In this document: piece after piece, positions 1 to 64,000 of the stretch | Numbering within the stretch: the first letter of the stretch is position 1 | Layout: each line of letters opens with the position of its first letter | Assembly: GCA_021234155.1 (NCBI GenBank) | Contig: JAJEKV010000024.1 | Span: 12,622,913-12,686,912 of the forward strand | Direction: 5' to 3' | From: Isoetes taiwanensis | Taxonomy: Eukaryota > Streptophyta > Lycopodiopsida > Isoetales > Isoetaceae | DNA length: 64,000 nt | Notes under the pieces: model-generated | Database searches by the model: none | What the model was told of the DNA's origin: nothing | What the model saw: the letters and a program-made list of their open reading frames with translations, nothing else | Translations under genes and position numbers: made by a program

Positions 1-736
1 AGTGGGACATCTGCACAAAATATACGATCAATGATAGAGGGATGACCAGAGCTTTGGACTGCGCTTTCTTCTCTTCATGAGGCAAGGAGGAGATTCAAAG
101 ATTGTTTGCCCTTTTCCAATCTAGACCTAGTTATGACATAATTCTTCCTCTTATGACAAAGATCGGAAGAGGGTTGTAGAATATTATGGCTACAAACATG
201 GCAAATTCTAGATGCTCTTATACCAATGCATATGCCATGCAGACAGTAAATATACCACTGAATATACCACTAATAAACTCAAAAATACCATCAATAGCAG
301 AAGATACAGACATACAGAAGATTGAGAAAGTATCGGGTAAAATGAAATACCACATTTGTCTTTCACGTCTAGAAACCCTTTCTCCTATATCATTTGAAGA
401 ATGTTGTTCCCCAGTCTCTCACAGATTCATTTTTCAAGATCAAATCATTTACTTATATTGATGACATTGGGCACATCACCATATTTGACAGCATACAACA
501 ACACCGCATTTTCCCCGCATGGGAATAAGAACATGAATATTTTCTATCTCTTGAAGCATGACACTCTTGAGGACAAGATGCTTAGCAACATCTTAGCATA
601 ATTCTAGTAAGGGACTCGCAAAGAACACAAAAACTGGATAGATAGGCTTGTCATTCATCACAACAATAGTATACAATGTGTGGTAAAATATGAATGGGGA
701 GCTGACCATAGGAACAATGTCTAGCTACCCCATAAT
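1..736. other. anonymous flank, no gene recognised
   Basis: Only short open frames with no protein-like pattern are visible on either strand. The last five bases (732-736, ATAAT) are the left copy of the target-site duplication of the copia element that follows, so this stretch is pre-insertion sequence continuous with 7551 onward. Confidence 0.6.
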
Positions 737-1337
737 TGTTAGTGTGTATCAGGTTATATTATATGCATCTTATATTCATGAGAAGCAGTGGCAGTGAATA
801 TATTGTAGCTACAAGAACAACCTATGAGAAGCAGTGGCAGTAGGTTGTACTGGTCTTACAGGTTGAAGATTCATATAAGTGCTTTATGTGCTTTATGCAT
901 ATAAGTGCTTTATGTGCTTTATGTGCTTGATGGAAACGCTATATTCCTTCTGTTGGCCTGTGGGATATAAGCTGCAGGTGAGATTTCTATTCTGAGTCAC
1001 TTGGATCTAGCCGTAACCGTCGTGTAAGAGATATATAGGAATGATGAGAAGATGAATTGGCGGCCGGATTTGAGGAATTTGAGCTCTCAATGATTAAAAC
1101 TATTATTATCTATATTTTGAGCTCAGGAAGTACTCATTGCTTAGAAGTAGAAGTGATGAACTGTTTTTTTTAGCGTATCAAGGAATGAATGACCATAACT
1201 TGGCTTCCTTGATACTAGATGCTTTTGTACTTGAAGATGTTTTATTGATTTAATATTGCTAGACTGAAAGTACAAAGAAATCATTGTGTTGAACTTACAT
1301 CCTTGCAAAGGAATTGTCTTTCTTGATTAATCCAACA
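737..1337 (+). repeat. 5' LTR of copia-1 (601 bp)
   Basis: Matches 6959-7550 over its whole length. I see one G/C difference and one extra copy of the 9-base unit GTGCTTTAT in a small tandem run around 880-930. It carries the element's promoter and RNA start, although I cannot place the TATA box with confidence. Confidence 0.95.
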
Positions 1338-1338
1338 G

Positions 1339-1351
1339 TGGTATCAGAGCC
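1339..1351 (+). promoter_or_regulatory. primer binding site, initiator-Met tRNA type
   Basis: TGGTATCAGAGCC lies one base after the LTR end. It is the standard complement of the 3' end of plant initiator methionine tRNA used to prime minus-strand DNA in copia elements. Confidence 0.93.
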
Positions 1352-1370
1352 ATAAAATTCCAGGTGCAGG

Positions 1371-1655
1371 ATGTCAACACGGTTTGGATCTAATCTCCTT
1401 AACTCTATAGAGGTGTTTAAAGGAGATAGTGGATTCCAAGTATGGAAGCAAGGCATAAAGGAAGTGTTGGAATTTGAGAACCTGTGGTATTTGTGTGATA
1501 CAAATACAGCTAGTGCTGGAGCAGGTAGTGGAAGCTCTAGTGGTAATTGCACAGGGGGACCTAGTGCAAGTGCTAGCTCTGTTGCAGGTGGTGCACAAAC
1601 TGAACCTGCAGATGCAAGAGGAACTGCAAGTACAAGTGCAGGAGGAAATATGTAG
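1371..1655 (+). pseudogene. copia-1 gag, N-terminal part cut by an insertion
   Basis: The ATG at 1371 lies 20 bases after the primer site. The start MSTRFGSNLLNSIEVFKG, followed by the motif GFQVWKQGIKEVL, matches the N-termini of two other copia gag frames in this window (14953 on the minus strand and 60038 on the plus strand). After about residue 45 the protein becomes a Gly/Ser/Ala-rich linker. The frame ends at a stop supplied by the inserted element X1 that begins at about 1651. The rest of gag resumes near 2975. Gag normally forms the particle that packages element RNA; this copy cannot make full-length Gag. Confidence 0.88.
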
Positions 1656-2972
1656 CATAATAACAGGGGGTTTTCTTTGTGTTTTTGTACGCTTTTCACT
1701 AAGATTTTCCTATGATTTCGTGATGTATTCAAATGGATGTACTAATGCGTACATCTAGAGTGCACCATTTCTGAGCCATTGATTTTAGCCTTTTTTTTTC
1801 CAATGGTCAACAACCAATGGCTCACAACAAAAGCCCTTTTTTTGTGCGTGTGGTGCATAATGGTCAACAACCAATGGCTCACAACAAAAGCCCTCTTTTT
1901 ATGTGTGTGGTGCATAATGGGCACATGAAGGGCTTGAAGGGCGCATGTAGTGCAGTTTCCCCGCCGGCAACACATTTCTTATCATAACTTTTGATCCAGA
2001 GCTCTGTTTGAAATGATTTTTATTGCGTTGGAAAGCTCTCTCCGAGATCTTTTTGATAGTATATGATATGGATATGTTTGGTTAAGTTATCTATGCTAAA
2101 ACAGCAATTTTTCGGCCGGGTTTGGTAGGCTTTCACATCCTACCAACTGATTAATACAGGATTGCGCTATTGGATATTGTTTTATGGCTCGTTCCGAATG
2201 AAGTTTGGAAAAAATTACCATGCATTTTTAGATTTTGAGGCAGTTATTAAGCAAATTCCAAGGCTTCTAGATCCTTGTGCTAACAAGCAGAAAAGTTTCC
2301 CACTTTGGTTTATCGCCACAAGAATCCATGGAGGCCAAAGGCTGCTGTTAAATTCCAGTTGAAAAATGTTTGTGTATGGGGGTTGCAAACTTTATGACTT
2401 TCAGAATAATGGGATCAATCTGCTCTATCTTTATGGTAACTTTTGCTTATGTTCTATTTGTTTTATTGTGATGAAATTCAAAAGCTACAGGTGATGAAAG
2501 CCTCAAATGAATTCTAGTTTTTTTCTGGTTTGAATTCTAAATTTTTTGTCACACCTGGGAACATCCCTAAGGCCCCGAAGGGGCCAAATTTTTTTTTTTG
2601 CAACACAAACCATTAACATCCAACATATAAAAATTAGATCCCCCAACACATAATAACCAACACATACGAACCATTGACATTAACAACCAACACATAACTA
2701 CCATTGACATTAATTAACACAACCATTGGGTCCAACACATTTAAATTAAAATCCCCCTTAAACCCCCTTTGGTTTGGGTGCATATTCACACGGGGGTGAC
2801 GTAGGGCAACGAGAGCTGTTGGATAGGCATATTCACTCCTTATTCCTTAATCTACACCGTACGTAAAGTTCCTCGTTTGTGGGGTATGCAAGTACAAAAT
2901 TTGCTATACTGTATAACAAGATTCACAAAGTACTATAAGATTTCAAGCAGAATACTATATGGTGTTGATTAG
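1651..2972 (+). mobile_element. inserted element X1 inside copia-1 gag
   Basis: This stretch breaks gag and has no copia similarity. Its first ~190 bases (from TAGCATAATAACAGGGGG) match the reverse complement of 52640-52829. Its last ~230 bases (ending ATACTATATGGTGTTGATT) match 50545-50785. The two loci therefore share both ends but not the interior. The interior has a short frame (about 2162-2362) of unknown origin, a GGCCCC-GAA-GGGGCC hairpin at 2571-2585 and AC-rich repeats. I see no transposase. Boundaries are good to roughly 10 bases, and I cannot name the superfamily. Confidence 0.75.
1803..1920 (+). repeat. two-copy ~57-bp direct repeat inside X1
   Basis: The phrase AATGGTCAACAACCAATGG followed by CTCACAACAAAAGCCC and a T-rich run with GTGTGGTGCATAATGG occurs twice in tandem. 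Copy X2 has a single diverged version near 52630-52690, so the duplication is specific to X1. Confidence 0.8.
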
Positions 2973-2987
2973 AGAAAACGAAAAATT

Positions 2988-3848
2988 ATGGAAGCACAAT
3001 CAATAATCAGCAACAAGGTTGGAACTGTGATTAAGTTAAAACTAAGAGGTAAATCTCCAGCAGACATGTGGAAGTATATGATTGATAATTTTGAGGTTAA
3101 ATCATCATCTCAAATCGATGTATTGGAGAAACAGCTGAGAAGATTAAAACTCTATGAAAAAGACAACATTACTGAATTCTTAGAGAAGTTTGAGTCTATT
3201 ATTGCTGACCTTGAGGGTGCAGGGGTTGTCTTGAATGAAGATTATCAATTGCTAGCTATTTCTAGAGCTGTATCCCATAACTCACAACTTGCTACTCTCT
3301 TAAGGAATGTTGCCAGGTCAAAGGAGCATGCTATCAAAATGATTCGTACAGAGTTTGAGCAAGGAAAAGATGCTGATGAGGATGAAGCAGAAGTCTTATA
3401 TGCTGGCAAAAGAGGTAAGAAATCATATGACAAAGGAAAGATAGGTCCCTGTTTTAAATGTAACAGTTATGGACATTTGAAGAAAAATTGTCCTAAGGTA
3501 GACAAAGAGATAGTGTGTTACAATTGTGATGGGAAGGGCCATATGTCAAATAAGTGCCCAAGTCCAAAAAGGAATAAAGCACAAGATAAGAAATTCTTTG
3601 AGAATAAAAACAGAGGAGAAAGAAATAGTCCAAGCTTGAATGTGGTTAAAGAATCTGAGGAGGAGGAGCTGGATGAAGATATAGAGGTAAACATCTCAAA
3701 CAATTATTTCTCAAACAAAAAATCTCATGACAAGGGTGTTCTCATTTTAGATTCAGGAGCTGAAAAATCAGTAGCTTCAAGTTCAAGGTTACTGAAAAAC
3801 TGTAAGGGTGAAGAAGAGGACATGTCCAGTTTGGGAATGGAGAATTAA
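2988..3848 (+). pseudogene. copia-1 gag C-terminus, zinc knuckles and start of protease
   Basis: Continues gag after the X1 insertion. The coding similarity begins slightly upstream of the ATG, so this is not a true start. Early residues (EAQSIISNKVG, KLRGKSPADMW) are the UBN2/retrotran-gag core. Two CCHC knuckles follow: CFKCNSYGHLKKNC and CYNCDGKGHMSNKC. An acidic linker leads to the aspartic protease motif ILDSGAEKSV. The frame is lost at about 3820 by a one-base shift; protease similarity (GNGELKQIKDSGMLEIFDLQ) continues in the next frame. Confidence 0.9.
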
Positions 3849-3868
3849 AACAAATAAAAGATAGTGGA

Positions 3869-4942
3869 ATGCTTGAGATATTTGATTTGCAAGGGAAGAA
3901 GGTTATACTGAAAAAGGTGCTATGTGTACCTGGTCTTGTTAGAAATTTAATTTCAATTGCCCAGTTGGTAGACCTTGGTTATAAGGTTGTGTTTGAGAGA
4001 TTGCAATGTAATGTGTTACTTGGAAATAAAGTGAAGTTTATTGGGAAAAGGATTGGAAATCTATTTGGTCTTGAATCTATACATTGTGAACCAACTTGTC
4101 TTAACCTTGTAACCTTACCATCAGTTGACACATGGCATGGAAGTCTTGGCCATGCAAATTCAAAAGTTATTGAGTTATTATGCAAAAAAGGTTTCATTGA
4201 AGCAGACTTGAATCAATCCAAAAAAACTATATGTGCTGGATGTGCCCTTGGCAAGCATAATAGATTGGCCTTCAAAAGATCTAACAAAAGAGCACAAGGT
4301 TTATTGGATCTAGTCCATACTGATTTGTATGGACCTATGAATGTAACAGGCCTATCAGGGAAACGGTATTTCATGACTTTGATCGATGACTTTAGCAGAC
4401 ATACTCGCATTTATTGTTTGAGAACAAAACATAAGGCAATGGACATGTTCAAACAATATGTAGATGAAGTTGAGACTGAAACTGGTAGGAGGATCAAGTG
4501 TTTGAGGTCTGACAGAGGTGGAGAATTTCTGTCAGGAGAATTTAAACAGTATTGCAAAATGAAGGGAATAAAAATACAACTTACTTGTAGATATACACCC
4601 CAACAGAATGGGGTTGCAGAAAGAAAGAACAGAACCCTCCTTAATGCAGTAAGAAGCATGTTAAAATTCTCAGGGCTTCCAAATTTTCTATGGGAAGAGG
4701 CTGTCCAAGCAGCTACCATGATTCAAAATAGTCTGCCTTCAGTAAGCATACACGGAGCAATTCCTGATATGCTCTGGTCAGGGAAAGCATTGGATTATGG
4801 TAAGCTGAGATTGTATGGGTGCTTGGCCTACACTCATATTCCTGAAGAATTGAGGAAGAAACTAGATGATAGGGCCATGATTACCTATCTTGTTGGATAT
4901 GATAACCAATCCAAAGCATATAGGTTATATGGGTTGTGGTGA
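3869..4942 (+). pseudogene. copia-1 protease end and integrase
   Basis: Downstream part of the same polyprotein. It opens with the protease C-terminal half (VLCVPGLVRNLISIAQLV). Next comes the gag-pre-integrase HHCC zinc finger (DTWHGSLGHANSKVIELL, then CAGCALGKH), then the integrase core with DLVHTDLYGPM, CLRSDRGGEFLSG and QQNGVAERKNR, giving the D, D and E catalytic positions. The frame ends after a copia-typical YDNQSKAYR segment, where a frameshift near 4930 moves the remaining pol to the next frame. Integrase inserts element cDNA into the chromosome. All key residues look present, but it is cut off from gag and from RT. Confidence 0.9.
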
Positions 4943-6951
4943 GTAGGGATGTTACCTTTGATGAATCTCAAGTGTATAAAGTTCTGATAAAGGAAAACAA
5001 GCAAAAGGAAGTTGTTGAGAGTATAATCAATGTTGATAATGCTGAGAAAGATGTGACAAATACTAAAGTGTTTGATACTGATGATGATATTCCAGATGAT
5101 CATAAGGATATGAATGCAGGAGCTGAGGAGAACACCAGTGAAGAAACAGGTGATTCAGAAGAAATGCAAGTACAAAACCAAGGAATTTCTGCTGAACCAG
5201 AAGAGCCATCAACCAGTGCAGACATACCATCAAGAAAAAAAAGAATTACAGAAGTAGAGAGGCTGCAGCAAGCAAACATTAAGGTTGACCCCTCAATCCA
5301 TGGTAGAACAACACGAGGTAAAAGTAAAAGACTTCAAGGCATAGAAGGAGAACTGGATAGTGTATTTGAGATTTTGACTCATTTAGATCCAGATATTCCA
5401 AGTACATATGAGGATGTATTAAATTCAGCAGATAGGGATAAATGGATAAATGCTATGAATGAGGAGATGGATTCATTTCATAATACTAACACATATGAAC
5501 TTGTTGATAGACCTTGTGGGAAAAATATTGTAGGTAACAAGTGGCTATTCAGAATAAAAACAGGTGTGGATGGAAAGACACCTAGATACAAGGCCAGACT
5601 GGTGGCTCAAGGATTCTCACAGAAAAAAGGTCAGGATTTTGATGAAACTTTTTCCCCATTAGTCAAAATGAATAGTGTTAGAATGTTGCTGGCAATTGCA
5701 AATGCATGTGATTTAGAAGTACATCATATGGATGTAAAGACTGCATTCTTAAATGCAACATTAGAAGAAGAAATCTTTATGAAGCAGGCTCCAGGATTTG
5801 AGCAGGGGACTGACAAAGTTTGGAAACTCAGAAAAGCAGTATATGGTTTGAGACAATCACCTCGAGAATGGTACAAGTGTATGGATGGTTTTTTAAGGGA
5901 ACATAAATTTATTAAGTTAGATAATGATGGTAACTTATACAAGTTTCAGTATGGAGAAGAATGGTGTGTCTTAGCCTTATATGTTGATGACAATATAATG
6001 GTGGCTAAAGGAACAACCTGCTTAAACATATGTAAAGATTTACTAAAACAAAGGTTTGAAATGACTGATTTAGGTGAGTTGAGAAACTTTCTCGGTGTTG
6101 AAATGACCAGAAGTAAAGCAGAGGGTATGATAATGCTTACTCAAAGGAAACAAATACTTGACATGTTAAAAAAATTTAACATGCAAGACTGCAAAGCTTG
6201 TAAAACTCCTGCTGTACCTGGATGTAAGTTATCTGAAAGCATGTGTCCACAAAATGAGGTTGAAAGAGAAGATATGCAGTCAGTGCCCTACAGATCCCTG
6301 GTGGGATGCTTATCATACGTGGCCAATTGCACAAGGCCTGATATTGCACATAGTGTCAACATATTAAGCAGATACAACACTAATCCTGGAAGAAACCATT
6401 GGACTGCTGCAAAACGAGTCTTAAGATATTTAAAGGGTACTGTTGAAGAAGGAATTGCATACAAAACAAATAACTTGATACTGGAAGGATTTTGTGATGC
6501 AGATTGGGGAGGGGATATAGATACAAGGAAGTCAACTTCAGGATATCTTGTTATGTTGGGAGGAGCTCCTATATCCTGGAAATGCAAAAAACAAACTGCC
6601 ATAGCTATGTCCAGTGCTGAGGCAGAATATGCTGCTGCCACTTTGTGCTCAAAAGAAATCATTTGGGAGAGAAGATTAATTATAGAACTGGGATTTGGAC
6701 AATCATTGGCTACCAATATTTGGTGTGATAGTACAAGATGTATAGCCTTATCAAAGAATCCAGTCCTACATGAAAGGACTAAACATATAGAACTTGAAAT
6801 GCACTTCATCATAGATGCTGTCAGGAAAAGCCTTGTAAATATGGTATATGTTAGAACAGAAGATCAACTAGCAGACCTACTTACAAAATCATTAGCTGAG
6901 ACAAGGTTTAGCTACCTAAAGGGAAAGATTATGCATATAAGTATAACATGA
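4936..6951 (+). CDS. copia-1 reverse transcriptase and RNase H
   Basis: An uninterrupted 671-codon frame. It begins at the integrase/RT linker (VSRDVTFDESQVY) with an acidic spacer to about residue 150. The RT domain follows: GNKWLFRIK, RYKARLVAQGF, HHMDVKTAFLNA, then the catalytic box LYVDDNIMV. RNase H comes next (GFCDADWGGD, STSGYLVMLGG, SSAEAEYAA, HIELEMHFI) and it ends with LADLLTKSLAE. The stop is 7 bases before the polypurine tract. It lacks its own start because it is normally part of one polyprotein. It looks catalytically complete, in contrast to the broken upstream part. Confidence 0.93.
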   Translation: MVSRDVTFDESQVYKVLIKENKQKEVVESIINVDNAEKDVTNTKVFDTDDDIPDDHKDMNAGAEENTSEETGDSEEMQVQNQGISAEPEEPSTSADIPSRKKRITEVERLQQANIKVDPSIHGRTTRGKSKRLQGIEGELDSVFEILTHLDPDIPSTYEDVLNSADRDKWINAMNEEMDSFHNTNTYELVDRPCGKNIVGNKWLFRIKTGVDGKTPRYKARLVAQGFSQKKGQDFDETFSPLVKMNSVRMLLAIANACDLEVHHMDVKTAFLNATLEEEIFMKQAPGFEQGTDKVWKLRKAVYGLRQSPREWYKCMDGFLREHKFIKLDNDGNLYKFQYGEEWCVLALYVDDNIMVAKGTTCLNICKDLLKQRFEMTDLGELRNFLGVEMTRSKAEGMIMLTQRKQILDMLKKFNMQDCKACKTPAVPGCKLSESMCPQNEVEREDMQSVPYRSLVGCLSYVANCTRPDIAHSVNILSRYNTNPGRNHWTAAKRVLRYLKGTVEEGIAYKTNNLILEGFCDADWGGDIDTRKSTSGYLVMLGGAPISWKCKKQTAIAMSSAEAEYAAATLCSKEIIWERRLIIELGFGQSLATNIWCDSTRCIALSKNPVLHERTKHIELEMHFIIDAVRKSLVNMVYVRTEDQLADLLTKSLAETRFSYLKGKIMHISIT

Positions 6952-6958
6952 AGGAGGA
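6951..6958 (+). promoter_or_regulatory. polypurine tract of copia-1
   Basis: AAGGAGGA directly abuts the 3' LTR. It is the expected primer for plus-strand DNA synthesis. Confidence 0.85.
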
Positions 6959-7550
6959 TGTTAGTGTGTATCAGGTTATATTATATGCATCTTATATTCA
7001 TGAGAAGCAGTGGCAGTGAATATATTGTAGCTACAAGAACAACCTATGAGAAGCAGTGGCAGTAGGTTGTACTGGTCTTACAGGTTGAAGATTCATATAA
7101 GTGCTTTATGTCCTTTATGCATATAAGTGCTTTATGTGCTTGATGGAAACGCTATATTCCTTCTGTTGGCCTGTGGGATATAAGCTGCAGGTGAGATTTC
7201 TATTCTGAGTCACTTGGATCTAGCCGTAACCGTCGTGTAAGAGATATATAGGAATGATGAGAAGATGAATTGGCGGCCGGATTTGAGGAATTTGAGCTCT
7301 CAATGATTAAAACTATTATTATCTATATTTTGAGCTCAGGAAGTACTCATTGCTTAGAAGTAGAAGTGATGAACTGTTTTTTTTAGCGTATCAAGGAATG
7401 AATGACCATAACTTGGCTTCCTTGATACTAGATGCTTTTGTACTTGAAGATGTTTTATTGATTTAATATTGCTAGACTGAAAGTACAAAGAAATCATTGT
7501 GTTGAACTTACATCCTTGCAAAGGAATTGTCTTTCTTGATTAATCCAACA
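6959..7550 (+). repeat. 3' LTR of copia-1 (592 bp)
   Basis: Direct repeat of 737-1337, shorter by one 9-base unit. It is followed by ATAAT (7551-7555), the right copy of the target-site duplication. Confidence 0.95.
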
Positions 7551-8359
7551 ATAATGAAATAAGAAAATATGCAAAGGCAAGAGAGAGGACAATGGCGACA
7601 ACTTCTCATCGGGATAAAAAACCCCGCCCTTTCGGGTTTTCGAGGAAAACCCTAATGAGGAATGGTCGCCAACGACCTCGAGGATGCCTTGAAGAGCAAG
7701 GTAGGAAATTGGTGAAGCCAGCCCAAATGCGTATCAACGCCATGGAATGTGTGAAACTTGGAAAAAGGGAGAAATGCCTAGAAAGTACCCGTTAAACATT
7801 AATAAAATAGGTACAACCATGGAAGGTGAGCACCCCTAAGAAAATAGTCCCCATAAAGCAAAAACACCCATTGAACATTAGAAATTGTAATCAAACATAT
7901 ATAGAAATAGAAAACATCATCGAGAGGTGGAAAAAGAAAAATAGCATCACCAACAGGTGGAAATCATCTAGCATCACCCAACGGGTGGAAAAATATATAG
8001 ATATCATCACCTAGTGGGTGGAAAATAATTTGCATCAGCCATCGAGTGGAAAAAAAAAAAGCATCACCCAACGGGTGGTCAGTACTGAACATAAATATAT
8101 AAAAAATAGACGACAATATTCACCATAGCAACACCCAATGAGTGGAGGATAATGGAGTTAGTATCGAAAAGGAAATAAACATGAACATGAAACAAGCTCA
8201 AAACTATATAAAAGGGCGGGTAGGGAGGGAACAATGGGCAAGGAAGAGACGCTGCTGTGAGAAGACGCCGATAACCAAGCACAAGAATGAATAGTGCATA
8301 TAGCTACTCGTCCCTTCCCAGAATGCCAGTCCGATGGCTCGGATCGATGCCTATAATAT
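7551..8359. other. intergenic flank, no gene recognised
   Basis: Continuation of the pre-insertion sequence. A short frame at 7592-7795 has no recognisable domain. The only clear structure is the hairpin-forming repeat listed at 7905-8150. Confidence 0.5.
7905..8150. repeat. degenerate array of small hairpin repeats
   Basis: About seven diverged copies of a unit like GCATCACCCAACGGGTGGAAA, spaced 25-45 bases apart. The core CACCC-AAC-GGGTG is itself an inverted repeat. Several variants keep the pairing (CACC/GGTG) while changing the loop. Confidence 0.65.
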
Positions 8360-8870
8360 TTAATCTTTAAGCAAGCAAGTACCTTTACTATGACCAATTA
8401 TGTTCTTGACATGGCGACCACCAGAATTCCAAAATTTATAATAGATCGAAGATTCAAGTGCTAATCTTTCTGCTCTTCTCTTCCTCTGCATCCTTCTTTT
8501 GGCAGACATTATTCTCCCACAAGCTATATTTGGTGAGGTACATTTGCATTTCACTTGAATACATGGACAACAGTTATGGCCAGCAGGACTCTACTTTTCA
8601 ATTATAGGTGAAACTACATTATCACAAGGAAAAAGTGAAGGCTGCTCTCCTAAATTTGATCATTATTTTGCTACCGTAACACTCGATGCCGCAACTTCTG
8701 GTATATCAGCTTCAACATCGAATCCTAGCTCTTTTGCTAGAAATTCTGGATCTGCATCTCCAAACTTTGCTTGAAATTCAACAATACCGCTCAACCAAAT
8801 CCATCTATTCTTGAAAAAAAAATGCAGCAAATGCAAACTGGAATTTGGAGGGATTGCCACATTTTGGGAA
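8360..8870 (-). pseudogene. possible Cys-rich gene fragment, unidentified
   Basis: On the minus strand a T-rich tract ending in AAG precedes a coding-like stretch (FGDADPEFLAKELGFDV, ending SSVTVAK and a stop). Further down the same strand is a basic Cys-rich stretch with CCPCIQVKCKC followed by SAKRRMQRKRRAERLALE. Clustered Cys followed by a basic helix suggests a zinc-binding nuclear protein or a transposon-derived domain. I cannot assign a family, and stops separate the pieces. Confidence 0.35.
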
Positions 8871-8879
8871 CAGATTCTT

Positions 8880-10500
8880 GACGGGCCAACGATCTCTACT
8901 TAATTTGCTCGAGCTTTTTCGCTCGAGGCTATTCGTCGTTAATGGACCCTAAAATTAGAAAAATAGGCATAACGCACATAAAGCACCCCAACATCCTATG
9001 TCGACGACAAAAAAAATTGCCCCCCAATATTGTGCTTAGACCCCTTTCCAGTAATTTCCATATGTAAATCTCCTTCACTTTCATTGCAGAATTTGAGTGT
9101 TATATAACTCCAAAGTACATACAATGCACATTGTAAAAAGGCCAAAGTACCCATTTACGGAGAAGTTAAATATGAAGAAACTTAAGTCTAATTCAGCGAG
9201 TGCAGTTGCCAAGCTAGAAAGCAAATAAAAGTTCCCCAATAACTTGGGGTTAAACAAGTTTTCCAGTTAACTTAAAAGACTTTGCAATAACTGTTTCACC
9301 TTTATTTTATCGAAAGCCATGGCTTAGTATAACAACATTCTCTAGGCCAGTATCCTTAAAAACCTAGCCAGTTTCTCACGTAACTTATTTGGAATTGACA
9401 GCTTTCTTGAACAGTCCCATTCTGTAGAGACCACAAGAGCCATTGCTTTCACGTCCTAAGATATTCTACGCCATTTATGTTTTTCATATCAAATTTGTAT
9501 GGACATAAGCAGGAGAAAATCTGAACACAGATGGAGCTGTAGACAATGGGAAAAATGAAATGAATGCCCTATGCAACTAGTCTTTTCCATTAGCTTTGCT
9601 ACAAAAAACTTGTCACTTTAGTTGGGAACTTAGAAAGTAAATATAGCCCATCCCGTTTAAGTACACAATGCATCCCAAAAAATCCAGTTTCTGAGTGAAA
9701 GTGGATGGGTTTCCAGTATTGGATGGCTCCAATAAACAATCATGCTCTCAAAATCATAGAATTAGAGCTTGCCTAATGGGATTGAAGCTGCCAGACCGTG
9801 CTTTTTAGTCATTCCTAGGAACTTCCAAGATGCCTGGAATCTATTATTCGTTTCTTATAAATGGCAGAACCAGTACTCAACAAAGATTATAGAAGACAAA
9901 GAAACACAGGCATGGAGGCCTTGATGTTGATGCTAATAGCAGAGAAGTTTTAAAACATAGAGAACAAATTATCTGTATTCGCTCGACCTTATTGCAGCAT
10001 GCAGTTACCGATAGAAAAGTCGTTGAAGATGCACCCATGCCCGAGATAGTCCACAAAGAGTGTCATCTCGAAGAAACTCAACGACCCCTGCAACACACAG
10101 CCCCAAACCATATGCCGAAATCCATCACCTGACTATTGCTCCAAACTGCAAAACAAGGAAAAATCAACCACGCCAACCATCAAAGTGTTAGAGTTCGAAG
10201 CGATCGGCCATTTACGAAATGCTGACTTGAAGAAGAAAATCTCAAATGGAAGATATATGAAAAATCGAATAAGCTTTCGATTGCACGCACAAAGTTGAGA
10301 AAGAAGATTGAGAAAATTAGAACGTCAACAGGAAAAAACATCCAATGAGGAGAATCGGAAGCCACAATTCTACGTCGAGAAGAGAAAGACTTTGGAAGTT
10401 ATGGAGACTCTGGAAGCCACAAAGCTACACCAAGAAGAGAAAATAGGCACATCCAATAGAAGAACCTCTTGGAGGCGGCACCGATTCATGTAGAATCGGC
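8880..10500. other. no gene recognised
   Basis: Read on both strands; no frame longer than about 60 codons looks protein-like, and I find no RNA gene or repeat structure that I can support. Confidence 0.5.
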
Positions 10501-10538
10501 ACCAAATTCGGCTCTAGCTCCTTCATTCCAAGTTTATC

Positions 10539-10835
10539 TGTGCAAGCTGTTTGAATAGTATTTGACCGCGAAAGATCAATGGTTAAACATAAGATTTCAC
10601 CATTGACTACTTAAACCTTAACTTAAACCTTAGGTCCCTTTAATGTTGAACCTTAGAAACCTTAGGTCTTTTAACTTCGAACCTTAAGTTTAACTATTTC
10701 CAACTGAATAAACATTGACTTCTATGCCTCTGAACTTCATAAATACTGATCAATCATGTAATCCTTCTGTGCTCACTATAAATCACTGTCACTGTGGAAA
10801 TATTCCATTATTATAATATGAACATCAACTTTTCA
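10539..10835 (-). repeat. possible 3' LTR of copia-2
   Basis: On the minus strand the segment starts TGAAAAGTTGATG right after a purine tract (GAAGGGAGAG) and would end in CA at 10539. The partner LTR is absent, so the outer limit is a guess from the TG...CA rule. The interior has repeated AACCTTAG motifs. Confidence 0.3.
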
Positions 10836-10880
10836 CTCTCCCTTCATATTATAATCCCTGCAATTTATCTTATCTCTTAA

Positions 10881-12128
10881 TTAACAGTATTTAATCTCTG
10901 TTAAAGGTTTGGTAAGAATATCAGCCAATCGTTGGCTTGTGTGTATGTACTGAACGTGTATAATATTTCTGTTTACCAAATCCCTAATGAAGTGCATTTC
11001 CAACTCTATATGCTTAGTTCTTTCATGCAATATAGGATTTTTTGTCATGGCTATACAACTTATATTATATGAGTTCAAGATCAGAGGATCCTTTTGACCC
11101 ATTCCCAACTCATTTAGAAGTCTCCTGCTCCATGTAATTTCTTTCGCTGCTAGTGTGGTAGCTGAGTATTCAGCTTCAGCTGAAGATAATGCTATTGCAT
11201 GTTGTTTCTTACATTTCCATGAAATTGGACCACCTCCCAACATTAAAATGAAGCCAGAAGTAGATTTTCTTTCATCAGGATCACCACCCCAGTCTGAGTC
11301 ACAGAAACTTTGTAATTCTAGATTTTTTGAGTCAAACCTAATACCATAATCAATGGTCCCCTTAAGATATCTAATCACTCTTTTTGCAGCTTTCCAATGC
11401 ATTGTTCCATAATTGTGGCAGTATCTGCTCAAATTATTTACTGCATATGAGATGTCTGGTCTAGTACAATTAGCCAAATATAGCAAACAACCAATTAATT
11501 CTCGATAAGGCAATTTATCAGTTTCTAACTTCTCCTTTTCAGTTTTTGGACTATCTTCATTTGACAATTTGTTTCCTGGTACCATAGGTGTCTTAACAGC
11601 TTTGCATTCTTCCATTTTGAATCTTTTCAATACTCCAACTATGTTTGATCCTTGAGAGAGTATCATAATTTTTCTATTTCTATCTCTGCAGACTTCTATG
11701 CCTAAGAATTTTTTGAGTTCTCCCAAGTCTGTCATTTTTAATCTCCTCTTCAAGATATCTTTGCACTTTTGCAGAATGGACAAATTGCTACTGACCATTA
11801 TATTATCATCAACATACAATGCAATGTAGCAGAAATCTGAACCTTCCTTAAACATATATAGGTTACCATCATCCTTGAGTTTAAGAAAGCCTTGTTCCTT
11901 TAAGTAATTGTCCATGCATATATACCATTGTCTGGGTGATTGTTTTAACTCATATACAGCTCTTTTTAACTTCCATACTTTATCTCTCCCTGGCTCAAAA
12001 CCAGGGAGCTGTTTCATGTAAATATCTTCTTCTAATTTGGCATTGAGAAAGGTTGTGGTGACATCCACATGGTGTACTTCTAAATCCTTAGCATTGGCCA
12101 TTGCTAATAACATCCTTATGCTTGCCAT
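10881..12128 (-). pseudogene. copia-2 reverse transcriptase and RNase H
   Basis: A 415-codon open frame. RT motifs are EVHHVDVTTTFLNA, WKLKRAVYELKQSPRQWY and the catalytic LYVDDNIMV. RNase H motifs are SFCDSDWGGD, STSGFILMLGGG, SSAEAEYSATT and HIELEMHFIRDL, ending LADILTKPL. Similarity continues upstream into the frame at 12186-12854, interrupted by one nonsense codon where the family has ARLVAQGF (the Gln codon is now TAA). The polymerase itself looks intact, but it is separated from the rest of pol. Confidence 0.9.
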
Positions 12129-12185
12129 TTTTACTATAGGAGAAAAAGTGTCCTCATAATCAATTCCCTTTTTCTGAGTAAAGCC

Positions 12186-12854
12186 TTATGCAACTAATCT
12201 GGCTTTATATTTCACAGAGTGTTCTTTTGTTCCCTGTTTGATCTTATAAATGCATTTGCATCCTATTGCTTTCCTCCCTTCAGGCAAATCAACTAATTCA
12301 AATGTGCATTCAGTTCTTCTTCCATAGCTATTTTCCATTTTTTTTGAATCAATTCCTTTTATTGCCTCATCAAAGGTCTTAGGCACTTCAAAATCTATCA
12401 TGGCTAGTATCTCAGTTAAGTTTATTTCAACAGAACTATGTTTTAGTCTCCTACTTTTTCCAGATGCATCCCTCCTATATAATTCAGAATTTATCTTTGC
12501 TTCATCATGCAGAATTTGAACGCCTCTTCTTCTTCCATGTTGCACATTTGCATTTGTATCCTGCAGGACTTCTTCACCTATATCTTGATTAGAGGCATCT
12601 TCATCTGTTTGTGCATTAATTGCCTCATGCCCCTGCAAATTAACAGAGTTATTATCACTGTCATCATCATCAATGATATCCGCATTTTCCTTTGGTGGTG
12701 TCTTTTGCCACTTTTCTTCTTCTTGTTTTATTGCAGTAACGACTGCTTTATGATCCTTGTAAACTTGAAATTCATCAAAGGTTACGTCCCTGCTTATCAT
12801 TATTTTTCTCTTTGTTGGATCAAACATTCTATAGGCCCTTTGATTGCTCGTCAT
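12186..12854 (-). pseudogene. copia-2 integrase/RT linker
   Basis: Starts in the shared ISRDVTFDEFQVY segment. It runs through an acidic spacer and ends with the RT entry motif (GCKCIYKIKQG, KYKARLVA) at a TAA that replaces the family's Gln. The join to the integrase frame at about 12840 is a frameshift at the same boundary as in copia-1, so that shift may be old in the family. Confidence 0.85.
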
Positions 12855-13525
12855 ATGTCACTAGATATCCAATCTTAGCCCTGTCATCAAGCTTTTTCCT
12901 TTGCTCCTTAGGAACATGAACAAATCCAAGACATCCATATACTTTTAGCTTATCATAGTTAGGAGTTGTTTCAGACCAAAGTTTCTCTGGTAGAGCACCA
13001 TTAATACTTGAAGATGGTAACATATTCTGAATTTCTACAGCTGTTTGGGCTGCCTCTTCCCAGAGATAATTTGGCAGGCCAGTGTGTTTGAGCATAGCTC
13101 TGACAGCATTTAAAATTTTTCTATTCTTCCTTTCTGCCACACCATTTTGTTGTGGTGAGAACCTACCTGTTAATTGCCTTTTGATGCCTTTGATCTTGCA
13201 ATATTTTTTGAACTCAGTAGAAATAAACTCTCCTCCTCTGTCAGATCTCAGGCACTTAATCCTTTTTCCAGTCTCAAGCTCTATTTCTGCTAAGAAATTT
13301 TTAAATGCTTCAAAAGCCTCATCTTTTGTTTTCAGGCATGCAATTTTTGTTCTTCGACTAAAGTCATCAATAAAGGTAATGAAATACCTTTTTCCCCCAA
13401 TACTCCTTACATTAAGTGGTCCACATAGGTCTGTATGCACAATATCCAGAATTTCTTTTGCTCTCTTTTGTGATTTTTTGAAAGGTAGTCTTGTGTGTTT
13501 TCCCATCATGCATCCATAATCTAAT
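12829..13525 (-). pseudogene. copia-2 integrase core
   Basis: Begins inside the HHCC finger (GCMMGKHTRLPFK) and contains the core motifs IVHTDLCGPL, CLRSDRGGEFIST and QQNGVAERKNR, then VYGCLGFVHVPKEQR. The upstream His-His half of the finger is missing at the inversion joint near 13525. The catalytic D, D and E positions are visible. Confidence 0.88.
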
Positions 13526-13529
13526 GAAA

Positions 13530-14262
13530 TAAAAAGAAGAGGGCAAGTTGGTCCTTGCTATCATTGTAAGCAAACATGGCCATTTGAAGGCTGATTGCCC
13601 TAAACTAAAAGAAGTGGAATGCTACAATTGTGGGGGCAAGGGGCATTTTGCAAATAGGCGTGCCAGCAGCAAAAAAGGAAAAGGTAACAGAGGAAAAGGA
13701 TCATACAGAGGTCGAGGAAGAGAAATTAAAAGACAAAGCTCTACAGTGAATCTGACTCAAGAAGTAGAAGAAGAAACAAGTGAGGAAGATGAGGATGCTG
13801 AGGTAAACATTTCTGAAACTTGTGCAATTTCCAGCAAAGAAACTAACACCTCAAATGATCTATTAATTTTAGATAGTGGAGCAGAGAAAACAGTAACAAG
13901 CTCAGCAAAGCTATTGAAAAATAAAGATGAAGGAAGGAAAGGATATGTCAAACTCGGAAATAGAAAACTTCAAAAGGTGCAATGTGCTGGTGTTTTGGAG
14001 ATATTTGACCTGGAAGGGAAAGAAGTAGAATTGAAGGATGTCTTGTGTGTACCAAGCTTAGTTAGGAATCTAATTTCCATCAGTTTATTAGTAGATATGG
14101 GATATACTGTCAATTTTGACAGATTACAATGTACTGTCTTATTTGACAATGAAATCAAGTTCTTTGAAAAAAGAGTTGGAAACCTTTTTGGCTCAGATAA
14201 TAATTGTCTACCAACAGTAAATGCTATTATGGCATCTGACATCAACACATGGCATCAAAGAT
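13530..14262 (+). pseudogene. inverted copia-2 block: zinc knuckle, protease, pre-integrase
   Basis: Plus-strand frame with part of one CCHC knuckle (KHGHLKADC), a second (CYNCGGKGHFANR, with the last Cys replaced), an acidic linker, the protease motif LILDSGAEKTV and GVLEIFDLEGKEVELK. It then runs VLCVPSLVRNLISI down to INTWHQRL, where similarity stops. In copia-1 the same segments lie between gag and integrase on one strand. Here they sit in the correct place but reversed relative to gag and pol. Confidence 0.88.
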
Positions 14263-14953
14263 TATTATTTGCTCTATATTTTCCTTTCCCTGTAAATAGA
14301 ACCTCTACATTATCATCATCAGTGTCAGAGAGTACCTTATGTTGCTCAAATTCTGTCCTGATCATTTCTTCTGCTGCCTCTCTAGTCTTGGCTACATTTC
14401 TAATTAATGTAGCCAATTGTTCGTTTCCTGCTACAGCTCTAGCCACATGCAACAACTTTTATTGTTCAGTCAAGAATACTCCAGCACCTTCCAAATCTGC
14501 CACTATGTTATCAAACTTTGAAAAAAACTTTGTGATATCATCTTCTTCCTTAAGCTTTAATTTCCTAAGCTCTTTATCAAGAATATCAATTTGAGAAGAC
14601 GATTTTTCTTCAAAATGCTTCAACAAATATTTCCATATTTCTCCTGGGGATTTTCCCTTTACTTTAAGCAATATTGAAGCTCCTACCTTGCTAGTTAGTA
14701 TAGCATAAGCTTCCTTGATTTTGGCCAGTTCCTTGCCTCCTGAACTTTCCCTTTCAGTTGCACCACTGTCATAAGAGCTGCTCTCCCTTCTTCCTGCAAC
14801 CACACTTGATGAACCATTAGAATCATCCAAGAGTTCCCATAAATTTTCATTTTCCAACACATTCTTCATCTGCCCCTTCCAGATCTGAAATCCAGGGCCA
14901 CCTTCATACACTTCAATGCCGCTCAAAAGTGATGCTTCAAAATGGCTGGACAT
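14255..14953 (-). pseudogene. copia-2 gag, N-terminal two thirds
   Basis: Two minus-strand frames (14953-14459, then 14455-14255) separated by a stop. The start MSSHFEASLLSGIEVYEG and GFQIWKGQMKNVL match copia-1 gag. Later segments (LKVKGKSPGEIWKYLL, SSSQIDILDKELRKLKL, TLIRNVAKTREAAEEMI) cover the gag core. Similarity ends at the inversion joint near 14262. Confidence 0.88.
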
Positions 14954-15086
14954 CTTTAGTCCTATGCTTCTTCTGCTTCAAATTGGGAGTTTTGTTCTTT
15001 GATGCTTCAAATTGTTCTTTGATGGCTTCATTGGCCCCCTACTACTTTCTGACCTGGTCATTTGCCATTTTTCCTTCCGCTCGTCC

Positions 15087-15314
15087 TGTAAAGAATAGGT
15101 AGAGGAGAACAATAAACAAGATCCTTCACCAAACCAAGACACTTTCTCCTTTATTCACATCCAATATATATACAATGAATAAATCTCAATGCATATGCAT
15201 ACTATACAAGTGTTGTGCATGCAATCACATGCGTACATGTGCATGTGCATGTGCATGCATGCATCTAGTGCATGTTTATCATATTTTACAAGTCCAATAC
15301 TCAATATTCTAACA
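15087..15314 (-). repeat. 3' LTR of copia-3 (228 bp)
   Basis: Starts TGTAAAGAATAGG and ends CTAACA on the plus strand, and matches 32809-33061. A purine tract (minus-strand GAGGAGGAG) abuts it at 15315-15325. Confidence 0.9.
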
Positions 15315-15325
15315 CTCCTCCTCAT

Positions 15326-16340
15326 GCCAACACTTGAACTCTTAAAATATGGTGTAATTATTTAAAATGAGCACGCCGCAATGGTTTGGTAAATATATCT
15401 GCAACCTGCGTTTCAATATGTACATACTTCAACTTAATATTCCGCTTTAGCCCAAAGAGAGAGAGATAAACCAGATAACCACAACATACTCTATGCTGCT
15501 TCAATCAATGTTCTATTCTTACATTCTGCAACTCCATTTTGTTGAGGTGTACCTGGACACGTATATTCACGTTTGATTCCATGAGAAGCACAAAATTCTT
15601 GGAACTCTTTTGACATGTACTCTCCACCACGATCAGATCTCAAACATTTGATCTCTTTTCCAATCAAGTTCTCTGCCCATGCTTTATATTGCTTGAAGAC
15701 TCCAAAAACTTCATCCTTTGTGCTCAGGAAATAACATTTGCATTTCCTGTTAAAATCATCAATGAAAGTTACAAAGTATAACTTTCTATTCAAAGAAGAA
15801 ACGTGCATGGATCCAACAACATCATAATGAACAAGCTCCAATACTTCACTAGTTTTCCTTTCAAAGTCTTTGAAAGGCAAAACATGCATCTTTCTAAGCA
15901 TGCATCCTGAACAAACACCCATCTTAGTTTCATGTCCACAACTAAGATCTGCAACCAATTGATTCTTCACCATGTGTTGGATCGTAGCCACATTCAAATG
16001 TGCCAATCTACGATGCCAAAGTTCAAGTTGAAAAGCAGAAGGTTTTGCTACAAGACTCAACAACTTCTCTTGGTCAGAGTCAACCAAGATTTCATACAAA
16101 TTACCTCGACGTTCAACTTGAAGAATCACCTTCCAATCTAGATTGAAGATTCTACAGCATTCACTGTCAAACAACACTCGATGTCCCGTGTCGCAAATCT
16201 TTGTTAGTCACTGATACATGATTAGTTATCAAATCATCATTAAAATGCAAACTTTTTCATTTAACAAAGGGATTCGTGCATCTCCTACTCCACTTACAAC
16301 TTTCTCATCACCATCTCCAACTCTCACCGTAGTTGAAGTG
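15326..16340 (-). pseudogene. copia-3 integrase plus RNase H tail, RT deleted
   Basis: Minus strand. A pre-integrase finger (LELWHRRLAHLN, then CSGCMLRKMHVLPF) leads into the integrase core with LVHYDVVGSM, CLRSDRGGEYMSK and QQNGVAECKNR. The frame stops at 15491. Directly beyond, the strand carries YVHIETQVADIFTKPLRR (about 15366-15430), the very end of a copia RNase H. RT and most of RNase H have therefore been deleted between them. The upstream part (above 16180) contains stops before the retroposon insertion at 16351. Confidence 0.88.
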
Positions 16341-18020
16341 TTTTGCAACTTTTTTTTTTTTTTTTTTGAGGGCAAGATATTTTTATTTTTTATTAATAAT
16401 ATGTAATAAATACATTTATTGATGGCTCTATAGTAGCCAGATAGCCTAACCGTATCAGCACAAGTACTCAAACCCCAAGTATGAAGGTAGAGACAGACAC
16501 CATTTGAGGAAATCATCAAAAGAAAAAAAATCCCTGCATGACGATGATGCCACCCTAAAATGCCTCCCGAAGATACTGATAGACAAAGGTAGAAGTGAAG
16601 CAATGTCTTCCCGCGCATTAACTTGGCCTGAAGCTGCACATCTGCAAAAAGGTACTACAAGGAGACTACTTGCTCGTTTCCCACTGTACTAAGAGACAAA
16701 TTGTCTCACCATCTTCTCAAAATGCCAATGCCTTCTAGAGGCCTCCCCAAAGGGTGGTCTACTGCTTCTGTGTCTACTTTTAGTCACCAGCTTGGGCTTC
16801 ATAATCATTGTACTAGGTGAGACTTGGTCCTCCCGATCCAAATGCCACCTGAATCTTTACCTTATTTTGACCTCCTTTTACAATACTGTCCCTAACAAAC
16901 ACACCATTCTTCCAGCTGGGATGGAAGAGGGCCAACATGGAAAAAGCGAAACACCTTCCAAGATAACATCTTAACCATACAAAATCTGTTAGAAACAACA
17001 CTGATCAAAAATAGTGCAGTCACACCCCCAAACGCCCACCAAACCATTAGTAGAACACTCGAGCTAAAGCGATCCATTCCTTGTGAGTCATCATTGTACA
17101 CCTTCAGCATTCACCGGAAAATTTCATACAATGGGACAACATAAGAATCAAGATGCTAAATACAACACAGGTCTGCACAACACCAGAAAATCACCGCAAA
17201 AAGTAGTGCCAAAGATGCTTGGACCGAATAAATCTCGAACACTCTTCTCACAATAACCATTCATTTGTTAATAAGATCATGACATCGCCAAGCCATGGCC
17301 ACCGATTGCATCAACAAACATCTAATAGAGGAACTGCAGAGTTCAAGTTCATTGCCTGCTCCAACTAATCTTAAATGCCTTAGATATCAGCTTAGAAGGA
17401 AGGATACTTCTTCCATGTTAATAAACTGAAGAAGATTCAACCGAGTTATTATGGGCATAATCACCTCCCCAATACAAAAACAAAACCTAGTACCTCGAGA
17501 GCCCCAATCGCGTGAGTGCGGTAGAAATTCCTTCTTGCGCAAGGAGTGCGGCCACCACCATTAGCCACAATGAGTGCAGCCAAATCGGCGAAATAACCTG
17601 GTCAAGTAACCCACAAAGGAGAGAGGGACAAAGCATGCCATAAAACCCTTGAACTTCTTCAACAGCACCAACAAAGCCGAAAACACAACCTCATTGATGC
17701 AAAATTGCTTCACCTAGTGCTGATTTAATCACAGAAAGAGAGGGCAAGAAGTCTTTCTACCTCAAGGTCCTGTGCTAAGGGTCCCTTCGAGAGTCTAGGT
17801 TAACACCAAAGAAACCTTTCCTCCAAGACAACCGTTCAAGCTTCGTTCACCTTCTCTAAACTGCAACGAAAACAGAGGAGGCAGAAACCAATAGCCAGGG
17901 ATTTGCCACTGGCTACTCTTCCAGCATACAGAGGTATGAGCACACCTCCACGAGATCGGGCGGCCGCCTGCCGCCGCCCTAGCCGCTGCCAAACCCTAAC
18001 CCCATCCCCTTTTGCAACTT
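16341..18020 (-). mobile_element. poly(A) retroposon with 11-bp target duplication, inserted in copia-3
   Basis: TTTTGCAACTT occurs at 16341-16351 and 18010-18020. Between them is a minus-strand element: its poly(A) tail (plus-strand T run, about 16350-16368) is at the left and its 5' end, reading GGGGTTAGGGTTTGGCAG, at the right (18009). It is about 1.66 kb long with a GC-rich 5' end. I see no reverse transcriptase frame, so it is a non-autonomous LINE derivative, a long SINE-like element or a processed transcript. It interrupts copia-3 between protease and integrase. Confidence 0.8.
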
Positions 18021-18513
18021 ATCAAACCAAGCACAGGATGAAAACATATTGTTTGTTGCACCAGAATCAATGCACAAATAACTCCTACTATATCTATCAG
18101 CAACCTCCATAACTTTCAAACCAATCTCTTCTTTATTTTCATTTTTTATATCACTTGAGAATGCAACGTTTGTTGCACTACTTGCTGGAGCAATATCATT
18201 CACATTTTGGCTCTTGTACTCAGCTGACAATCTCATCAAATCATCTTTTCTTTGTCTACAAAATCTTTGTATGTGACCCAACTTATGGCAATAGTTACAC
18301 TCGGCATTGGCAAATCTCCCATCATCACGCCAACGTCCTCCACGACCATTACCATCTTCTTGTTTGGCACCTCTACTTGTACCTACACCACCTCGGCCAC
18401 CACGACCACGTCCACGATAAACATAACTGCGACCTTTTCCACGTCCACGGCCACGTATTTCCACGTCCATGGCCACGTATTGCAAGAGCCACTTCATTAG
18501 AATTACTCCTCAT
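18021..18513 (-). pseudogene. copia-3 gag C-terminus, zinc knuckle and protease start
   Basis: Minus strand. An Arg/Gly-rich stretch (RGRGRGKGRSYVYRGRG) precedes one CCHC knuckle, CNYCHKLGHIQRFC. Then comes a linker and the protease motif YLCIDSGATNNMF, after which the retroposon interrupts it. The segment just inside the TIR-element boundary (SNSNEVALAI, then a one-base shift into the RGG frame) is the continuation of the gag N-terminus found at 32264-32766. Confidence 0.85.
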
Positions 18514-18542
18514 TAGGGCGGATTTGGGGTCTGAAAATGGCC
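18514..18542 (+). repeat. left terminal inverted repeat of the 13.7-kb element
   Basis: Begins TAGGGCGGATTTGGGGTCTG and ends AAAATGGCC. It pairs with 32232-32260 with one mismatch. If the TA at 18514-18515 is a target duplication, the repeat proper begins GGGCGG. Confidence 0.9.
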
Positions 18543-18803
18543 CTTATCTTGGGCTAAAAATTTCCACGTCAGATTCGCCAGGACCAATCAGGTTTGCGCC
18601 TTTTTTACGAACGTCAGTATTACTTGGCAGGTAGAAGGATGAGCAGGCTTACTTGGCATCCACATGGCGTATTTTCATAGGGGATGCCTGCGCTTTTATT
18701 GCAACCATTTTAATGGCCCGTATTTTTCGGGAGTCGCTTCGCCGCCCAAAATAATGGTGACTTTGACCGCCTACTGTCAGCATCACCAACTCCCTTGTCA
18801 AAT

Positions 18804-18816
18804 TTTGGCGCCAAAC
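18804..18816. promoter_or_regulatory. E2F-type palindrome
   Basis: TTTTGGCGCCAAA contains the perfect palindrome TTTGGCGCCAAA, which satisfies the E2F consensus (TTTSSCGC) on both strands. It lies about 290 bases inside the left end and about 600 bases before the first long plus-strand frame. E2F sites drive S-phase genes in plants. Function here is inferred from sequence alone. Confidence 0.5.
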
Positions 18817-19202
18817 TTCTGTACTGTCACTCCGGCGCCTCTACGTGCATCCTCTCCGCCTTCACTCCTCATCTGCAATCCATGTCTCCTGTAATTTCTG
18901 TGTTCTTGCCCCATTTACGAACTCTCAAGGTCAAGAAGTGGGAGGTTTTGTCTCAATAGGTTAGGTGGGTGAGTATCTTTTGCCATCAACGAGGGGCGAG
19001 CATAGAGTTAGCGACAAAGGCGATCAGACGTGCGGACACATTGGATAGGTAGGATAAAAGAGTTCAAGTTGAATTCTAGCGGCCGGAAAGTGGAAAGTAT
19101 AACAATACGACATGCATATACCCCTTCTGATATGGCCAAAGAGCTAATCTCCACCAAAAACAGCTTCCCAAAATTGCCCGCAAATGGTAACCACCTTAAA
19201 CG

Positions 19203-19269
19203 GATCACACGACGCGAAGCTAGCTGTCAGCTACTTAACTGCGTAGAGATAGTTTCGCGTCGTGTGATC
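19203..19269. repeat. palindrome 1 of the GATCACACGACGCGAA series
   Basis: Perfect 16-base arms (19203-19218 and 19254-19269) around a 35-base loop. Confidence 0.9.
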
Positions 19270-19428
19270 TTCTTATCTTTTCATTTCTTTCGTTGACACG
19301 TGTTTACAAACAAATTTATTGTGCAGGTTTATGTTTATCGACGCGTCGTGGATGTCATTCCTACGAAAGTATTAGTAGTGTACTTGTCGTGTATCACATA
19401 GACATCGGAATTGTCCTTTTCAAGGTAT

Positions 19429-20187
19429 GGATGCCGTGACCTTGCGGGGGTATAGGCATCCGGTTTTACTGGACATGATTATAACGTAAAGGTCAGGAAA
19501 CCGAGCTTGAGGCCGGTTGAATTGCCCCCTTTAAGTGAACTTTGTAAGCCACAGACTAATGAGAACAATGTAATTGCAATGAAGAAATGCATGGCTGACG
19601 AGGTGCAAGCGGGAATGTCTGAAAATGGAGGCGTGAGGATGAGTTTCAAAATCTTCACACCGTTTGAGGTATTTGCTAACATATTCCAGATGGCGCAGGA
19701 AGTTCGAAAAGCTCCGAAGACATATACGTGCTTTCTCCCCCCTGCCGATTTTGTGGATGGCTTATTTTTGGTTCCGACCTGGGATGTTCGATTCCACGAA
19801 TCATCCGGTCAACTAACAGAGGTCCGCGTAGTTAAGTCCTCCTTTAAGTTCAGATACTTTCTTCCAAAACAATATTTATACGTTAATTGTCAACTAGAAC
19901 GAAGGAAACAGAAAAAGAGAGGCTGCACAACTTTTTGGGAGCCGTTTGAGGACCATAACAGACACTCCGATGCGGTGGATATTCGAGTATGGAGAGGGGA
20001 GGAAGTCATTTATACGGCTACCATGGAAAGCGAATGGCCATTATCAGAGCTAAGAGTGCTAATGGAGACAGAGGAGATTGCTGACGACTTCCATTATTTT
20101 ATTGATGGCATTAGGGTTGGTTACAGGCAAGAGGGAAATGTAAAGTTTAGTGAGTTCGCGATCAACAAGAAATTGTCTATCGGCTAG
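19429..20187 (+). pseudogene. unidentified ORF with possible C-terminal beta-grasp domain
   Basis: The open frame from about 19456 to 20187 is the longest plus-strand frame of the TIR element. Coding character probably begins at the ATG at 19429 in another frame (MDAVTLRGYRHPVLLDMIIT), so one frameshift near 19480 is likely. The middle is hydrophobic/aromatic (FTPFEVFANIFQMAQEV, SFKFRYFLPKQYLYVN). The last ~65 residues (VDIRVWRGEEVIYTATM, then PLSELRVLMETEEI, DFHYFIDGIRV, KFSEFAI) have the strand-strand-helix-strand rhythm of a ubiquitin-like fold. I do not recognise the family, and the fold call is an inference from pattern. Confidence 0.55.
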
Positions 20188-20373
20188 CGCTTTGAATCTC
20201 GGTTTTTTATTTGTGTTTTTGTCTGATGTTTTTTTAGGGTTCCATATTTTGTCCGATATTTTTTTAGGGTTCCGTACAATTATTTAAAAACGTTACCATC
20301 ATATTTTACTTTAACTTCTGTTTTTTACTATTTATCTCTTGCCAGTTGTCTATTTTTGTCGGTGTTACCGTAG

Positions 20374-20380
20374 TATAAAA
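20374..20380 (+). promoter_or_regulatory. TATA box before the histone-like gene
   Basis: TATAAAA, 29 bases before the ATG at 20403. This spacing puts the expected RNA start almost on the ATG, so translation may begin there with a very short leader or at a later ATG (20521). Confidence 0.5.
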
Positions 20381-20402
20381 GCGCCATCCGGCCGAGAAAG
20401 CC

Positions 20403-21300
20403 ATGGCAAGAACTAAGCAACCGCAAGGATCCATCCGTGGTGTAAGGCCGGTGATTACATTAGTCCGCCTTCTTCATCCGACTCTGAAGTCTCGATAGAG
20501 ATTCTCCTCCTCCTCCACCATGCCTAACGAAGACCCGAAAAAAGAAATCCGCGATGACAGGGCGGTGGGAGAAGCAGCTCCGGAGTAAGTAGGGAGGTGC
20601 ACTCCGGTTCGGAGACAGAGGATGAAAATGTGAGAGACCGGCGAGCAGAATATGACGCCGGATTAATTATTGGGCAGCCGCCTCTTCTTGCTCTTCCTGC
20701 TCCTCCCCGTTCCTTACGTGGAGGTGCGGGACCTTCAAATCAAAGGAGGAGGCCCAACGCCCGAAAAAGGGAAGGCGACCAGGAATGTGAGGAGATGGCC
20801 GGAAGAGTCGGCCGAGGAACGGCCTGCAGATCTTTGGGTGAGGAGAGGCGGCCGGAAGAGTCGGCGAAAGAAAAGCTCCAAATCTTTGGGGTGGGTGAGG
20901 GTAGTGGCGGAAGCGGAAGACGGCCTGGCATTAAAAGCGCTTAGCGAGATTAAGAAGTATCGAAGAGCACCGAGATGGTCATTCCACGTCTTCCATTTGC
21001 CCGGGCTCGTGAGAGAGATTCGCAAGAGTGTGGTGCGATACATCATACCGATTCTGAGAATTCAAGCAACCGCCTTAAATGCTCTTCAAATGGCTTCGGA
21101 AGCGGTTGGTGTCGGTGCGTTCGAGGACTCGCAGCCTTTGCGGCGGTGACTGGTCATGCCCAAGGACATGCGCCTCGTCTTACGCATAAGGGATCCCGAA
21201 AGTACTATGGTCAAAATTTTATGGCTGAATACAACAAGAAGAAAGACCCCCGAAAAAAAGGCCGTGAAGTGCCTTTGTGTTTTTTTTTCATATGTATAAT
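20403..21300 (+). pseudogene. divergent histone H3-like gene, decayed
   Basis: The ATG at 20403 begins MARTKQ, the invariant N-terminus of histone H3, then diverges. A long Ser/acid- and Arg-rich stretch follows, split across frames. The histone fold is at about 20930-21215. It has ALSEIKKYRRAP where H3 has alpha-N, then FHLPGLVREIRKS, ATALNALQMASEAVGVGAFED, and after a TGA the in-frame remainder LVMPKDMRLVLRIRD, which corresponds to the H3 end MPKDIQLARRIRG. The TGA sits where H3 has its loop-2 region. The tail is much longer than the ~40 residues of normal H3. A host H3 capture and a viral histone are both possible. Confidence 0.75.
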
Positions 21301-21406
21301 ATTTCTTAATGTAATGGCTTTATAAGCTTAATCTCTTAGTCCATTTCTTTCTTAGAAGCCTAGCTTAGCACTTTGTAATTTTTTTTTTTTTTTATGTTAT
21401 ACGTGA

Positions 21407-21475
21407 GGATCACACGACCTTGCAGACAAGCATTGTGCTTTTGTTGCACATAGTAGTCTTCGCGTCGTGTGATCC
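21407..21475. repeat. palindrome 2 of the series
   Basis: Perfect 12-base arms GGATCACACGAC / GTCGTGTGATCC (21407-21418 and 21464-21475). It follows a 21380-21393 T tract downstream of the histone-like gene. Confidence 0.88.
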
Positions 21476-21477
21476 AA

Positions 21478-21501
21478 CCCTAACCCTAACCCTAACCCTA
21501 A
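21478..21501. repeat. four TTAGGG-type telomere-like units
   Basis: (CCCTAA)x4 starts two bases after palindrome 2. Most plants use CCCTAAA; this run is the six-base type. It could be an internal telomere-like tract or chance expansion. Confidence 0.8.
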
Positions 21502-21509
21502 AATGTACG

Positions 21510-23060
21510 GACAAATCTCCCCACAACGGTGTCCCCCTTCATAATCGACAACGCGCTACTTGAGTTCAAAAGTGGCGATGCCTTACCCCTCCTAAACATC
21601 TTCTTGTTTTCGCCGTTTGCTTCGCCATGGATTGTTATGTGAAGTTCACGGAATGGTATGCATCCGCCCCTCATGACAACGAGGAAGTTGCGCCCGATCG
21701 CGATTTATCCGTTCTATTGCAAGGAGTTGGACATCATGGCAAAAGCGATGCGAGCTTGGATGCTATCGCGAGGTTGCCTTAGCTTTCACCCGGACCGCTT
21801 GGTCTCAGCGCACGTCCTTTGCAGATGTCCCTGGCTCGTGGATTCCAAAACCAGCTCTAGAGGAGGCGGCTTCCCATTTGCAAACAGGGAAGATGTTTTT
21901 CAAGAATCTTTGCGCACGGCGGGCTCCTCTCAGCTGCGTCCTTGTGCTTAAGAAGGTATCTTATTTCTCTTTGCCGTTTGCATTTGCTAGTTATTGCATT
22001 ACCGCTTCGCCAAACCGAAGATACACTAGAAACAATGAAATCTTTAAGCCAAGGGGGTCAGTTATGTGATGATGATCTTTGACTATGACGTAGAAATGGA
22101 GATAGATCTACAAGAAGAAGAGCAAGAATGTAGGAGTTTTAGCCGACGACTTGCCCTTGGGTGAACCCGGAGGAGGGAGATGATTACAAGGTGATGAGGA
22201 TGGGGATGAGGATGAAAAGAAGTTGTCGACATAACGCCAATTTTAGTGGAAGGCAAAGAATACTTATTGCTAAGTGATATCTTGAGGAACCCGTCTTTAT
22301 TCTGAATGTGTGCTAGGGAAGACGAGCTTATCGGTACCTTGGCGAATGGGTAAACTTAGGCCCTAGATTTTGAAGAGGATTTGGACAAAGAGATGTTTGA
22401 AGTGTCTAATTATACCAGCAATGCTATAAAGCTTAAAGAAGCCTATGAGAGGCTGGAGTCTCGATTTGCTCAAGATGAGGCGAATCTACCAACGGAAGAA
22501 GAATTCCAAATCTCCGGGTGCAAAGTCGCCAACAGGATCTGGGTTTGGCGTGGCCCTTGATCAATCAGCGGCGGCATAAGCCCAGTAGATGAGGATAAAT
22601 GTGAAGAAGATAATCTTGAGGGTTCTTATTTGTGGGAAGTAGATGATTTTTCTTGCCGACATGCACGCGGGGGACGGGAAAGATTGAAGGACTCTACATT
22701 GTTACGATATATCTCAAGATTCGTTAATGGGGAGATAATCGTCTTCTTAGAACTTTCAGTCCAAAAGGTGCGAGTTTGTCTATTACATCCGTGCATTATG
22801 CATGTTCGGGGAACCATTCCCAATTGGCATCAAACACTGAAAGGGTGATAGCAATTCGGCGGGATGTTGTGTTACAATATTTTGACGACCAAGCCGGTCT
22901 GCGGGCGAGCAATATGTTAAATTTTTAGGCTGGCGGCTTGACTCACCCAAGGTTGGAAGGCGGGGTCGATAACATGGAAGTCATTGCCTTGTTGGATCAG
23001 TGCGGCAGGGGATTGAAAGAGCATGAAATTGACGACGAAGCTTGAGAAATTGGAAGTTAT
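21510..23060 (+). pseudogene. decayed coding sequence, unidentified
   Basis: A string of protein-like segments in shifting plus-strand frames. At about 21627-21780 is MDCYVKFTEWYASAPHDNEE continuing to AIARLP and a stop. Around 21840-21960 is a segment with ALEEAASHLQTGKMFFKNL. Around 22390-22540 is FEEDLDKEMFEVSNY, then KLKEAYERLESRFAQDEANL. Around 22620-22800 is LKDSTLLRYISRFVNGEIIV. It may be one or two genes with many frameshifts. I recognise no family. Confidence 0.4.
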
Positions 23061-23151
23061 ATGTTTTCCAACTTGTATCGGTAAAATTATTTATGTACAG
23101 ATTGTCCTTCCGAAATTCCTAATAAAAATTATTTTATTTGTATTTATTCAC

Positions 23152-23212
23152 ATCACGCCAAAATACATCACCGATTTTTTACGTCATATCTAGGTTTTCG
23201 GCGTGTGTGTGA
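23152..23212. repeat. palindrome 3 of the series (imperfect)
   Basis: ATCACGCCAAAA faces TTTTCGGCGTG...TGAT across about 30 bases. It lies just after an AATAAAAATTATTTTATTTG end-of-gene motif. The arms are eroded relative to the consensus. Confidence 0.6.
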
Positions 23213-23306
23213 TATCTATCTCGAAGAAATGAAATATTATTGGAAAAAGACAATTAATTTATTTATTCCTCACACGACGCGAGAAGCAACTTCGTGCAAC
23301 TCATGT

Positions 23307-23315
23307 TATAAATAG
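23307..23315 (+). promoter_or_regulatory. TATA box of coiled-coil gene 1
   Basis: TATAAATAG followed by AAGACC, 94 bases before ATG 23401. The same TATAAATAGAAGACC string recurs at 24214. Confidence 0.7.
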
Positions 23316-23400
23316 AAGACCGATGTCCACGCTGACCTCCGATCGCCTTCATATACGCTCATCTTCTACTTCCGACTTCCGCCTTCCACCTTACGCTCCG

Positions 23401-23803
23401 ATGGCATCATCATCTTCCTCTAGCAAGCGACCACGCCAAGATAGCACTCCCCGGCCCCAGGCTGCGTGGACATCACCCTTGCGGTGGTGATGAAGAGATT
23501 CAAGGAGATCCATGATGAAAACAACCGTCTCGTCGCCGAGAACAATGAGGCGGTCGGCGATTAGCCTTCCACGAGGGAGCTGCCGCCGCAGGCGAGGCGT
23601 TGAGCTCGTGGAAACATTCGCCATGTACCAAGAGGCGGCGAGCCGCGGGGCGGCGGCGATTAAAAGCTGCTCACATGATTTAGCGAGGCCTTAGAAGATA
23701 TGGAGAAGAAGCTCAGAACTGCGGAGGATGAGAACGCCCTTCTTTACGGCTTCAGGTGCCGGGGACATGAAAATCAGCTAGAGGATCATGAAGATCCCTA
23801 GCC
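23401..23803 (+). pseudogene. coiled-coil gene 1 of a four-member family
   Basis: The ATG opens MASSSSSSKRPRQDSTPRPQ, a Ser run plus a basic nuclear-localisation-like patch. A frameshift near 23465 leads to the conserved helix VVMKRFKEIHDENNRLVAEN, then further shifts. The last frame gives LEDMEKKLRTAEDENALL and ends EDHEDP and a stop at about 23803. The intact protein would have been about 130 residues and mostly coiled coil. Three related genes follow downstream in the same orientation. I recognise no known family; at least two frameshifts make it non-functional. Confidence 0.6.
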
Positions 23804-23898
23804 GTTGTATCTATCTATTTTTTGCTTCAAAGAAAAGTTTTCTCTATTTTTGCTTCTATCTATCCCGTTGTTCCAATGTATGTTACGTTTTATTAAAA

Positions 23899-23967
23899 TA
23901 TCACCGGACGCCAAATGCCTTGCTTGCAATTAGGTAGCAATCAATGGATTTAAGCGTCGTGTGATCT
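23899..23967. repeat. palindrome 4 of the series
   Basis: ATATCACCGGACGCCAAAT faces ATTTAAGCGTCGTGTGATC. The loop shares the phrase TTGCAATTAGGTAGCAATCA with palindrome 6, showing that the two were duplicated as units. Confidence 0.75.
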
Positions 23968-24128
23968 CCATGCCGATTCTATTTTGCTTCAATGAGAAGT
24001 TCTATCTTTAGTTATGTATCAGTAAAATTACTTATGTATAGATTGTATCACCGAAATTATCAATAAAAATTATCACACGAGCTTTCTCTGGAAGAAAAGG
24101 CGTTAGAAGAAATAACGGTCCTTTTTCC

Positions 24129-24190
24129 TCACACGGCCTTGAGAAGTAGCGGTCGATTTTCCTGACCCACGGCATCCTTCGTCGTGTGAC
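24129..24190. repeat. palindrome 5 of the series
   Basis: TCACACGGC (24129) faces GTCGTGTGA (24181-24189) with one mismatch. It lies just before the TATA box of coiled-coil gene 2. Confidence 0.6.
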
Positions 24191-24213
24191 TCAAGCTACT
24201 ACGAAATCCCTGT

Positions 24214-24222
24214 TATAAATAG
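24214..24222 (+). promoter_or_regulatory. TATA box of coiled-coil gene 2
   Basis: TATAAATAG followed by AAGACC, identical to the box of gene 1. ATG 24460 is about 240 bases downstream because the leader has expanded. Confidence 0.7.
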
Positions 24223-24235
24223 AAGACCTTCTATC

Positions 24236-24459
24236 TTGCCTTCGACCTCCGATCCTCTTCCGCCTTCCGCCTTCTGCTCATCTTCTCCGCCTTCCGCCTT
24301 ACGCCTTCCGCCTTCTCCTCCGATCCTCTTCCGCCTTCCGCCTTTACGCTCATCTTCTCCCCTTCCGCCTTCGCCTTCCGCCTTCTCCTCCGATCCTCTT
24401 CCGCCTTCCGCCTTCGCTCATCTTCTCCCCCTTCCGCCTTCGCCTTCGCCTTCTCCTCG
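24236..24459 (+). repeat. pyrimidine-rich tandem repeat in the leader of gene 2
   Basis: Repeats built on CTTCCGCC and on a longer unit TCCGATCCTCTTCCGCC. Gene 1 has only one or two such units, so this is a local expansion that lengthened the untranslated leader. Confidence 0.8.
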
Positions 24460-24815
24460 ATGGCATCTTCATCCTCCTCCGATAAGCGGCCAGCGCCCCA
24501 GGCTGCCCGCGGACATCACCCTTCTTTGTGGTGATGAAGAGATTCAAGGAGGTTCACGGCGAAAACAGCCGTCTCGTCGCAGAAGATGGAGGTGGTGGGC
24601 CAATTAGAATTCACGAGGGGCTGCTTTGCATGGCGAGACCTTGAGCTTCAGCGGCAACATTAACCAGGTACCGAGAGGCCAATAGCCCGTGGGTCGGCGT
24701 TTTAATCGCACACAATATTTCAGCGGGCTAGAAGATATGGAGAAAGAAGCTTCGAGTATCGGAGGATGATGAAACGCACTTTCTGGCTTATTCTGAGGAT
24801 CATGAAGATCCGTAG
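24460..24815 (+). pseudogene. coiled-coil gene 2 of the family
   Basis: Starts MASSSSSDKRPAPQAARG, close to gene 1. The helix region corresponding to VVMKRFKEVHGENSRLVAE is in another frame. The end (LEDMEKEAS region, then EDHEDP and a stop at about 24815) matches gene 1 at the DNA level. Frameshifts inactivate it. Confidence 0.58.
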
Positions 24816-24898
24816 CCATTGTATATATATTTTTGTTTCAAAGAAAAATTTGCTCTGTTTCTTGCTTCTATCTGTTCTCTTGTTTTGTTTTATTAAAA

Positions 24899-24965
24899 GA
24901 TCACACGACGCGAAATGCCATTCTTGCAATTAGGTAGCAATCAATGGATTTCGCGTCGTATGATC
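24899..24965. repeat. palindrome 6 of the series
   Basis: 18-base arms (24899-24916 and 24948-24965) match at 17 of 18 positions. It follows a TTTTATTAAAA end-of-gene motif. Confidence 0.9.
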
Positions 24966-25322
24966 TCCACAACGTACACCTCGTTGTCATAATTTATTAA
25001 TGGAAAAGTATATGTAACACAAATATCTAGCTAGATTATGTGATAACTTGCGGGTAAATGAGAATTTGCATGTGGATGACAACGCCTATTCACATCGTGG
25101 CTTGTGGATGACAACGTCATGCCAAGGGCGTGGCATCTTGCCGCCACAATAACAACATCTTTTTGTGCGGCCCGCATACGATGCGGCTAGGATATGACGG
25201 ATCCCATGATGCGAACATAGGCTACCGCTTGCGTAATTGCATGCTATAATTTAAGCCTCGTGGGATTATTACACAACTTTATCGGTACTCGCAACCGTAG
25301 ATTCCAACGTATCTCTAGTTTC

Positions 25323-25331
25323 TATATAAAA
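25323..25331 (+). promoter_or_regulatory. TATA box of coiled-coil gene 3
   Basis: TATATAAAA, 97 bases before ATG 25420, matching the spacing in gene 1. Confidence 0.6.
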
Positions 25332-25419
25332 CGTCGGAGGCCTTTGTCTTCTCCTATCCGCCATCTCCTGTTCTACCACATCCGCCCTCACCATCTCTCT
25401 TGTTCTCCCATCACTTTCA

Positions 25420-25842
25420 ATGGCCTCCAGCTCGGTTCCATCCCCCACCAGATCTTGTCTCAAGTTTTGGTCAAGGAAATTTAGAACATTATTCGTCTTT
25501 GGCGGAGGAACGGATCCGCCTTCTAAAAAGAAAAGAATGATGAAGACGCCGCCAAGCTGGTTTGCGGGCGGAGGAAAAGGCCGCCTTCTGAGGAGGTGAT
25601 TTTAGTCGCCGACAATCACGGGCTGCCTTAGACCGCGAATTGCGCGCCGCCACGAGATATAACCTCCAAGAGAGGCTTAGGGCCGCAATCGAAGCGCGGA
25701 GAGGTTGCCCGAGCCCAACTTCGATGAGCGGGAAGATAAGGTTGCGGAATATGAGAACGTGGTTGCGGGGCGAGCAATCATGTTGGAGGAGCAGAAAAAA
25801 ATTATCACTGCCCTCCAGGAAGAGCTTGCCCGGCGATCATAG
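25420..25842 (+). pseudogene. coiled-coil gene 3 of the family
   Basis: Starts MASSSVPSPTRSC. The next frame gives YSSLAEERIRLLKRKE, and the last frame ends with a good coiled coil, VAEYENVVAGRAIMLEEQKK, then LQEELARRS and a stop at 25842. It shares start, size and coiled-coil layout with genes 1, 2 and 4 but has little residue identity. It is frameshifted. Confidence 0.5.
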
Positions 25843-25992
25843 GCATCGGGCTCCTCCTAGAGGGGCCCGTTTTTTTTTTTATGTTTGTAATTGGTTTTAT
25901 TTCTCAATGGGAAAAGTTTTTAACAAATGTGCCGAATATTACGTTTCCTATTTTTAATTTTCAATATCCGTGGTAGAGAGAATGACAAGACG

Positions 25993-26060
25993 GATCACAC
26001 GGCGAAACCCTTCATAGGGTTTTAAAGCTCGTGTCTCCGATTTCAGCGTGGTGTGATATC
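25993..26060. repeat. palindrome 7 of the series
   Basis: GATCACACGGCGAAA (25993-26007) faces TTTCAGCGTGGTGTGATATC (26041-26060), with small indels in the arms. Confidence 0.75.
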
Positions 26061-26199
26061 TGATTGTAGTTAGAATAGTTATTAATGTGTTCCAAATGAG
26101 ACGGTACCATTAATGTGTTCTAGCGGACAACCGATCGAATCCGCTCGACGCGTCGCGGCAATGGCCAAAGTGTGTTTAATATGTTGAAGCGCTAATATG

Positions 26200-26206
26200 T
26201 ATAAAT
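26200..26206 (+). promoter_or_regulatory. TATA box of coiled-coil gene 4
   Basis: TATAAAT, 93 bases before ATG 26293. Confidence 0.55.
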
Positions 26207-26292
26207 TGAGGTCCTTGCATTGTGCTCCTTCCGCCGGTTAGAGTCTTTGCTCCTCACTTCTATAATCTTAACGTCCCTCCCATTTGTCATCT

Positions 26293-26780
26293 ATGGCCTC
26301 CACATCCTCAACCCGATAATGGAAAAACATGAGAGGATAGAACTCCCTTCGACATAGTGTTGGGTGTTCTAATGAAGAGGTTGAAGGAGCAAGATGATCT
26401 TCTAAAGGAAAACGCCGTTACAATTCAGCAAAAAGAAGAAGAGAATGAATTCAACCTTCTCATGCTTCGTAGCCAGGAGAGGCAAATCAGGCGGTTGAAT
26501 AGAAGGTGGACAGGATGACATGCCCCAACAACCGTGACCGAGGTGGTTATGGCGGCAAACGAGGATGCTAATTCAGGCGAGAAGAACACGTTGTGCTATT
26601 GGGACGAGGAGCGGGACATGTACAAAGAGATGGTGGACAGATTGGAGGAACGTTTGGATAGGGTGATTGCTCGCTTGAGGGGAAGAGATGAAGACGCGAG
26701 ACGAGGGCGGAGCTGATGATGATGATGAAGATAATGAAGAAGAGCTTGCCTTTGGAGCAACAATGAGTCGTTGTATTTTG
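26293..26780 (+). pseudogene. coiled-coil gene 4 of the family, acidic C-terminus
   Basis: Starts MASTSSTR then stops. In another frame LGVLMKRLKEQDDLLKENA aligns with the VVMKRFKEIHDEN helix of gene 1, and continues QKEEENEFNLLMLRSQERQI. A later frame gives YKEMVDRLEERLDRVIARLR, followed by an acidic end (GADDDDEDNEEELAFG). Together this is a longer relative, about 150-160 residues, with at least two frameshifts. Confidence 0.55.
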
Positions 26781-26847
26781 TTTTTCAATGTAACATCTTT
26801 CACAACTTTAATCAAAAGTAACCCTTTTTATTATTATCTTGTAAAGC

Positions 26848-26993
26848 TTCACACGACGCCGAAGCCACATAAATGCAAGCAATAGCGAACTCCAATGTTA
26901 TTACCCGTATGATCTAAATAAGATCACCGCGGCCACGAAGCTTCTGGTTGTGCAAACAAGGTTGGAGGCAAGTACTTCAAGGCGTCGTGTGAA
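26848..26993. repeat. palindrome 8 of the series
   Basis: Perfect 13-base arms TTCACACGACGCC / GGCGTCGTGTGAA (26848-26860 and 26981-26993) with a long 120-base loop. It marks the switch from plus-strand to minus-strand genes. Confidence 0.85.
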
Positions 26994-27129
26994 CATGCTA
27001 CACATTACAAGTATACTTTACCGATTCTTTGTCTCTTAGATCTCCACCGTTGCGATGCTAGTGGGGCCCTAGAATTTTGCCAAGCAACTTTCCGTTTTTC
27101 TCTTCACATTATGCCAATGGTGTTTCACG

Positions 27130-29664
27130 ACTTACGGGTTGCTCCTTAAAAGCGACCTTCTTGTCGTGTTTAGCCATCGCCCTTTTATAAAACCACTCGT
27201 CATCCGTCTTAGAGGGTTGGTTCCCACATTTCCACCCCTCTTTGAGTGTTACGATGAAAGGCTATTTTAGCTTGTTTATCACGACTTCTCCATGCCTTGT
27301 GCACTCCACCTTTGCTAGGCTTCCATACTTCCTAAAAACCAAGGTGCATGAGCCCAAAAGATGTGCAAGTAGTCGTGACTTCACTCTCTCCCCATGCGTC
27401 TATGAAAGCTTTAATAAATTTGTTATTAAACTTGCACGAACATTTACGCATTTTCTCTTGTGAGGTCCATTCTCTTCAATGTATGGGAACAATTCGGACA
27501 ATGCATCCCATGCTTTTTTTTTCCTCAATGCGAACGAACGCCATCATGCGGTCTGCTCGCATCAACCAGCAATTTTCCAAATTCATAGACCTTTTCTCCC
27601 ATCTGGTTTCCGTTCGAGCCTCTCTATGATTCTTTATGAAGCGTCGAAGCTTTCACCCCTCAATTGACACCTTCACGAGGCACACTTGTTCTTCCCGCCC
27701 ATTTCTCATCGAGCTCTAATCTTACATTGCCACCATGCAAACACATACGATAGAACATGTTCAACTCTCACGAATTCCTTCCTCTCTTCTCTTCTTATGC
27801 GAAATGTTCCACACGAATCTGCTGACTCAAAAATATCATCTTGTCGATGATTCTCACAAAGCCGTGCAAAGTGCGGATATGAACCCTCTCTAATGGAATG
27901 GGAAAAATGCCATGGAACTTGGGATCTTCTTCTCCTCTATTAGGAGCATTTGCTTGGTTAAGGGACAAGGTTGAAACATTCTTCCCAAAGCTTGACTTCC
28001 TTGCATGATTGCGGTCTGCACAACTTTTGCATGTTCCTTGTCCTCCTCCACTTATGTTGTACATTGCTTTCTCGGTTTTAAATCGGGCGCCAAGTGAAAA
28101 ATTACTTTGTAAGATCCATAGTGATCTACTTGCAATTTTTCCCTCCCTCGAATCTAGATATTAGACTTCGGGATGTCGGTTTGATTGAACACCCATTTCA
28201 ATACCTCGTGGGTTTTCTTTTCTCAACTTTAAAGAGACCTAACCACCGGTGTCATCTTGATTGACATGAGAACCATTTTTCCGCACGCTTCTTCTCCTCG
28301 TCCGTCACCTCTACATCCTTTTTGTTATTCTTGTTGCTCTTTGATTTAGCATGTGCAATTGCATTCTCAATTGCTCTATTCATGATGACAACGGATACCC
28401 TCTCATACTTCTCAAATTTGGTCAGGTTCCATTTCATCCAATTTTATGCAAACTTCAATCTCACCATTAGTTTACGAATCTGTTAAGTCATAATATTTGA
28501 CAAGGAATTTTAAGAGAGTAATCGTGGTCAACCCAAAGATTATTATGCGTTCATTCATTCCAACTATATCACAACAATCCTTGCCATTCTTATCTTTTAT
28601 GGCTATGGCGGGACCAAAGACATTCAACGTGGTGCATCTCTCCTAATATGGCATACACCATCTTTGTCCTAGTAACCCTTGTATTCTCGACAATTTGTGG
28701 ACGTGGAGCGAATACTTTTTGTGCCCATTCTTTTCAACGCTTAGGTGGAATGGCTTGAATAGAGAACGGTAACCAAGCCTCTCTTGATGCCTACATCATC
28801 ACAAACAGTCTGTACATCCGTAAACTTCTAACTTCTTGTAGATCTCCCCTAGTACCATTTCCAATACCATCTTCTTGAGAGGAGAGTTGTAGGGCTGACA
28901 AATCATGTCCACTATCTCCCTGTTCGTCGCTAGGTTCTTCACTACATAACCAAGATTGCTTCTAGTTTTCCCAGATCTTAACTGGCCTTTGCTAGTGTTG
29001 TAAACGGACCTTGTGGCCGTGACCCTGCGTCTGAATGCACCTGATCCAAACTTCAGTTCCTCTATCGGTAGATAATGCTTCTTCCTTTCTCGCAAGCCAA
29101 GGGGTGTTTTCTTCAAATTCTTTAACCTACATTGAAGCCCAAAGTTTGCTCTTTTGAGCTCTTGGATCTTTTTGCAGCTGCCCTATCACCAATTTGGACT
29201 TGTCCACTTCGTATCTCAAAGAAGTTTCCCTCCCCAAGCCGTCATTCCTTTCCTTCATCACAGTGGAGTAATGAAGCGAGAGAAAAAAGAGTCTTTGGTT
29301 TAAGTTATAATTCTCTTGTGACAATCGGGCGGCTCATCTCAAGGAACTGTATTCGATTCGAATGCCTTCATCCTCTCTCAATCTCTCACAATATCCCAAG
29401 AGGCCGAGTTACCGTCACCACAAAATCGGACTAAACTTGAAACGTCCCCGAAATGACGGTTTCTTGCCACTCAACGGATCCAATGGATATAAACCGCCAT
29501 CCGCCCGGATGTCGACACTTTTTAGCCTGCAAAGGCGCAACATGTCGAGGTCTAAGTTCTTATTTTTTAGACCTCCTTTTTTTAAGCGATTGAAGACCCG
29601 GAGCATATTCCCCGAGTCGGTTGGATCCTTATCCACACATCATTTGGAGCTTCCATACCGCGTG
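27130..29664 (-). pseudogene. long decayed minus-strand ORF, unidentified mobile-element-type protein
   Basis: Protein-like segments follow one another on the minus strand with many frameshifts. They include a start region near 29664/29636 (MDKDPTDSGNMLRVFNRL), YEVDKSKLVIGQLQKDP, LGLRERKKHYLPIEELKFG, MVYAILGEMHHVE and a Lys-rich stretch with EVTDEEKKRAEKWF. Near 27800-28060 is a C-x2-C segment (GTCKSCADRNHARKSS), then FHGIFPIPLERVHIRTLHGF. Near 27230-27300 is WAHAPWFL, with QGMEKS a little further on. The IPLxxVHIxTLH pattern and the late GMEKS/HRNTQ signature remind me of large uncharacterised ORFs that recur in plant and metazoan repeats. I cannot name the family. It is the best candidate for the element's own mobility or replication protein. 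Confidence 0.5.
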
Positions 29665-30264
29665 GATCGCCGGCGGCCTTGAAATGAATGTGTACAATTT
29701 GTATGCCCCAAAGACAATTAAACTTCGCTTGAGGCTCAGTCCGTACTAACCTCGTTTTTGAAATTTGCAACGTGCATATGGAAATCGAAAAGTCCATTCT
29801 CCTACAATCCATGCTTTTATACAAAAGCAAATTCAAAATTCGAATTGTAGGGGGGCGGGAAGCCTATATTGGGATGAAGTAAAGATCCCGATTCACGAAC
29901 TTTTAAAGGCGCAATCGCAGTATGAAAACGAAAGTCTAATACAAAGCTTCAACCTACACATTCAAATTTTGAAATGTAGAAGGCGGGAATGGACTCTAAA
30001 TGAAAATAGGGCAAGACAAGAATCGGTGATGCGCATGATTGGTATCTGACAAACCAAGAGACACCGTCATGAGTTGCCGGTATGCTATAATGCAAGTGGC
30101 TTTTAGAAGCGCCACGTGTTAAATCAATCTGTCGACAACAAGAGAATTAAATACATATGGCGCCATAGATATCGATTCCCCTTATTCCCGAGAATATTCC
30201 AAGCAAATCGGACAGGAAAAAAAGGGAAATATGACGTGGAATGGTTGATAGGAGGCCATTTTAG
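29660..30264 (+). repeat. internal copy of the element's right-end sequence
   Basis: Matches 31662-32240 in direct orientation (shared strings ATTTGCAACGTGCATATGG, ACACCGTCATGAGTTGCCGG, ATATGACGTGGAATGG). It ends at AGGAGGCCATTTT, just inside where the terminal repeat would start. Confidence 0.88.
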
Positions 30265-30371
30265 TTCATAAAACATAATATAACTTGGAATGATAGATAT
30301 TTTATATGCAAATGGGAGACTATTGACCAGGGACTTGTGTTTAATTTTAATTTGACAACAAATAAGAAAGT

Positions 30372-30440
30372 GGATCACACGATCTTAATTTAGTGTGTTC
30401 CATTTTTGTTGCATATGTACTATTAAACTTGGTGTGATCC
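30372..30440. repeat. palindrome 9 of the series
   Basis: Nine-base arms GGATCACAC / GTGTGATCC (30372-30380 and 30432-30440). The inner part of each arm has diverged. Confidence 0.7.
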
Positions 30441-30734
30441 TTGAAAAATAATATGCTCTTTGAAAAGGGATAATGACTTATGTACTTAAGAGTGGTAACA
30501 CATGTACAGGAAAAAAAAAAGTTAGGTATTCAAATGGAATTAGAAGCAAAAACTTTTTACATTCAAAATTTTTATGGTCGTATGGCTTTACATCATTTTG
30601 TAAATTTAAATGCCCGGAGGCTTCAACTATTCACAACAAAAAAGCCCGGAGGCTTGCAGTCATATGGTAAGAAGCTGGAGGCAAGCTCGACTAAGAACAA
30701 GGAAAAAAAAATAAGAGGTGCTCTGCCCTAACAA

Positions 30735-31159
30735 ATTTCATTCATCTGCTTCACCATCTGCAAAAAAAAAATAAGAAATAACCGTTAGTTGAATGCTTAA
30801 GAAAAGAAAGAAAACATGCATGTACCATGAACTAACGCCATGAGCTCCTCGAAGTTAGCAGATTCGTCTTCAACTTCTTCATCATCTTCGGCTTCTTCTC
30901 CGGGTTTGAGACCACTCATTTTCTCAAGAATCTCCTATCCGACCTTCAAGAACACCCGTGATGAACTCCTCGCTCCGAAATTTCCTCGATTCCTCATTCT
31001 CGATTCCTCGTCAAAGGAATCGGAGGAATCGAGGAATCAGAGGCATTCAGAGCAAGAACCGTGGGCAGCGGAGGGAACTGCGGAGGGAACACCTCTTCCA
31101 GCCGTAATAGGCGCCTCTTGGAGGACACCTCTGGCTCTTCCGTAGCTGATCTCTTCATG
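30735..31159 (-). pseudogene. basic/acidic minus-strand gene with a likely intron
   Basis: ATG at 31159 (minus) gives MKRSATEEPEVSSKRRLLRL, with nuclear-localisation-like KR clusters, then a Pro-rich segment. The frame is lost near 31000. The third frame resumes LEKMSGLKPGEEAEDDEEVE and DESANFEELMA. It then meets GTTAGT..., and a T-rich tract ending TTTTTTTTTTGCAG (about 30762-30775) offers a 3' splice site before a short final exon. No known family is recognised. Confidence 0.45.
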
Positions 31160-31344
31160 GCGATGGACTAGAGAAATTGGGTGGAGGATCTAGCGAAGAT
31201 TGGGCGGAGATTGAGGGGAGAATGGGCGCCAATCTAGGGGTGGAATAGATATAGGCTGGATTAGGCGTGAAAATCGTAGGAATGATTAAGTATTCCAGTC
31301 CTATCAACCATCATTACATGCCATTATGTGCATATCTCAAATTT

Positions 31345-31460
31345 GAGCCATATCTAATATCTTCCTTTTTAACCTTATACCTAAATATCCAATATCTTCC
31401 TTTTTTAACCTTATTCCTAAATATCCAATATCTTCCTTTTTAACCTTATTCCTAAACCTA
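31345..31460. repeat. three tandem ~40-bp units
   Basis: Three tandem copies of a unit containing AATATCTTCCTTTTTAACC and TTATTCCTAAATATCC. A plain minisatellite inside the TIR element. Confidence 0.8.
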
Positions 31461-31661
31461 TATGATTTGAGTTTAACCTGAAAATGAACAATCGATATAA
31501 TTCGAATTTAACATACTATTTAATACCAAGATGCTACGTCACACTATGTGTCGATAATTGGGATTTAAAAAAAACTCCAAACCCTCCTCGAGAAAACCAC
31601 GTAAGTGCCGACCTCACTTGTGTTTAAGTTTAATTTGACAACAAGCAACTTCCATATTGGT

Positions 31662-32240
31662 AGATCGCCGACGGTAGCGAAATCAAGGTGTGGTATTTTT
31701 ATGCCCCAACACAATTAAACCGTGTGAGCCGAACGTCCGCATACTAACCGTTTTTTTGAAATTTGCAACGTGCATATGGAAATCGAAAAGTCCATTCTCC
31801 TACAATCCATGTTTTTATACATTAAGCAAATTCAAATTTTGAATTGTAGGGGGCGGGAAGCCTGTATTAGGATGAAGTGAAGATCGGTTAAGGCGCAGCC
31901 GCAGCGCCTCGAAATGAAAGTCTGATCTGATACAAAGCTTCAACCTACACATTCAAATTTTGAAATGTAGAAGGCGGTGACGCGCACGCTTACCAAGAGA
32001 CACCGTCATGAGTTGCCGGTATGCTATAATGCAAGTGGGCATTTTAGAAGCGCCACGTGTTGCATCAGTCCGTCTGACAACCAACAGAATTAAATACATA
32101 TGGCGCCATGAATGTGCAATCCCCCTTATTCCGGAAGAATATTCCAAGCAAATCTGTAATTATGAGAGTTTGGTATCCTAGGTGGCATGGGAAAAAGGGA
32201 GCGGAAATATGACGTGGAATGGCTGATAGGAGGCCATTTT
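31662..32240 (+). repeat. right subterminal sequence, duplicated at 29660-30264
   Basis: Direct repeat of the internal copy. With 30265-31661 it forms an extra ~1.4-kb segment between two right-end copies, as if a second related element or a partial end had been added. Confidence 0.88.
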
Positions 32241-32260
32241 CAGACCCCAAATCTGCCCTA
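32232..32260 (-). repeat. right terminal inverted repeat of the 13.7-kb element
   Basis: Reverse complement of 18514-18542 except for one C/T difference. It abuts the copia-3 gag sequence at 32264. Confidence 0.9.
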
Positions 32261-32263
32261 ATG

Positions 32264-32766
32264 ATACCCTGCAGCTTGTTGTGTCTCAAGCTCAGCCTTA
32301 ATGGAACTACACGCTTCTACAAAATTACCTTTATAAAGTGTCCTTACAAACATCTTTAAAGGATCAAGTCTTTGAGGAAAAGCTTTTGTGAAAGCTATTA
32401 CTTGAGCCTCCTGGGTCTTAGCTTGGCCTGCAACAGCAAACTTTGCAAATATCTCATTGAAAGCTACAATGAGTTTTTCCAGATCACGTGCAGATGTGAA
32501 AGAAGTTGGTGAGATAGATGATGAAGATATAGAACTACTTCCCGTTAACTGCATTAATACACCATCAGTGATAAGATTTAGAAGAAATGTTATCGCCCTT
32601 CTATCTTTCTCCTTCCAATCATCTGTCAGAGTTTGTGGTTTGGAATCTCCTATCACAGACCAACAATCATCGGCTTTCAACAAACCCTTCACTCGAAATT
32701 TCCAATAATGCCAATGCATTCCATCAAAAGGCTTTAGAGTGGACTCAATCTTCATAAACTTAGACA
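32264..32766 (-). pseudogene. copia-3 gag, N-terminal part
   Basis: Minus-strand ATG at 32766, 31 bases below the primer site. It begins MSKFMKIESTLKPFDG, then HWHYWKFRVKGLLKADDCW, then a UBN2-like core (TFLLNLITDGVLMQLTG, FPQRLDPLKMFVRTLYKG). It ends AELETQQAAGYH at the boundary of the 13.7-kb element; gag continues at 18513. Confidence 0.88.
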
Positions 32767-32796
32767 TCTCGAATAACGAGACAAGATCAACCTTCA

Positions 32797-32808
32797 ACTC
32801 TGATACGA
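32797..32808 (-). promoter_or_regulatory. primer binding site of copia-3
   Basis: Minus strand TCGTATCAGAGT directly after the 5' LTR. It is the Met-tRNA type site with one change from TGGTATCAGAG. Confidence 0.8.
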
Positions 32809-33061
32809 TGTAAAGAATAGGTAGAGAAGAACAATAAACAATATCCTTCACCAAACCAAGACACTTTCTCCTTTATTCACATCCAATATATATACAATGA
32901 ATAAATCTCAATGCATATGCATACTATTCTATTCTATTCTATTCTATTCTATATACAAGTGTTGTGCATGAAATCACATGCGTACATATGCATGTGCATG
33001 TGCATGCAATCTAATGCATGTTTTATCATATTTTACAAGTCCAATACTCAATATTATAACA
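32809..33061 (-). repeat. 5' LTR of copia-3 (253 bp)
   Basis: Matches 15087-15314. It is longer mainly because of a short ATTCT microsatellite (about 32924-32952). Confidence 0.9.
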
Positions 33062-33079
33062 ATTCCTTCCCAACTTAGG

Positions 33080-34160
33080 TCTGCTTCAATCAGGACTTCA
33101 TTGGCTGCACAATTTGGTACCCTCCTATATTTTACTAATTTTAATCTCAGTAGAGAAATTCAGTATGTGTTAGGAACATTTTGTATTTCAAAAAGAAGCC
33201 TTCATGCTTCTAGCAATTTTTTTGAAAAACTAGAAACTTTAGGATATATTATAAGTGTGGAAAATATATCAAAGGTTAAGCTTATACATAACAACAATCT
33301 GAAAAATGGTCTTGAGATGAATGTTTATCTGGGCAAATGCCTTATTGAGATCTATAAAAAGCATGGTTTCTTAATAGAAGCACATCAAGTATTTGATCAA
33401 ATGCATGTTAGAAGTGTGGTTTCCTGGACTAGCATGATGGCAGCTTACCTCAAGCTCAAGATTTCTAAAACTGCCTTGAACCTTTTCAAGCATATGATGC
33501 TCGTTGATATTCCATGGATAAGATCATGTTCATAATTATACTCGAGGCATGCAATAAGCATGTGTTTTTAGCTGATGGTAAAATGATCAATACACTAATT
33601 ATCAGGAATGCATTTATGGCTGACGTGGTCATAGAGACGACACGGGTCAATACGTATGTAGTTTTGCAACAACAGTCAAAGTGTTGCAAATCAAGTTGTT
33701 TGGCTCTATCCGTGGGTTAGCCTTGAACCCACGGATAGAACCTTGAACCCATTGGTCAATACGTATGTAGTTTTGCAACAACAGTCAAAGTGTTGCAAAT
33801 CAAGTTGTTTGGCTCTATCCGTGGGTTAGCCTTGAACCCATGCATGTTAGAAGTGTGGTTTCCTGGACTAGCATGATGGCAGCTTACCTCAAGCTCAAGA
33901 TTTCTAAAAATGCCTTGAACCTTTTCAAGCATATGATGCTCGTTGATATTCCATGGATAAGACCATGTTCATAATTATACTCGAGGCATGCAATAAGCAT
34001 GTGTTTTTAGCTGATGGTAAAATGATCAATACACTAATTATCAGGAATGCATTTATGGCTGACGTGGTCATAGAGACGACACTGGTCAATGCGTATGTAG
34101 TTTTGCAACAACAGTCAAAGTGTTGCAAATCAAGTTGTTTGGCTCTATCTGTGGGTTAGC
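33080..34160 (+). pseudogene. PPR protein fragment with tandem duplication
   Basis: A PPR-type frame (about 33178-33520) has NVYLGKCLIEIYKKHGFLIE, HQVFDQMHVRSVVSWTSMMA and ALNLFKHMMLVDIP. These are standard plant PLS-type pentatricopeptide repeats, helical pairs that bind organellar RNA. A frameshift leads to MDKIMFIIILEACNKHVFLA and NTLIIRNAFMADVVIETT, the next repeats. From 33401 the sequence is repeated with a period of 439 bases (second copy 33840-34158), with a third partial piece (33752-33838) between. No complete gene remains. Confidence 0.82.
33708..33736. repeat. perfect 11-bp inverted repeat at the PPR duplication junction
   Basis: ATCCGTGGGTT, a 7-base loop, AACCCACGGAT. It lies where the first PPR copy ends and the partial copy begins. 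Confidence 0.85.
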
Positions 34161-34255
34161 AGCAAAGCTATAGCTACTGGAGCTTTTTCTGCAAATTAAG
34201 CTAATTGCAGGAATGAGGAGAAAGAGCCTTGAAACCTAAAGATTGATAAGATTTT

Positions 34256-36760
34256 GTGTCCGCTCTATGGTTCAGATCCCCTTATTCAACTCAGCTATTT
34301 CTTCAACCCATTGCTATCCAGGCTCCTGCTCCTCGCATTCGCTTGACTTATTCTAGATCTTTTGAATATGAACAGACATTAGCTCCTGCGCTTGCAGATA
34401 TTTTGGATTACCCAACTCTTCAAGAGCGTAATGCAGCATTTGCTGATGCTTTGCTTACTTCGGTTGTCTCTTGCTTTGGTACACGCACTTCTGGTGTTGC
34501 TTATGCTGGTAGAAAATCCTTTCCTAGAAATGCCTGGTTTGATGAAGACTGCAAGCAGCTTAAAAAACATTTGCGAACGATAGTTGAGCCAGATACGCGA
34601 CATACTGCCATTCAGAATTATAAGTCTGTTTTGAAACGCAAGAAGGCACGCTTTGTTGTTGAGCATCAGAAGCAAATGGTTGAATTACTGCTACGTGAGC
34701 CTCGGACCTTCTGGCGCAAAATATTATATCGACCACCTCCTACCCTTGGACAAATTTCTATGCAGCAATGGGATGAGCGATTGGTCCACTTATATGATCA
34801 TCCTGGGGTCCTTAATTCTGTGCCTCCTTTGGTAGGTGATATTCTTCAATTCACAGAGGAGGATGTCAAAGAAGGACTGCGGCATCTATCTAATGGAAAG
34901 TCTCCCCGATCTTCAAGGTTTGCAAGCGCAATTGCTTAAATGGGGTCCGCTATTGCTTCCAATCATCACTACTCTTTTAAATCAAGCTTTGCAAGAAGGC
35001 TTGCCAGAAACTTGGGCTGTCAGTAAGGTCGTACCAATTTACAAAGCAGGTGATAAGCATGACCCTTCTAATTATCGCATGATCATGGTAAGTTCCATAT
35101 TTTCAAAGCTCTTAGCCGCCTTCTTGGAGAAGCGCTTTGACATCATGGGCGTAACATACTGGTGTATGCGTCTTTGTAGGGACAGTGCGTGGCTTTTAAT
35201 CCATGCCATTCTACAATAGACCATATTTTCACATTGCGCATGCTTATTGAACATAGTCGAAGTTTGAAACAAGACCTCTATATATGCTTTGTGGATTTTA
35301 CTTCTGCTTTTGATACAGTACCACGCGAGCTTCTTTGGCAGAGGCACTTGGGGTTCCACAAGATCTTCAAAATGCAGTTTATCGGCTTTATGAAAGGGTT
35401 TTTGCTAAATTTCTAGCATCAGGTACTCAAATCACTAGCAATATTGGAGTTCGTCAAGGTTGCCCTTTATCTCCTACACTCTTTGGCTTGTACATTGATC
35501 AATTGGAAGAATGGCTTGATAATCATGGCGATGGAGGTCCACATTTGGCACACTATATCATTAGGCAACTTATGTATCTTTGATGATGTTTCACTTCGGC
35601 ACATACCGGCCAACTAGTATGCGAGAACATTTACATGCTCTGCACAGTTTTTGTGAGAACACAGGTCTGCGTGTTAATCTCCAAAAGACCAAGCTTTTGG
35701 TAGTTCAATCTTCTCGTCGCAGTATTCCCCCTATGCACTATGATAGCCACGAAGTTGAAGTTGTAGATAGCTACAAGTATCTTGGTGTAGAATTCTGTAA
35801 GAACACACTTTGGGAACAGTGTATTACCAAGCGGGTGGCTGCTGGATGGAGAGCACTCTATGCAATGCAAAACAATTGTTTTCGTGCAGAAATTCATGAT
35901 TGGCCACGGAAAGCCCACTTGTTTCGGGCTTTGGTAGAGCCTGTTTTACTGTATGGTTCTGAAGTGTGGGGGCCTCCTATTAGTGCTAGTGCTTGGGAGA
36001 GCTTGGAGCGGGTGCAAAAGTCCTTTCTCACTTACAGCCTCGGAGTTAAAACAACGCTGCCCTATGCTATTCTTTTACAAGAGATGTGTTTTTGGCCTCT
36101 TCAACATTCGCCATGAAGCGCCATCTCCACTATATCCGCAAGTTGCACCATATGGATGATGTTAGGTATCCCTGTTCTTGCACTTGCCATGGCTGAATCT
36201 CCTCGGCGTTTGAAACGATGTTGGAAAGAGCATTGCACTACATGGTTTGCCCGTTGGGCATTGCAACCAGAAACCTTTTGATGCTTGCCGACTCGATCCC
36301 GAGCTTTTGCAACAATATCTCAATGGTCGCTTTTTCTCAAAAGATATGGGGGACTATTACTTTGGCCCAAGTGAAAACTGGTCATTATCATGCACACATA
36401 AATCCCACCTTGGCACGGGGCCCCAAGCTTATTTGCTTGCTTCATTGTCCAGAACAAGCTTGTATCTATTGCATCAATTCGCACGCGGGGTCCCGCAGGC
36501 TACAGATTGAGACAGTAGATGGGGCGGCCGCAATTGCCGCGAAGCGAGACTATGTGTCTGTTGCCGATTCTGAGTTATTGAAGATGAAAGCCATACTCTT
36601 CTGAGTTGCCCTGCTTTTGAGATAGTCCGGAATCATTTTTTGACCTTAGCATTCCATTCCACGCTTCCACAACTTCTCAGAGCACCATATGTGCATGACT
36701 TGGCATTATACATACTTGAGGTTCTAGATAAACATCTGCAATTACTGAGCCCTCAGTAGT
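34256..36760 (+). pseudogene. LINE reverse transcriptase, frameshifted and 5'-truncated
   Basis: Non-LTR retrotransposon polyprotein in several frames. The pre-RT region includes RKSFPRNAWFDEDCKQLKKH. RT blocks follow: FTEEDVKEGLRHLSNGKSP, LPETWAVSKVVPIYKAGD, FNPCHSTIDHIFTLRML, YICFVDFTSAFDTVPRELLW, then IGVRQGCPLSPTLFGLYID. The catalytic YxDD region is damaged (stop and shift at about 35580, leaving FDDVSL). LRVNLQKTKLLVV and YKYLGVEFCKN follow. The end resembles the Cys/His tail of LINE ORF2. No endonuclease domain is seen. It is inactive. Confidence 0.85.
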
Positions 36761-36784
36761 CATTATCTCCGTTTGTCTAGTATC

Positions 36785-36855
36785 ATCATTACTACAAAGG
36801 TTTTTCCCTTGAAAACCTTTCGAGGCAAGGGTTTTTTAATCCTAGTAGTAATGAT
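36785..36855. repeat. inverted repeat in the LINE 3' region
   Basis: ATCATTACTAC (36785-36795) faces GTAGTAATGAT (36845-36855). Inside, two further complementary purine/pyrimidine tracts (AAGGTTTTTCCC, AAGGGTTTTTT) could extend folding. Confidence 0.7.
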
Positions 36856-37199
36856 TGTACTAGCCTAGCCCATTGTATGGGTCCCATGACCTATTGGTCT
36901 CCGTGGACGTTAAAAAAACTATTTTATTTTATTCATAGCTTTTCTGATGAAATCCTGTGATTATGATCCTCTTAACAATTATGCCACTCATATGTGAGTT
37001 CTCTTTTACTCGATGATTGTGCTTATAGTCCCTGTATAATCAGTCTGAATTGGTTTTAGAAGAAAAAGTTATACTAGGTATAGTATCTCAATATGACAGC
37101 TTAAAATTATTAGGTATGTCATCATCTTAGGTTCTAAGAAAATATATATGAAGAATATGCTAGTATATTGAGGTCAAGCACAGATGTAATCAAGTTCTA

Positions 37200-37760
37200 G
37201 AAATGGATTTTGGTTTGCATGGGATCGCAAAACTCTTTGCTCAAGGTTGGAAAGGTGATGTAACTATCATCATGCCATCCACATTTTTCCAGTTTGCAAA
37301 GCTTATAAAAAATCCTATGCCATCAGAGCTACGAAAGACTGTTATGCAAGGTGGGATGTGCACATGGGCAAAGCTGTCAGCTATTGAAGCCAATTGTGGA
37401 ATAGATCTTATGTTAGATGAATGTGTTTCAGAACTTAACAAGCGTCGAAAAACTCAAAAAGAAGTTGGAAGAAATACAACACATCCAAATAATATATTGG
37501 TATGGCCTACCAAGAGGATACCATGCTGGAACCAGTTAGAAATTATGATGGCAACGATAGTGATAGTGGTGCAAAAAACATAGACTTGTCATGGACTAAA
37601 GCAGGATGACCATTAATGAGGACAACTTCAGGTGCCAAGTTTGTTTTAGGACTTGAAGCTCATGGCGTAATAACATTCAGTTGAACAAGGATGAACACCA
37701 GGTTGTGGAAAATGGTGTAAAAAGTGAGCCAAGATTTGAGAACAAAGGCTGGACAACCTA
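37200..37760 (+). pseudogene. SDP1-like triacylglycerol lipase, 3' coding fragment
   Basis: The frame from 37203 (MDFGLHGIAKLFAQGWKGDV, IMPSTFFQFAKLIKNP, CTWAKLSAIEANCGIDLMLD, then RIPCWN) matches the C-terminal part of plant SUGAR-DEPENDENT1-type patatin-domain lipases, which start oil-body triacylglycerol breakdown. A TTCTAG just upstream could be a 3' splice site, so this may be one exon. A shift near 37540 moves similarity to DSDSGAKNIDLSWTKAG, then a stop, then PLMRTTSGAKFVLG, the next SDP1 motif. The patatin catalytic domain is absent. It is a fragment or pseudogene. Confidence 0.75.
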
Positions 37761-38960
37761 TGTCCATAACTGTAGGATTGAAAACAAATGGAAATATTAA
37801 TAATCACTAAGATTCAGCCACAAAGGAAGAATTAAGAGCCCTGACCGTGGTTTTGGATCTCTTATTTTTAAGTATATAAAAGTTGATGATGAGAATAAGG
37901 TAGCTTCAAAAACGTAAATATGTGGGAAAGCTGTATGATGGCGACAATGTCCATAGCTGATAAAATTATTGGTCTTGGCTATTATTCCTAAAAAAAACTT
38001 CTTGGAAGATTTCTTAAGCTTCACTGAAAAACATATCTGAAAGATTGTTTCTGCAATTTAGTCATTTTTTAAGCAGAACTTTATTTATCAACCAGATTGG
38101 TTGGCATTGCTGCTTATTCCCTCTTGCCTCATATTGGAAACACACTTGTAAAAGGCATGTACGAGGATGAATTAATCTATATTACAGGCATTCAAAAATA
38201 GACTGCAGAAGATGATCTGATGATAATGATGAAGTATTCCTTGGTATTGTCACATCAACAAAGAAAAGGAAAGGAATGTGCTAGTGAAGGATAAGCTTTT
38301 GTTCTTGTAGATTTGGTGCTGGAAAATGCCCCAGAGTGAAAGTTCATTACGATGATTGAAAATATACATTTTGATACAAACTCCTTGTTCCATTTCAGTA
38401 TACCAAGCTTGTTCTATGCCATTATTTTATGTACAGAATGAATCTCTAAAGTCTCATCTGTAATAGTTAAATGGAACTCAAACGGTACATTTTGCATATC
38501 TTTGACCAAATATTGCTTTAGAGAAGGTTATGTAGGCAACATTTGTAATCTAGCAAGGTACTTTTACGTATTTTTATAAGGGATTTCTTATGCGACAGTT
38601 TTTCCATAAATATTTATAAGCTCAACAATGTTTAGACCATGAATGCTCATCTTTTTGTAGTTTGCTTTATATTCTAAAACTAAGACATACCTAGCCTTAC
38701 TTGTTATGTGTTTTTCTTTTTGGGTTGCCCCTAAGGGGGCAAGCCCTTGTTGAGGTGGGTTTGTGGCATATGCTAGGTATATGCCAATATATACCCAGAA
38801 TATGCCAATGACTGCTAAAAATCCATCATAGGCTGTAAATGCTCGGTTGCCCCTGTTGCTGGAGAGGAACTATGGAAACCGGGAAACCGGTGCTCGCTCC
38901 TTGCTCGAGGCTCCAATCGCGGAACCGACTGAGAACGGGTAGGTTATCTGATCGATGATA
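37761..38960. other. no gene recognised
   Basis: Stop-rich on all frames. A GCCCC-TAAG-GGGGC hairpin lies near 38725-38745. It could hold decayed sequence from the lipase locus, but I cannot show it. Confidence 0.45.
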
Positions 38961-38971
38961 ATCGCTATTGA

Positions 38972-39101
38972 ATGGAGGCCCTTGCAGATCCTATGAATCT
39001 AACCGTTCATCATGGAGTGCAGGCTATGGGTTCAAAATACTGGGACCTTTGCAGCGCCCGTTGGACGGATCCCAGCTTTTACTGTACTCAATGTAAGTAT
39101 A
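38972..39101 (+). CDS. possible first exon of an unidentified gene
   Basis: ATG at 38972 begins MEALADPMNLTVHHGVQAMG and continues KYWDLCSARWTDPSFYCTQ. It is followed at once by AATGTAAGTATAT, which contains a near-ideal plant 5' splice site (about 39093). Downstream I see only a candidate mini-exon after TTGCAG near 39898 (CLHGDPE). I do not recognise the protein. Confidence 0.4.
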
Positions 39102-39339
39102 TTCATGGTCACTGTTTTCTCTCAGTTTTGAACTTATATGCTGTTATTGGAAATGCTCATATTAACATGCATATCACATTTGGAAAGATCGTTTTAACAT
39201 GTCGGAAGAGAGCACTTTTAATCTCTTTGACGATGCACAACATGAATGAAGCTGCGAAGTACAATGATCTTACCCCTGTTATGTATGTTTATATTGTTTT
39301 GCATCTAATTATGGGCGGCGGGCTGTTGAATGAGTAATT

Positions 39340-41990
39340 TGTTTCTGTCCGAGAAGTGAATCGTACAGCAACATGAATGTGTGATTGATTTTATAGGACT
39401 AGCTGACAGTTAGAATATGTCATTTCAGCCTATACACTAATATTGTGCATGAGCTTCTGTTGGAGCTGGTACCGTTGCCGATAGCGAGCAAGACTGGTTA
39501 GCATTTAGTAACTCCAATTAATATTGTCCTCAAAGATCTATGTATTATAAACATCAATTGTGGGGACTTCCATTCAAAATTTCCCTTGAATCTGAAGAAA
39601 GAAAAGTGGAATTTGACATGTGAAATTAATACTATTCAATTAACCTTAACTTTGCGTAAGCACATCAAGTCTCTTATAATCAACATACCAAAGGATGACG
39701 CCACGTGGTTGCAGATGAACCTGAACAGCTAAACATGCAGGATCTCATCTTCTAAGGATGTTGATTGTTTCTGCAGAGCCTAGACTAGTATAAACATCTG
39801 TCTGTCATAGGAATGTTGAATATAGCTGAAAAACCAAATGTATATCTGTGGCAGTCCATCATGAATATAAAGGGCATCACAATATTAATATTTGCAGAGT
39901 GCTTGCACGGTGACCCAGAGGTATGCTTTGCATTGATACACTGACATATGCTTGGACCATTAGTGCCCTAGTGCCCAATTTTGGGCAACTGTTTATGCTT
40001 TTCCTTAAAATGATAGCTTGGTCTCCTCAGGACCTTCCATCAGCAGATTAGAGAAATTGATATTGCATGTCATTTTGTTTTGAATGGCCAATTGCATGTC
40101 AAGAGGAGCATAAATTATGCTGTAGAACTTCTTTCCACAATAGGTGAAATTCTCAAAGCATAGGATAATAAGCAAGCCATCATATTACAAAAGAAATGAA
40201 TTGAAAAATGTTGTGAAACATTCCTTATGATGAAGAACATAATTTGGGAAATGCACAACCAGCTTATCCTATGAAGAACTGGTTCAAGTTTGTGCATAGA
40301 AATTGTAACACATTTATTCCGTTGTAGCTTTTGACTGCTCTGTTTTAGTTAGATTGGAACATCTGTGAAACCAGATGTAACTGGAATACGTGTTCTTTTG
40401 CTATCTACAGTCTTAGATTATCCTTATGTGTTGTGTGCTTACACTGGTTCTTTTCAGACTACCCATATGTGCTATCTCCTTACACTGGTCCTTTTTATTT
40501 ACTTTTGGCAAGGATCCCAAAGGTAAATAAACACTTAGGTTGTCATGCAAAAGATCTAAATCTTACAGGTGCTCAGAAAGAAAAATTAAAGATCAGTTCT
40601 CTAGAATGATATCCAGGTGCAAAGCAATTTTGAGAAATTAGTCAGCATCTTTTGCTACAATTTTGCAGCAGCCGAGTCTGACACATTTGATTGTTCGAAA
40701 GGATATCAGAATGCTTGCAAACTTTGTAAGGTGCGAGAAGCAAAGAAACATAGTATTCCTTATGAAATCAGTAACCCCGATTGAAATAAGTAATCTTAAT
40801 TAGGATCAAGCACTGGTGTTTCAGAGGAAAAGGCTCAAACAAACCTTTGACAAGAAAAACAAGAGACTATGCTTAGGCGAAAGTTAACTGGAGTGTCAAT
40901 ACACCATAGTGAATCAAAATACAAAATTACATATGTCAATATAAGGGAGACCAATTCCATGATTTTCCAGTGGAATATAGAATCAAAAGCTCATCATCTG
41001 GTAACAAGCAACAACCTTTCCCAGTTTTGGGATGAAAGCAGTAGCAGAACTCCATAAGCCTGCAAAAATGGCAGCTTTGATCTTGCCTCTACGAGGGGAG
41101 GCCATTTTCTTCTGAAATTTTTTGACGAGACTCACAGGGCGGCAAATATCCGACATGGGTACTTCCAGAAGCTCAAAGAAGAAGAGCTTTTGCCGAAGGC
41201 TCTATACTGAAGATCACAAGCAACTCTGCAGGACGATAACAAATGCTAATCTGAAGAACAAAATGGCAGAAAGAATCGAAAGGCATTAAATGTAGGGGGC
41301 CATTTTTTGTCACGGTTTGATCTTCACCTACGTTCATACATGCTTTTTTATCAAACAAGCAAATGTGTGCTTTTGTAATGGTTTGTCTTATCCTCATCTC
41401 CATCAATGGAAGCTTCGGTATCTTTTCTAGCGCAACCCGTAAATATATAGGAGGATGTTGACATGAGCTAACATCAGCACGGAACATAACTGACAAACTT
41501 ACAGTTGCATTTAGTCAACATTCCACATGCATTGGGTATCTTTGTTTGGTCAACATCGCCCCCACAATGGAAATATTTAAGTTGGGTAAACATAGCAAAA
41601 ATGCCGGGAAATATTAACCTGGGTAACTTTAAAAGTCTAACATTATTTGATGCATTTGCTTGGTAGCTATTGCAAGCTTCAACACAGGCAGTGTCCTAAC
41701 AGAGCAAAGCAGATGATTTTTGCCAGAACAGAGAAAACATGCTTCGATGGATTATTTCCCTTTTTCCACAGTAGTCGTAAAATATGGCTGTCATATACAA
41801 TATACGACACAATTTGTGACTCCAGGGCTAAAAATAAGACACACAAATTGAAACTTGTTTTTCCACTGCATGGTAGTCATAAAATATCACACAATATGGG
41901 CAGTTGGGTGCTAATGCTCCAAGAATAACTATATCAACTGCACTGTGCACATTGAGATAATCCAGATCACTGTTAGCAATGCAACTTTGC
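39340..41990. other. no gene recognised
   Basis: AT-rich, with no convincing frame on either strand. It could be intron of the gene starting at 38972 or plain intergenic DNA. Confidence 0.45.

Positions 41991-42075
<85 letters not shown>
41991..42075. repeat. (TAA)n microsatellite, about 28 units
   Basis: 85 bases of uninterrupted TAA. Confidence 0.98.
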
Positions 42076-42076
<1 letters not shown>

Positions 42077-43003
42077 TACTTATAGTGATTTCAACAGATC
42101 CACATTCCAGTTAGCTTTTTAATTCCATGAAGAAACTCAACATTCTTCTAGAAGAAATGTTTATTCTGACATGTGAAAATGCCCCCCACAAAATTATTCT
42201 CAGAACGGAGGCCGAAACCCATGCAAGCTTCAACGCGAAAGAGGCAAAGTTGAAGCCGCTATACTTGTAGATCTGCTTCAAAAACATGTAGATGAAATCT
42301 CTCAAGAGTTTGATCTCTCCAGGGGGTACCCAAACAGTATTATTTTATTCTTCATTCATCAATATTAGAGATTCAGCCTTGTTTTTCACGTTGTTGGGAA
42401 TCACTTGCAGCACTATAACCTGGCTGAATTCTGAGTATATGCATCAGGTTCATATATTCTATTTCATGATGCTCATAGGCACCTACATTGCAGTTTGAAG
42501 CATTGTATATAACTAGTGGATTCTTTTTTACCATGTTGCAGTGTTATGCCCATTATATGCATATCATCAAAAACACCATCTTAGTCTTGTACTCCTTAGA
42601 CTTTTTACGGTGTGCATCATAAGCCTTACTGTTGGCATTTCATGCATTTTTGTAAAAGGATGTTATTAGATTATTTATCCTGGTTTTATCTAAATGTCCA
42701 TCCCTTTGAAGCATGACCGGACAAATAGCCGCCTATATATTCACCTCTAACTATTTGTCAATTACAAAAGTAGCGGTTGGTTGTGGAATCGTGTGTAGAG
42801 CAGAATTTAGGTGATAAGTATACACACTGCACTTAAAAAGAAAAAGAAAAATAGATAATAGAAAGACGATTCTACTAAAGAGCTAAACGACCACCTTCAC
42901 TACCAAATCAACGGTGCAAAATGAACTTAGATTTAAACATAAATTTCATCAAACTTCCAATATTGTATATTAAAAAATACGTAGCTAAAAAAAAAAAAAA
43001 AAA
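42076..43003. other. no gene recognised
   Basis: Only short hydrophobic frames without domain pattern. It ends in an A-tract that borders the duplicated block. Confidence 0.5.
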
Positions 43004-46000
43004 CTTTTAAATCTGTTCAAACAGACTTTTACCTTTCATGGACTTTTGCAAAGACCACTTCCGGTCAATATGCAGCCTTAAGCCAAAACAGGTGTAAAAT
43101 TGACTTAAGCCTTAAAATGGTTAATATTTATAAAGTCAAAAGAAATTACACGATTCTATAACAAATGACAATTTCCCTTTGTTAATCAAATTCATTTTTC
43201 CGTTGATACATCATATTTACGTTCAAAAGAGTTCAGAATTGACTCTAGAATGACCTACGCTTGATAATAAAGTTTAGAACTTTCCTTGTCTTTTAGAATC
43301 AACAAAACAAAGCTCAGCAGACTTGTTAAAATGAGTTTCTCCACTGTCATCACTGTATCTTCAATCTTGTCATGTCTTGTAAAGCTTTTCCAATTTTAAG
43401 TAAATGGGAAAATACACATAGGAGCAAGAAATCCCGTTACCTGCAGTGAAACCAGAGGACAGTTAGCCTAAGAAGGGTAAGAGCCTAAGTCACTAACAGG
43501 TAAGCTTAGATTTCTTGGGCTTTTCGCCCTTCACCTTGGATGTAATCCTCAACATAATAGAAATATAGAAAAAAATGCTTAACTTACTCTGCCTTTAACA
43601 TATAGTTCAGAAGCAATTTTAATATTAGCATGCATGTTAATCCTCCCATCTGATATTGGCCCTGAGTGCTTTATAAACTGCCCGCAACTTATAGGCCCCG
43701 TATATGTTTATCATCATATTCTAACAACCGCCAACCTTGCTTGTAGCTAGACAAACAAGGATTAGAAATATATGTTATCCCTGGAACGAGGACCCTGAAA
43801 TCTTTATGCTCTTGATTATAGTTTAAAGGAAACCTGTAAATTTGGTCACACTGTAGCAAATTCACAATGCATCAGCTCTACTGCCCTGTAAAATTGGTTA
43901 GGCCTGCTCATATCTACACTATATAGATGCATCTGGAGAGTGGACCAGCCCAGCAAGACTGACATATCTTATGCCTTAGTTTCAAGTTACTTTAAACCTC
44001 TCTTTATCTCCCTTAACGTAAGTGCAGCAATGTATCAATGTGTAACAAAGTTTAACTGAGTGTTATACATAGTAGAGGCAGAGTAGAGCAGTAACTCAGA
44101 ATAATATCCCCATATCCCCTGAAATATGTAAGTATTAAATCTTAAGCTACAATATGCACGGACAAAATATTGCAGAGTTCAGCTTATCTTCTAATATTTC
44201 CATATTTCCAACCTGTATCTTCTTGCTAAAGGTACCAAACATTTTTGTACTGACTGAGCTTTGAATTCAAATACCACTTTGTAAGCCTACTGGATGAAAG
44301 AGCAAAGTCTGCTGTGTACGACTCTTTATTCAATTTCGGGCCAGTATTTTACAGCTAGATTCCCACCTTAAAGTTTTCATAAACTATGCCCAATGCCCTA
44401 CTGAATCTGTAGCACTCATTTGCCTGCATGGCCAGTGAGATATCTATATCTAGACTCCATAAAATATTAATCTAGTTCCTTTGCTACTCTATTCTTATCT
44501 TGAAAAGACCATTATATGCAATGGAGGACTTAAATTTGCATAGGCCTTATGGAATTACCCTCTCATAACTATCGATACCACACTAGGTTCATCCTCAATA
44601 TGTGACGTAAAGAAATGCAAGGTGCATGGATTCATGTACCATAAGTAGAATATCTGCAGAGTAGTATCTAATGGCTGACCAATTTAATATTACCATTCTC
44701 TCTTGAGCTTCTATTGGTGGCACAAGTCTCATACGGTTAAAACACTAAACAGCAGCCAGAATTCAGCGGCTATCCACTATAGACGCAACACAGTAGAAGA
44801 TAAATATTCTCGGCTACAATAAATTTCTACATTCCAATGCGAAAATCTATTTGTAATTTAGCCACCCCAGATCATTCAGGTATATAATCTACTAGCCATT
44901 AGCCAGTGCCCTTAATCTAGTGATAGAAATCATAAGCTTACTGTAAACGATGCAACAAAGGCTAACCCTCTTGATCCACTTCCATTCTATAGAGGTCTAC
45001 CCACAACATTTATTGAATAAATGTAAACTGAATTCATGCATCTGTATTACATTATTGTAGCTTTTATTTGGAATCTATTCTTCCAAACCTGATTAGCTCG
45101 ATTCTTGTTGCAGTGTTCTTGTATAGTCTCATTGATCATAACTCCATGACTTTCTTGTATATCCACTGTAGTATCATATGTATGCCCAAGACTGCTGCAT
45201 TTCGCATTAACAGTGCACCCATAAACCTCTGGCATACTAGAAGCAGGAAACCTGTAGCAAATAGATGCATCCTCACAGCATTTATTACGTGTGTTCAAAG
45301 GAGATCTTAGATGAACACATTTCATCCTAGGCTATATACAATGTTTCACATGCACCTCCCTTATTGTAGATCTGCAGATGATCTAACTGATGATTCTAAC
45401 TTCATGATTCTAACTGATGCAGATGCAGTTCCATGGCTATACATATTAAGACAAAAGCCTAAAGAAATCTGATCTTCAAGATTATTCAGGAAAATTCACT
45501 AGCCCAATGCATGAATCAATCTATACTAAGTCTAGCAAATAATTTTCAAGCAAATTTACAAAGAACTTATAAACCATCTTCCATAGTCAGATCTATGACT
45601 GTCTAAACTCAAAATTGAAAAAAATGTCTCAAACCTTAAGAGTTCGTTGGAGATAGAAATATTTCTCCATGGTTTCCATTCTGGTGCTGCCTCCAGCTTG
45701 CTCCATGCATGTATCAGATTGTTCGACTAATTTCACACCAGAGCTTGCTCCACCAGGGATCTATCTGACCAATGGCTTCAATCTCGAAACAGACTATGGC
45801 ATATCCAAATTTAAATTCAACTACTTGCTGGCAAGGCTGAATGCATTTCTGCGTTTCCAAAGACCTTTTATTATCACAATACCTCAATAGCTGCAGATAT
45901 ATTAACCTTCCTCAATACCACAGAAGATGGATCTGCAATTTATTCAGAATTATTCTGGGCGTTTCTACCTCACTCCTTGTAGCTAAGTTTAGATCTCCAT

Positions 46001-46630
46001 TCTTGCATCCCATAATGACGGAAAAGCAAAAAATAGCCGCCAGGCAAGGAAATGCTAAGACTGCACATCCGGAAAGGTCACTAGAGCTCGTCCATTGCCG
46101 ATATTTGAGCATTTTCTTGTCCATTGCCAATATTTGAGCATTTTCCTATGTACTGCCACTGCCAAAACCCTAAATCACGAAATACAAATTATTGTTTACC
46201 ATGTATAATGCATCTATATTTCCATATAGCAGCATGATTTGGTGAAAACTATTCCGGATGGTTATACCAGCTTCTTGGTCGAAACCCTAATTCAAAATAT
46301 CCAAGAACATTATTTTCATAACCATGGTCATTTTAAAAAAAAAACTATTCCCCACGACATTGTACATTTAAAATTGGCTTTATTCCAAGTTGAACCATTG
46401 CACTAGGTTTCAGTTTCTTATCCCTTCCAACCCTTAAAGGTCTTGAACAACAAGCCTCAGAGAGTTTCTGCTATCAGTTTCAAGTTCGCCATGAAATTCA
46501 AGTGTATCCATCTCTTTGGAACCATTGACTGCAAAATGAGCATATAAGTACATTTGCAAGTTACATGTATTTCTCTGTTCATATACATGTATGGAAGTGT
46601 AACTGGATTCCACATTATTCATAATAAAAA
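43004..46630. repeat. 3.6-kb direct duplication, copy A
   Basis: Matches 48691-50523 plus 52833-54605 nearly base for base, starting CTTTTAAATCTGTTCAAAC and ending at an A-rich tract. Copy A has a 51-base segment near 44213-44264 that is missing from copy B and lacks about 36 bases present in B near 52960-52995. Both copies start and end at A-tracts. I see no gene; the open frames that appear in both copies merely reflect DNA identity. Confidence 0.92.
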
Positions 46631-46685
46631 AAGCATGCCTCCTACCGTAGGTCGGGGTGGGCAAAAGTCATACATAGAGTTAGCA

Positions 46686-48288
46686 ACAAGGAGAGTAGGA
46701 CCATCTGCAAAGACAAAGCTTCTAGGAGTCCCCTTTGGTTTAGATATTGACATGAATGAAGCATGGGATGAAATTATCTTAAATTTACAAAGGCAACTGA
46801 TTTGGTGGAGAGGTTCAAAGTTATCCTTGGCAGGTAGAATTCAAGTAGCTAAGTCAGTATTGAACAATACACATATTTATTTGGTTTCGGTTCTATTGGC
46901 TCCAGCTTCTAAGTTTGCAGAGATAAAAAAGATTGTAAGAGATTTTGTCTGGTGTACCGATCAAGGAGGCACTGTGAAGGTGGCGTGGAAGAAATGTATG
47001 TTGTTTAAACAACAAGGAGGTCTTGGTATGTTGGATCTTTCTTTACAGGGTAAGGTCTTAGCTTCTAGGCTATTGTTCAGTTTGTTGAAAGATGATTGTG
47101 CATCACCAGGTATGAAGTTACTTAAACAATCAGTAAAGAAGTGTATGGTTTTTCATAAGCGAGGTGTGAGAATTGAGCTCCCTTGGGCATTGTTATATCC
47201 ATTGAAAGCTTCTTCACATGCCTCTCCAAGATGAAAGGCTTGCTTGGCCCGGAAGGTAGTCCAAAGCCAGTGATTACATTTGATTGGGAAGCTTGTCTCC
47301 AGGCATCTTCCCCCTTTCTGTGGTTGCCTTTGTATACTCATGGACAACTACACCCAGTTGTCGAATTTATGCATGCGCATTCCCAAGAGAGGTGGAGGAG
47401 AGCAGGTATTATTTCTATTGAACAGTGGTATTTTGGTATTGACATTGCTCCTTGGCAATGGTTTCAGGAGACATATGGGTTGTTGGATAAAGATATCGGA
47501 TATGGGCTTATGTAGTAAGTGCTCTTCCTCTAATTAAGAAGGTGGGTAACAAGAGATCTTTGGAACTTTGTTCAAGGTATTAAAGAAGGCAAGAAGCTAG
47601 TCGGTTCATGCTACTGATTGCTTACCTCCTCAAATACTTTATCACCTTCTCGAAAATGGCACTTACGGACTTTGCCTTCTCAATGGCAATCCATCCGAAC
47701 CTTGTTTGGTCTAAATATAATCCTCCAAAGGTAAATGTTCTACTTTGGCAGGTGATTCATCGCTCTTTGAGAGTTAATGAGATGGTTCATCGCTTTAAGC
47801 CGGGAGTAAGCCCACTTTGCCCAATGTGTGAGCGGTGCATTGAAACATTGGAGCACTGTTTATATTTGTGTGCAGAGCTGAGTAGTCTTAGGTCCTGGGT
47901 GCATTCTCTTTTTGGAGTATCTTTGGATAGTCAGCACTTTCTTTTGGGTATTTATCCAAATCAGTGGACTGCTTCTAAAAGGATTGCATTTCACATGGCA
48001 AAGTCTTGGCTAATATGGAGTGTATGGAAGCGAAGACGAAGAAAGGTCTTTTATGATAAGCGTATTTCTTCTCAGGTGGTGCTTCAAGAAATTCGTAAGA
48101 AGTTGTATAATTGCTTTCAGATCTCCAATTGGCCTGATCGTATTAAAATTCCAATATGGAGTGATCATCTAAAAGTGATTGATGCTTCAGGGACATTTCT
48201 TACTTCTGGAAGTACTTTGTAATATTTTGAGTGTATAATATGAAGTAAATCACGTTCTTCAAAAAAAAAAAACAAGGAGAGTAGGACC
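46686..48288 (+). mobile_element. 5'-truncated LINE with 17-bp target duplication
   Basis: ACAAGGAGAGTAGGACC occurs at 46686-46702 and again at 48272-48288, directly after an 11-base poly(A) (48261-48271). Between them is the 3' third of a LINE ORF2: RT C-terminus (KLLGVPFGLDIDMNEAWDE, WWRGSKLSLAGRIQVAKSVL, DFVWCTDQGGTVKVAWKKC), then a zinc-binding zf-RVT region (LVWSKYNPPKVNVLLWQVIH, CPMCERCIETLEHCLYLC) and a stop at 48222. Frameshifts near 47200 and 47550 break it. The duplication and tail show classic target-primed insertion of a truncated copy. Confidence 0.93.
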
Positions 48289-48690
48289 TTGTTGCCAAAG
48301 CCCTACCCTACCTATATTGCCTAATTAACTCTTATTGCAAGTATTTATTTCTCTTTTAAGAGAGCCAAATGGCAAACAGAATGACCCTAGTCTGGACCAA
48401 TGCCAAATGACTAGTTTAAAAGAGCCAGAACTCATTCTACAATCCAATTTGTGTAAAAATTATAATTTCAAAAACAAATGTCATGTTACCTTTATTTCTG
48501 AATGGATTTCCTTATGTCTGCAGCAAGCCAAGAGTGAAAATCAGCTTAGAAAGAATTATAATTTCCATTTCCAACCTATGCCAATCCCTATAAATATCCA
48601 ATAAGTATTAGTAAGAAATTATATACACCTGCATTCTAACCATTTTAAGGTCCCTAGTATAACTAGGGAACTGAGTTAATGAAAAAAAAC
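48289..48690. other. spacer between LINE and duplication copy B
   Basis: Continuation of the pre-LINE sequence. No gene recognised. Confidence 0.5.
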
Positions 48691-50534
48691 CTTTTAAATC
48701 TGTTCAAACAGACTTTTACCTTTCATGGACTTTTGCAAAGACCACTTCCGGTCAATATGCAGCCCTAAGCCAAAACAGGTGTAAAATTGACTTAAGCCTT
48801 AAAATGGTTAATATTTATAAAGTCAAAAGAAATTACACGATTCTATAACAATTGACAATTTCCCTTTGTTAATCAAATTCATTTTTCCGTTGATACATCA
48901 TATTTACGTTCAAAAGAGTTCAAGATTGACTCTAGAATAACCTACGCTTGATAATAAAGTTTAGAACTTTCCTTGTCTTTTAGAATCAACAAAACAAAGC
49001 TCAGCAGACTTGTTAAAATGAGTTTCTCCACTGTCATCACTGTATCTTCAATCTTGTCATGTCTTGTAAAGCTTTTCCAATTTTAAGTAAATGGGAAAAC
49101 ACACATAGGAGCAAGAAATCCCGTTACCTGCAGTGAAACCAGAGGACAGTTAGCCTAAGAAGGGTAAGAGCCTAAGTCACTAACAGGTAAGCTTAGATTT
49201 CTTGGGCTTTTCGCCCTTCACCTTGGATGTAATCCTCAACATAATAGAAATATAGCAAAGAATGCTTAACTTACTCTGCCTTTAACATATAGTTCAGAAG
49301 CAATTTTAATATTAGCATGCATGTTAATCCTCCCATCTGATATTGGCCCTGAGTGCTTTATAAACTGCCCGCAACTTATAGGCCCCGTATATATTTATCA
49401 TCATATTCTAACAACCGCCAACCTTGCTTGTAGCTAGACAAACAAGGATTAGAAATATATGTTATCCATGGAACGAGGACCCTGAAATCTTTATGCTCTT
49501 GATTATAGTTTAAAGGAAACCTGTAAATTTGGTCACACTGTAGCAAATTCACAATGCATCAGCTCTACTGCCCTGTAAAATTGGTTAGGCCTGCTCATAT
49601 CTACACTATATAGATGCATCTGGAGAGGGGACCAGCCCAGCAAGACTGACATATCTTATGCCTTAGTTTCAAGTTACTTTAAACCTCTCTTTATCTCCCT
49701 TAACGTAAATGCAGCAATGTATCAATGTGTAACAAAGTTTAACAGAGTGTTATACATAGAGGAGGCAGAGTAGAGCAGTAACTCAGAATAATATCCCCAT
49801 ATCCCCTGAAATATGTAAGTATTAAATCTTAAGCTACAATATGCACGGACAAAATATTGCAGAGTTCAACTTATCTTCTAATATTTCCATATTTCCAACT
49901 TTGAATTCAAATACCACTTTGTAAGCCTACTGGATGAAAGAGCAAAGTCTGTTGTGTATGACTCTTTATTCAATTTTGGGCCAGTATTTTACAGCTAGAT
50001 TCCCACCTTAAAGTTTTCATAAACTATGCCCAATGCCCTACTGAATCTGTAGCACTCATTTGCCTGCATGGCCAGTAAGATATCTATATCTAGACTCCAT
50101 AAAATATTAATCTATTTCCTTTGCTACTCTATTCTTATCTTGAAAAGACCATTATATGCAATGGAGGACTTAAATTTGCATAGGCCTTATGGAATTACCC
50201 TCTCATAACTATCGATACCACAGTAGGTTCATCCTCAATATGTGACGTAAAGAAATGCAAGGTGCATGGATTCATGTACCATAAGTAGAATATCTGCAGA
50301 GTAGTATCTAATGGCTGATCAATTTAATATTACCATTCTCTCTTGAGCTTCTATTGGTGGCACAAGTCTCATACGGTTAAAACACTAAACAGCAGCCAGA
50401 ATTCAGCGGCTATCCACTATAGATGCAACACAGTAGAAGATAAATATTCTCGGCTACAATAAATTTCTACATTCCAATGCAAAAATCTATTTGTAATTTA
50501 GCCACCCCAGATCATTCAGGTATAGAAAAACAAA

Positions 50535-50920
50535 AACCATTACATTACACGCCTTTATATTAAATCCCCCTTCAAACCCCCTTTGGTTTGGGTGCATATT
50601 CACACGGGGGGTGACTCCGGGCAACGAGAGCTGTTGGATAGGCATATTCACCCCTTATTCCTTAATCTACACCGTACACAAAGTTCCTCATTTGTGGGGT
50701 ATAGATGTATAGAATTTGCTATACTGTATAACAAGATTCGCAAAATACTATAAGATTTGAGATAATATACTATATGGTGTTGATTTTGTACATACAAAAC
50801 ATAATTATAAGGGCTCTCGTTGCCCTACGTCACCCCCCGTGTGAATATGCACCCAAACCAATGGGGGTTTGAAGGGGGATTTAATATAAAGGCGTGTAAT
50901 GTAATGGTTTTTGTTATAGG
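50535..50920. repeat. long inverted repeat in X2
   Basis: About 90-base arms (50535-50630 and 50815-50915) start from AAAACCATTACATTACACGC and include GGTTTGGGTGCATATTCACAC. They surround a ~185-base centre. X1 has only one such arm, so X2 has gained a flipped copy of its 3' end. Confidence 0.85.
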
Positions 50921-51262
50921 TTAAAAAATTGTTTTGCCCCTTCGGGGCTAGAAACAAACAATGTGACTTCACATTTGGAATAAAAGAAACAAATTGAGCA
51001 AAATGATGCAAATATGGGGTTTTTATTGGTCACAACATCCTCTTCGCTAATGTTTGAGTTCAATTACCAAATAGCTCAAATGGAGTTTTAAATCCAAGTT
51101 GCAACTTGCAAACCTTTTACAGCAACCCTTTTACCAGACCTGTTCTAAATATGATACACAAAATGCCACCAATAGACATGTCCTTAATGGGATCTCCTTG
51201 ACTTCATTTTGTACATCCACTTTGATGCCTGCAACAAGTATAAACCCTGTCACACATGAAAG

Positions 51263-51571
51263 TCAACAAGAATTGGCACTTGAAAAACAACTTGCCCCAA
51301 TTGTTTTAGTAAAGGAGTGAGAACCATTGTCTGATATATACTGCACTATAGCAGACCTAGCTTCTGGGCTTACAGCCCTTAACAAATGCTCACGAGAACT
51401 GTGAGGATCTGAGTCGCGCCGTGGCTTGCACAGGAGATAGTTTCTGACATATACTTCATATACATAAGCTGCGCCTCGAAATTGAGGCAATACAAGCCAG
51501 CAAGTAAACATTAGCTTCGCCACATAATAGAATGGCATAGTCAAGAACATGGCAGAGGAAATAACGGATGT
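51263..51571 (-). pseudogene. HVA22/REEP (TB2/DP1)-like exon inside X2
   Basis: Minus strand. TTGTTTTCAG at 51572-51581 is a good 3' splice site. The exon gives MPFYYVAKLMFTCWLVLPQF then RGAAYVYEVYVRNYL, the hallmark membrane hairpin of the HVA22/DP1/REEP family, which shapes endoplasmic-reticulum membrane. Further on, RSAIVQYISDNGSHSFTKTI matches the conserved helix after it. A stop follows at 51263. The intron edge shows that genomic DNA, not mRNA, was captured. The N-terminal half of the family is not seen, so it is a fragment. Confidence 0.78.
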
Positions 51572-54500
51572 CTGAAAACAAGTGAGCATAAGCCATGCCC
51601 CCATTTTCCTTTCTGTGCCATCCCCAGGGCAAGGCGAGCACTCTGGATCTGGATCTAGCTTTTCCCTTGCTAATTTTGAAGCATCTGGACTGCTTTTACA
51701 TATTCACTGAAGGAGGATAGACAATATACAACAGCCGAGGTATCACCAAGAGGGAAATAAAACCTGGAACAAAGGCAGCAACAGCCCAATCTGTCTAAGA
51801 TATTGTCTGGCATATTGCTACCGCAGCAAGGTTAACGCTCAATGGATTGGCAGCCATTGCAGTCAAGAACATGGCAGACGAACATCTGTACTTGAACATG
51901 CTGTACTTGAACATGCCATGATTATTTCTTTTTCCTGCTGCTGAATCTACAGAAAAAAGGATGGAGCACAGAAAAACATTCAGTTGTTTCTTCAGCCATA
52001 CCCTGCTATCGGATCTATAGAGGAATCAATCACCATCTATTTTTTGCCACCTCCTCTGTTCATTGCCCGCTTGCTACAGAAAGAATGTCTGAAGATGTTG
52101 CAGATAATGCTTCTTGAATATTTCGAAAGAGCCAGCAAGAAGCCAGCCCTCCATTGCTATAAAATATATGCCAATCTTGTGCCCCGCCATGTTGTTTTAC
52201 TGTTACAGATTGGAACTGGCCCTGCCCTCTGCTCTATAAAAAACAAAAAGGGAAGAATGCCATCCGTCCTCATCCATCTGCAAAAAAACTCTGCTTCTAC
52301 CATCTGCTTGCCATCTGTACTGCCGAATCTGCATAAGAAGGAAAAAGGAGGGCCAACAGGAAAGAAGAAGAGGAAAGAAGATGTCGCTTGATCCGCCATA
52401 GCTTGCCGCTGCCGCCCTAAAGAAAGAAAAGTTTTTTGCCTTTTCTTTCAAAAAACAACAAAAAACTTCGAAAGAAATGCTTTGGCGTCGGAATGCCATG
52501 GAAACTTTGAATAGTATATGGCACAAACTACTGAAGCAAGCATCCAGCCGCATCATCCTCTGCACTAAAGCACTAACGCTTCCACTCCAAATCTGTTTCC
52601 ACGAGGCTTGCATGTTCAGCCCCTAAAATAAAAAAAGGGCTTTTGTTGTGAGCCCTTGGATGTTGGACCATTGGAAAAAAAAAAAAAAGCTAAATCAACG
52701 ACTAAGAAATGGTGCACTCTAGATGTACGCATTAGTACATCCATTCGAATACGCCATGAAATCTTAGGAAAACCTTTGTGAAAAGCGTACAAAAACACAA
52801 AGAAAACCCCCTGTTATTATGCTACATATTCTACTAGCCATTAGCCAGTGCCCTTAATCTCGTGATAGAAATCATAAGCTTACCCTCACAAAGGCTAACC
52901 CTCTTGATCCACTTCCATTCTATAGAGGTCTACCCACAGCATTTATTGAATAAATGTAAAATATCCTACTGGATCGTATGTTTCATGCATTTTAAACTGA
53001 ATTCATGCATCTGTATTACATTATTGTAGCTTTTATTTGGAATCTATTCTTCCAAACCTGATTAGCTCGATTCTTGTTGCAGTGTTCTTGTATAGTCTCA
53101 CTGATCATAACTCCATGACTTTCTTGTATATCCACTGCAATATCATATGTATGCCCAAGACTGCTGCATTTCGCATTAACAGTGCACCCATAAACCTCTG
53201 GCATACTAGAAGCAGGAAACCTGTAGCAAATAGATGCATCCTCACAGCATTTATTACGTGTGTTCAAAGGAGATCTTAGATGAACACATTTCATTCTAGG
53301 CTATATACAATGTTTCACATGCACCTCCCTTATTGTAGATCTGCAGATGATCTAACTGATGATTCTAACTTCATGATTCTAACTGATGCAGATGCAGTTC
53401 CATGGCTATACATATTAAGACAAAAGCCTAAAGAAATCTGATCTTCAAGATTATTCAGGAAAATTCACTAGCCCAATGCATGAATCAATCTATACTAAGT
53501 CTAGCAAATAATTTTTAAGCAAATTTACAAAGAACTTATAAACCATCTTCCATAGTCAGATCTATGACTGTCTAAACTCGAAATTGAAAAAAATGCCTCA
53601 AACCTTAAGGGTTCGTTGGAGATAGAAATATTTCTCCATGGCTTCCATTCTGGTGCTGCCTCCAGCTTGCTCCATGCATGTATCAGATTGCTCAACTAAT
53701 TTCACACCAGAGCTTGCTCCACCAGGGATCTATCTGACCAATGGCTTCAATCTCGAAACAGACTATGGCATATCCAAATTTAAATTCAACTACTTGCTGG
53801 CAAGGCTGAATGCATTTCTGCGTTTCCAAAGACCTTTTATTATCACAATACCTCAATAGCTGCAGATATATTAACCTTCCTCAATACCACAGAAGATGGA
53901 TCTGCAATTTATTCAGAATTATTCTGGGCGTTTCTACCTCACTCCTTGTAGCTAAGTTTAGATCTCCATTCTTGCATCCCATAATGACGGAAAAGCAAAA
54001 AATAGCCGCCAGGCAAGGAAATGCTAAGACTGCACATCCGGAAAGGTCACTAGAGCTCATCTATTGCCGATATTTGAGCATTTTCTTGTCCATTGCCAAT
54101 ATTTGAGCATTTTCCTATGTACTGCCACTGCCAAAACCCTAAATCACGAAATACAAAATATTGTTTACCATGTATAATGCATCTATATTTCCATATAGTA
54201 GCATGATTTGGTGAAAAGTATTCCGGATGGTTATACCAGCTTCTTGGTCGAAACCCTAATTCAAAATATCCAAGAACATTATTTTCATAACCATGGTCAT
54301 TTAAAAAAAAAAACTGCCATGTCATTCCCCACGACATTGTACATTTAAAATTGGCTTTATTCCAAGTTGAACCATTGCATTAGGTTTCAGTTTCTTATCC
54401 TTTCCAACTCTTAAAGGTCTTGAACAACAAGCCCCAGAGAGTTTCTTCTATCAGTTTCAAGTTCGCCATGAAATTCAAGTGTATCCATCTCTTTGGAACC

Positions 54501-54673
54501 ATTGACTGTAAAATGAGCATATAAGTACATTTGCAAGTTACATGTATTTCTCTGTTCATATACATGTACGGAAGTGTAACTGGATTCCAGATTATTCATA
54601 ATAAAAAAAAAAAAAAAAAAAAAAAACCCTTCATAGGCCTCTTGGCTAATAGATGTACATATTAAATTTTCTC

Positions 54674-55560
54674 TCAGATACTTGTAAAAGAATTTGCAAT
54701 CTTGCTAGCATCAGTTGCCACTAACTTATCCTTCACTGGATCTGGAAATGTTAAGACTGGGGCAGTCGTTAAAGTTTCCTTCAATGTCTCAAATGCTGGA
54801 TGAGCCTTCTTTTGCCAATGACTCGCCCAATCTTTTATCTTCTTAGCTTTGGTGAGGTTCGTTAGCGGTGCTGCTACCTTTGTAAAGTTTCTGACGAACT
54901 TTCTGTAATACTCTCCTTCTGTTGTGATTACATGCCCCAAGTACTCTACTCTTTCGGTGGCAAAGTGACACTTGGATAACTTCGCATAAAGTTGATGCCT
55001 TCTCAACTTTTCAAGTACCTGCCTCAAGTGTTGGGCATGCTCCTCCAATGATTTGTTGTAGACTAAAATGTCATCAAAGAAAACTATGATGAACATGTCT
55101 AGAAACTCATGAAAAATGTCGTTCATGAATCTCATGAATGTTGCTGGGGCATTGGACAACCCAAATCACTGTGAACTCGTAGTGGCCATATCTCGTCCTG
55201 AATGCAGTCTTATGAATGTCTTCTTCCTTGATCCTGATCTGATGGTAGCCTGACCTCAAGTTTATCTTGGAGAAAACTTTTGCTCCTTGCAGCTGATCCA
55301 TCAAATCATCTGATCGGGGCAGCATATACTTGTTCTTGATGGTGTGTTTGTTCAATTGACGATAGTTAATGCACATTCTGAGACTTCCATCTTTCTTCTT
55401 GACAAATGGGATTGGCGCCTCGAAGGGGAGACAATAGGTCTTAGAAACCCTAGGTCTAGCAACTCTTGCAATTGCTTGTTTAATTCTGTCAACTTCTGAG
55501 GTGACATTTTGTAAGATGCCTTACTTGCGGGCTTGGTCCCTGGTTCAAGTGCTATTATTT
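54674..55560 (-). pseudogene. Ty3 reverse transcriptase fragment
   Basis: Minus strand. [40 protein letters not shown] and [12 protein letters not shown] are followed by a frameshift near 55155. Then come [20 protein letters not shown] and the catalytic IVFFDDILVYNKS. The next motifs are KLSKCHFATERVEYLGHVIT and the start of the connection to RNase H (PVLTFPDPVKDKLVATDAS). It ends at a stop where RNase H should begin. Confidence 0.88.
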
Positions 55561-56861
55561 CACACTCGACTCCTCTGGAAGTTGCTTGATCTCATCTGGG
55601 AACAAATCATGGAATTCATTCACTAGCTTGGCTATTGGCTTCGACAGCTTGTTCAATGATTTGACCTCCTTGTCTTCCTCTATGTCTGGCTCCTCAATTT
55701 CAAGCTTAAAGACATAGGCCACTTGCTCCTTCTTTATGCATCTAAGTAACTTCTTACTAGACATGCATTGCATGATTGGGGTGACTTCTTTACCTGTTAT
55801 CTCAGTGAATTTGCCATTTAGCTCCGTTAAGGTGACTTTCTGCTTCCCATCACAGCTCCAGCCGGGCCAAGGTATTACATGCCTATGATCAAGTCATACT
55901 TGTCGATGTTCATGACTTCTGCTCCCATTCCAACATTGATACCTGGCAAGTCTATGTTGAAGTTGATCCTCTTTCCTACTGTGTGTCGGATTGCCCCACT
56001 TGCCAACACAACAGACATGGGCTTGGACTTCAAAAGCTTTAGCTTCAACAACTCTACCATCCTTGGCAAAGCAAAATTATGGGTGCTCCCCGTGTCTATC
56101 AGCACTACGAAGGACTTGGCTTTGACTTTCTCTATTATTGAGATGACCTAATATTGACTCTTGGCATTCTCGGAATCAATGGCAGCAAAGATGTGGCACT
56201 AATCCTGGATGTAGTCGCAAGCATCTTCATCGTCGTTCTCCGGGGGTGTCTCCCATCCTCCTAGCTCGGCCAGTGCCGCATTCATCACAAAAGGACAGTT
56301 GTGTGTCCGATGTCCCGATTGGAAGCACTTGAAGCACAACTACTTTTCTATATATTCTTGTCTCTTCTCCTTCGGGATGGACTGCAAGAACTGCTTCACT
56401 GTTTTGGAGTAGTTTGAACCACCCGCTTGCTCTTTATCTCTGAAGGTGACCTAGTTCTTGTCCTGCTTTTCAAAGTTTCCATTCCCTTGCTTTCCATAGT
56501 TTGCATTGTACTGAGGTTTAGTAGCTGTCGGGCTTGTTGCTCTTGGACTATAGCTTCCAGTAGCTTTTCCCTTGTCCTGACAGTACTGCTGCTTTTGTCC
56601 ACTGCTTTGAGGACCTGTTCCTTGTAAGTTCACGGCCTTGGATTCTGCTTCTGACACTGTTCTGGAGTTGATGGCTCTTGCAAGCTTCCTGATCTCCTCA
56701 TTCAAGCCCTCAATATACCCCTCTACTGCATGCCTTCCGCTCAATTTTGGCACATAGAGCCTCAACCTCATAAATTCTTCGGTGTATTTCTGCACCGTCT
56801 TATTGCCCTGCTCCAACCTATAAAACAGCTGCATCATATGGCACTTGTGTTCCCTCGGCAC
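55555..56861 (-). pseudogene. Ty3 gag end, zinc knuckle and protease
   Basis: Three minus-strand frames in register with the RT fragment. 56861-56451 is gag, ending in a Ser/Gln/Lys-rich tail. Around 56300 is CFKCFQSGHRTHNC. 56105-55875 is protease (LIDTGSTHNF, later MNIDKYDLIIGM). 55773-55555 is the linker ([13 protein letters not shown]) that precedes RT in Ty3 elements. Stops and shifts separate them. Confidence 0.85.
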
Positions 56862-57830
56862 GTAGTGACGCTAAAATGCCTTGGAGAACTTCTTGAATCT
56901 GCAGCAATCCCTGCTTAACACATGGGCCTTGGCATAGGCCTTCCACTAAATTCTGGCCGCTCCCTTGAGGTTGGTTGTTGCTACTCTGCCCTTGTCCTTA
57001 TTTTTCATGCCATAAGCATTCCCATACTCTCTCATCTCGTCTAACCAAGCCTCGGCTTCCATTCCTGACATGTTATATCCTGAGAAATGTTCCAACTTCT
57101 TGGCTTTCCACACATTGCTCAGTGCGGAGTCAACTTTCTTCTGATAGTCGGCCCCGTTCCTGCCTTTATCATTGTTTGGACCTTCCTGGCAGTCCTGTCG
57201 ATCGTTATCCTGCTCTTCCGATTCTGAGTCAGAGTCGGAGCTGGTGTTGGAGAAATCTGTGCTGGGGGATCTCCTTCTCCGGTTTCTCTTCCTTGCCTTG
57301 TCTGTTCTGTCAGCAGGTGTTTAGGATAGCTGGACGTCCTGGTTTGGTGCAATTAATGCCCTTCATGCCAGTAAAGCTCTTATCTCCTGGATATTCGATC
57401 TCACTTGGGATATCTCCTTTTCTGAGGCTGGTGCCTCGAACTCCAGGAATAGGTTCCTTGGTTGAAATTGTCTTGTGGGGGTTTGCTCTTCCTGAGGGTG
57501 GCGATTTTGCTCTACGTTCCTGGGTGCTCTAGCTGTATACACATTAGATTGCACACTTATGATTAGCTTTTGTACACGAGGATCGAACTGCGAAGCATCA
57601 GTTTTCAAGCTGATGAACAATGGTAGCAAAGAAAGGGTAGGATGCTTCACATTAAGTTGCACATCTGAATCAGTCTCCATCACAGGCCTGCAACGACACC
57701 ACAACACAAGGAAAAAGATCAATTGTACAAGGAATATAACCAAAAAATAGACAGAACACAAAATGCAACTGTACAAGAAATATAGGCTGCCATCCTCAAC
57801 CAATATTGTTGTCTTCATGAATTAGGTGTC

Positions 57831-58741
57831 TGTGGTTTGTTTTGAACTTTTGTTTCTTCTATACATGTTGGGACTGCCAAAAAGTGAATTTTTTTTTCCA
57901 TCCATGTTAAAATCAAGGTCTAACTGACATCAATTGGCTTACTCAAGTTTTTTAAAAACTGGAGAGCCCCTACTTAATAGAATGCAGCAGAGGATTGCTA
58001 TATGAGATTAAAGGTTTGATCCATTTGAAAAGATTGGTCTCTCTTTATTTTTTAATATTTTCATAAAAAAAAAGACTCTGTTTTTTTGTTCTATGACTGC
58101 GTCGCTAGTCTTATATTCTTAAGAAAATCCGCTAAGCGATCAGGCCTTGCTTTGGTTTCTTTCTTATTCTAAAAAGATTCACTTCTCGATTAGGCCTTGT
58201 TTTGATTTCTTTTTCCTGCTTCTCTGATCACACACAGTAGTTTGGATGGAAACTTTAGCCTCCATGTTTATTATCTCCGGTAATCGGCGGCAGAGGAAAC
58301 ATTCTGCCCTCATATGGCCCCTTAACGACACTCGAGGCTATATTGCTCATGCATTGCCTTGACTGATAGTGCCGCCTCAAAGCCCACGGGGTAAAACGCC
58401 TCCCTTGCCATAGATCATATATAGGGGAATGGCATAGAATTGGCTTGGAAAATAGCCCACCAGATCATTCGCCCACCATATATACTGTTGCACCCCTTTT
58501 CTTTCCTCTCTCATTTTCTTTCGGTCGGCCAAGGCTTTGGCTAGGACACCAGCGCTTCATTTTGATGGCGCCAGAGCTGATTGGCTGTTTTTTAGTTCTT
58601 GTCCTCAGACAATGGCTTCCGATGAGGTTGTAGTAATTTTGGAGCATTTTGGCTTTGCTTCTTGGTTTAACACACTCAAGATTGTCCTGGAGGTTCTTCT
58701 TGACAGGTTTCACAAGAAGACAAGAAGATCTCAATTTCTCT
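57831..58741. other. no gene recognised
   Basis: Short frames only, on both strands. Confidence 0.5.
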
Positions 58742-59070
58742 AATAGGGTAAAAGCATGTTAGGGTGTCCCTTAAAAAGTATTATTTAGTGACAAAAAAAG
58801 TACCTAAAAAGGTACCCAAGACTGGGTACTGGGTACCTGTGTAATATCTCAATAAAAGGTACATTCTAGAACTTTTATATATATTTTGGTCTCCGGTAGC
58901 ATTATCTTTATCTTAACTTTGAATATTAATGCGTCCTTGACTTTTATTTTGGACTTTCGTACTAGTTTTAATGAAAATAAAAATGAGAAAGTACCCAGTT
59001 CTGAAGTACCTAGTGTATGTACTTCTGCAGGTTCCAAAAGTGGTACACCCTAACATGCTTTTACCCAATA
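58742..59070. mobile_element. MITE with ~22-bp terminal inverted repeats
   Basis: 58746-59066 begins GGGTAAAAGCATGTTAGGGT and ends with its reverse complement ACCCTAACATGCTTTTACCC. AATA flanks both sides (58742-58745 and 59067-59070). Inside, GGTACC/AAGTACC motifs occur in both orientations, so most of the 321 bases can fold back. There is no coding capacity. The superfamily is uncertain. Confidence 0.88.
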
Positions 59071-60016
59071 CATAGTGAAGTGGACACACTTACCTGTAGA
59101 AGACGCTACGTGGGTACTACAATAAGATTTGGAGAATTAGTACCCCCAATTCATGGAGCAATGCAAAGGTCGACTCGTCACCGAAGTAATTGACATCGAA
59201 CTGATAGGTGAATGCGAGGTAGATTAAGAAGTTTATTTCCGTCGCCACGGAAGTAGACGAAATTGAGAGAGACGATGTCATTTAGTTCATGTATTGATAG
59301 GAAAGCACCTCTAGTCAGTGCCTACTATGGGGAGGACGCCATCCTCTATTGTAGAATATATGGTAATGTCATCATACAGGTTGTGGCACAGGTTAAGGTT
59401 GTATGTTCAGAGATATGCAGACATTAAGAGATAATAGCTTATACATTGCAACATGAGTAGGTTGAAGGCTGAGCAATGTATTTAAATAATGATTTAACGA
59501 TTGGTTCTCATGGGTTATATCATGCACATTAAAGCAATGGTTTGCAATGGTTTATACCATTGAATATTATACAGAATGATATGAATATGAAATCGAAGGA
59601 GGCAAAAGCATGATTCAAATTTTAGAATCTCCTATCTGCCAGGAGAGATGCCCACGACTTCCTAAGAGGCCGGAACCATGCCTGAGCGGTAGGATCCGGC
59701 CACTATTAAGATAAGATGTACAGATATTTTTTGATACAGAGAAATAGGTTTTGAGTTCCAAGCATTTCGATCTGAATACAGGTTTTAAGTGTGTATAAGT
59801 TTACATTATGATATTTGTGAGCATATGAAGTTTTAAGGTTTATATTTGAACATCAAGTTTAAAGATCAATAGTTGAATTTGAAGTTGGAATAGTTGAATA
59901 TGAAATTACTCTTGTGTATCACTTGAAATACCATAATATGGTCTTGGTTTTTCACTTTCATATTGATTATATGATGACCAAATAATTCTGCTAATAGTTG
60001 TCTTGATAACTTTTCA
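59071..60016 (+). other. no gene; right part is probably a 5' LTR
   Basis: The sequence just before the primer site ends ...ACTTTTCA, consistent with an LTR end at 60016. No partner LTR exists in the window, so the left limit is unknown. Confidence 0.4.
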
Positions 60017-60018
60017 TT

Positions 60019-60196
60019 TGGTATCAGAGCGAGTAAAATGGCCACAAGATTTGGAGCAGGATTATTGAGTGTTGTTCAAGTGTACAATGGGGGATCTGGC
60101 TTTCAAGTGTGGAAAGACCAAATTCAGCATATTCTGGATGTTGAGGAGTTATGGGAGATTGTTGATCCAAATCAAATAAGCACAATTTCATTATAA
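60019..60196 (+). pseudogene. copia 5' stub: primer site and gag N-terminus
   Basis: TGGTATCAGAGC at 60019-60030 is the Met-tRNA primer site. The ATG at 60038 opens MATRFGAGLLSVVQVYNGGS, then GFQVWKDQIQHIL and LWEIVDPN, clearly the copia-1/2 gag start. After 52 codons it ends at a stop where similarity is lost. The rest of the element is absent. Confidence 0.85.
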
Positions 60197-60230
60197 TGGG
60201 AAAATTTTTAGTAAACTGGAATTTTTTTAT

Positions 60231-60335
60231 TATGGGGGTTGTATAGACCTTATGCAGGGGTTGTATACACGTGTACAGTACCCTGTATCATAGACCTTAT
60301 GCAGGGGTTCTATACACGTGCAGTACCCGTGTATC
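60231..60335. repeat. two-copy ~55-bp tandem repeat
   Basis: Units contain ATAGACCTTATGCAGGGGTT and ATACACGTG...GTACCC...GTATCAT. Confidence 0.8.
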
Positions 60336-60450
60336 ATACATACATGAATATTTAGAGAACATAATAACACGGTATCATATACCAACTTCCAAACACAATA
60401 GAGACCAAAGTATGAACTATGTATGTCCCTAGTAACCTTCCCCCAGGTTC

Positions 60451-61047
60451 CTAACCCCTTCCCCTTCCCCTTTCCCTTCGCCTGCGAGGTCTAACCCACG
60501 CATCTGGGTTAGGAGTCAAGAGCTCACGCTCATCCCATGCTGATTCTTCCCACCATATGGGGTACCTAGTCATTAGAAAAAGTAATTCCACAGGATAATA
60601 CTCACGGAAGAAGAGCGGACCCAACTCCACAAAACCGTTGTACTCATTGTAGTACACCCTAATAAGGCCATACATCTGTCCCTTAGAAATTTCATGAATG
60701 AACTCTGATATGTATGCATCCAGAGAGTGTGCTAAATATCCAGCACGAAGAAGAGGCCTCAATTGCTGTAGCATCTCGTCCAGATAAGGAGGGGGTTCAA
60801 GCATTCCCCTCATTGCAAGTCTCCTATAACATTCAGATGGATTAATTTCCATCAGTGGCTCATGACCACAATCAAATCGCTCCAGAATGAAGTTGATCAA
60901 CTCCATTGTAAGCTCCTTGGTGGGACTGTGGCGCAACCTCCACTCCAAGAAATGGTCCCATAGCTCATCCATTCCAGGCCGCACAGAATGCCTGGGGCAT
61001 GCTTGCAGGCCTTCTGGAGTAGCCCAGGGAGGATTGGGTCCAATCAT
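60451..61047 (-). CDS. unidentified 198-codon ORF
   Basis: An open minus-strand frame from ATG 61047 to stop 60451. It starts MIGPNPPWATPEGLQACPRH, has aromatic/acidic helical stretches (MDELWDHFLEWRLRHSP, LINFILERFDCGHEPLMEIN) and FVELGPLFFREYYPVELLFL, and ends in a basic tail (RPRRRRERGRGRG). No signal peptide or membrane segment is evident. Composition is balanced and codon use looks coding. I do not recognise the family. Repeats immediately upstream (61075-61590) would overlie its promoter. Confidence 0.5.
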   Translation of the reverse strand: MIGPNPPWATPEGLQACPRHSVRPGMDELWDHFLEWRLRHSPTKELTMELINFILERFDCGHEPLMEINPSECYRRLAMRGMLEPPPYLDEMLQQLRPLLRAGYLAHSLDAYISEFIHEISKGQMYGLIRVYYNEYNGFVELGPLFFREYYPVELLFLMTRYPIWWEESAWDERELLTPNPDAWVRPRRRRERGRGRG

Positions 61048-61074
61048 TTAAAAAAGCAAGCAAGGATCACCGAC

Positions 61075-61600
61075 GGAGCAAGGAACACGGAGCAGAGCAA
61101 GTAGCAAGTTCAAGAGCAAGCAACAAGATCAAGTAGCAGGGAGCACGGGAATGAAGTAGCAAGGAACAAGGATCAAGATCAAGTAGCAAGATGCAATGAA
61201 CAAGGAAGATCAAGTAGCAAGAAGATCAAGGAACAAGGAAGATCAAGGAGCAAGAAGCAAGGATCAAGATCAAGTAGCAAGGAACAAGATCAAGTAGCAA
61301 GATCAAGAGCAAGGAACAAGATCAAGTAGGAAGGAGCACGGGAATGAAGTAGCAAGGAACAAGGATCAAGATCAAGTAGCGAAGAGCAAGATCAAGAGCA
61401 AGGAACAAGATCAAGTAGGAAGGAGCACGGAATGAAGTAGCAAGGAACAAGGATGAAGATCAAGTAGCCAGAAGCAATGAACAAGGAAGATCAAGTAGCA
61501 AGAAGATCAAGGAACAAGGAAGATCAAGTAGCAAGAAGATCAAGGAACAAGGAATATGAAGGAGCAAGAAGCAAGGATGAAAAGTGAGAAGTGAAAACAA
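61075..61600. repeat. satellite-like array built on AAGATCAAGTAGCAAGGAAC
   Basis: More than 500 bases of interleaved short units (CAAGTAGCAAG, AAGATCAAGG, GGAACAAGGA) with a longer repeat including GGAGCACGGGAATGAAGTAG at 61137, 61332 and, slightly changed, at 61422. Confidence 0.9.
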
Positions 61601-61623
61601 GGTAAAAGAATTTATAGCTACGA

Positions 61624-61745
61624 ATCCAATAATGTTGAAGTATAATACCAATAATGTTGAAGTATAATACCAATAATGCTTGACGATAATACCAATAATG
61701 CTCACGTATAATACCAATAATGCTGAAGTATTATACCAATAATTC
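61624..61745. repeat. five tandem ~23-bp units
   Basis: Units read AATACCAATAATGTTGAAGT with small changes. Confidence 0.9.
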
Positions 61746-61794
61746 TATAACGACTATAAAAGCAGCTCCATTGGTAAGTCATTCATCTCCCATC

Positions 61795-61956
61795 ATGGCT
61801 TATAATATTTATGATGATCGGTTTGAGACCATTCTTTGCTCCATGAGCTACAATGATATTAATCATTGCATCGTAAAGGTGTTAAGCTGGATCCTTACTT
61901 ACAATCCAAAGCGAGAAGGTCGTGAGTGTGATTGCCCCGCCTTACTCGTGTTGTGA
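61795..61956 (+). CDS. possible small gene, 53 codons
   Basis: ATG 61795 (MAYNIYDDRFETILCSMSYN) lies about 33 bases after TATAAAAG (61755-61762). It has a HCIVKVLSWIL hydrophobic stretch and ends in a Cys pair. No family is recognised; it could be chance. Confidence 0.25.
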   Translation: MAYNIYDDRFETILCSMSYNDINHCIVKVLSWILTYNPKREGRECDCPALLVL

Positions 61957-62419
61957 TCCATCTTCTTTGGGTTCCCGAGGCCATGCCTACGAAAATGAAT
62001 CACGATCACAATAGCGAGGGATTGATGATGAGTGAATCATCGACTCTATAATGCCATCAATAATATGTGCATCTAAATTATATGTATGCCATCAATAATG
62101 TGTGCATCGATGTAATGATGTGTATTAAACACCTATTATAATAGATGTAAGGATGTTAGTATAAGCATAAATTAGGATGTATCGACAACGTATTAATTGT
62201 CCAAAATGCTTAAGTATTATAGCAAAAGAAATTACATACATGATTATCGAGAACATGACCGAGATTGAGAGCTTTTAGCTAATGCTATGTCCCCCACATG
62301 TCAACAATGTATTTTGGAATCAAGCAGTCTTGGGTCTTTTTGCCATTTGCATCCCATGCATAATGTATGGCATCTAACTTCTCATACCTTGATGGATCGA
62401 TGGATTGGGTCGCCAACGT

Positions 62420-64000
62420 TTAGTTAAGCAACACAGTATAGTCACGACCAACAGGCATCCACCATGATACATAAATGTGACCATAATTGGTAGACTCTGG
62501 ATCTAGGATGGCATCTTCTTCTGTAAAGCCCAACCACGTTGGAGTTTCATCGTCTCCAGGTCGGACTAAAACAAACATACCTTTCGTAACATGTGCATGA
62601 GGATCGAACTCATCCATAGGCAACACCGGGGCCCATCTGGCTGGCCCACAATATGTAGGCAAAGGTCTTACAAGCACAAATGCTTCATCGACCTCACGGG
62701 TAAATGCGACTTGTAGAGGTTCTTGCCTTGTACGCAACCAAAAGTTATCATTTTGAGGTCGTCCTGGAGATACATCTTCCAAACACAAAAGAATCTCGTT
62801 CCAGTAATCCATAGTTGCTTTGTACTGTCGTGCAAACACACTATCTTCCTGATTTTTGCAGAAGGAATTCCATAATGCTATGTACTTGCGATCTTTGTCT
62901 GCGCCGGGCCGGGAGATCTTTCAATGTCTTCCTTGGAGGGATATTTTTAGGCACCCCTGTTGGTAACGTTGGCTCACCATTTTCATCCTCCTTCCACATT
63001 CTTATTCCATTTTCTGGAATCCACTCTTTATGGGTTGGCCGCATCTTATATTGCATAATGGGCCATTTCCCATCCATTTTAAATCGGAATAGCAATGGCT
63101 CGGTATGGCTGTTAGGCGTTGGCCCTTATCGGGGATATATCCCTTGACAAAGCCTTTCAATCTGGAACTTCATCCACAAAATATGGAACAGGAGACTTTG
63201 CATTGCACTTGCTAAACAAGTAAAAGCAACTTCGAGGCAAAGTTAGAGCATCCGATGAACTCATTAACGTCGAAAAGTTCCCAAACAATGCATCAATATC
63301 GTCATGAGTGTGCCCAACCATCATGAAGCCAACCTGAATCTCATCGAATACCTTAAGCCATGTCAAATAAGAGAGGTAGGAGAACACATATCTATTTTTA
63401 TTTTGACCCGATGCATTATCCAACTGTAAGTAGAGATTTTGAGGAAGAGGATTGAAGCCTTCTAAGTTGGCACTAGAAGATGAAGGCATCTTCTCTTGTG
63501 TCTGCACTAGCTTATGTTGCAGTGGTCGAGTATCTTTTAGGGCTTGCATCAATTTGCAATCTGTAGTTCTGCTTCCACACAAATCACCACACTTGTCTTC
63601 TTCCCAACTCAAGATAGTGTAGGATCCTAGAAAGTGATCCAACATGAAAGTTTGAGTCATCCTTCCAAAGATCAAGAGAGAAATGGCCATAAGCCCGTCC
63701 ACCATGACCATGTGTCAATGCTCTGTCAAGTTTGCTCTTCAAGCGATCTCCTCTCCAAAGCAGACTTTGCGAGATGGTGACTTCTTGGTGTGAGTGTTTT
63801 GACCTGATCCATCTTATCATGTATTATGCGAGGGTGACTTTACGGCGACGATGTGATAATGCACGCCAATGCCAATATTGACTCCTACAGGAACGTTGTT
63901 CCAACATATGTGCCCGCCGTTGAATTGAAAGGTTGCGCCTCTCCCTTATATCTTTTGTTCTTTCCAATTTCTGCTTGATGACTACACATATGTTACACTT
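62420..64000 (-). pseudogene. DUF7869-like gene, frameshifted, runs off the right edge
   Basis: Minus strand. From the edge: KQKLERTKD and RRAHMLEQRSCRSQYWHWRA, then a segment ending LTHGHGGRAYGHFSLDLW. Next comes the hallmark LYLQLDNASGQNKNRYVFSY with FDEIQVGFMMVGHTHDDIDA. In the next frame is PTPNSHTEPLLFRFKMDGKW with KEWIPENGIRMWKEDENGEP. In the last frame is ATMDYWNEILLCLEDV, and near the stop at 62420 a TNYGHIYVSWWMPVGRD segment. This order fits plant DUF7869 proteins, possibly transposase-derived, with QLDN and GHTHxDID as likely active-site motifs. At least three frameshifts are present. Function is not established. Confidence 0.75.

Follow-up and report, generated by a model that had tools for sequence, protein, structure and literature searches.

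A large DNA transposon of Isoetes taiwanensis, probably with a RAG1/Transib-type transposase, that carries a histone H3-like gene

The element and its insertion site

The window, by which we mean the whole 64,000-nucleotide stretch of I. taiwanensis DNA analyzed here, holds a 13,753-bp element with terminal inverted repeats (TIRs) and several gene modules. The features of the element are listed below.

18511..32263, unstranded: entire element, defined by its TIRs, four other copies and empty sites; it sits in a copia gag gene, without target duplication
18511..18542, plus strand: left TIR, CATTAGGGCGGATTTGGGGTCTGAAAATGGCC
32232..32263, minus strand: right TIR
19012..20184, plus strand: accessory gene, interrupted by an intron or through decay; 243-aa open frame at 19456-20184
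19203..19269, unstranded: hairpin with arms GATCACACGACGCGAA and TTCGCGTCGTGTGATC, found in all four other copies with at most 2 mismatches
20403..21266, plus strand: histone H3-like gene, broken in the window
21408-21474, 23896-23966 (left arm diverged), 24898-24966, 25993-26058, 26847-26994 and 30373-30439, unstranded: further hairpins
21627..23045, plus strand: modules, broken in the window; copies L009 and L011 have frames of 170 and 183 aa open here, with no Pfam match
23401..26770, plus strand: four tandem modules (repeats D4, D6, D8 and D15) whose small proteins look coiled-coil by eye; 173-aa frame in L009, for which Pfam gave a match below threshold only
27005..29656, minus strand: RAG1/Transib-like transposase gene, broken in the window; 478-aa open frame in copy L009, frames of 856-911 aa in related elements
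29650..30262, unstranded: internal copy of the right-end region (matching 31649-32240) that lacks the outermost ~22 bp; window self-repeats D3, D9, D11, D12, D16 and D17

The initial annotation had proposed inverted repeats at the ends of the element. The repeats were confirmed, and each limit was moved 3 bp further outward. Counted from CATTAG, the TIRs are 32 bp long and match at 31 of 32 positions; as inverted-repeat arms in the window they span 18510-18542 and 32232-32264 (33 nt, 97% complementary). A 25-base TIR pattern occurred twice in the window, whereas 100 shuffles contained none. The element begins with CATTAG and ends with CTAATG, of which CATTA and TAATG are common to the copies and absent at empty copia sites.

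When the copia flanks were joined without CAT/ATG, the joined sequence gave 57 candidates genome-wide, and the joint was spanned in 40 of the 40 scored matches. Three empty copia copies were fetched. Two of them (L040 and L041) are continuous across the joint exactly as joined, and the third (L042) is continuous with one flank base differing. The gag frame of L040 is open across the insertion site, in agreement with the earlier observation that the copia gag continues across the insertion. Since the empty copies are continuous across the joint, the element inserted without duplicating any target base. No target-site duplication (TSD) longer than 1 bp was found in eight insertions (four of the window family and those of the related elements C1036, C1033, C941 and C917), in which the longest exact match between the flanks was 0, 1, 0, 1, 0, 1, 0 and 0 bp. 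Within the element, the previously described gene modules with TATA-like boxes and T/A-rich ends are all present, along with the shared GATCACACGACG...CGTCGTGTGATC hairpins, which follow several of the genes.

Copies, relatives and the transposase

We searched the genome of this lycophyte (1,658,258,908 bp in 1110 contigs) with the left 187 bp of the element and obtained 1050 candidates, the best 40 of which were scored and were all 99-100% identical. Four further near-complete copies were collinear with the window element and equal to it in content, which speaks against the alternative that no other copy has this content. With gaps left out, their identity to the window element is 95.5-96.3% over 97.3-97.5% of its length, and it is 90-94% in the long BLAST segments. 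One of them, C1041, has ~1.15 kb inserted and was compared without its last 6 bp and right flank.

Relatives with ends of the same type were found in C1036 (10.1 kb), C1033 (10.0 kb), C941 (5.2 kb) and C917 (8.7 kb). In these elements of 5-10 kb the main gene is the transposase, accompanied in some by the accessory gene, which is found in the window element, C1036, C1033 and C917. The accessory gene is homologous to a gene of ~290 + 120 aa that is convergent with the transposase in other elements. It aligns with the genes of L033 and L032 at 27-34% identity, and its second part was seen by eye in L032, L033 and L038. The protein had no above-threshold match in Pfam or PDB, and it gave 137 matches genome-wide from 2201 candidates (135 scored). 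A match lay within 15 kb at 24 or more of 49 transposase loci (60 match rows merged) and was convergent with the transposase in 24 of 24; the 25 loci with no listed match include C917, which does hold one. By tblastn, the H3-like gene was not found in C1036, C1033, C941 or C917, and neither were the GATCACACGACG hairpins when up to one mismatch was allowed. Their absence makes the transposase and accessory gene the apparent core of these elements, and the remainder looks like cargo of the window family.

The initial annotation recognized no transposase. This stands for the window copy, since the gene is broken there and the family has no Pfam model, but a transposase gene is present. The best matches of the modelled fold of a transposase homologue, a model of low confidence, were RAG1, ProtoRAG and Transib (first 35 of 50 matches). 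The alignments contain the motifs KLDEMEL, ASDLKTEKA, CIYC/CLYC, HILYAH/HIFWAH and QGMEKSH, although individual fragments may miss some of them. These motifs suggest a core of the RAG1/Transib type, with DDE residues and CxxC...HxxxxH in putative catalytic roles. We suppose that the transposase would bind the CATTAG ends, cut the element out and join it to new DNA without a stagger, at directly opposed positions. Joining of this kind would leave no target duplication.

The layout of the element had been likened to that of integrated DNA viruses and self-synthesizing elements. An endogenous DNA virus or a Polinton-like element that encodes its own replication and capsid proteins would agree with the size, the many small genes with TATA-like boxes, the hairpins after several genes and the histone gene. 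One coiled-coil frame also matched a phage scaffold model in Pfam, albeit below threshold (17.8 bits, cut-off 35). We nevertheless consider this reading very improbable. The element carries a RAG1-like transposase whose relatives match the RAG1/Transib fold, and its 5-10 kb relatives show mainly that gene with or without the accessory gene. Pfam detected no polymerase, capsid or packaging ATPase in any of the 27 window frames of at least 90 aa, many of them broken, or in the scanned open frames of other copies. A PHROGs search with 10 proteins gave nothing telling (one unknown family, E 0.026), and pattern scans of IMG/VR contigs gave no relative of the transposase or the H3-like protein. Polintons generate TSDs of 5-6 bp, which are absent at the empty sites and in the eight insertions; the TSD here is 0 bp. 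Since a homologue of its transposase matches RAG1 and Transib, we class the element as a DNA transposon close to the CACTA/Transib/RAG1 clade and not as a virus. The analysis supports the earlier view of a mobile element that has definite limits and several genes and differs from ordinary plant DNA transposons. With good confidence we read the whole as a large, high-copy plant DNA transposon with a RAG1/Transib-type transposase and an H3-like gene as anti-silencing cargo, the role of that gene being graded separately below.

The histone H3-like gene and its possible role

The histone H3-like gene reported earlier is indeed inside the element. Its open piece in the window matches Pfam Histone at E 2e-4, below the Pfam cut-off, and none of the four other complete copies has the gene intact either. 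Genome-wide, 1216 candidates yielded 154 matches (150 scored), several of them in open frames of 275-302 aa. Five loci were fetched: L043, L044 and L045 encode 291 aa from MARTKQTAR to a stop, and L046 and L047 have no in-frame start. Among the 40 best left ends, 20 or more have an H3-like match 2.0-2.7 kb inward, a lower bound because C1049 and C1042 hold a broken H3-like gene outside that list.

In the open copies the fold matches Pfam Histone at E 1e-30 and H3.3 in PDB at E 2.3e-30. The protein consists of an H3 tail up to R8, IHPGG (KSTGG in H3), a linker of ~150 aa and the H3 fold, in which the first loop is 4 aa longer than in H3. Of the canonical tail with K4, K9, K14 and K27, only MARTKQTAR (K4) is kept, and the linker that follows IHPGG is unrelated. 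Of the 8 copies with a readable tail, 7 have isoleucine at position 9 and the broken window copy does not; L046 and L047, with no tail in frame, are outside this count. For ten pairs from five copies, the fold had a pN/pS of 0.28 and the linker one of 0.95, values from small counts and non-independent pairs of copies chosen for their open frames. The fold looks constrained and the linker does not.

The H3-like protein may enter nucleosomes or compete for them. A tail with ARTKQTAR (H3K4) and no lysine 9 would make chromatin that can be marked at K4 and not with the H3K9 silencing mark; alternatively, the protein might block the enzyme that writes the H3K9 mark. At other H3 residues, isoleucine acts like methionine. 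A single H3K9M gene is enough to block H3K9 methylation dominantly in fission yeast, according to excerpts of PMC5030085 in which isoleucine is unmentioned. Our best guess, put forward tentatively, is that the H3-like protein could be an anti-silencing histone carried as cargo.

The same transposon could instead have captured the H3-like gene and the other modules passively from its host, as Pack-type cargo with no role, and we give this explanation appreciable weight, short of an even chance. In its favor, the H3-like gene is missing from other lineages and disrupted both in the window copy and in all four further complete copies, and its linker evolves freely. Against passive capture, 3 of the 5 fetched loci have open genes of 291 aa, pN/pS is lower in the fold, the gene has its own TATA-like box, and the tail is exact through R8 while the linker drifts. 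The altered tail gives a direct, testable prediction about H3K9 silencing.

An H3 fusion gene, read at 449 and 463 aa (Pfam E 2e-40 and 4e-38), is found in a second, unrelated repeat of this genome. Genome-wide this gene has 94 matches of 75-100% identity (10864 candidates, 94 scored), many of them in open frames, and in L039 it lies upstream of same-strand Ty3-type gag and protease genes. It is conceivable, though we think it rather unlikely, that the transposon's H3, with K9 changed to isoleucine, is a natural counterpart of H3K9M that disables or dilutes the element's own H3K9 silencing, and that, together with the H3 fusion repeat, the uptake of histones is a recurrent strategy of mobile elements. 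Literature phrase searches, with most subscription papers outside their coverage, found no report of a transposon-encoded histone H3; as far as such searches reach, no earlier transposon has been described as carrying a histone H3 of its own.

Placement among known transposons

The CATTAG termini of the window family are neither CACTA nor the CACWATG of Transib elements, and the short TSD of EnSpm/CACTA is likewise missing. No CACTA transposase is among the Pfam matches, and none of the 8 insertions has a TSD of 2-5 bp. We therefore regard it as unlikely that this is simply an ordinary member of the Transib or CACTA (EnSpm) superfamily, although the RAG1/Transib fold, the CA..TG termini and the C(2)C and H(4)H motifs, by criteria in excerpts of PMC12730594, speak for it. 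Those excerpts describe the CMCT clade by C(2)C and H(3-4)H motifs, mostly CA..TG termini and TSDs of 2-5 bp. In the window family, the DDE transposase appears to carry the C(2)C and H(3-4)H motifs in the interval from the second D to the E, and the termini are CA..TG, as in C1036, C1033, C941 and C917; the 2-5 bp TSD is absent both from the eight insertions and at the empty sites. The Transib/RAG1 fold is present in the low-confidence model of a homologue, and a 5-bp TSD is absent from the eight insertions. A 0-bp duplication is unusual for the CACTA/Transib/RAG1 clade.

Another lineage, Lanisha, reportedly comes, in its authors' view, probably from moss. Repbase Reports 2020 proposed it as a lineage, with a position close to EnSpm, and it falls within the same C(2)C/H(3-4)H clade in the excerpts of PMC12730594. 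Membership of the window element in Lanisha, with which it was compared by description only, is possible but doubtful.

The family now brings a RAG1/Transib-like transposase with long open genes to a vascular plant, and its zero-duplication insertion and convergent partner gene provide a test case for DNA joining by such enzymes and for the origin of RAG. Compared with Transib, ProtoRAG and RAG1, which have a 5-bp TSD (CCAGG in the TransibSU element, in excerpts of PMC4411706), the window family has a 0-bp TSD, CATTAG termini and a partner protein without a Pfam match, and it occurs in a plant, at up to 13.7 kb with cargo. With EnSpm/CACTA, Plavaka, ESTA and Lanisha, the CMCT clade as excerpted from PMC12730594, it has transposase motifs and CA..TG termini in common, but it is without the 2-5 bp TSDs described for that clade, the CACTA terminus and a CACTA Pfam match. 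Spy, of the PHIS group, is likewise a TIR transposon without target duplication, according to a title that PMC12730594 cites; unlike the window element, it is grouped there with Harbinger, another transposase group. An anti-silencing or chromatin-modifying gene is also carried by VANDAL, by HarbingerS/MuDR elements with SET genes and by fungal TET/JBP transposons, beside which the excerpts of PMC12730594 name no histone cargo. In those elements the cargo is a regulator or an enzyme, whereas in the window family it is histone H3 itself.

Repeated sequence in and around the transposon

Window 19203-19269 and six further places: hairpins with arms GATCACACGACG
Window 21476-21502: telomere-like CCCTAA repeats, adjoining a hairpin
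Window 29650-30262 (internal) and 31649-32240: two copies of the transposon's right-end region
Window 42995-46632 and 48682-54609: direct repeats, long and about 98% identical, outside the transposon

The hairpin arms were present in each of the four other copies of the window element and absent from the related elements searched (C1036, C1033, C941 and C917). The hairpins lie within genes or 3' of them; one falls within the accessory gene, at a position that is probably an intron. They may serve as terminators or binding sites, or may be tiny nested elements. The internal duplicate of the right-end region was likewise found in all four other copies, and the CCCTAA repeats recur in one copy of the family (L011). 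The direct repeats outside the transposon are probably retrotransposon copies of recent date.

An H3-fusion repeat and a related transposon elsewhere in the genome

L035:5069-6415 and L039:4422-5810, and many places genome-wide: repeat-borne H3-fusion gene
G000:C931:986696 (= L035:6697) onwards: transposon related to the window element, TIR CATTAGAGGC
L036:6028-6864: open frame of 279 aa, adjoining the C931 transposon

The H3-fusion product (449-463 aa) joins an uncharacterised N-terminal domain to a near-canonical histone H3. A genome-wide search with this protein gave 94 scored matches, many with an open frame, and at locus L039 a Ty3-type gag/protease lies downstream of the gene. The repeat is also the insertion target of the C931 transposon, whose right end was not found within the 13.3 kb examined. 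Judged by eye, the neighbouring 279-aa frame resembles hydroxyethylthiazole kinase, and could be either a host gene or cargo.
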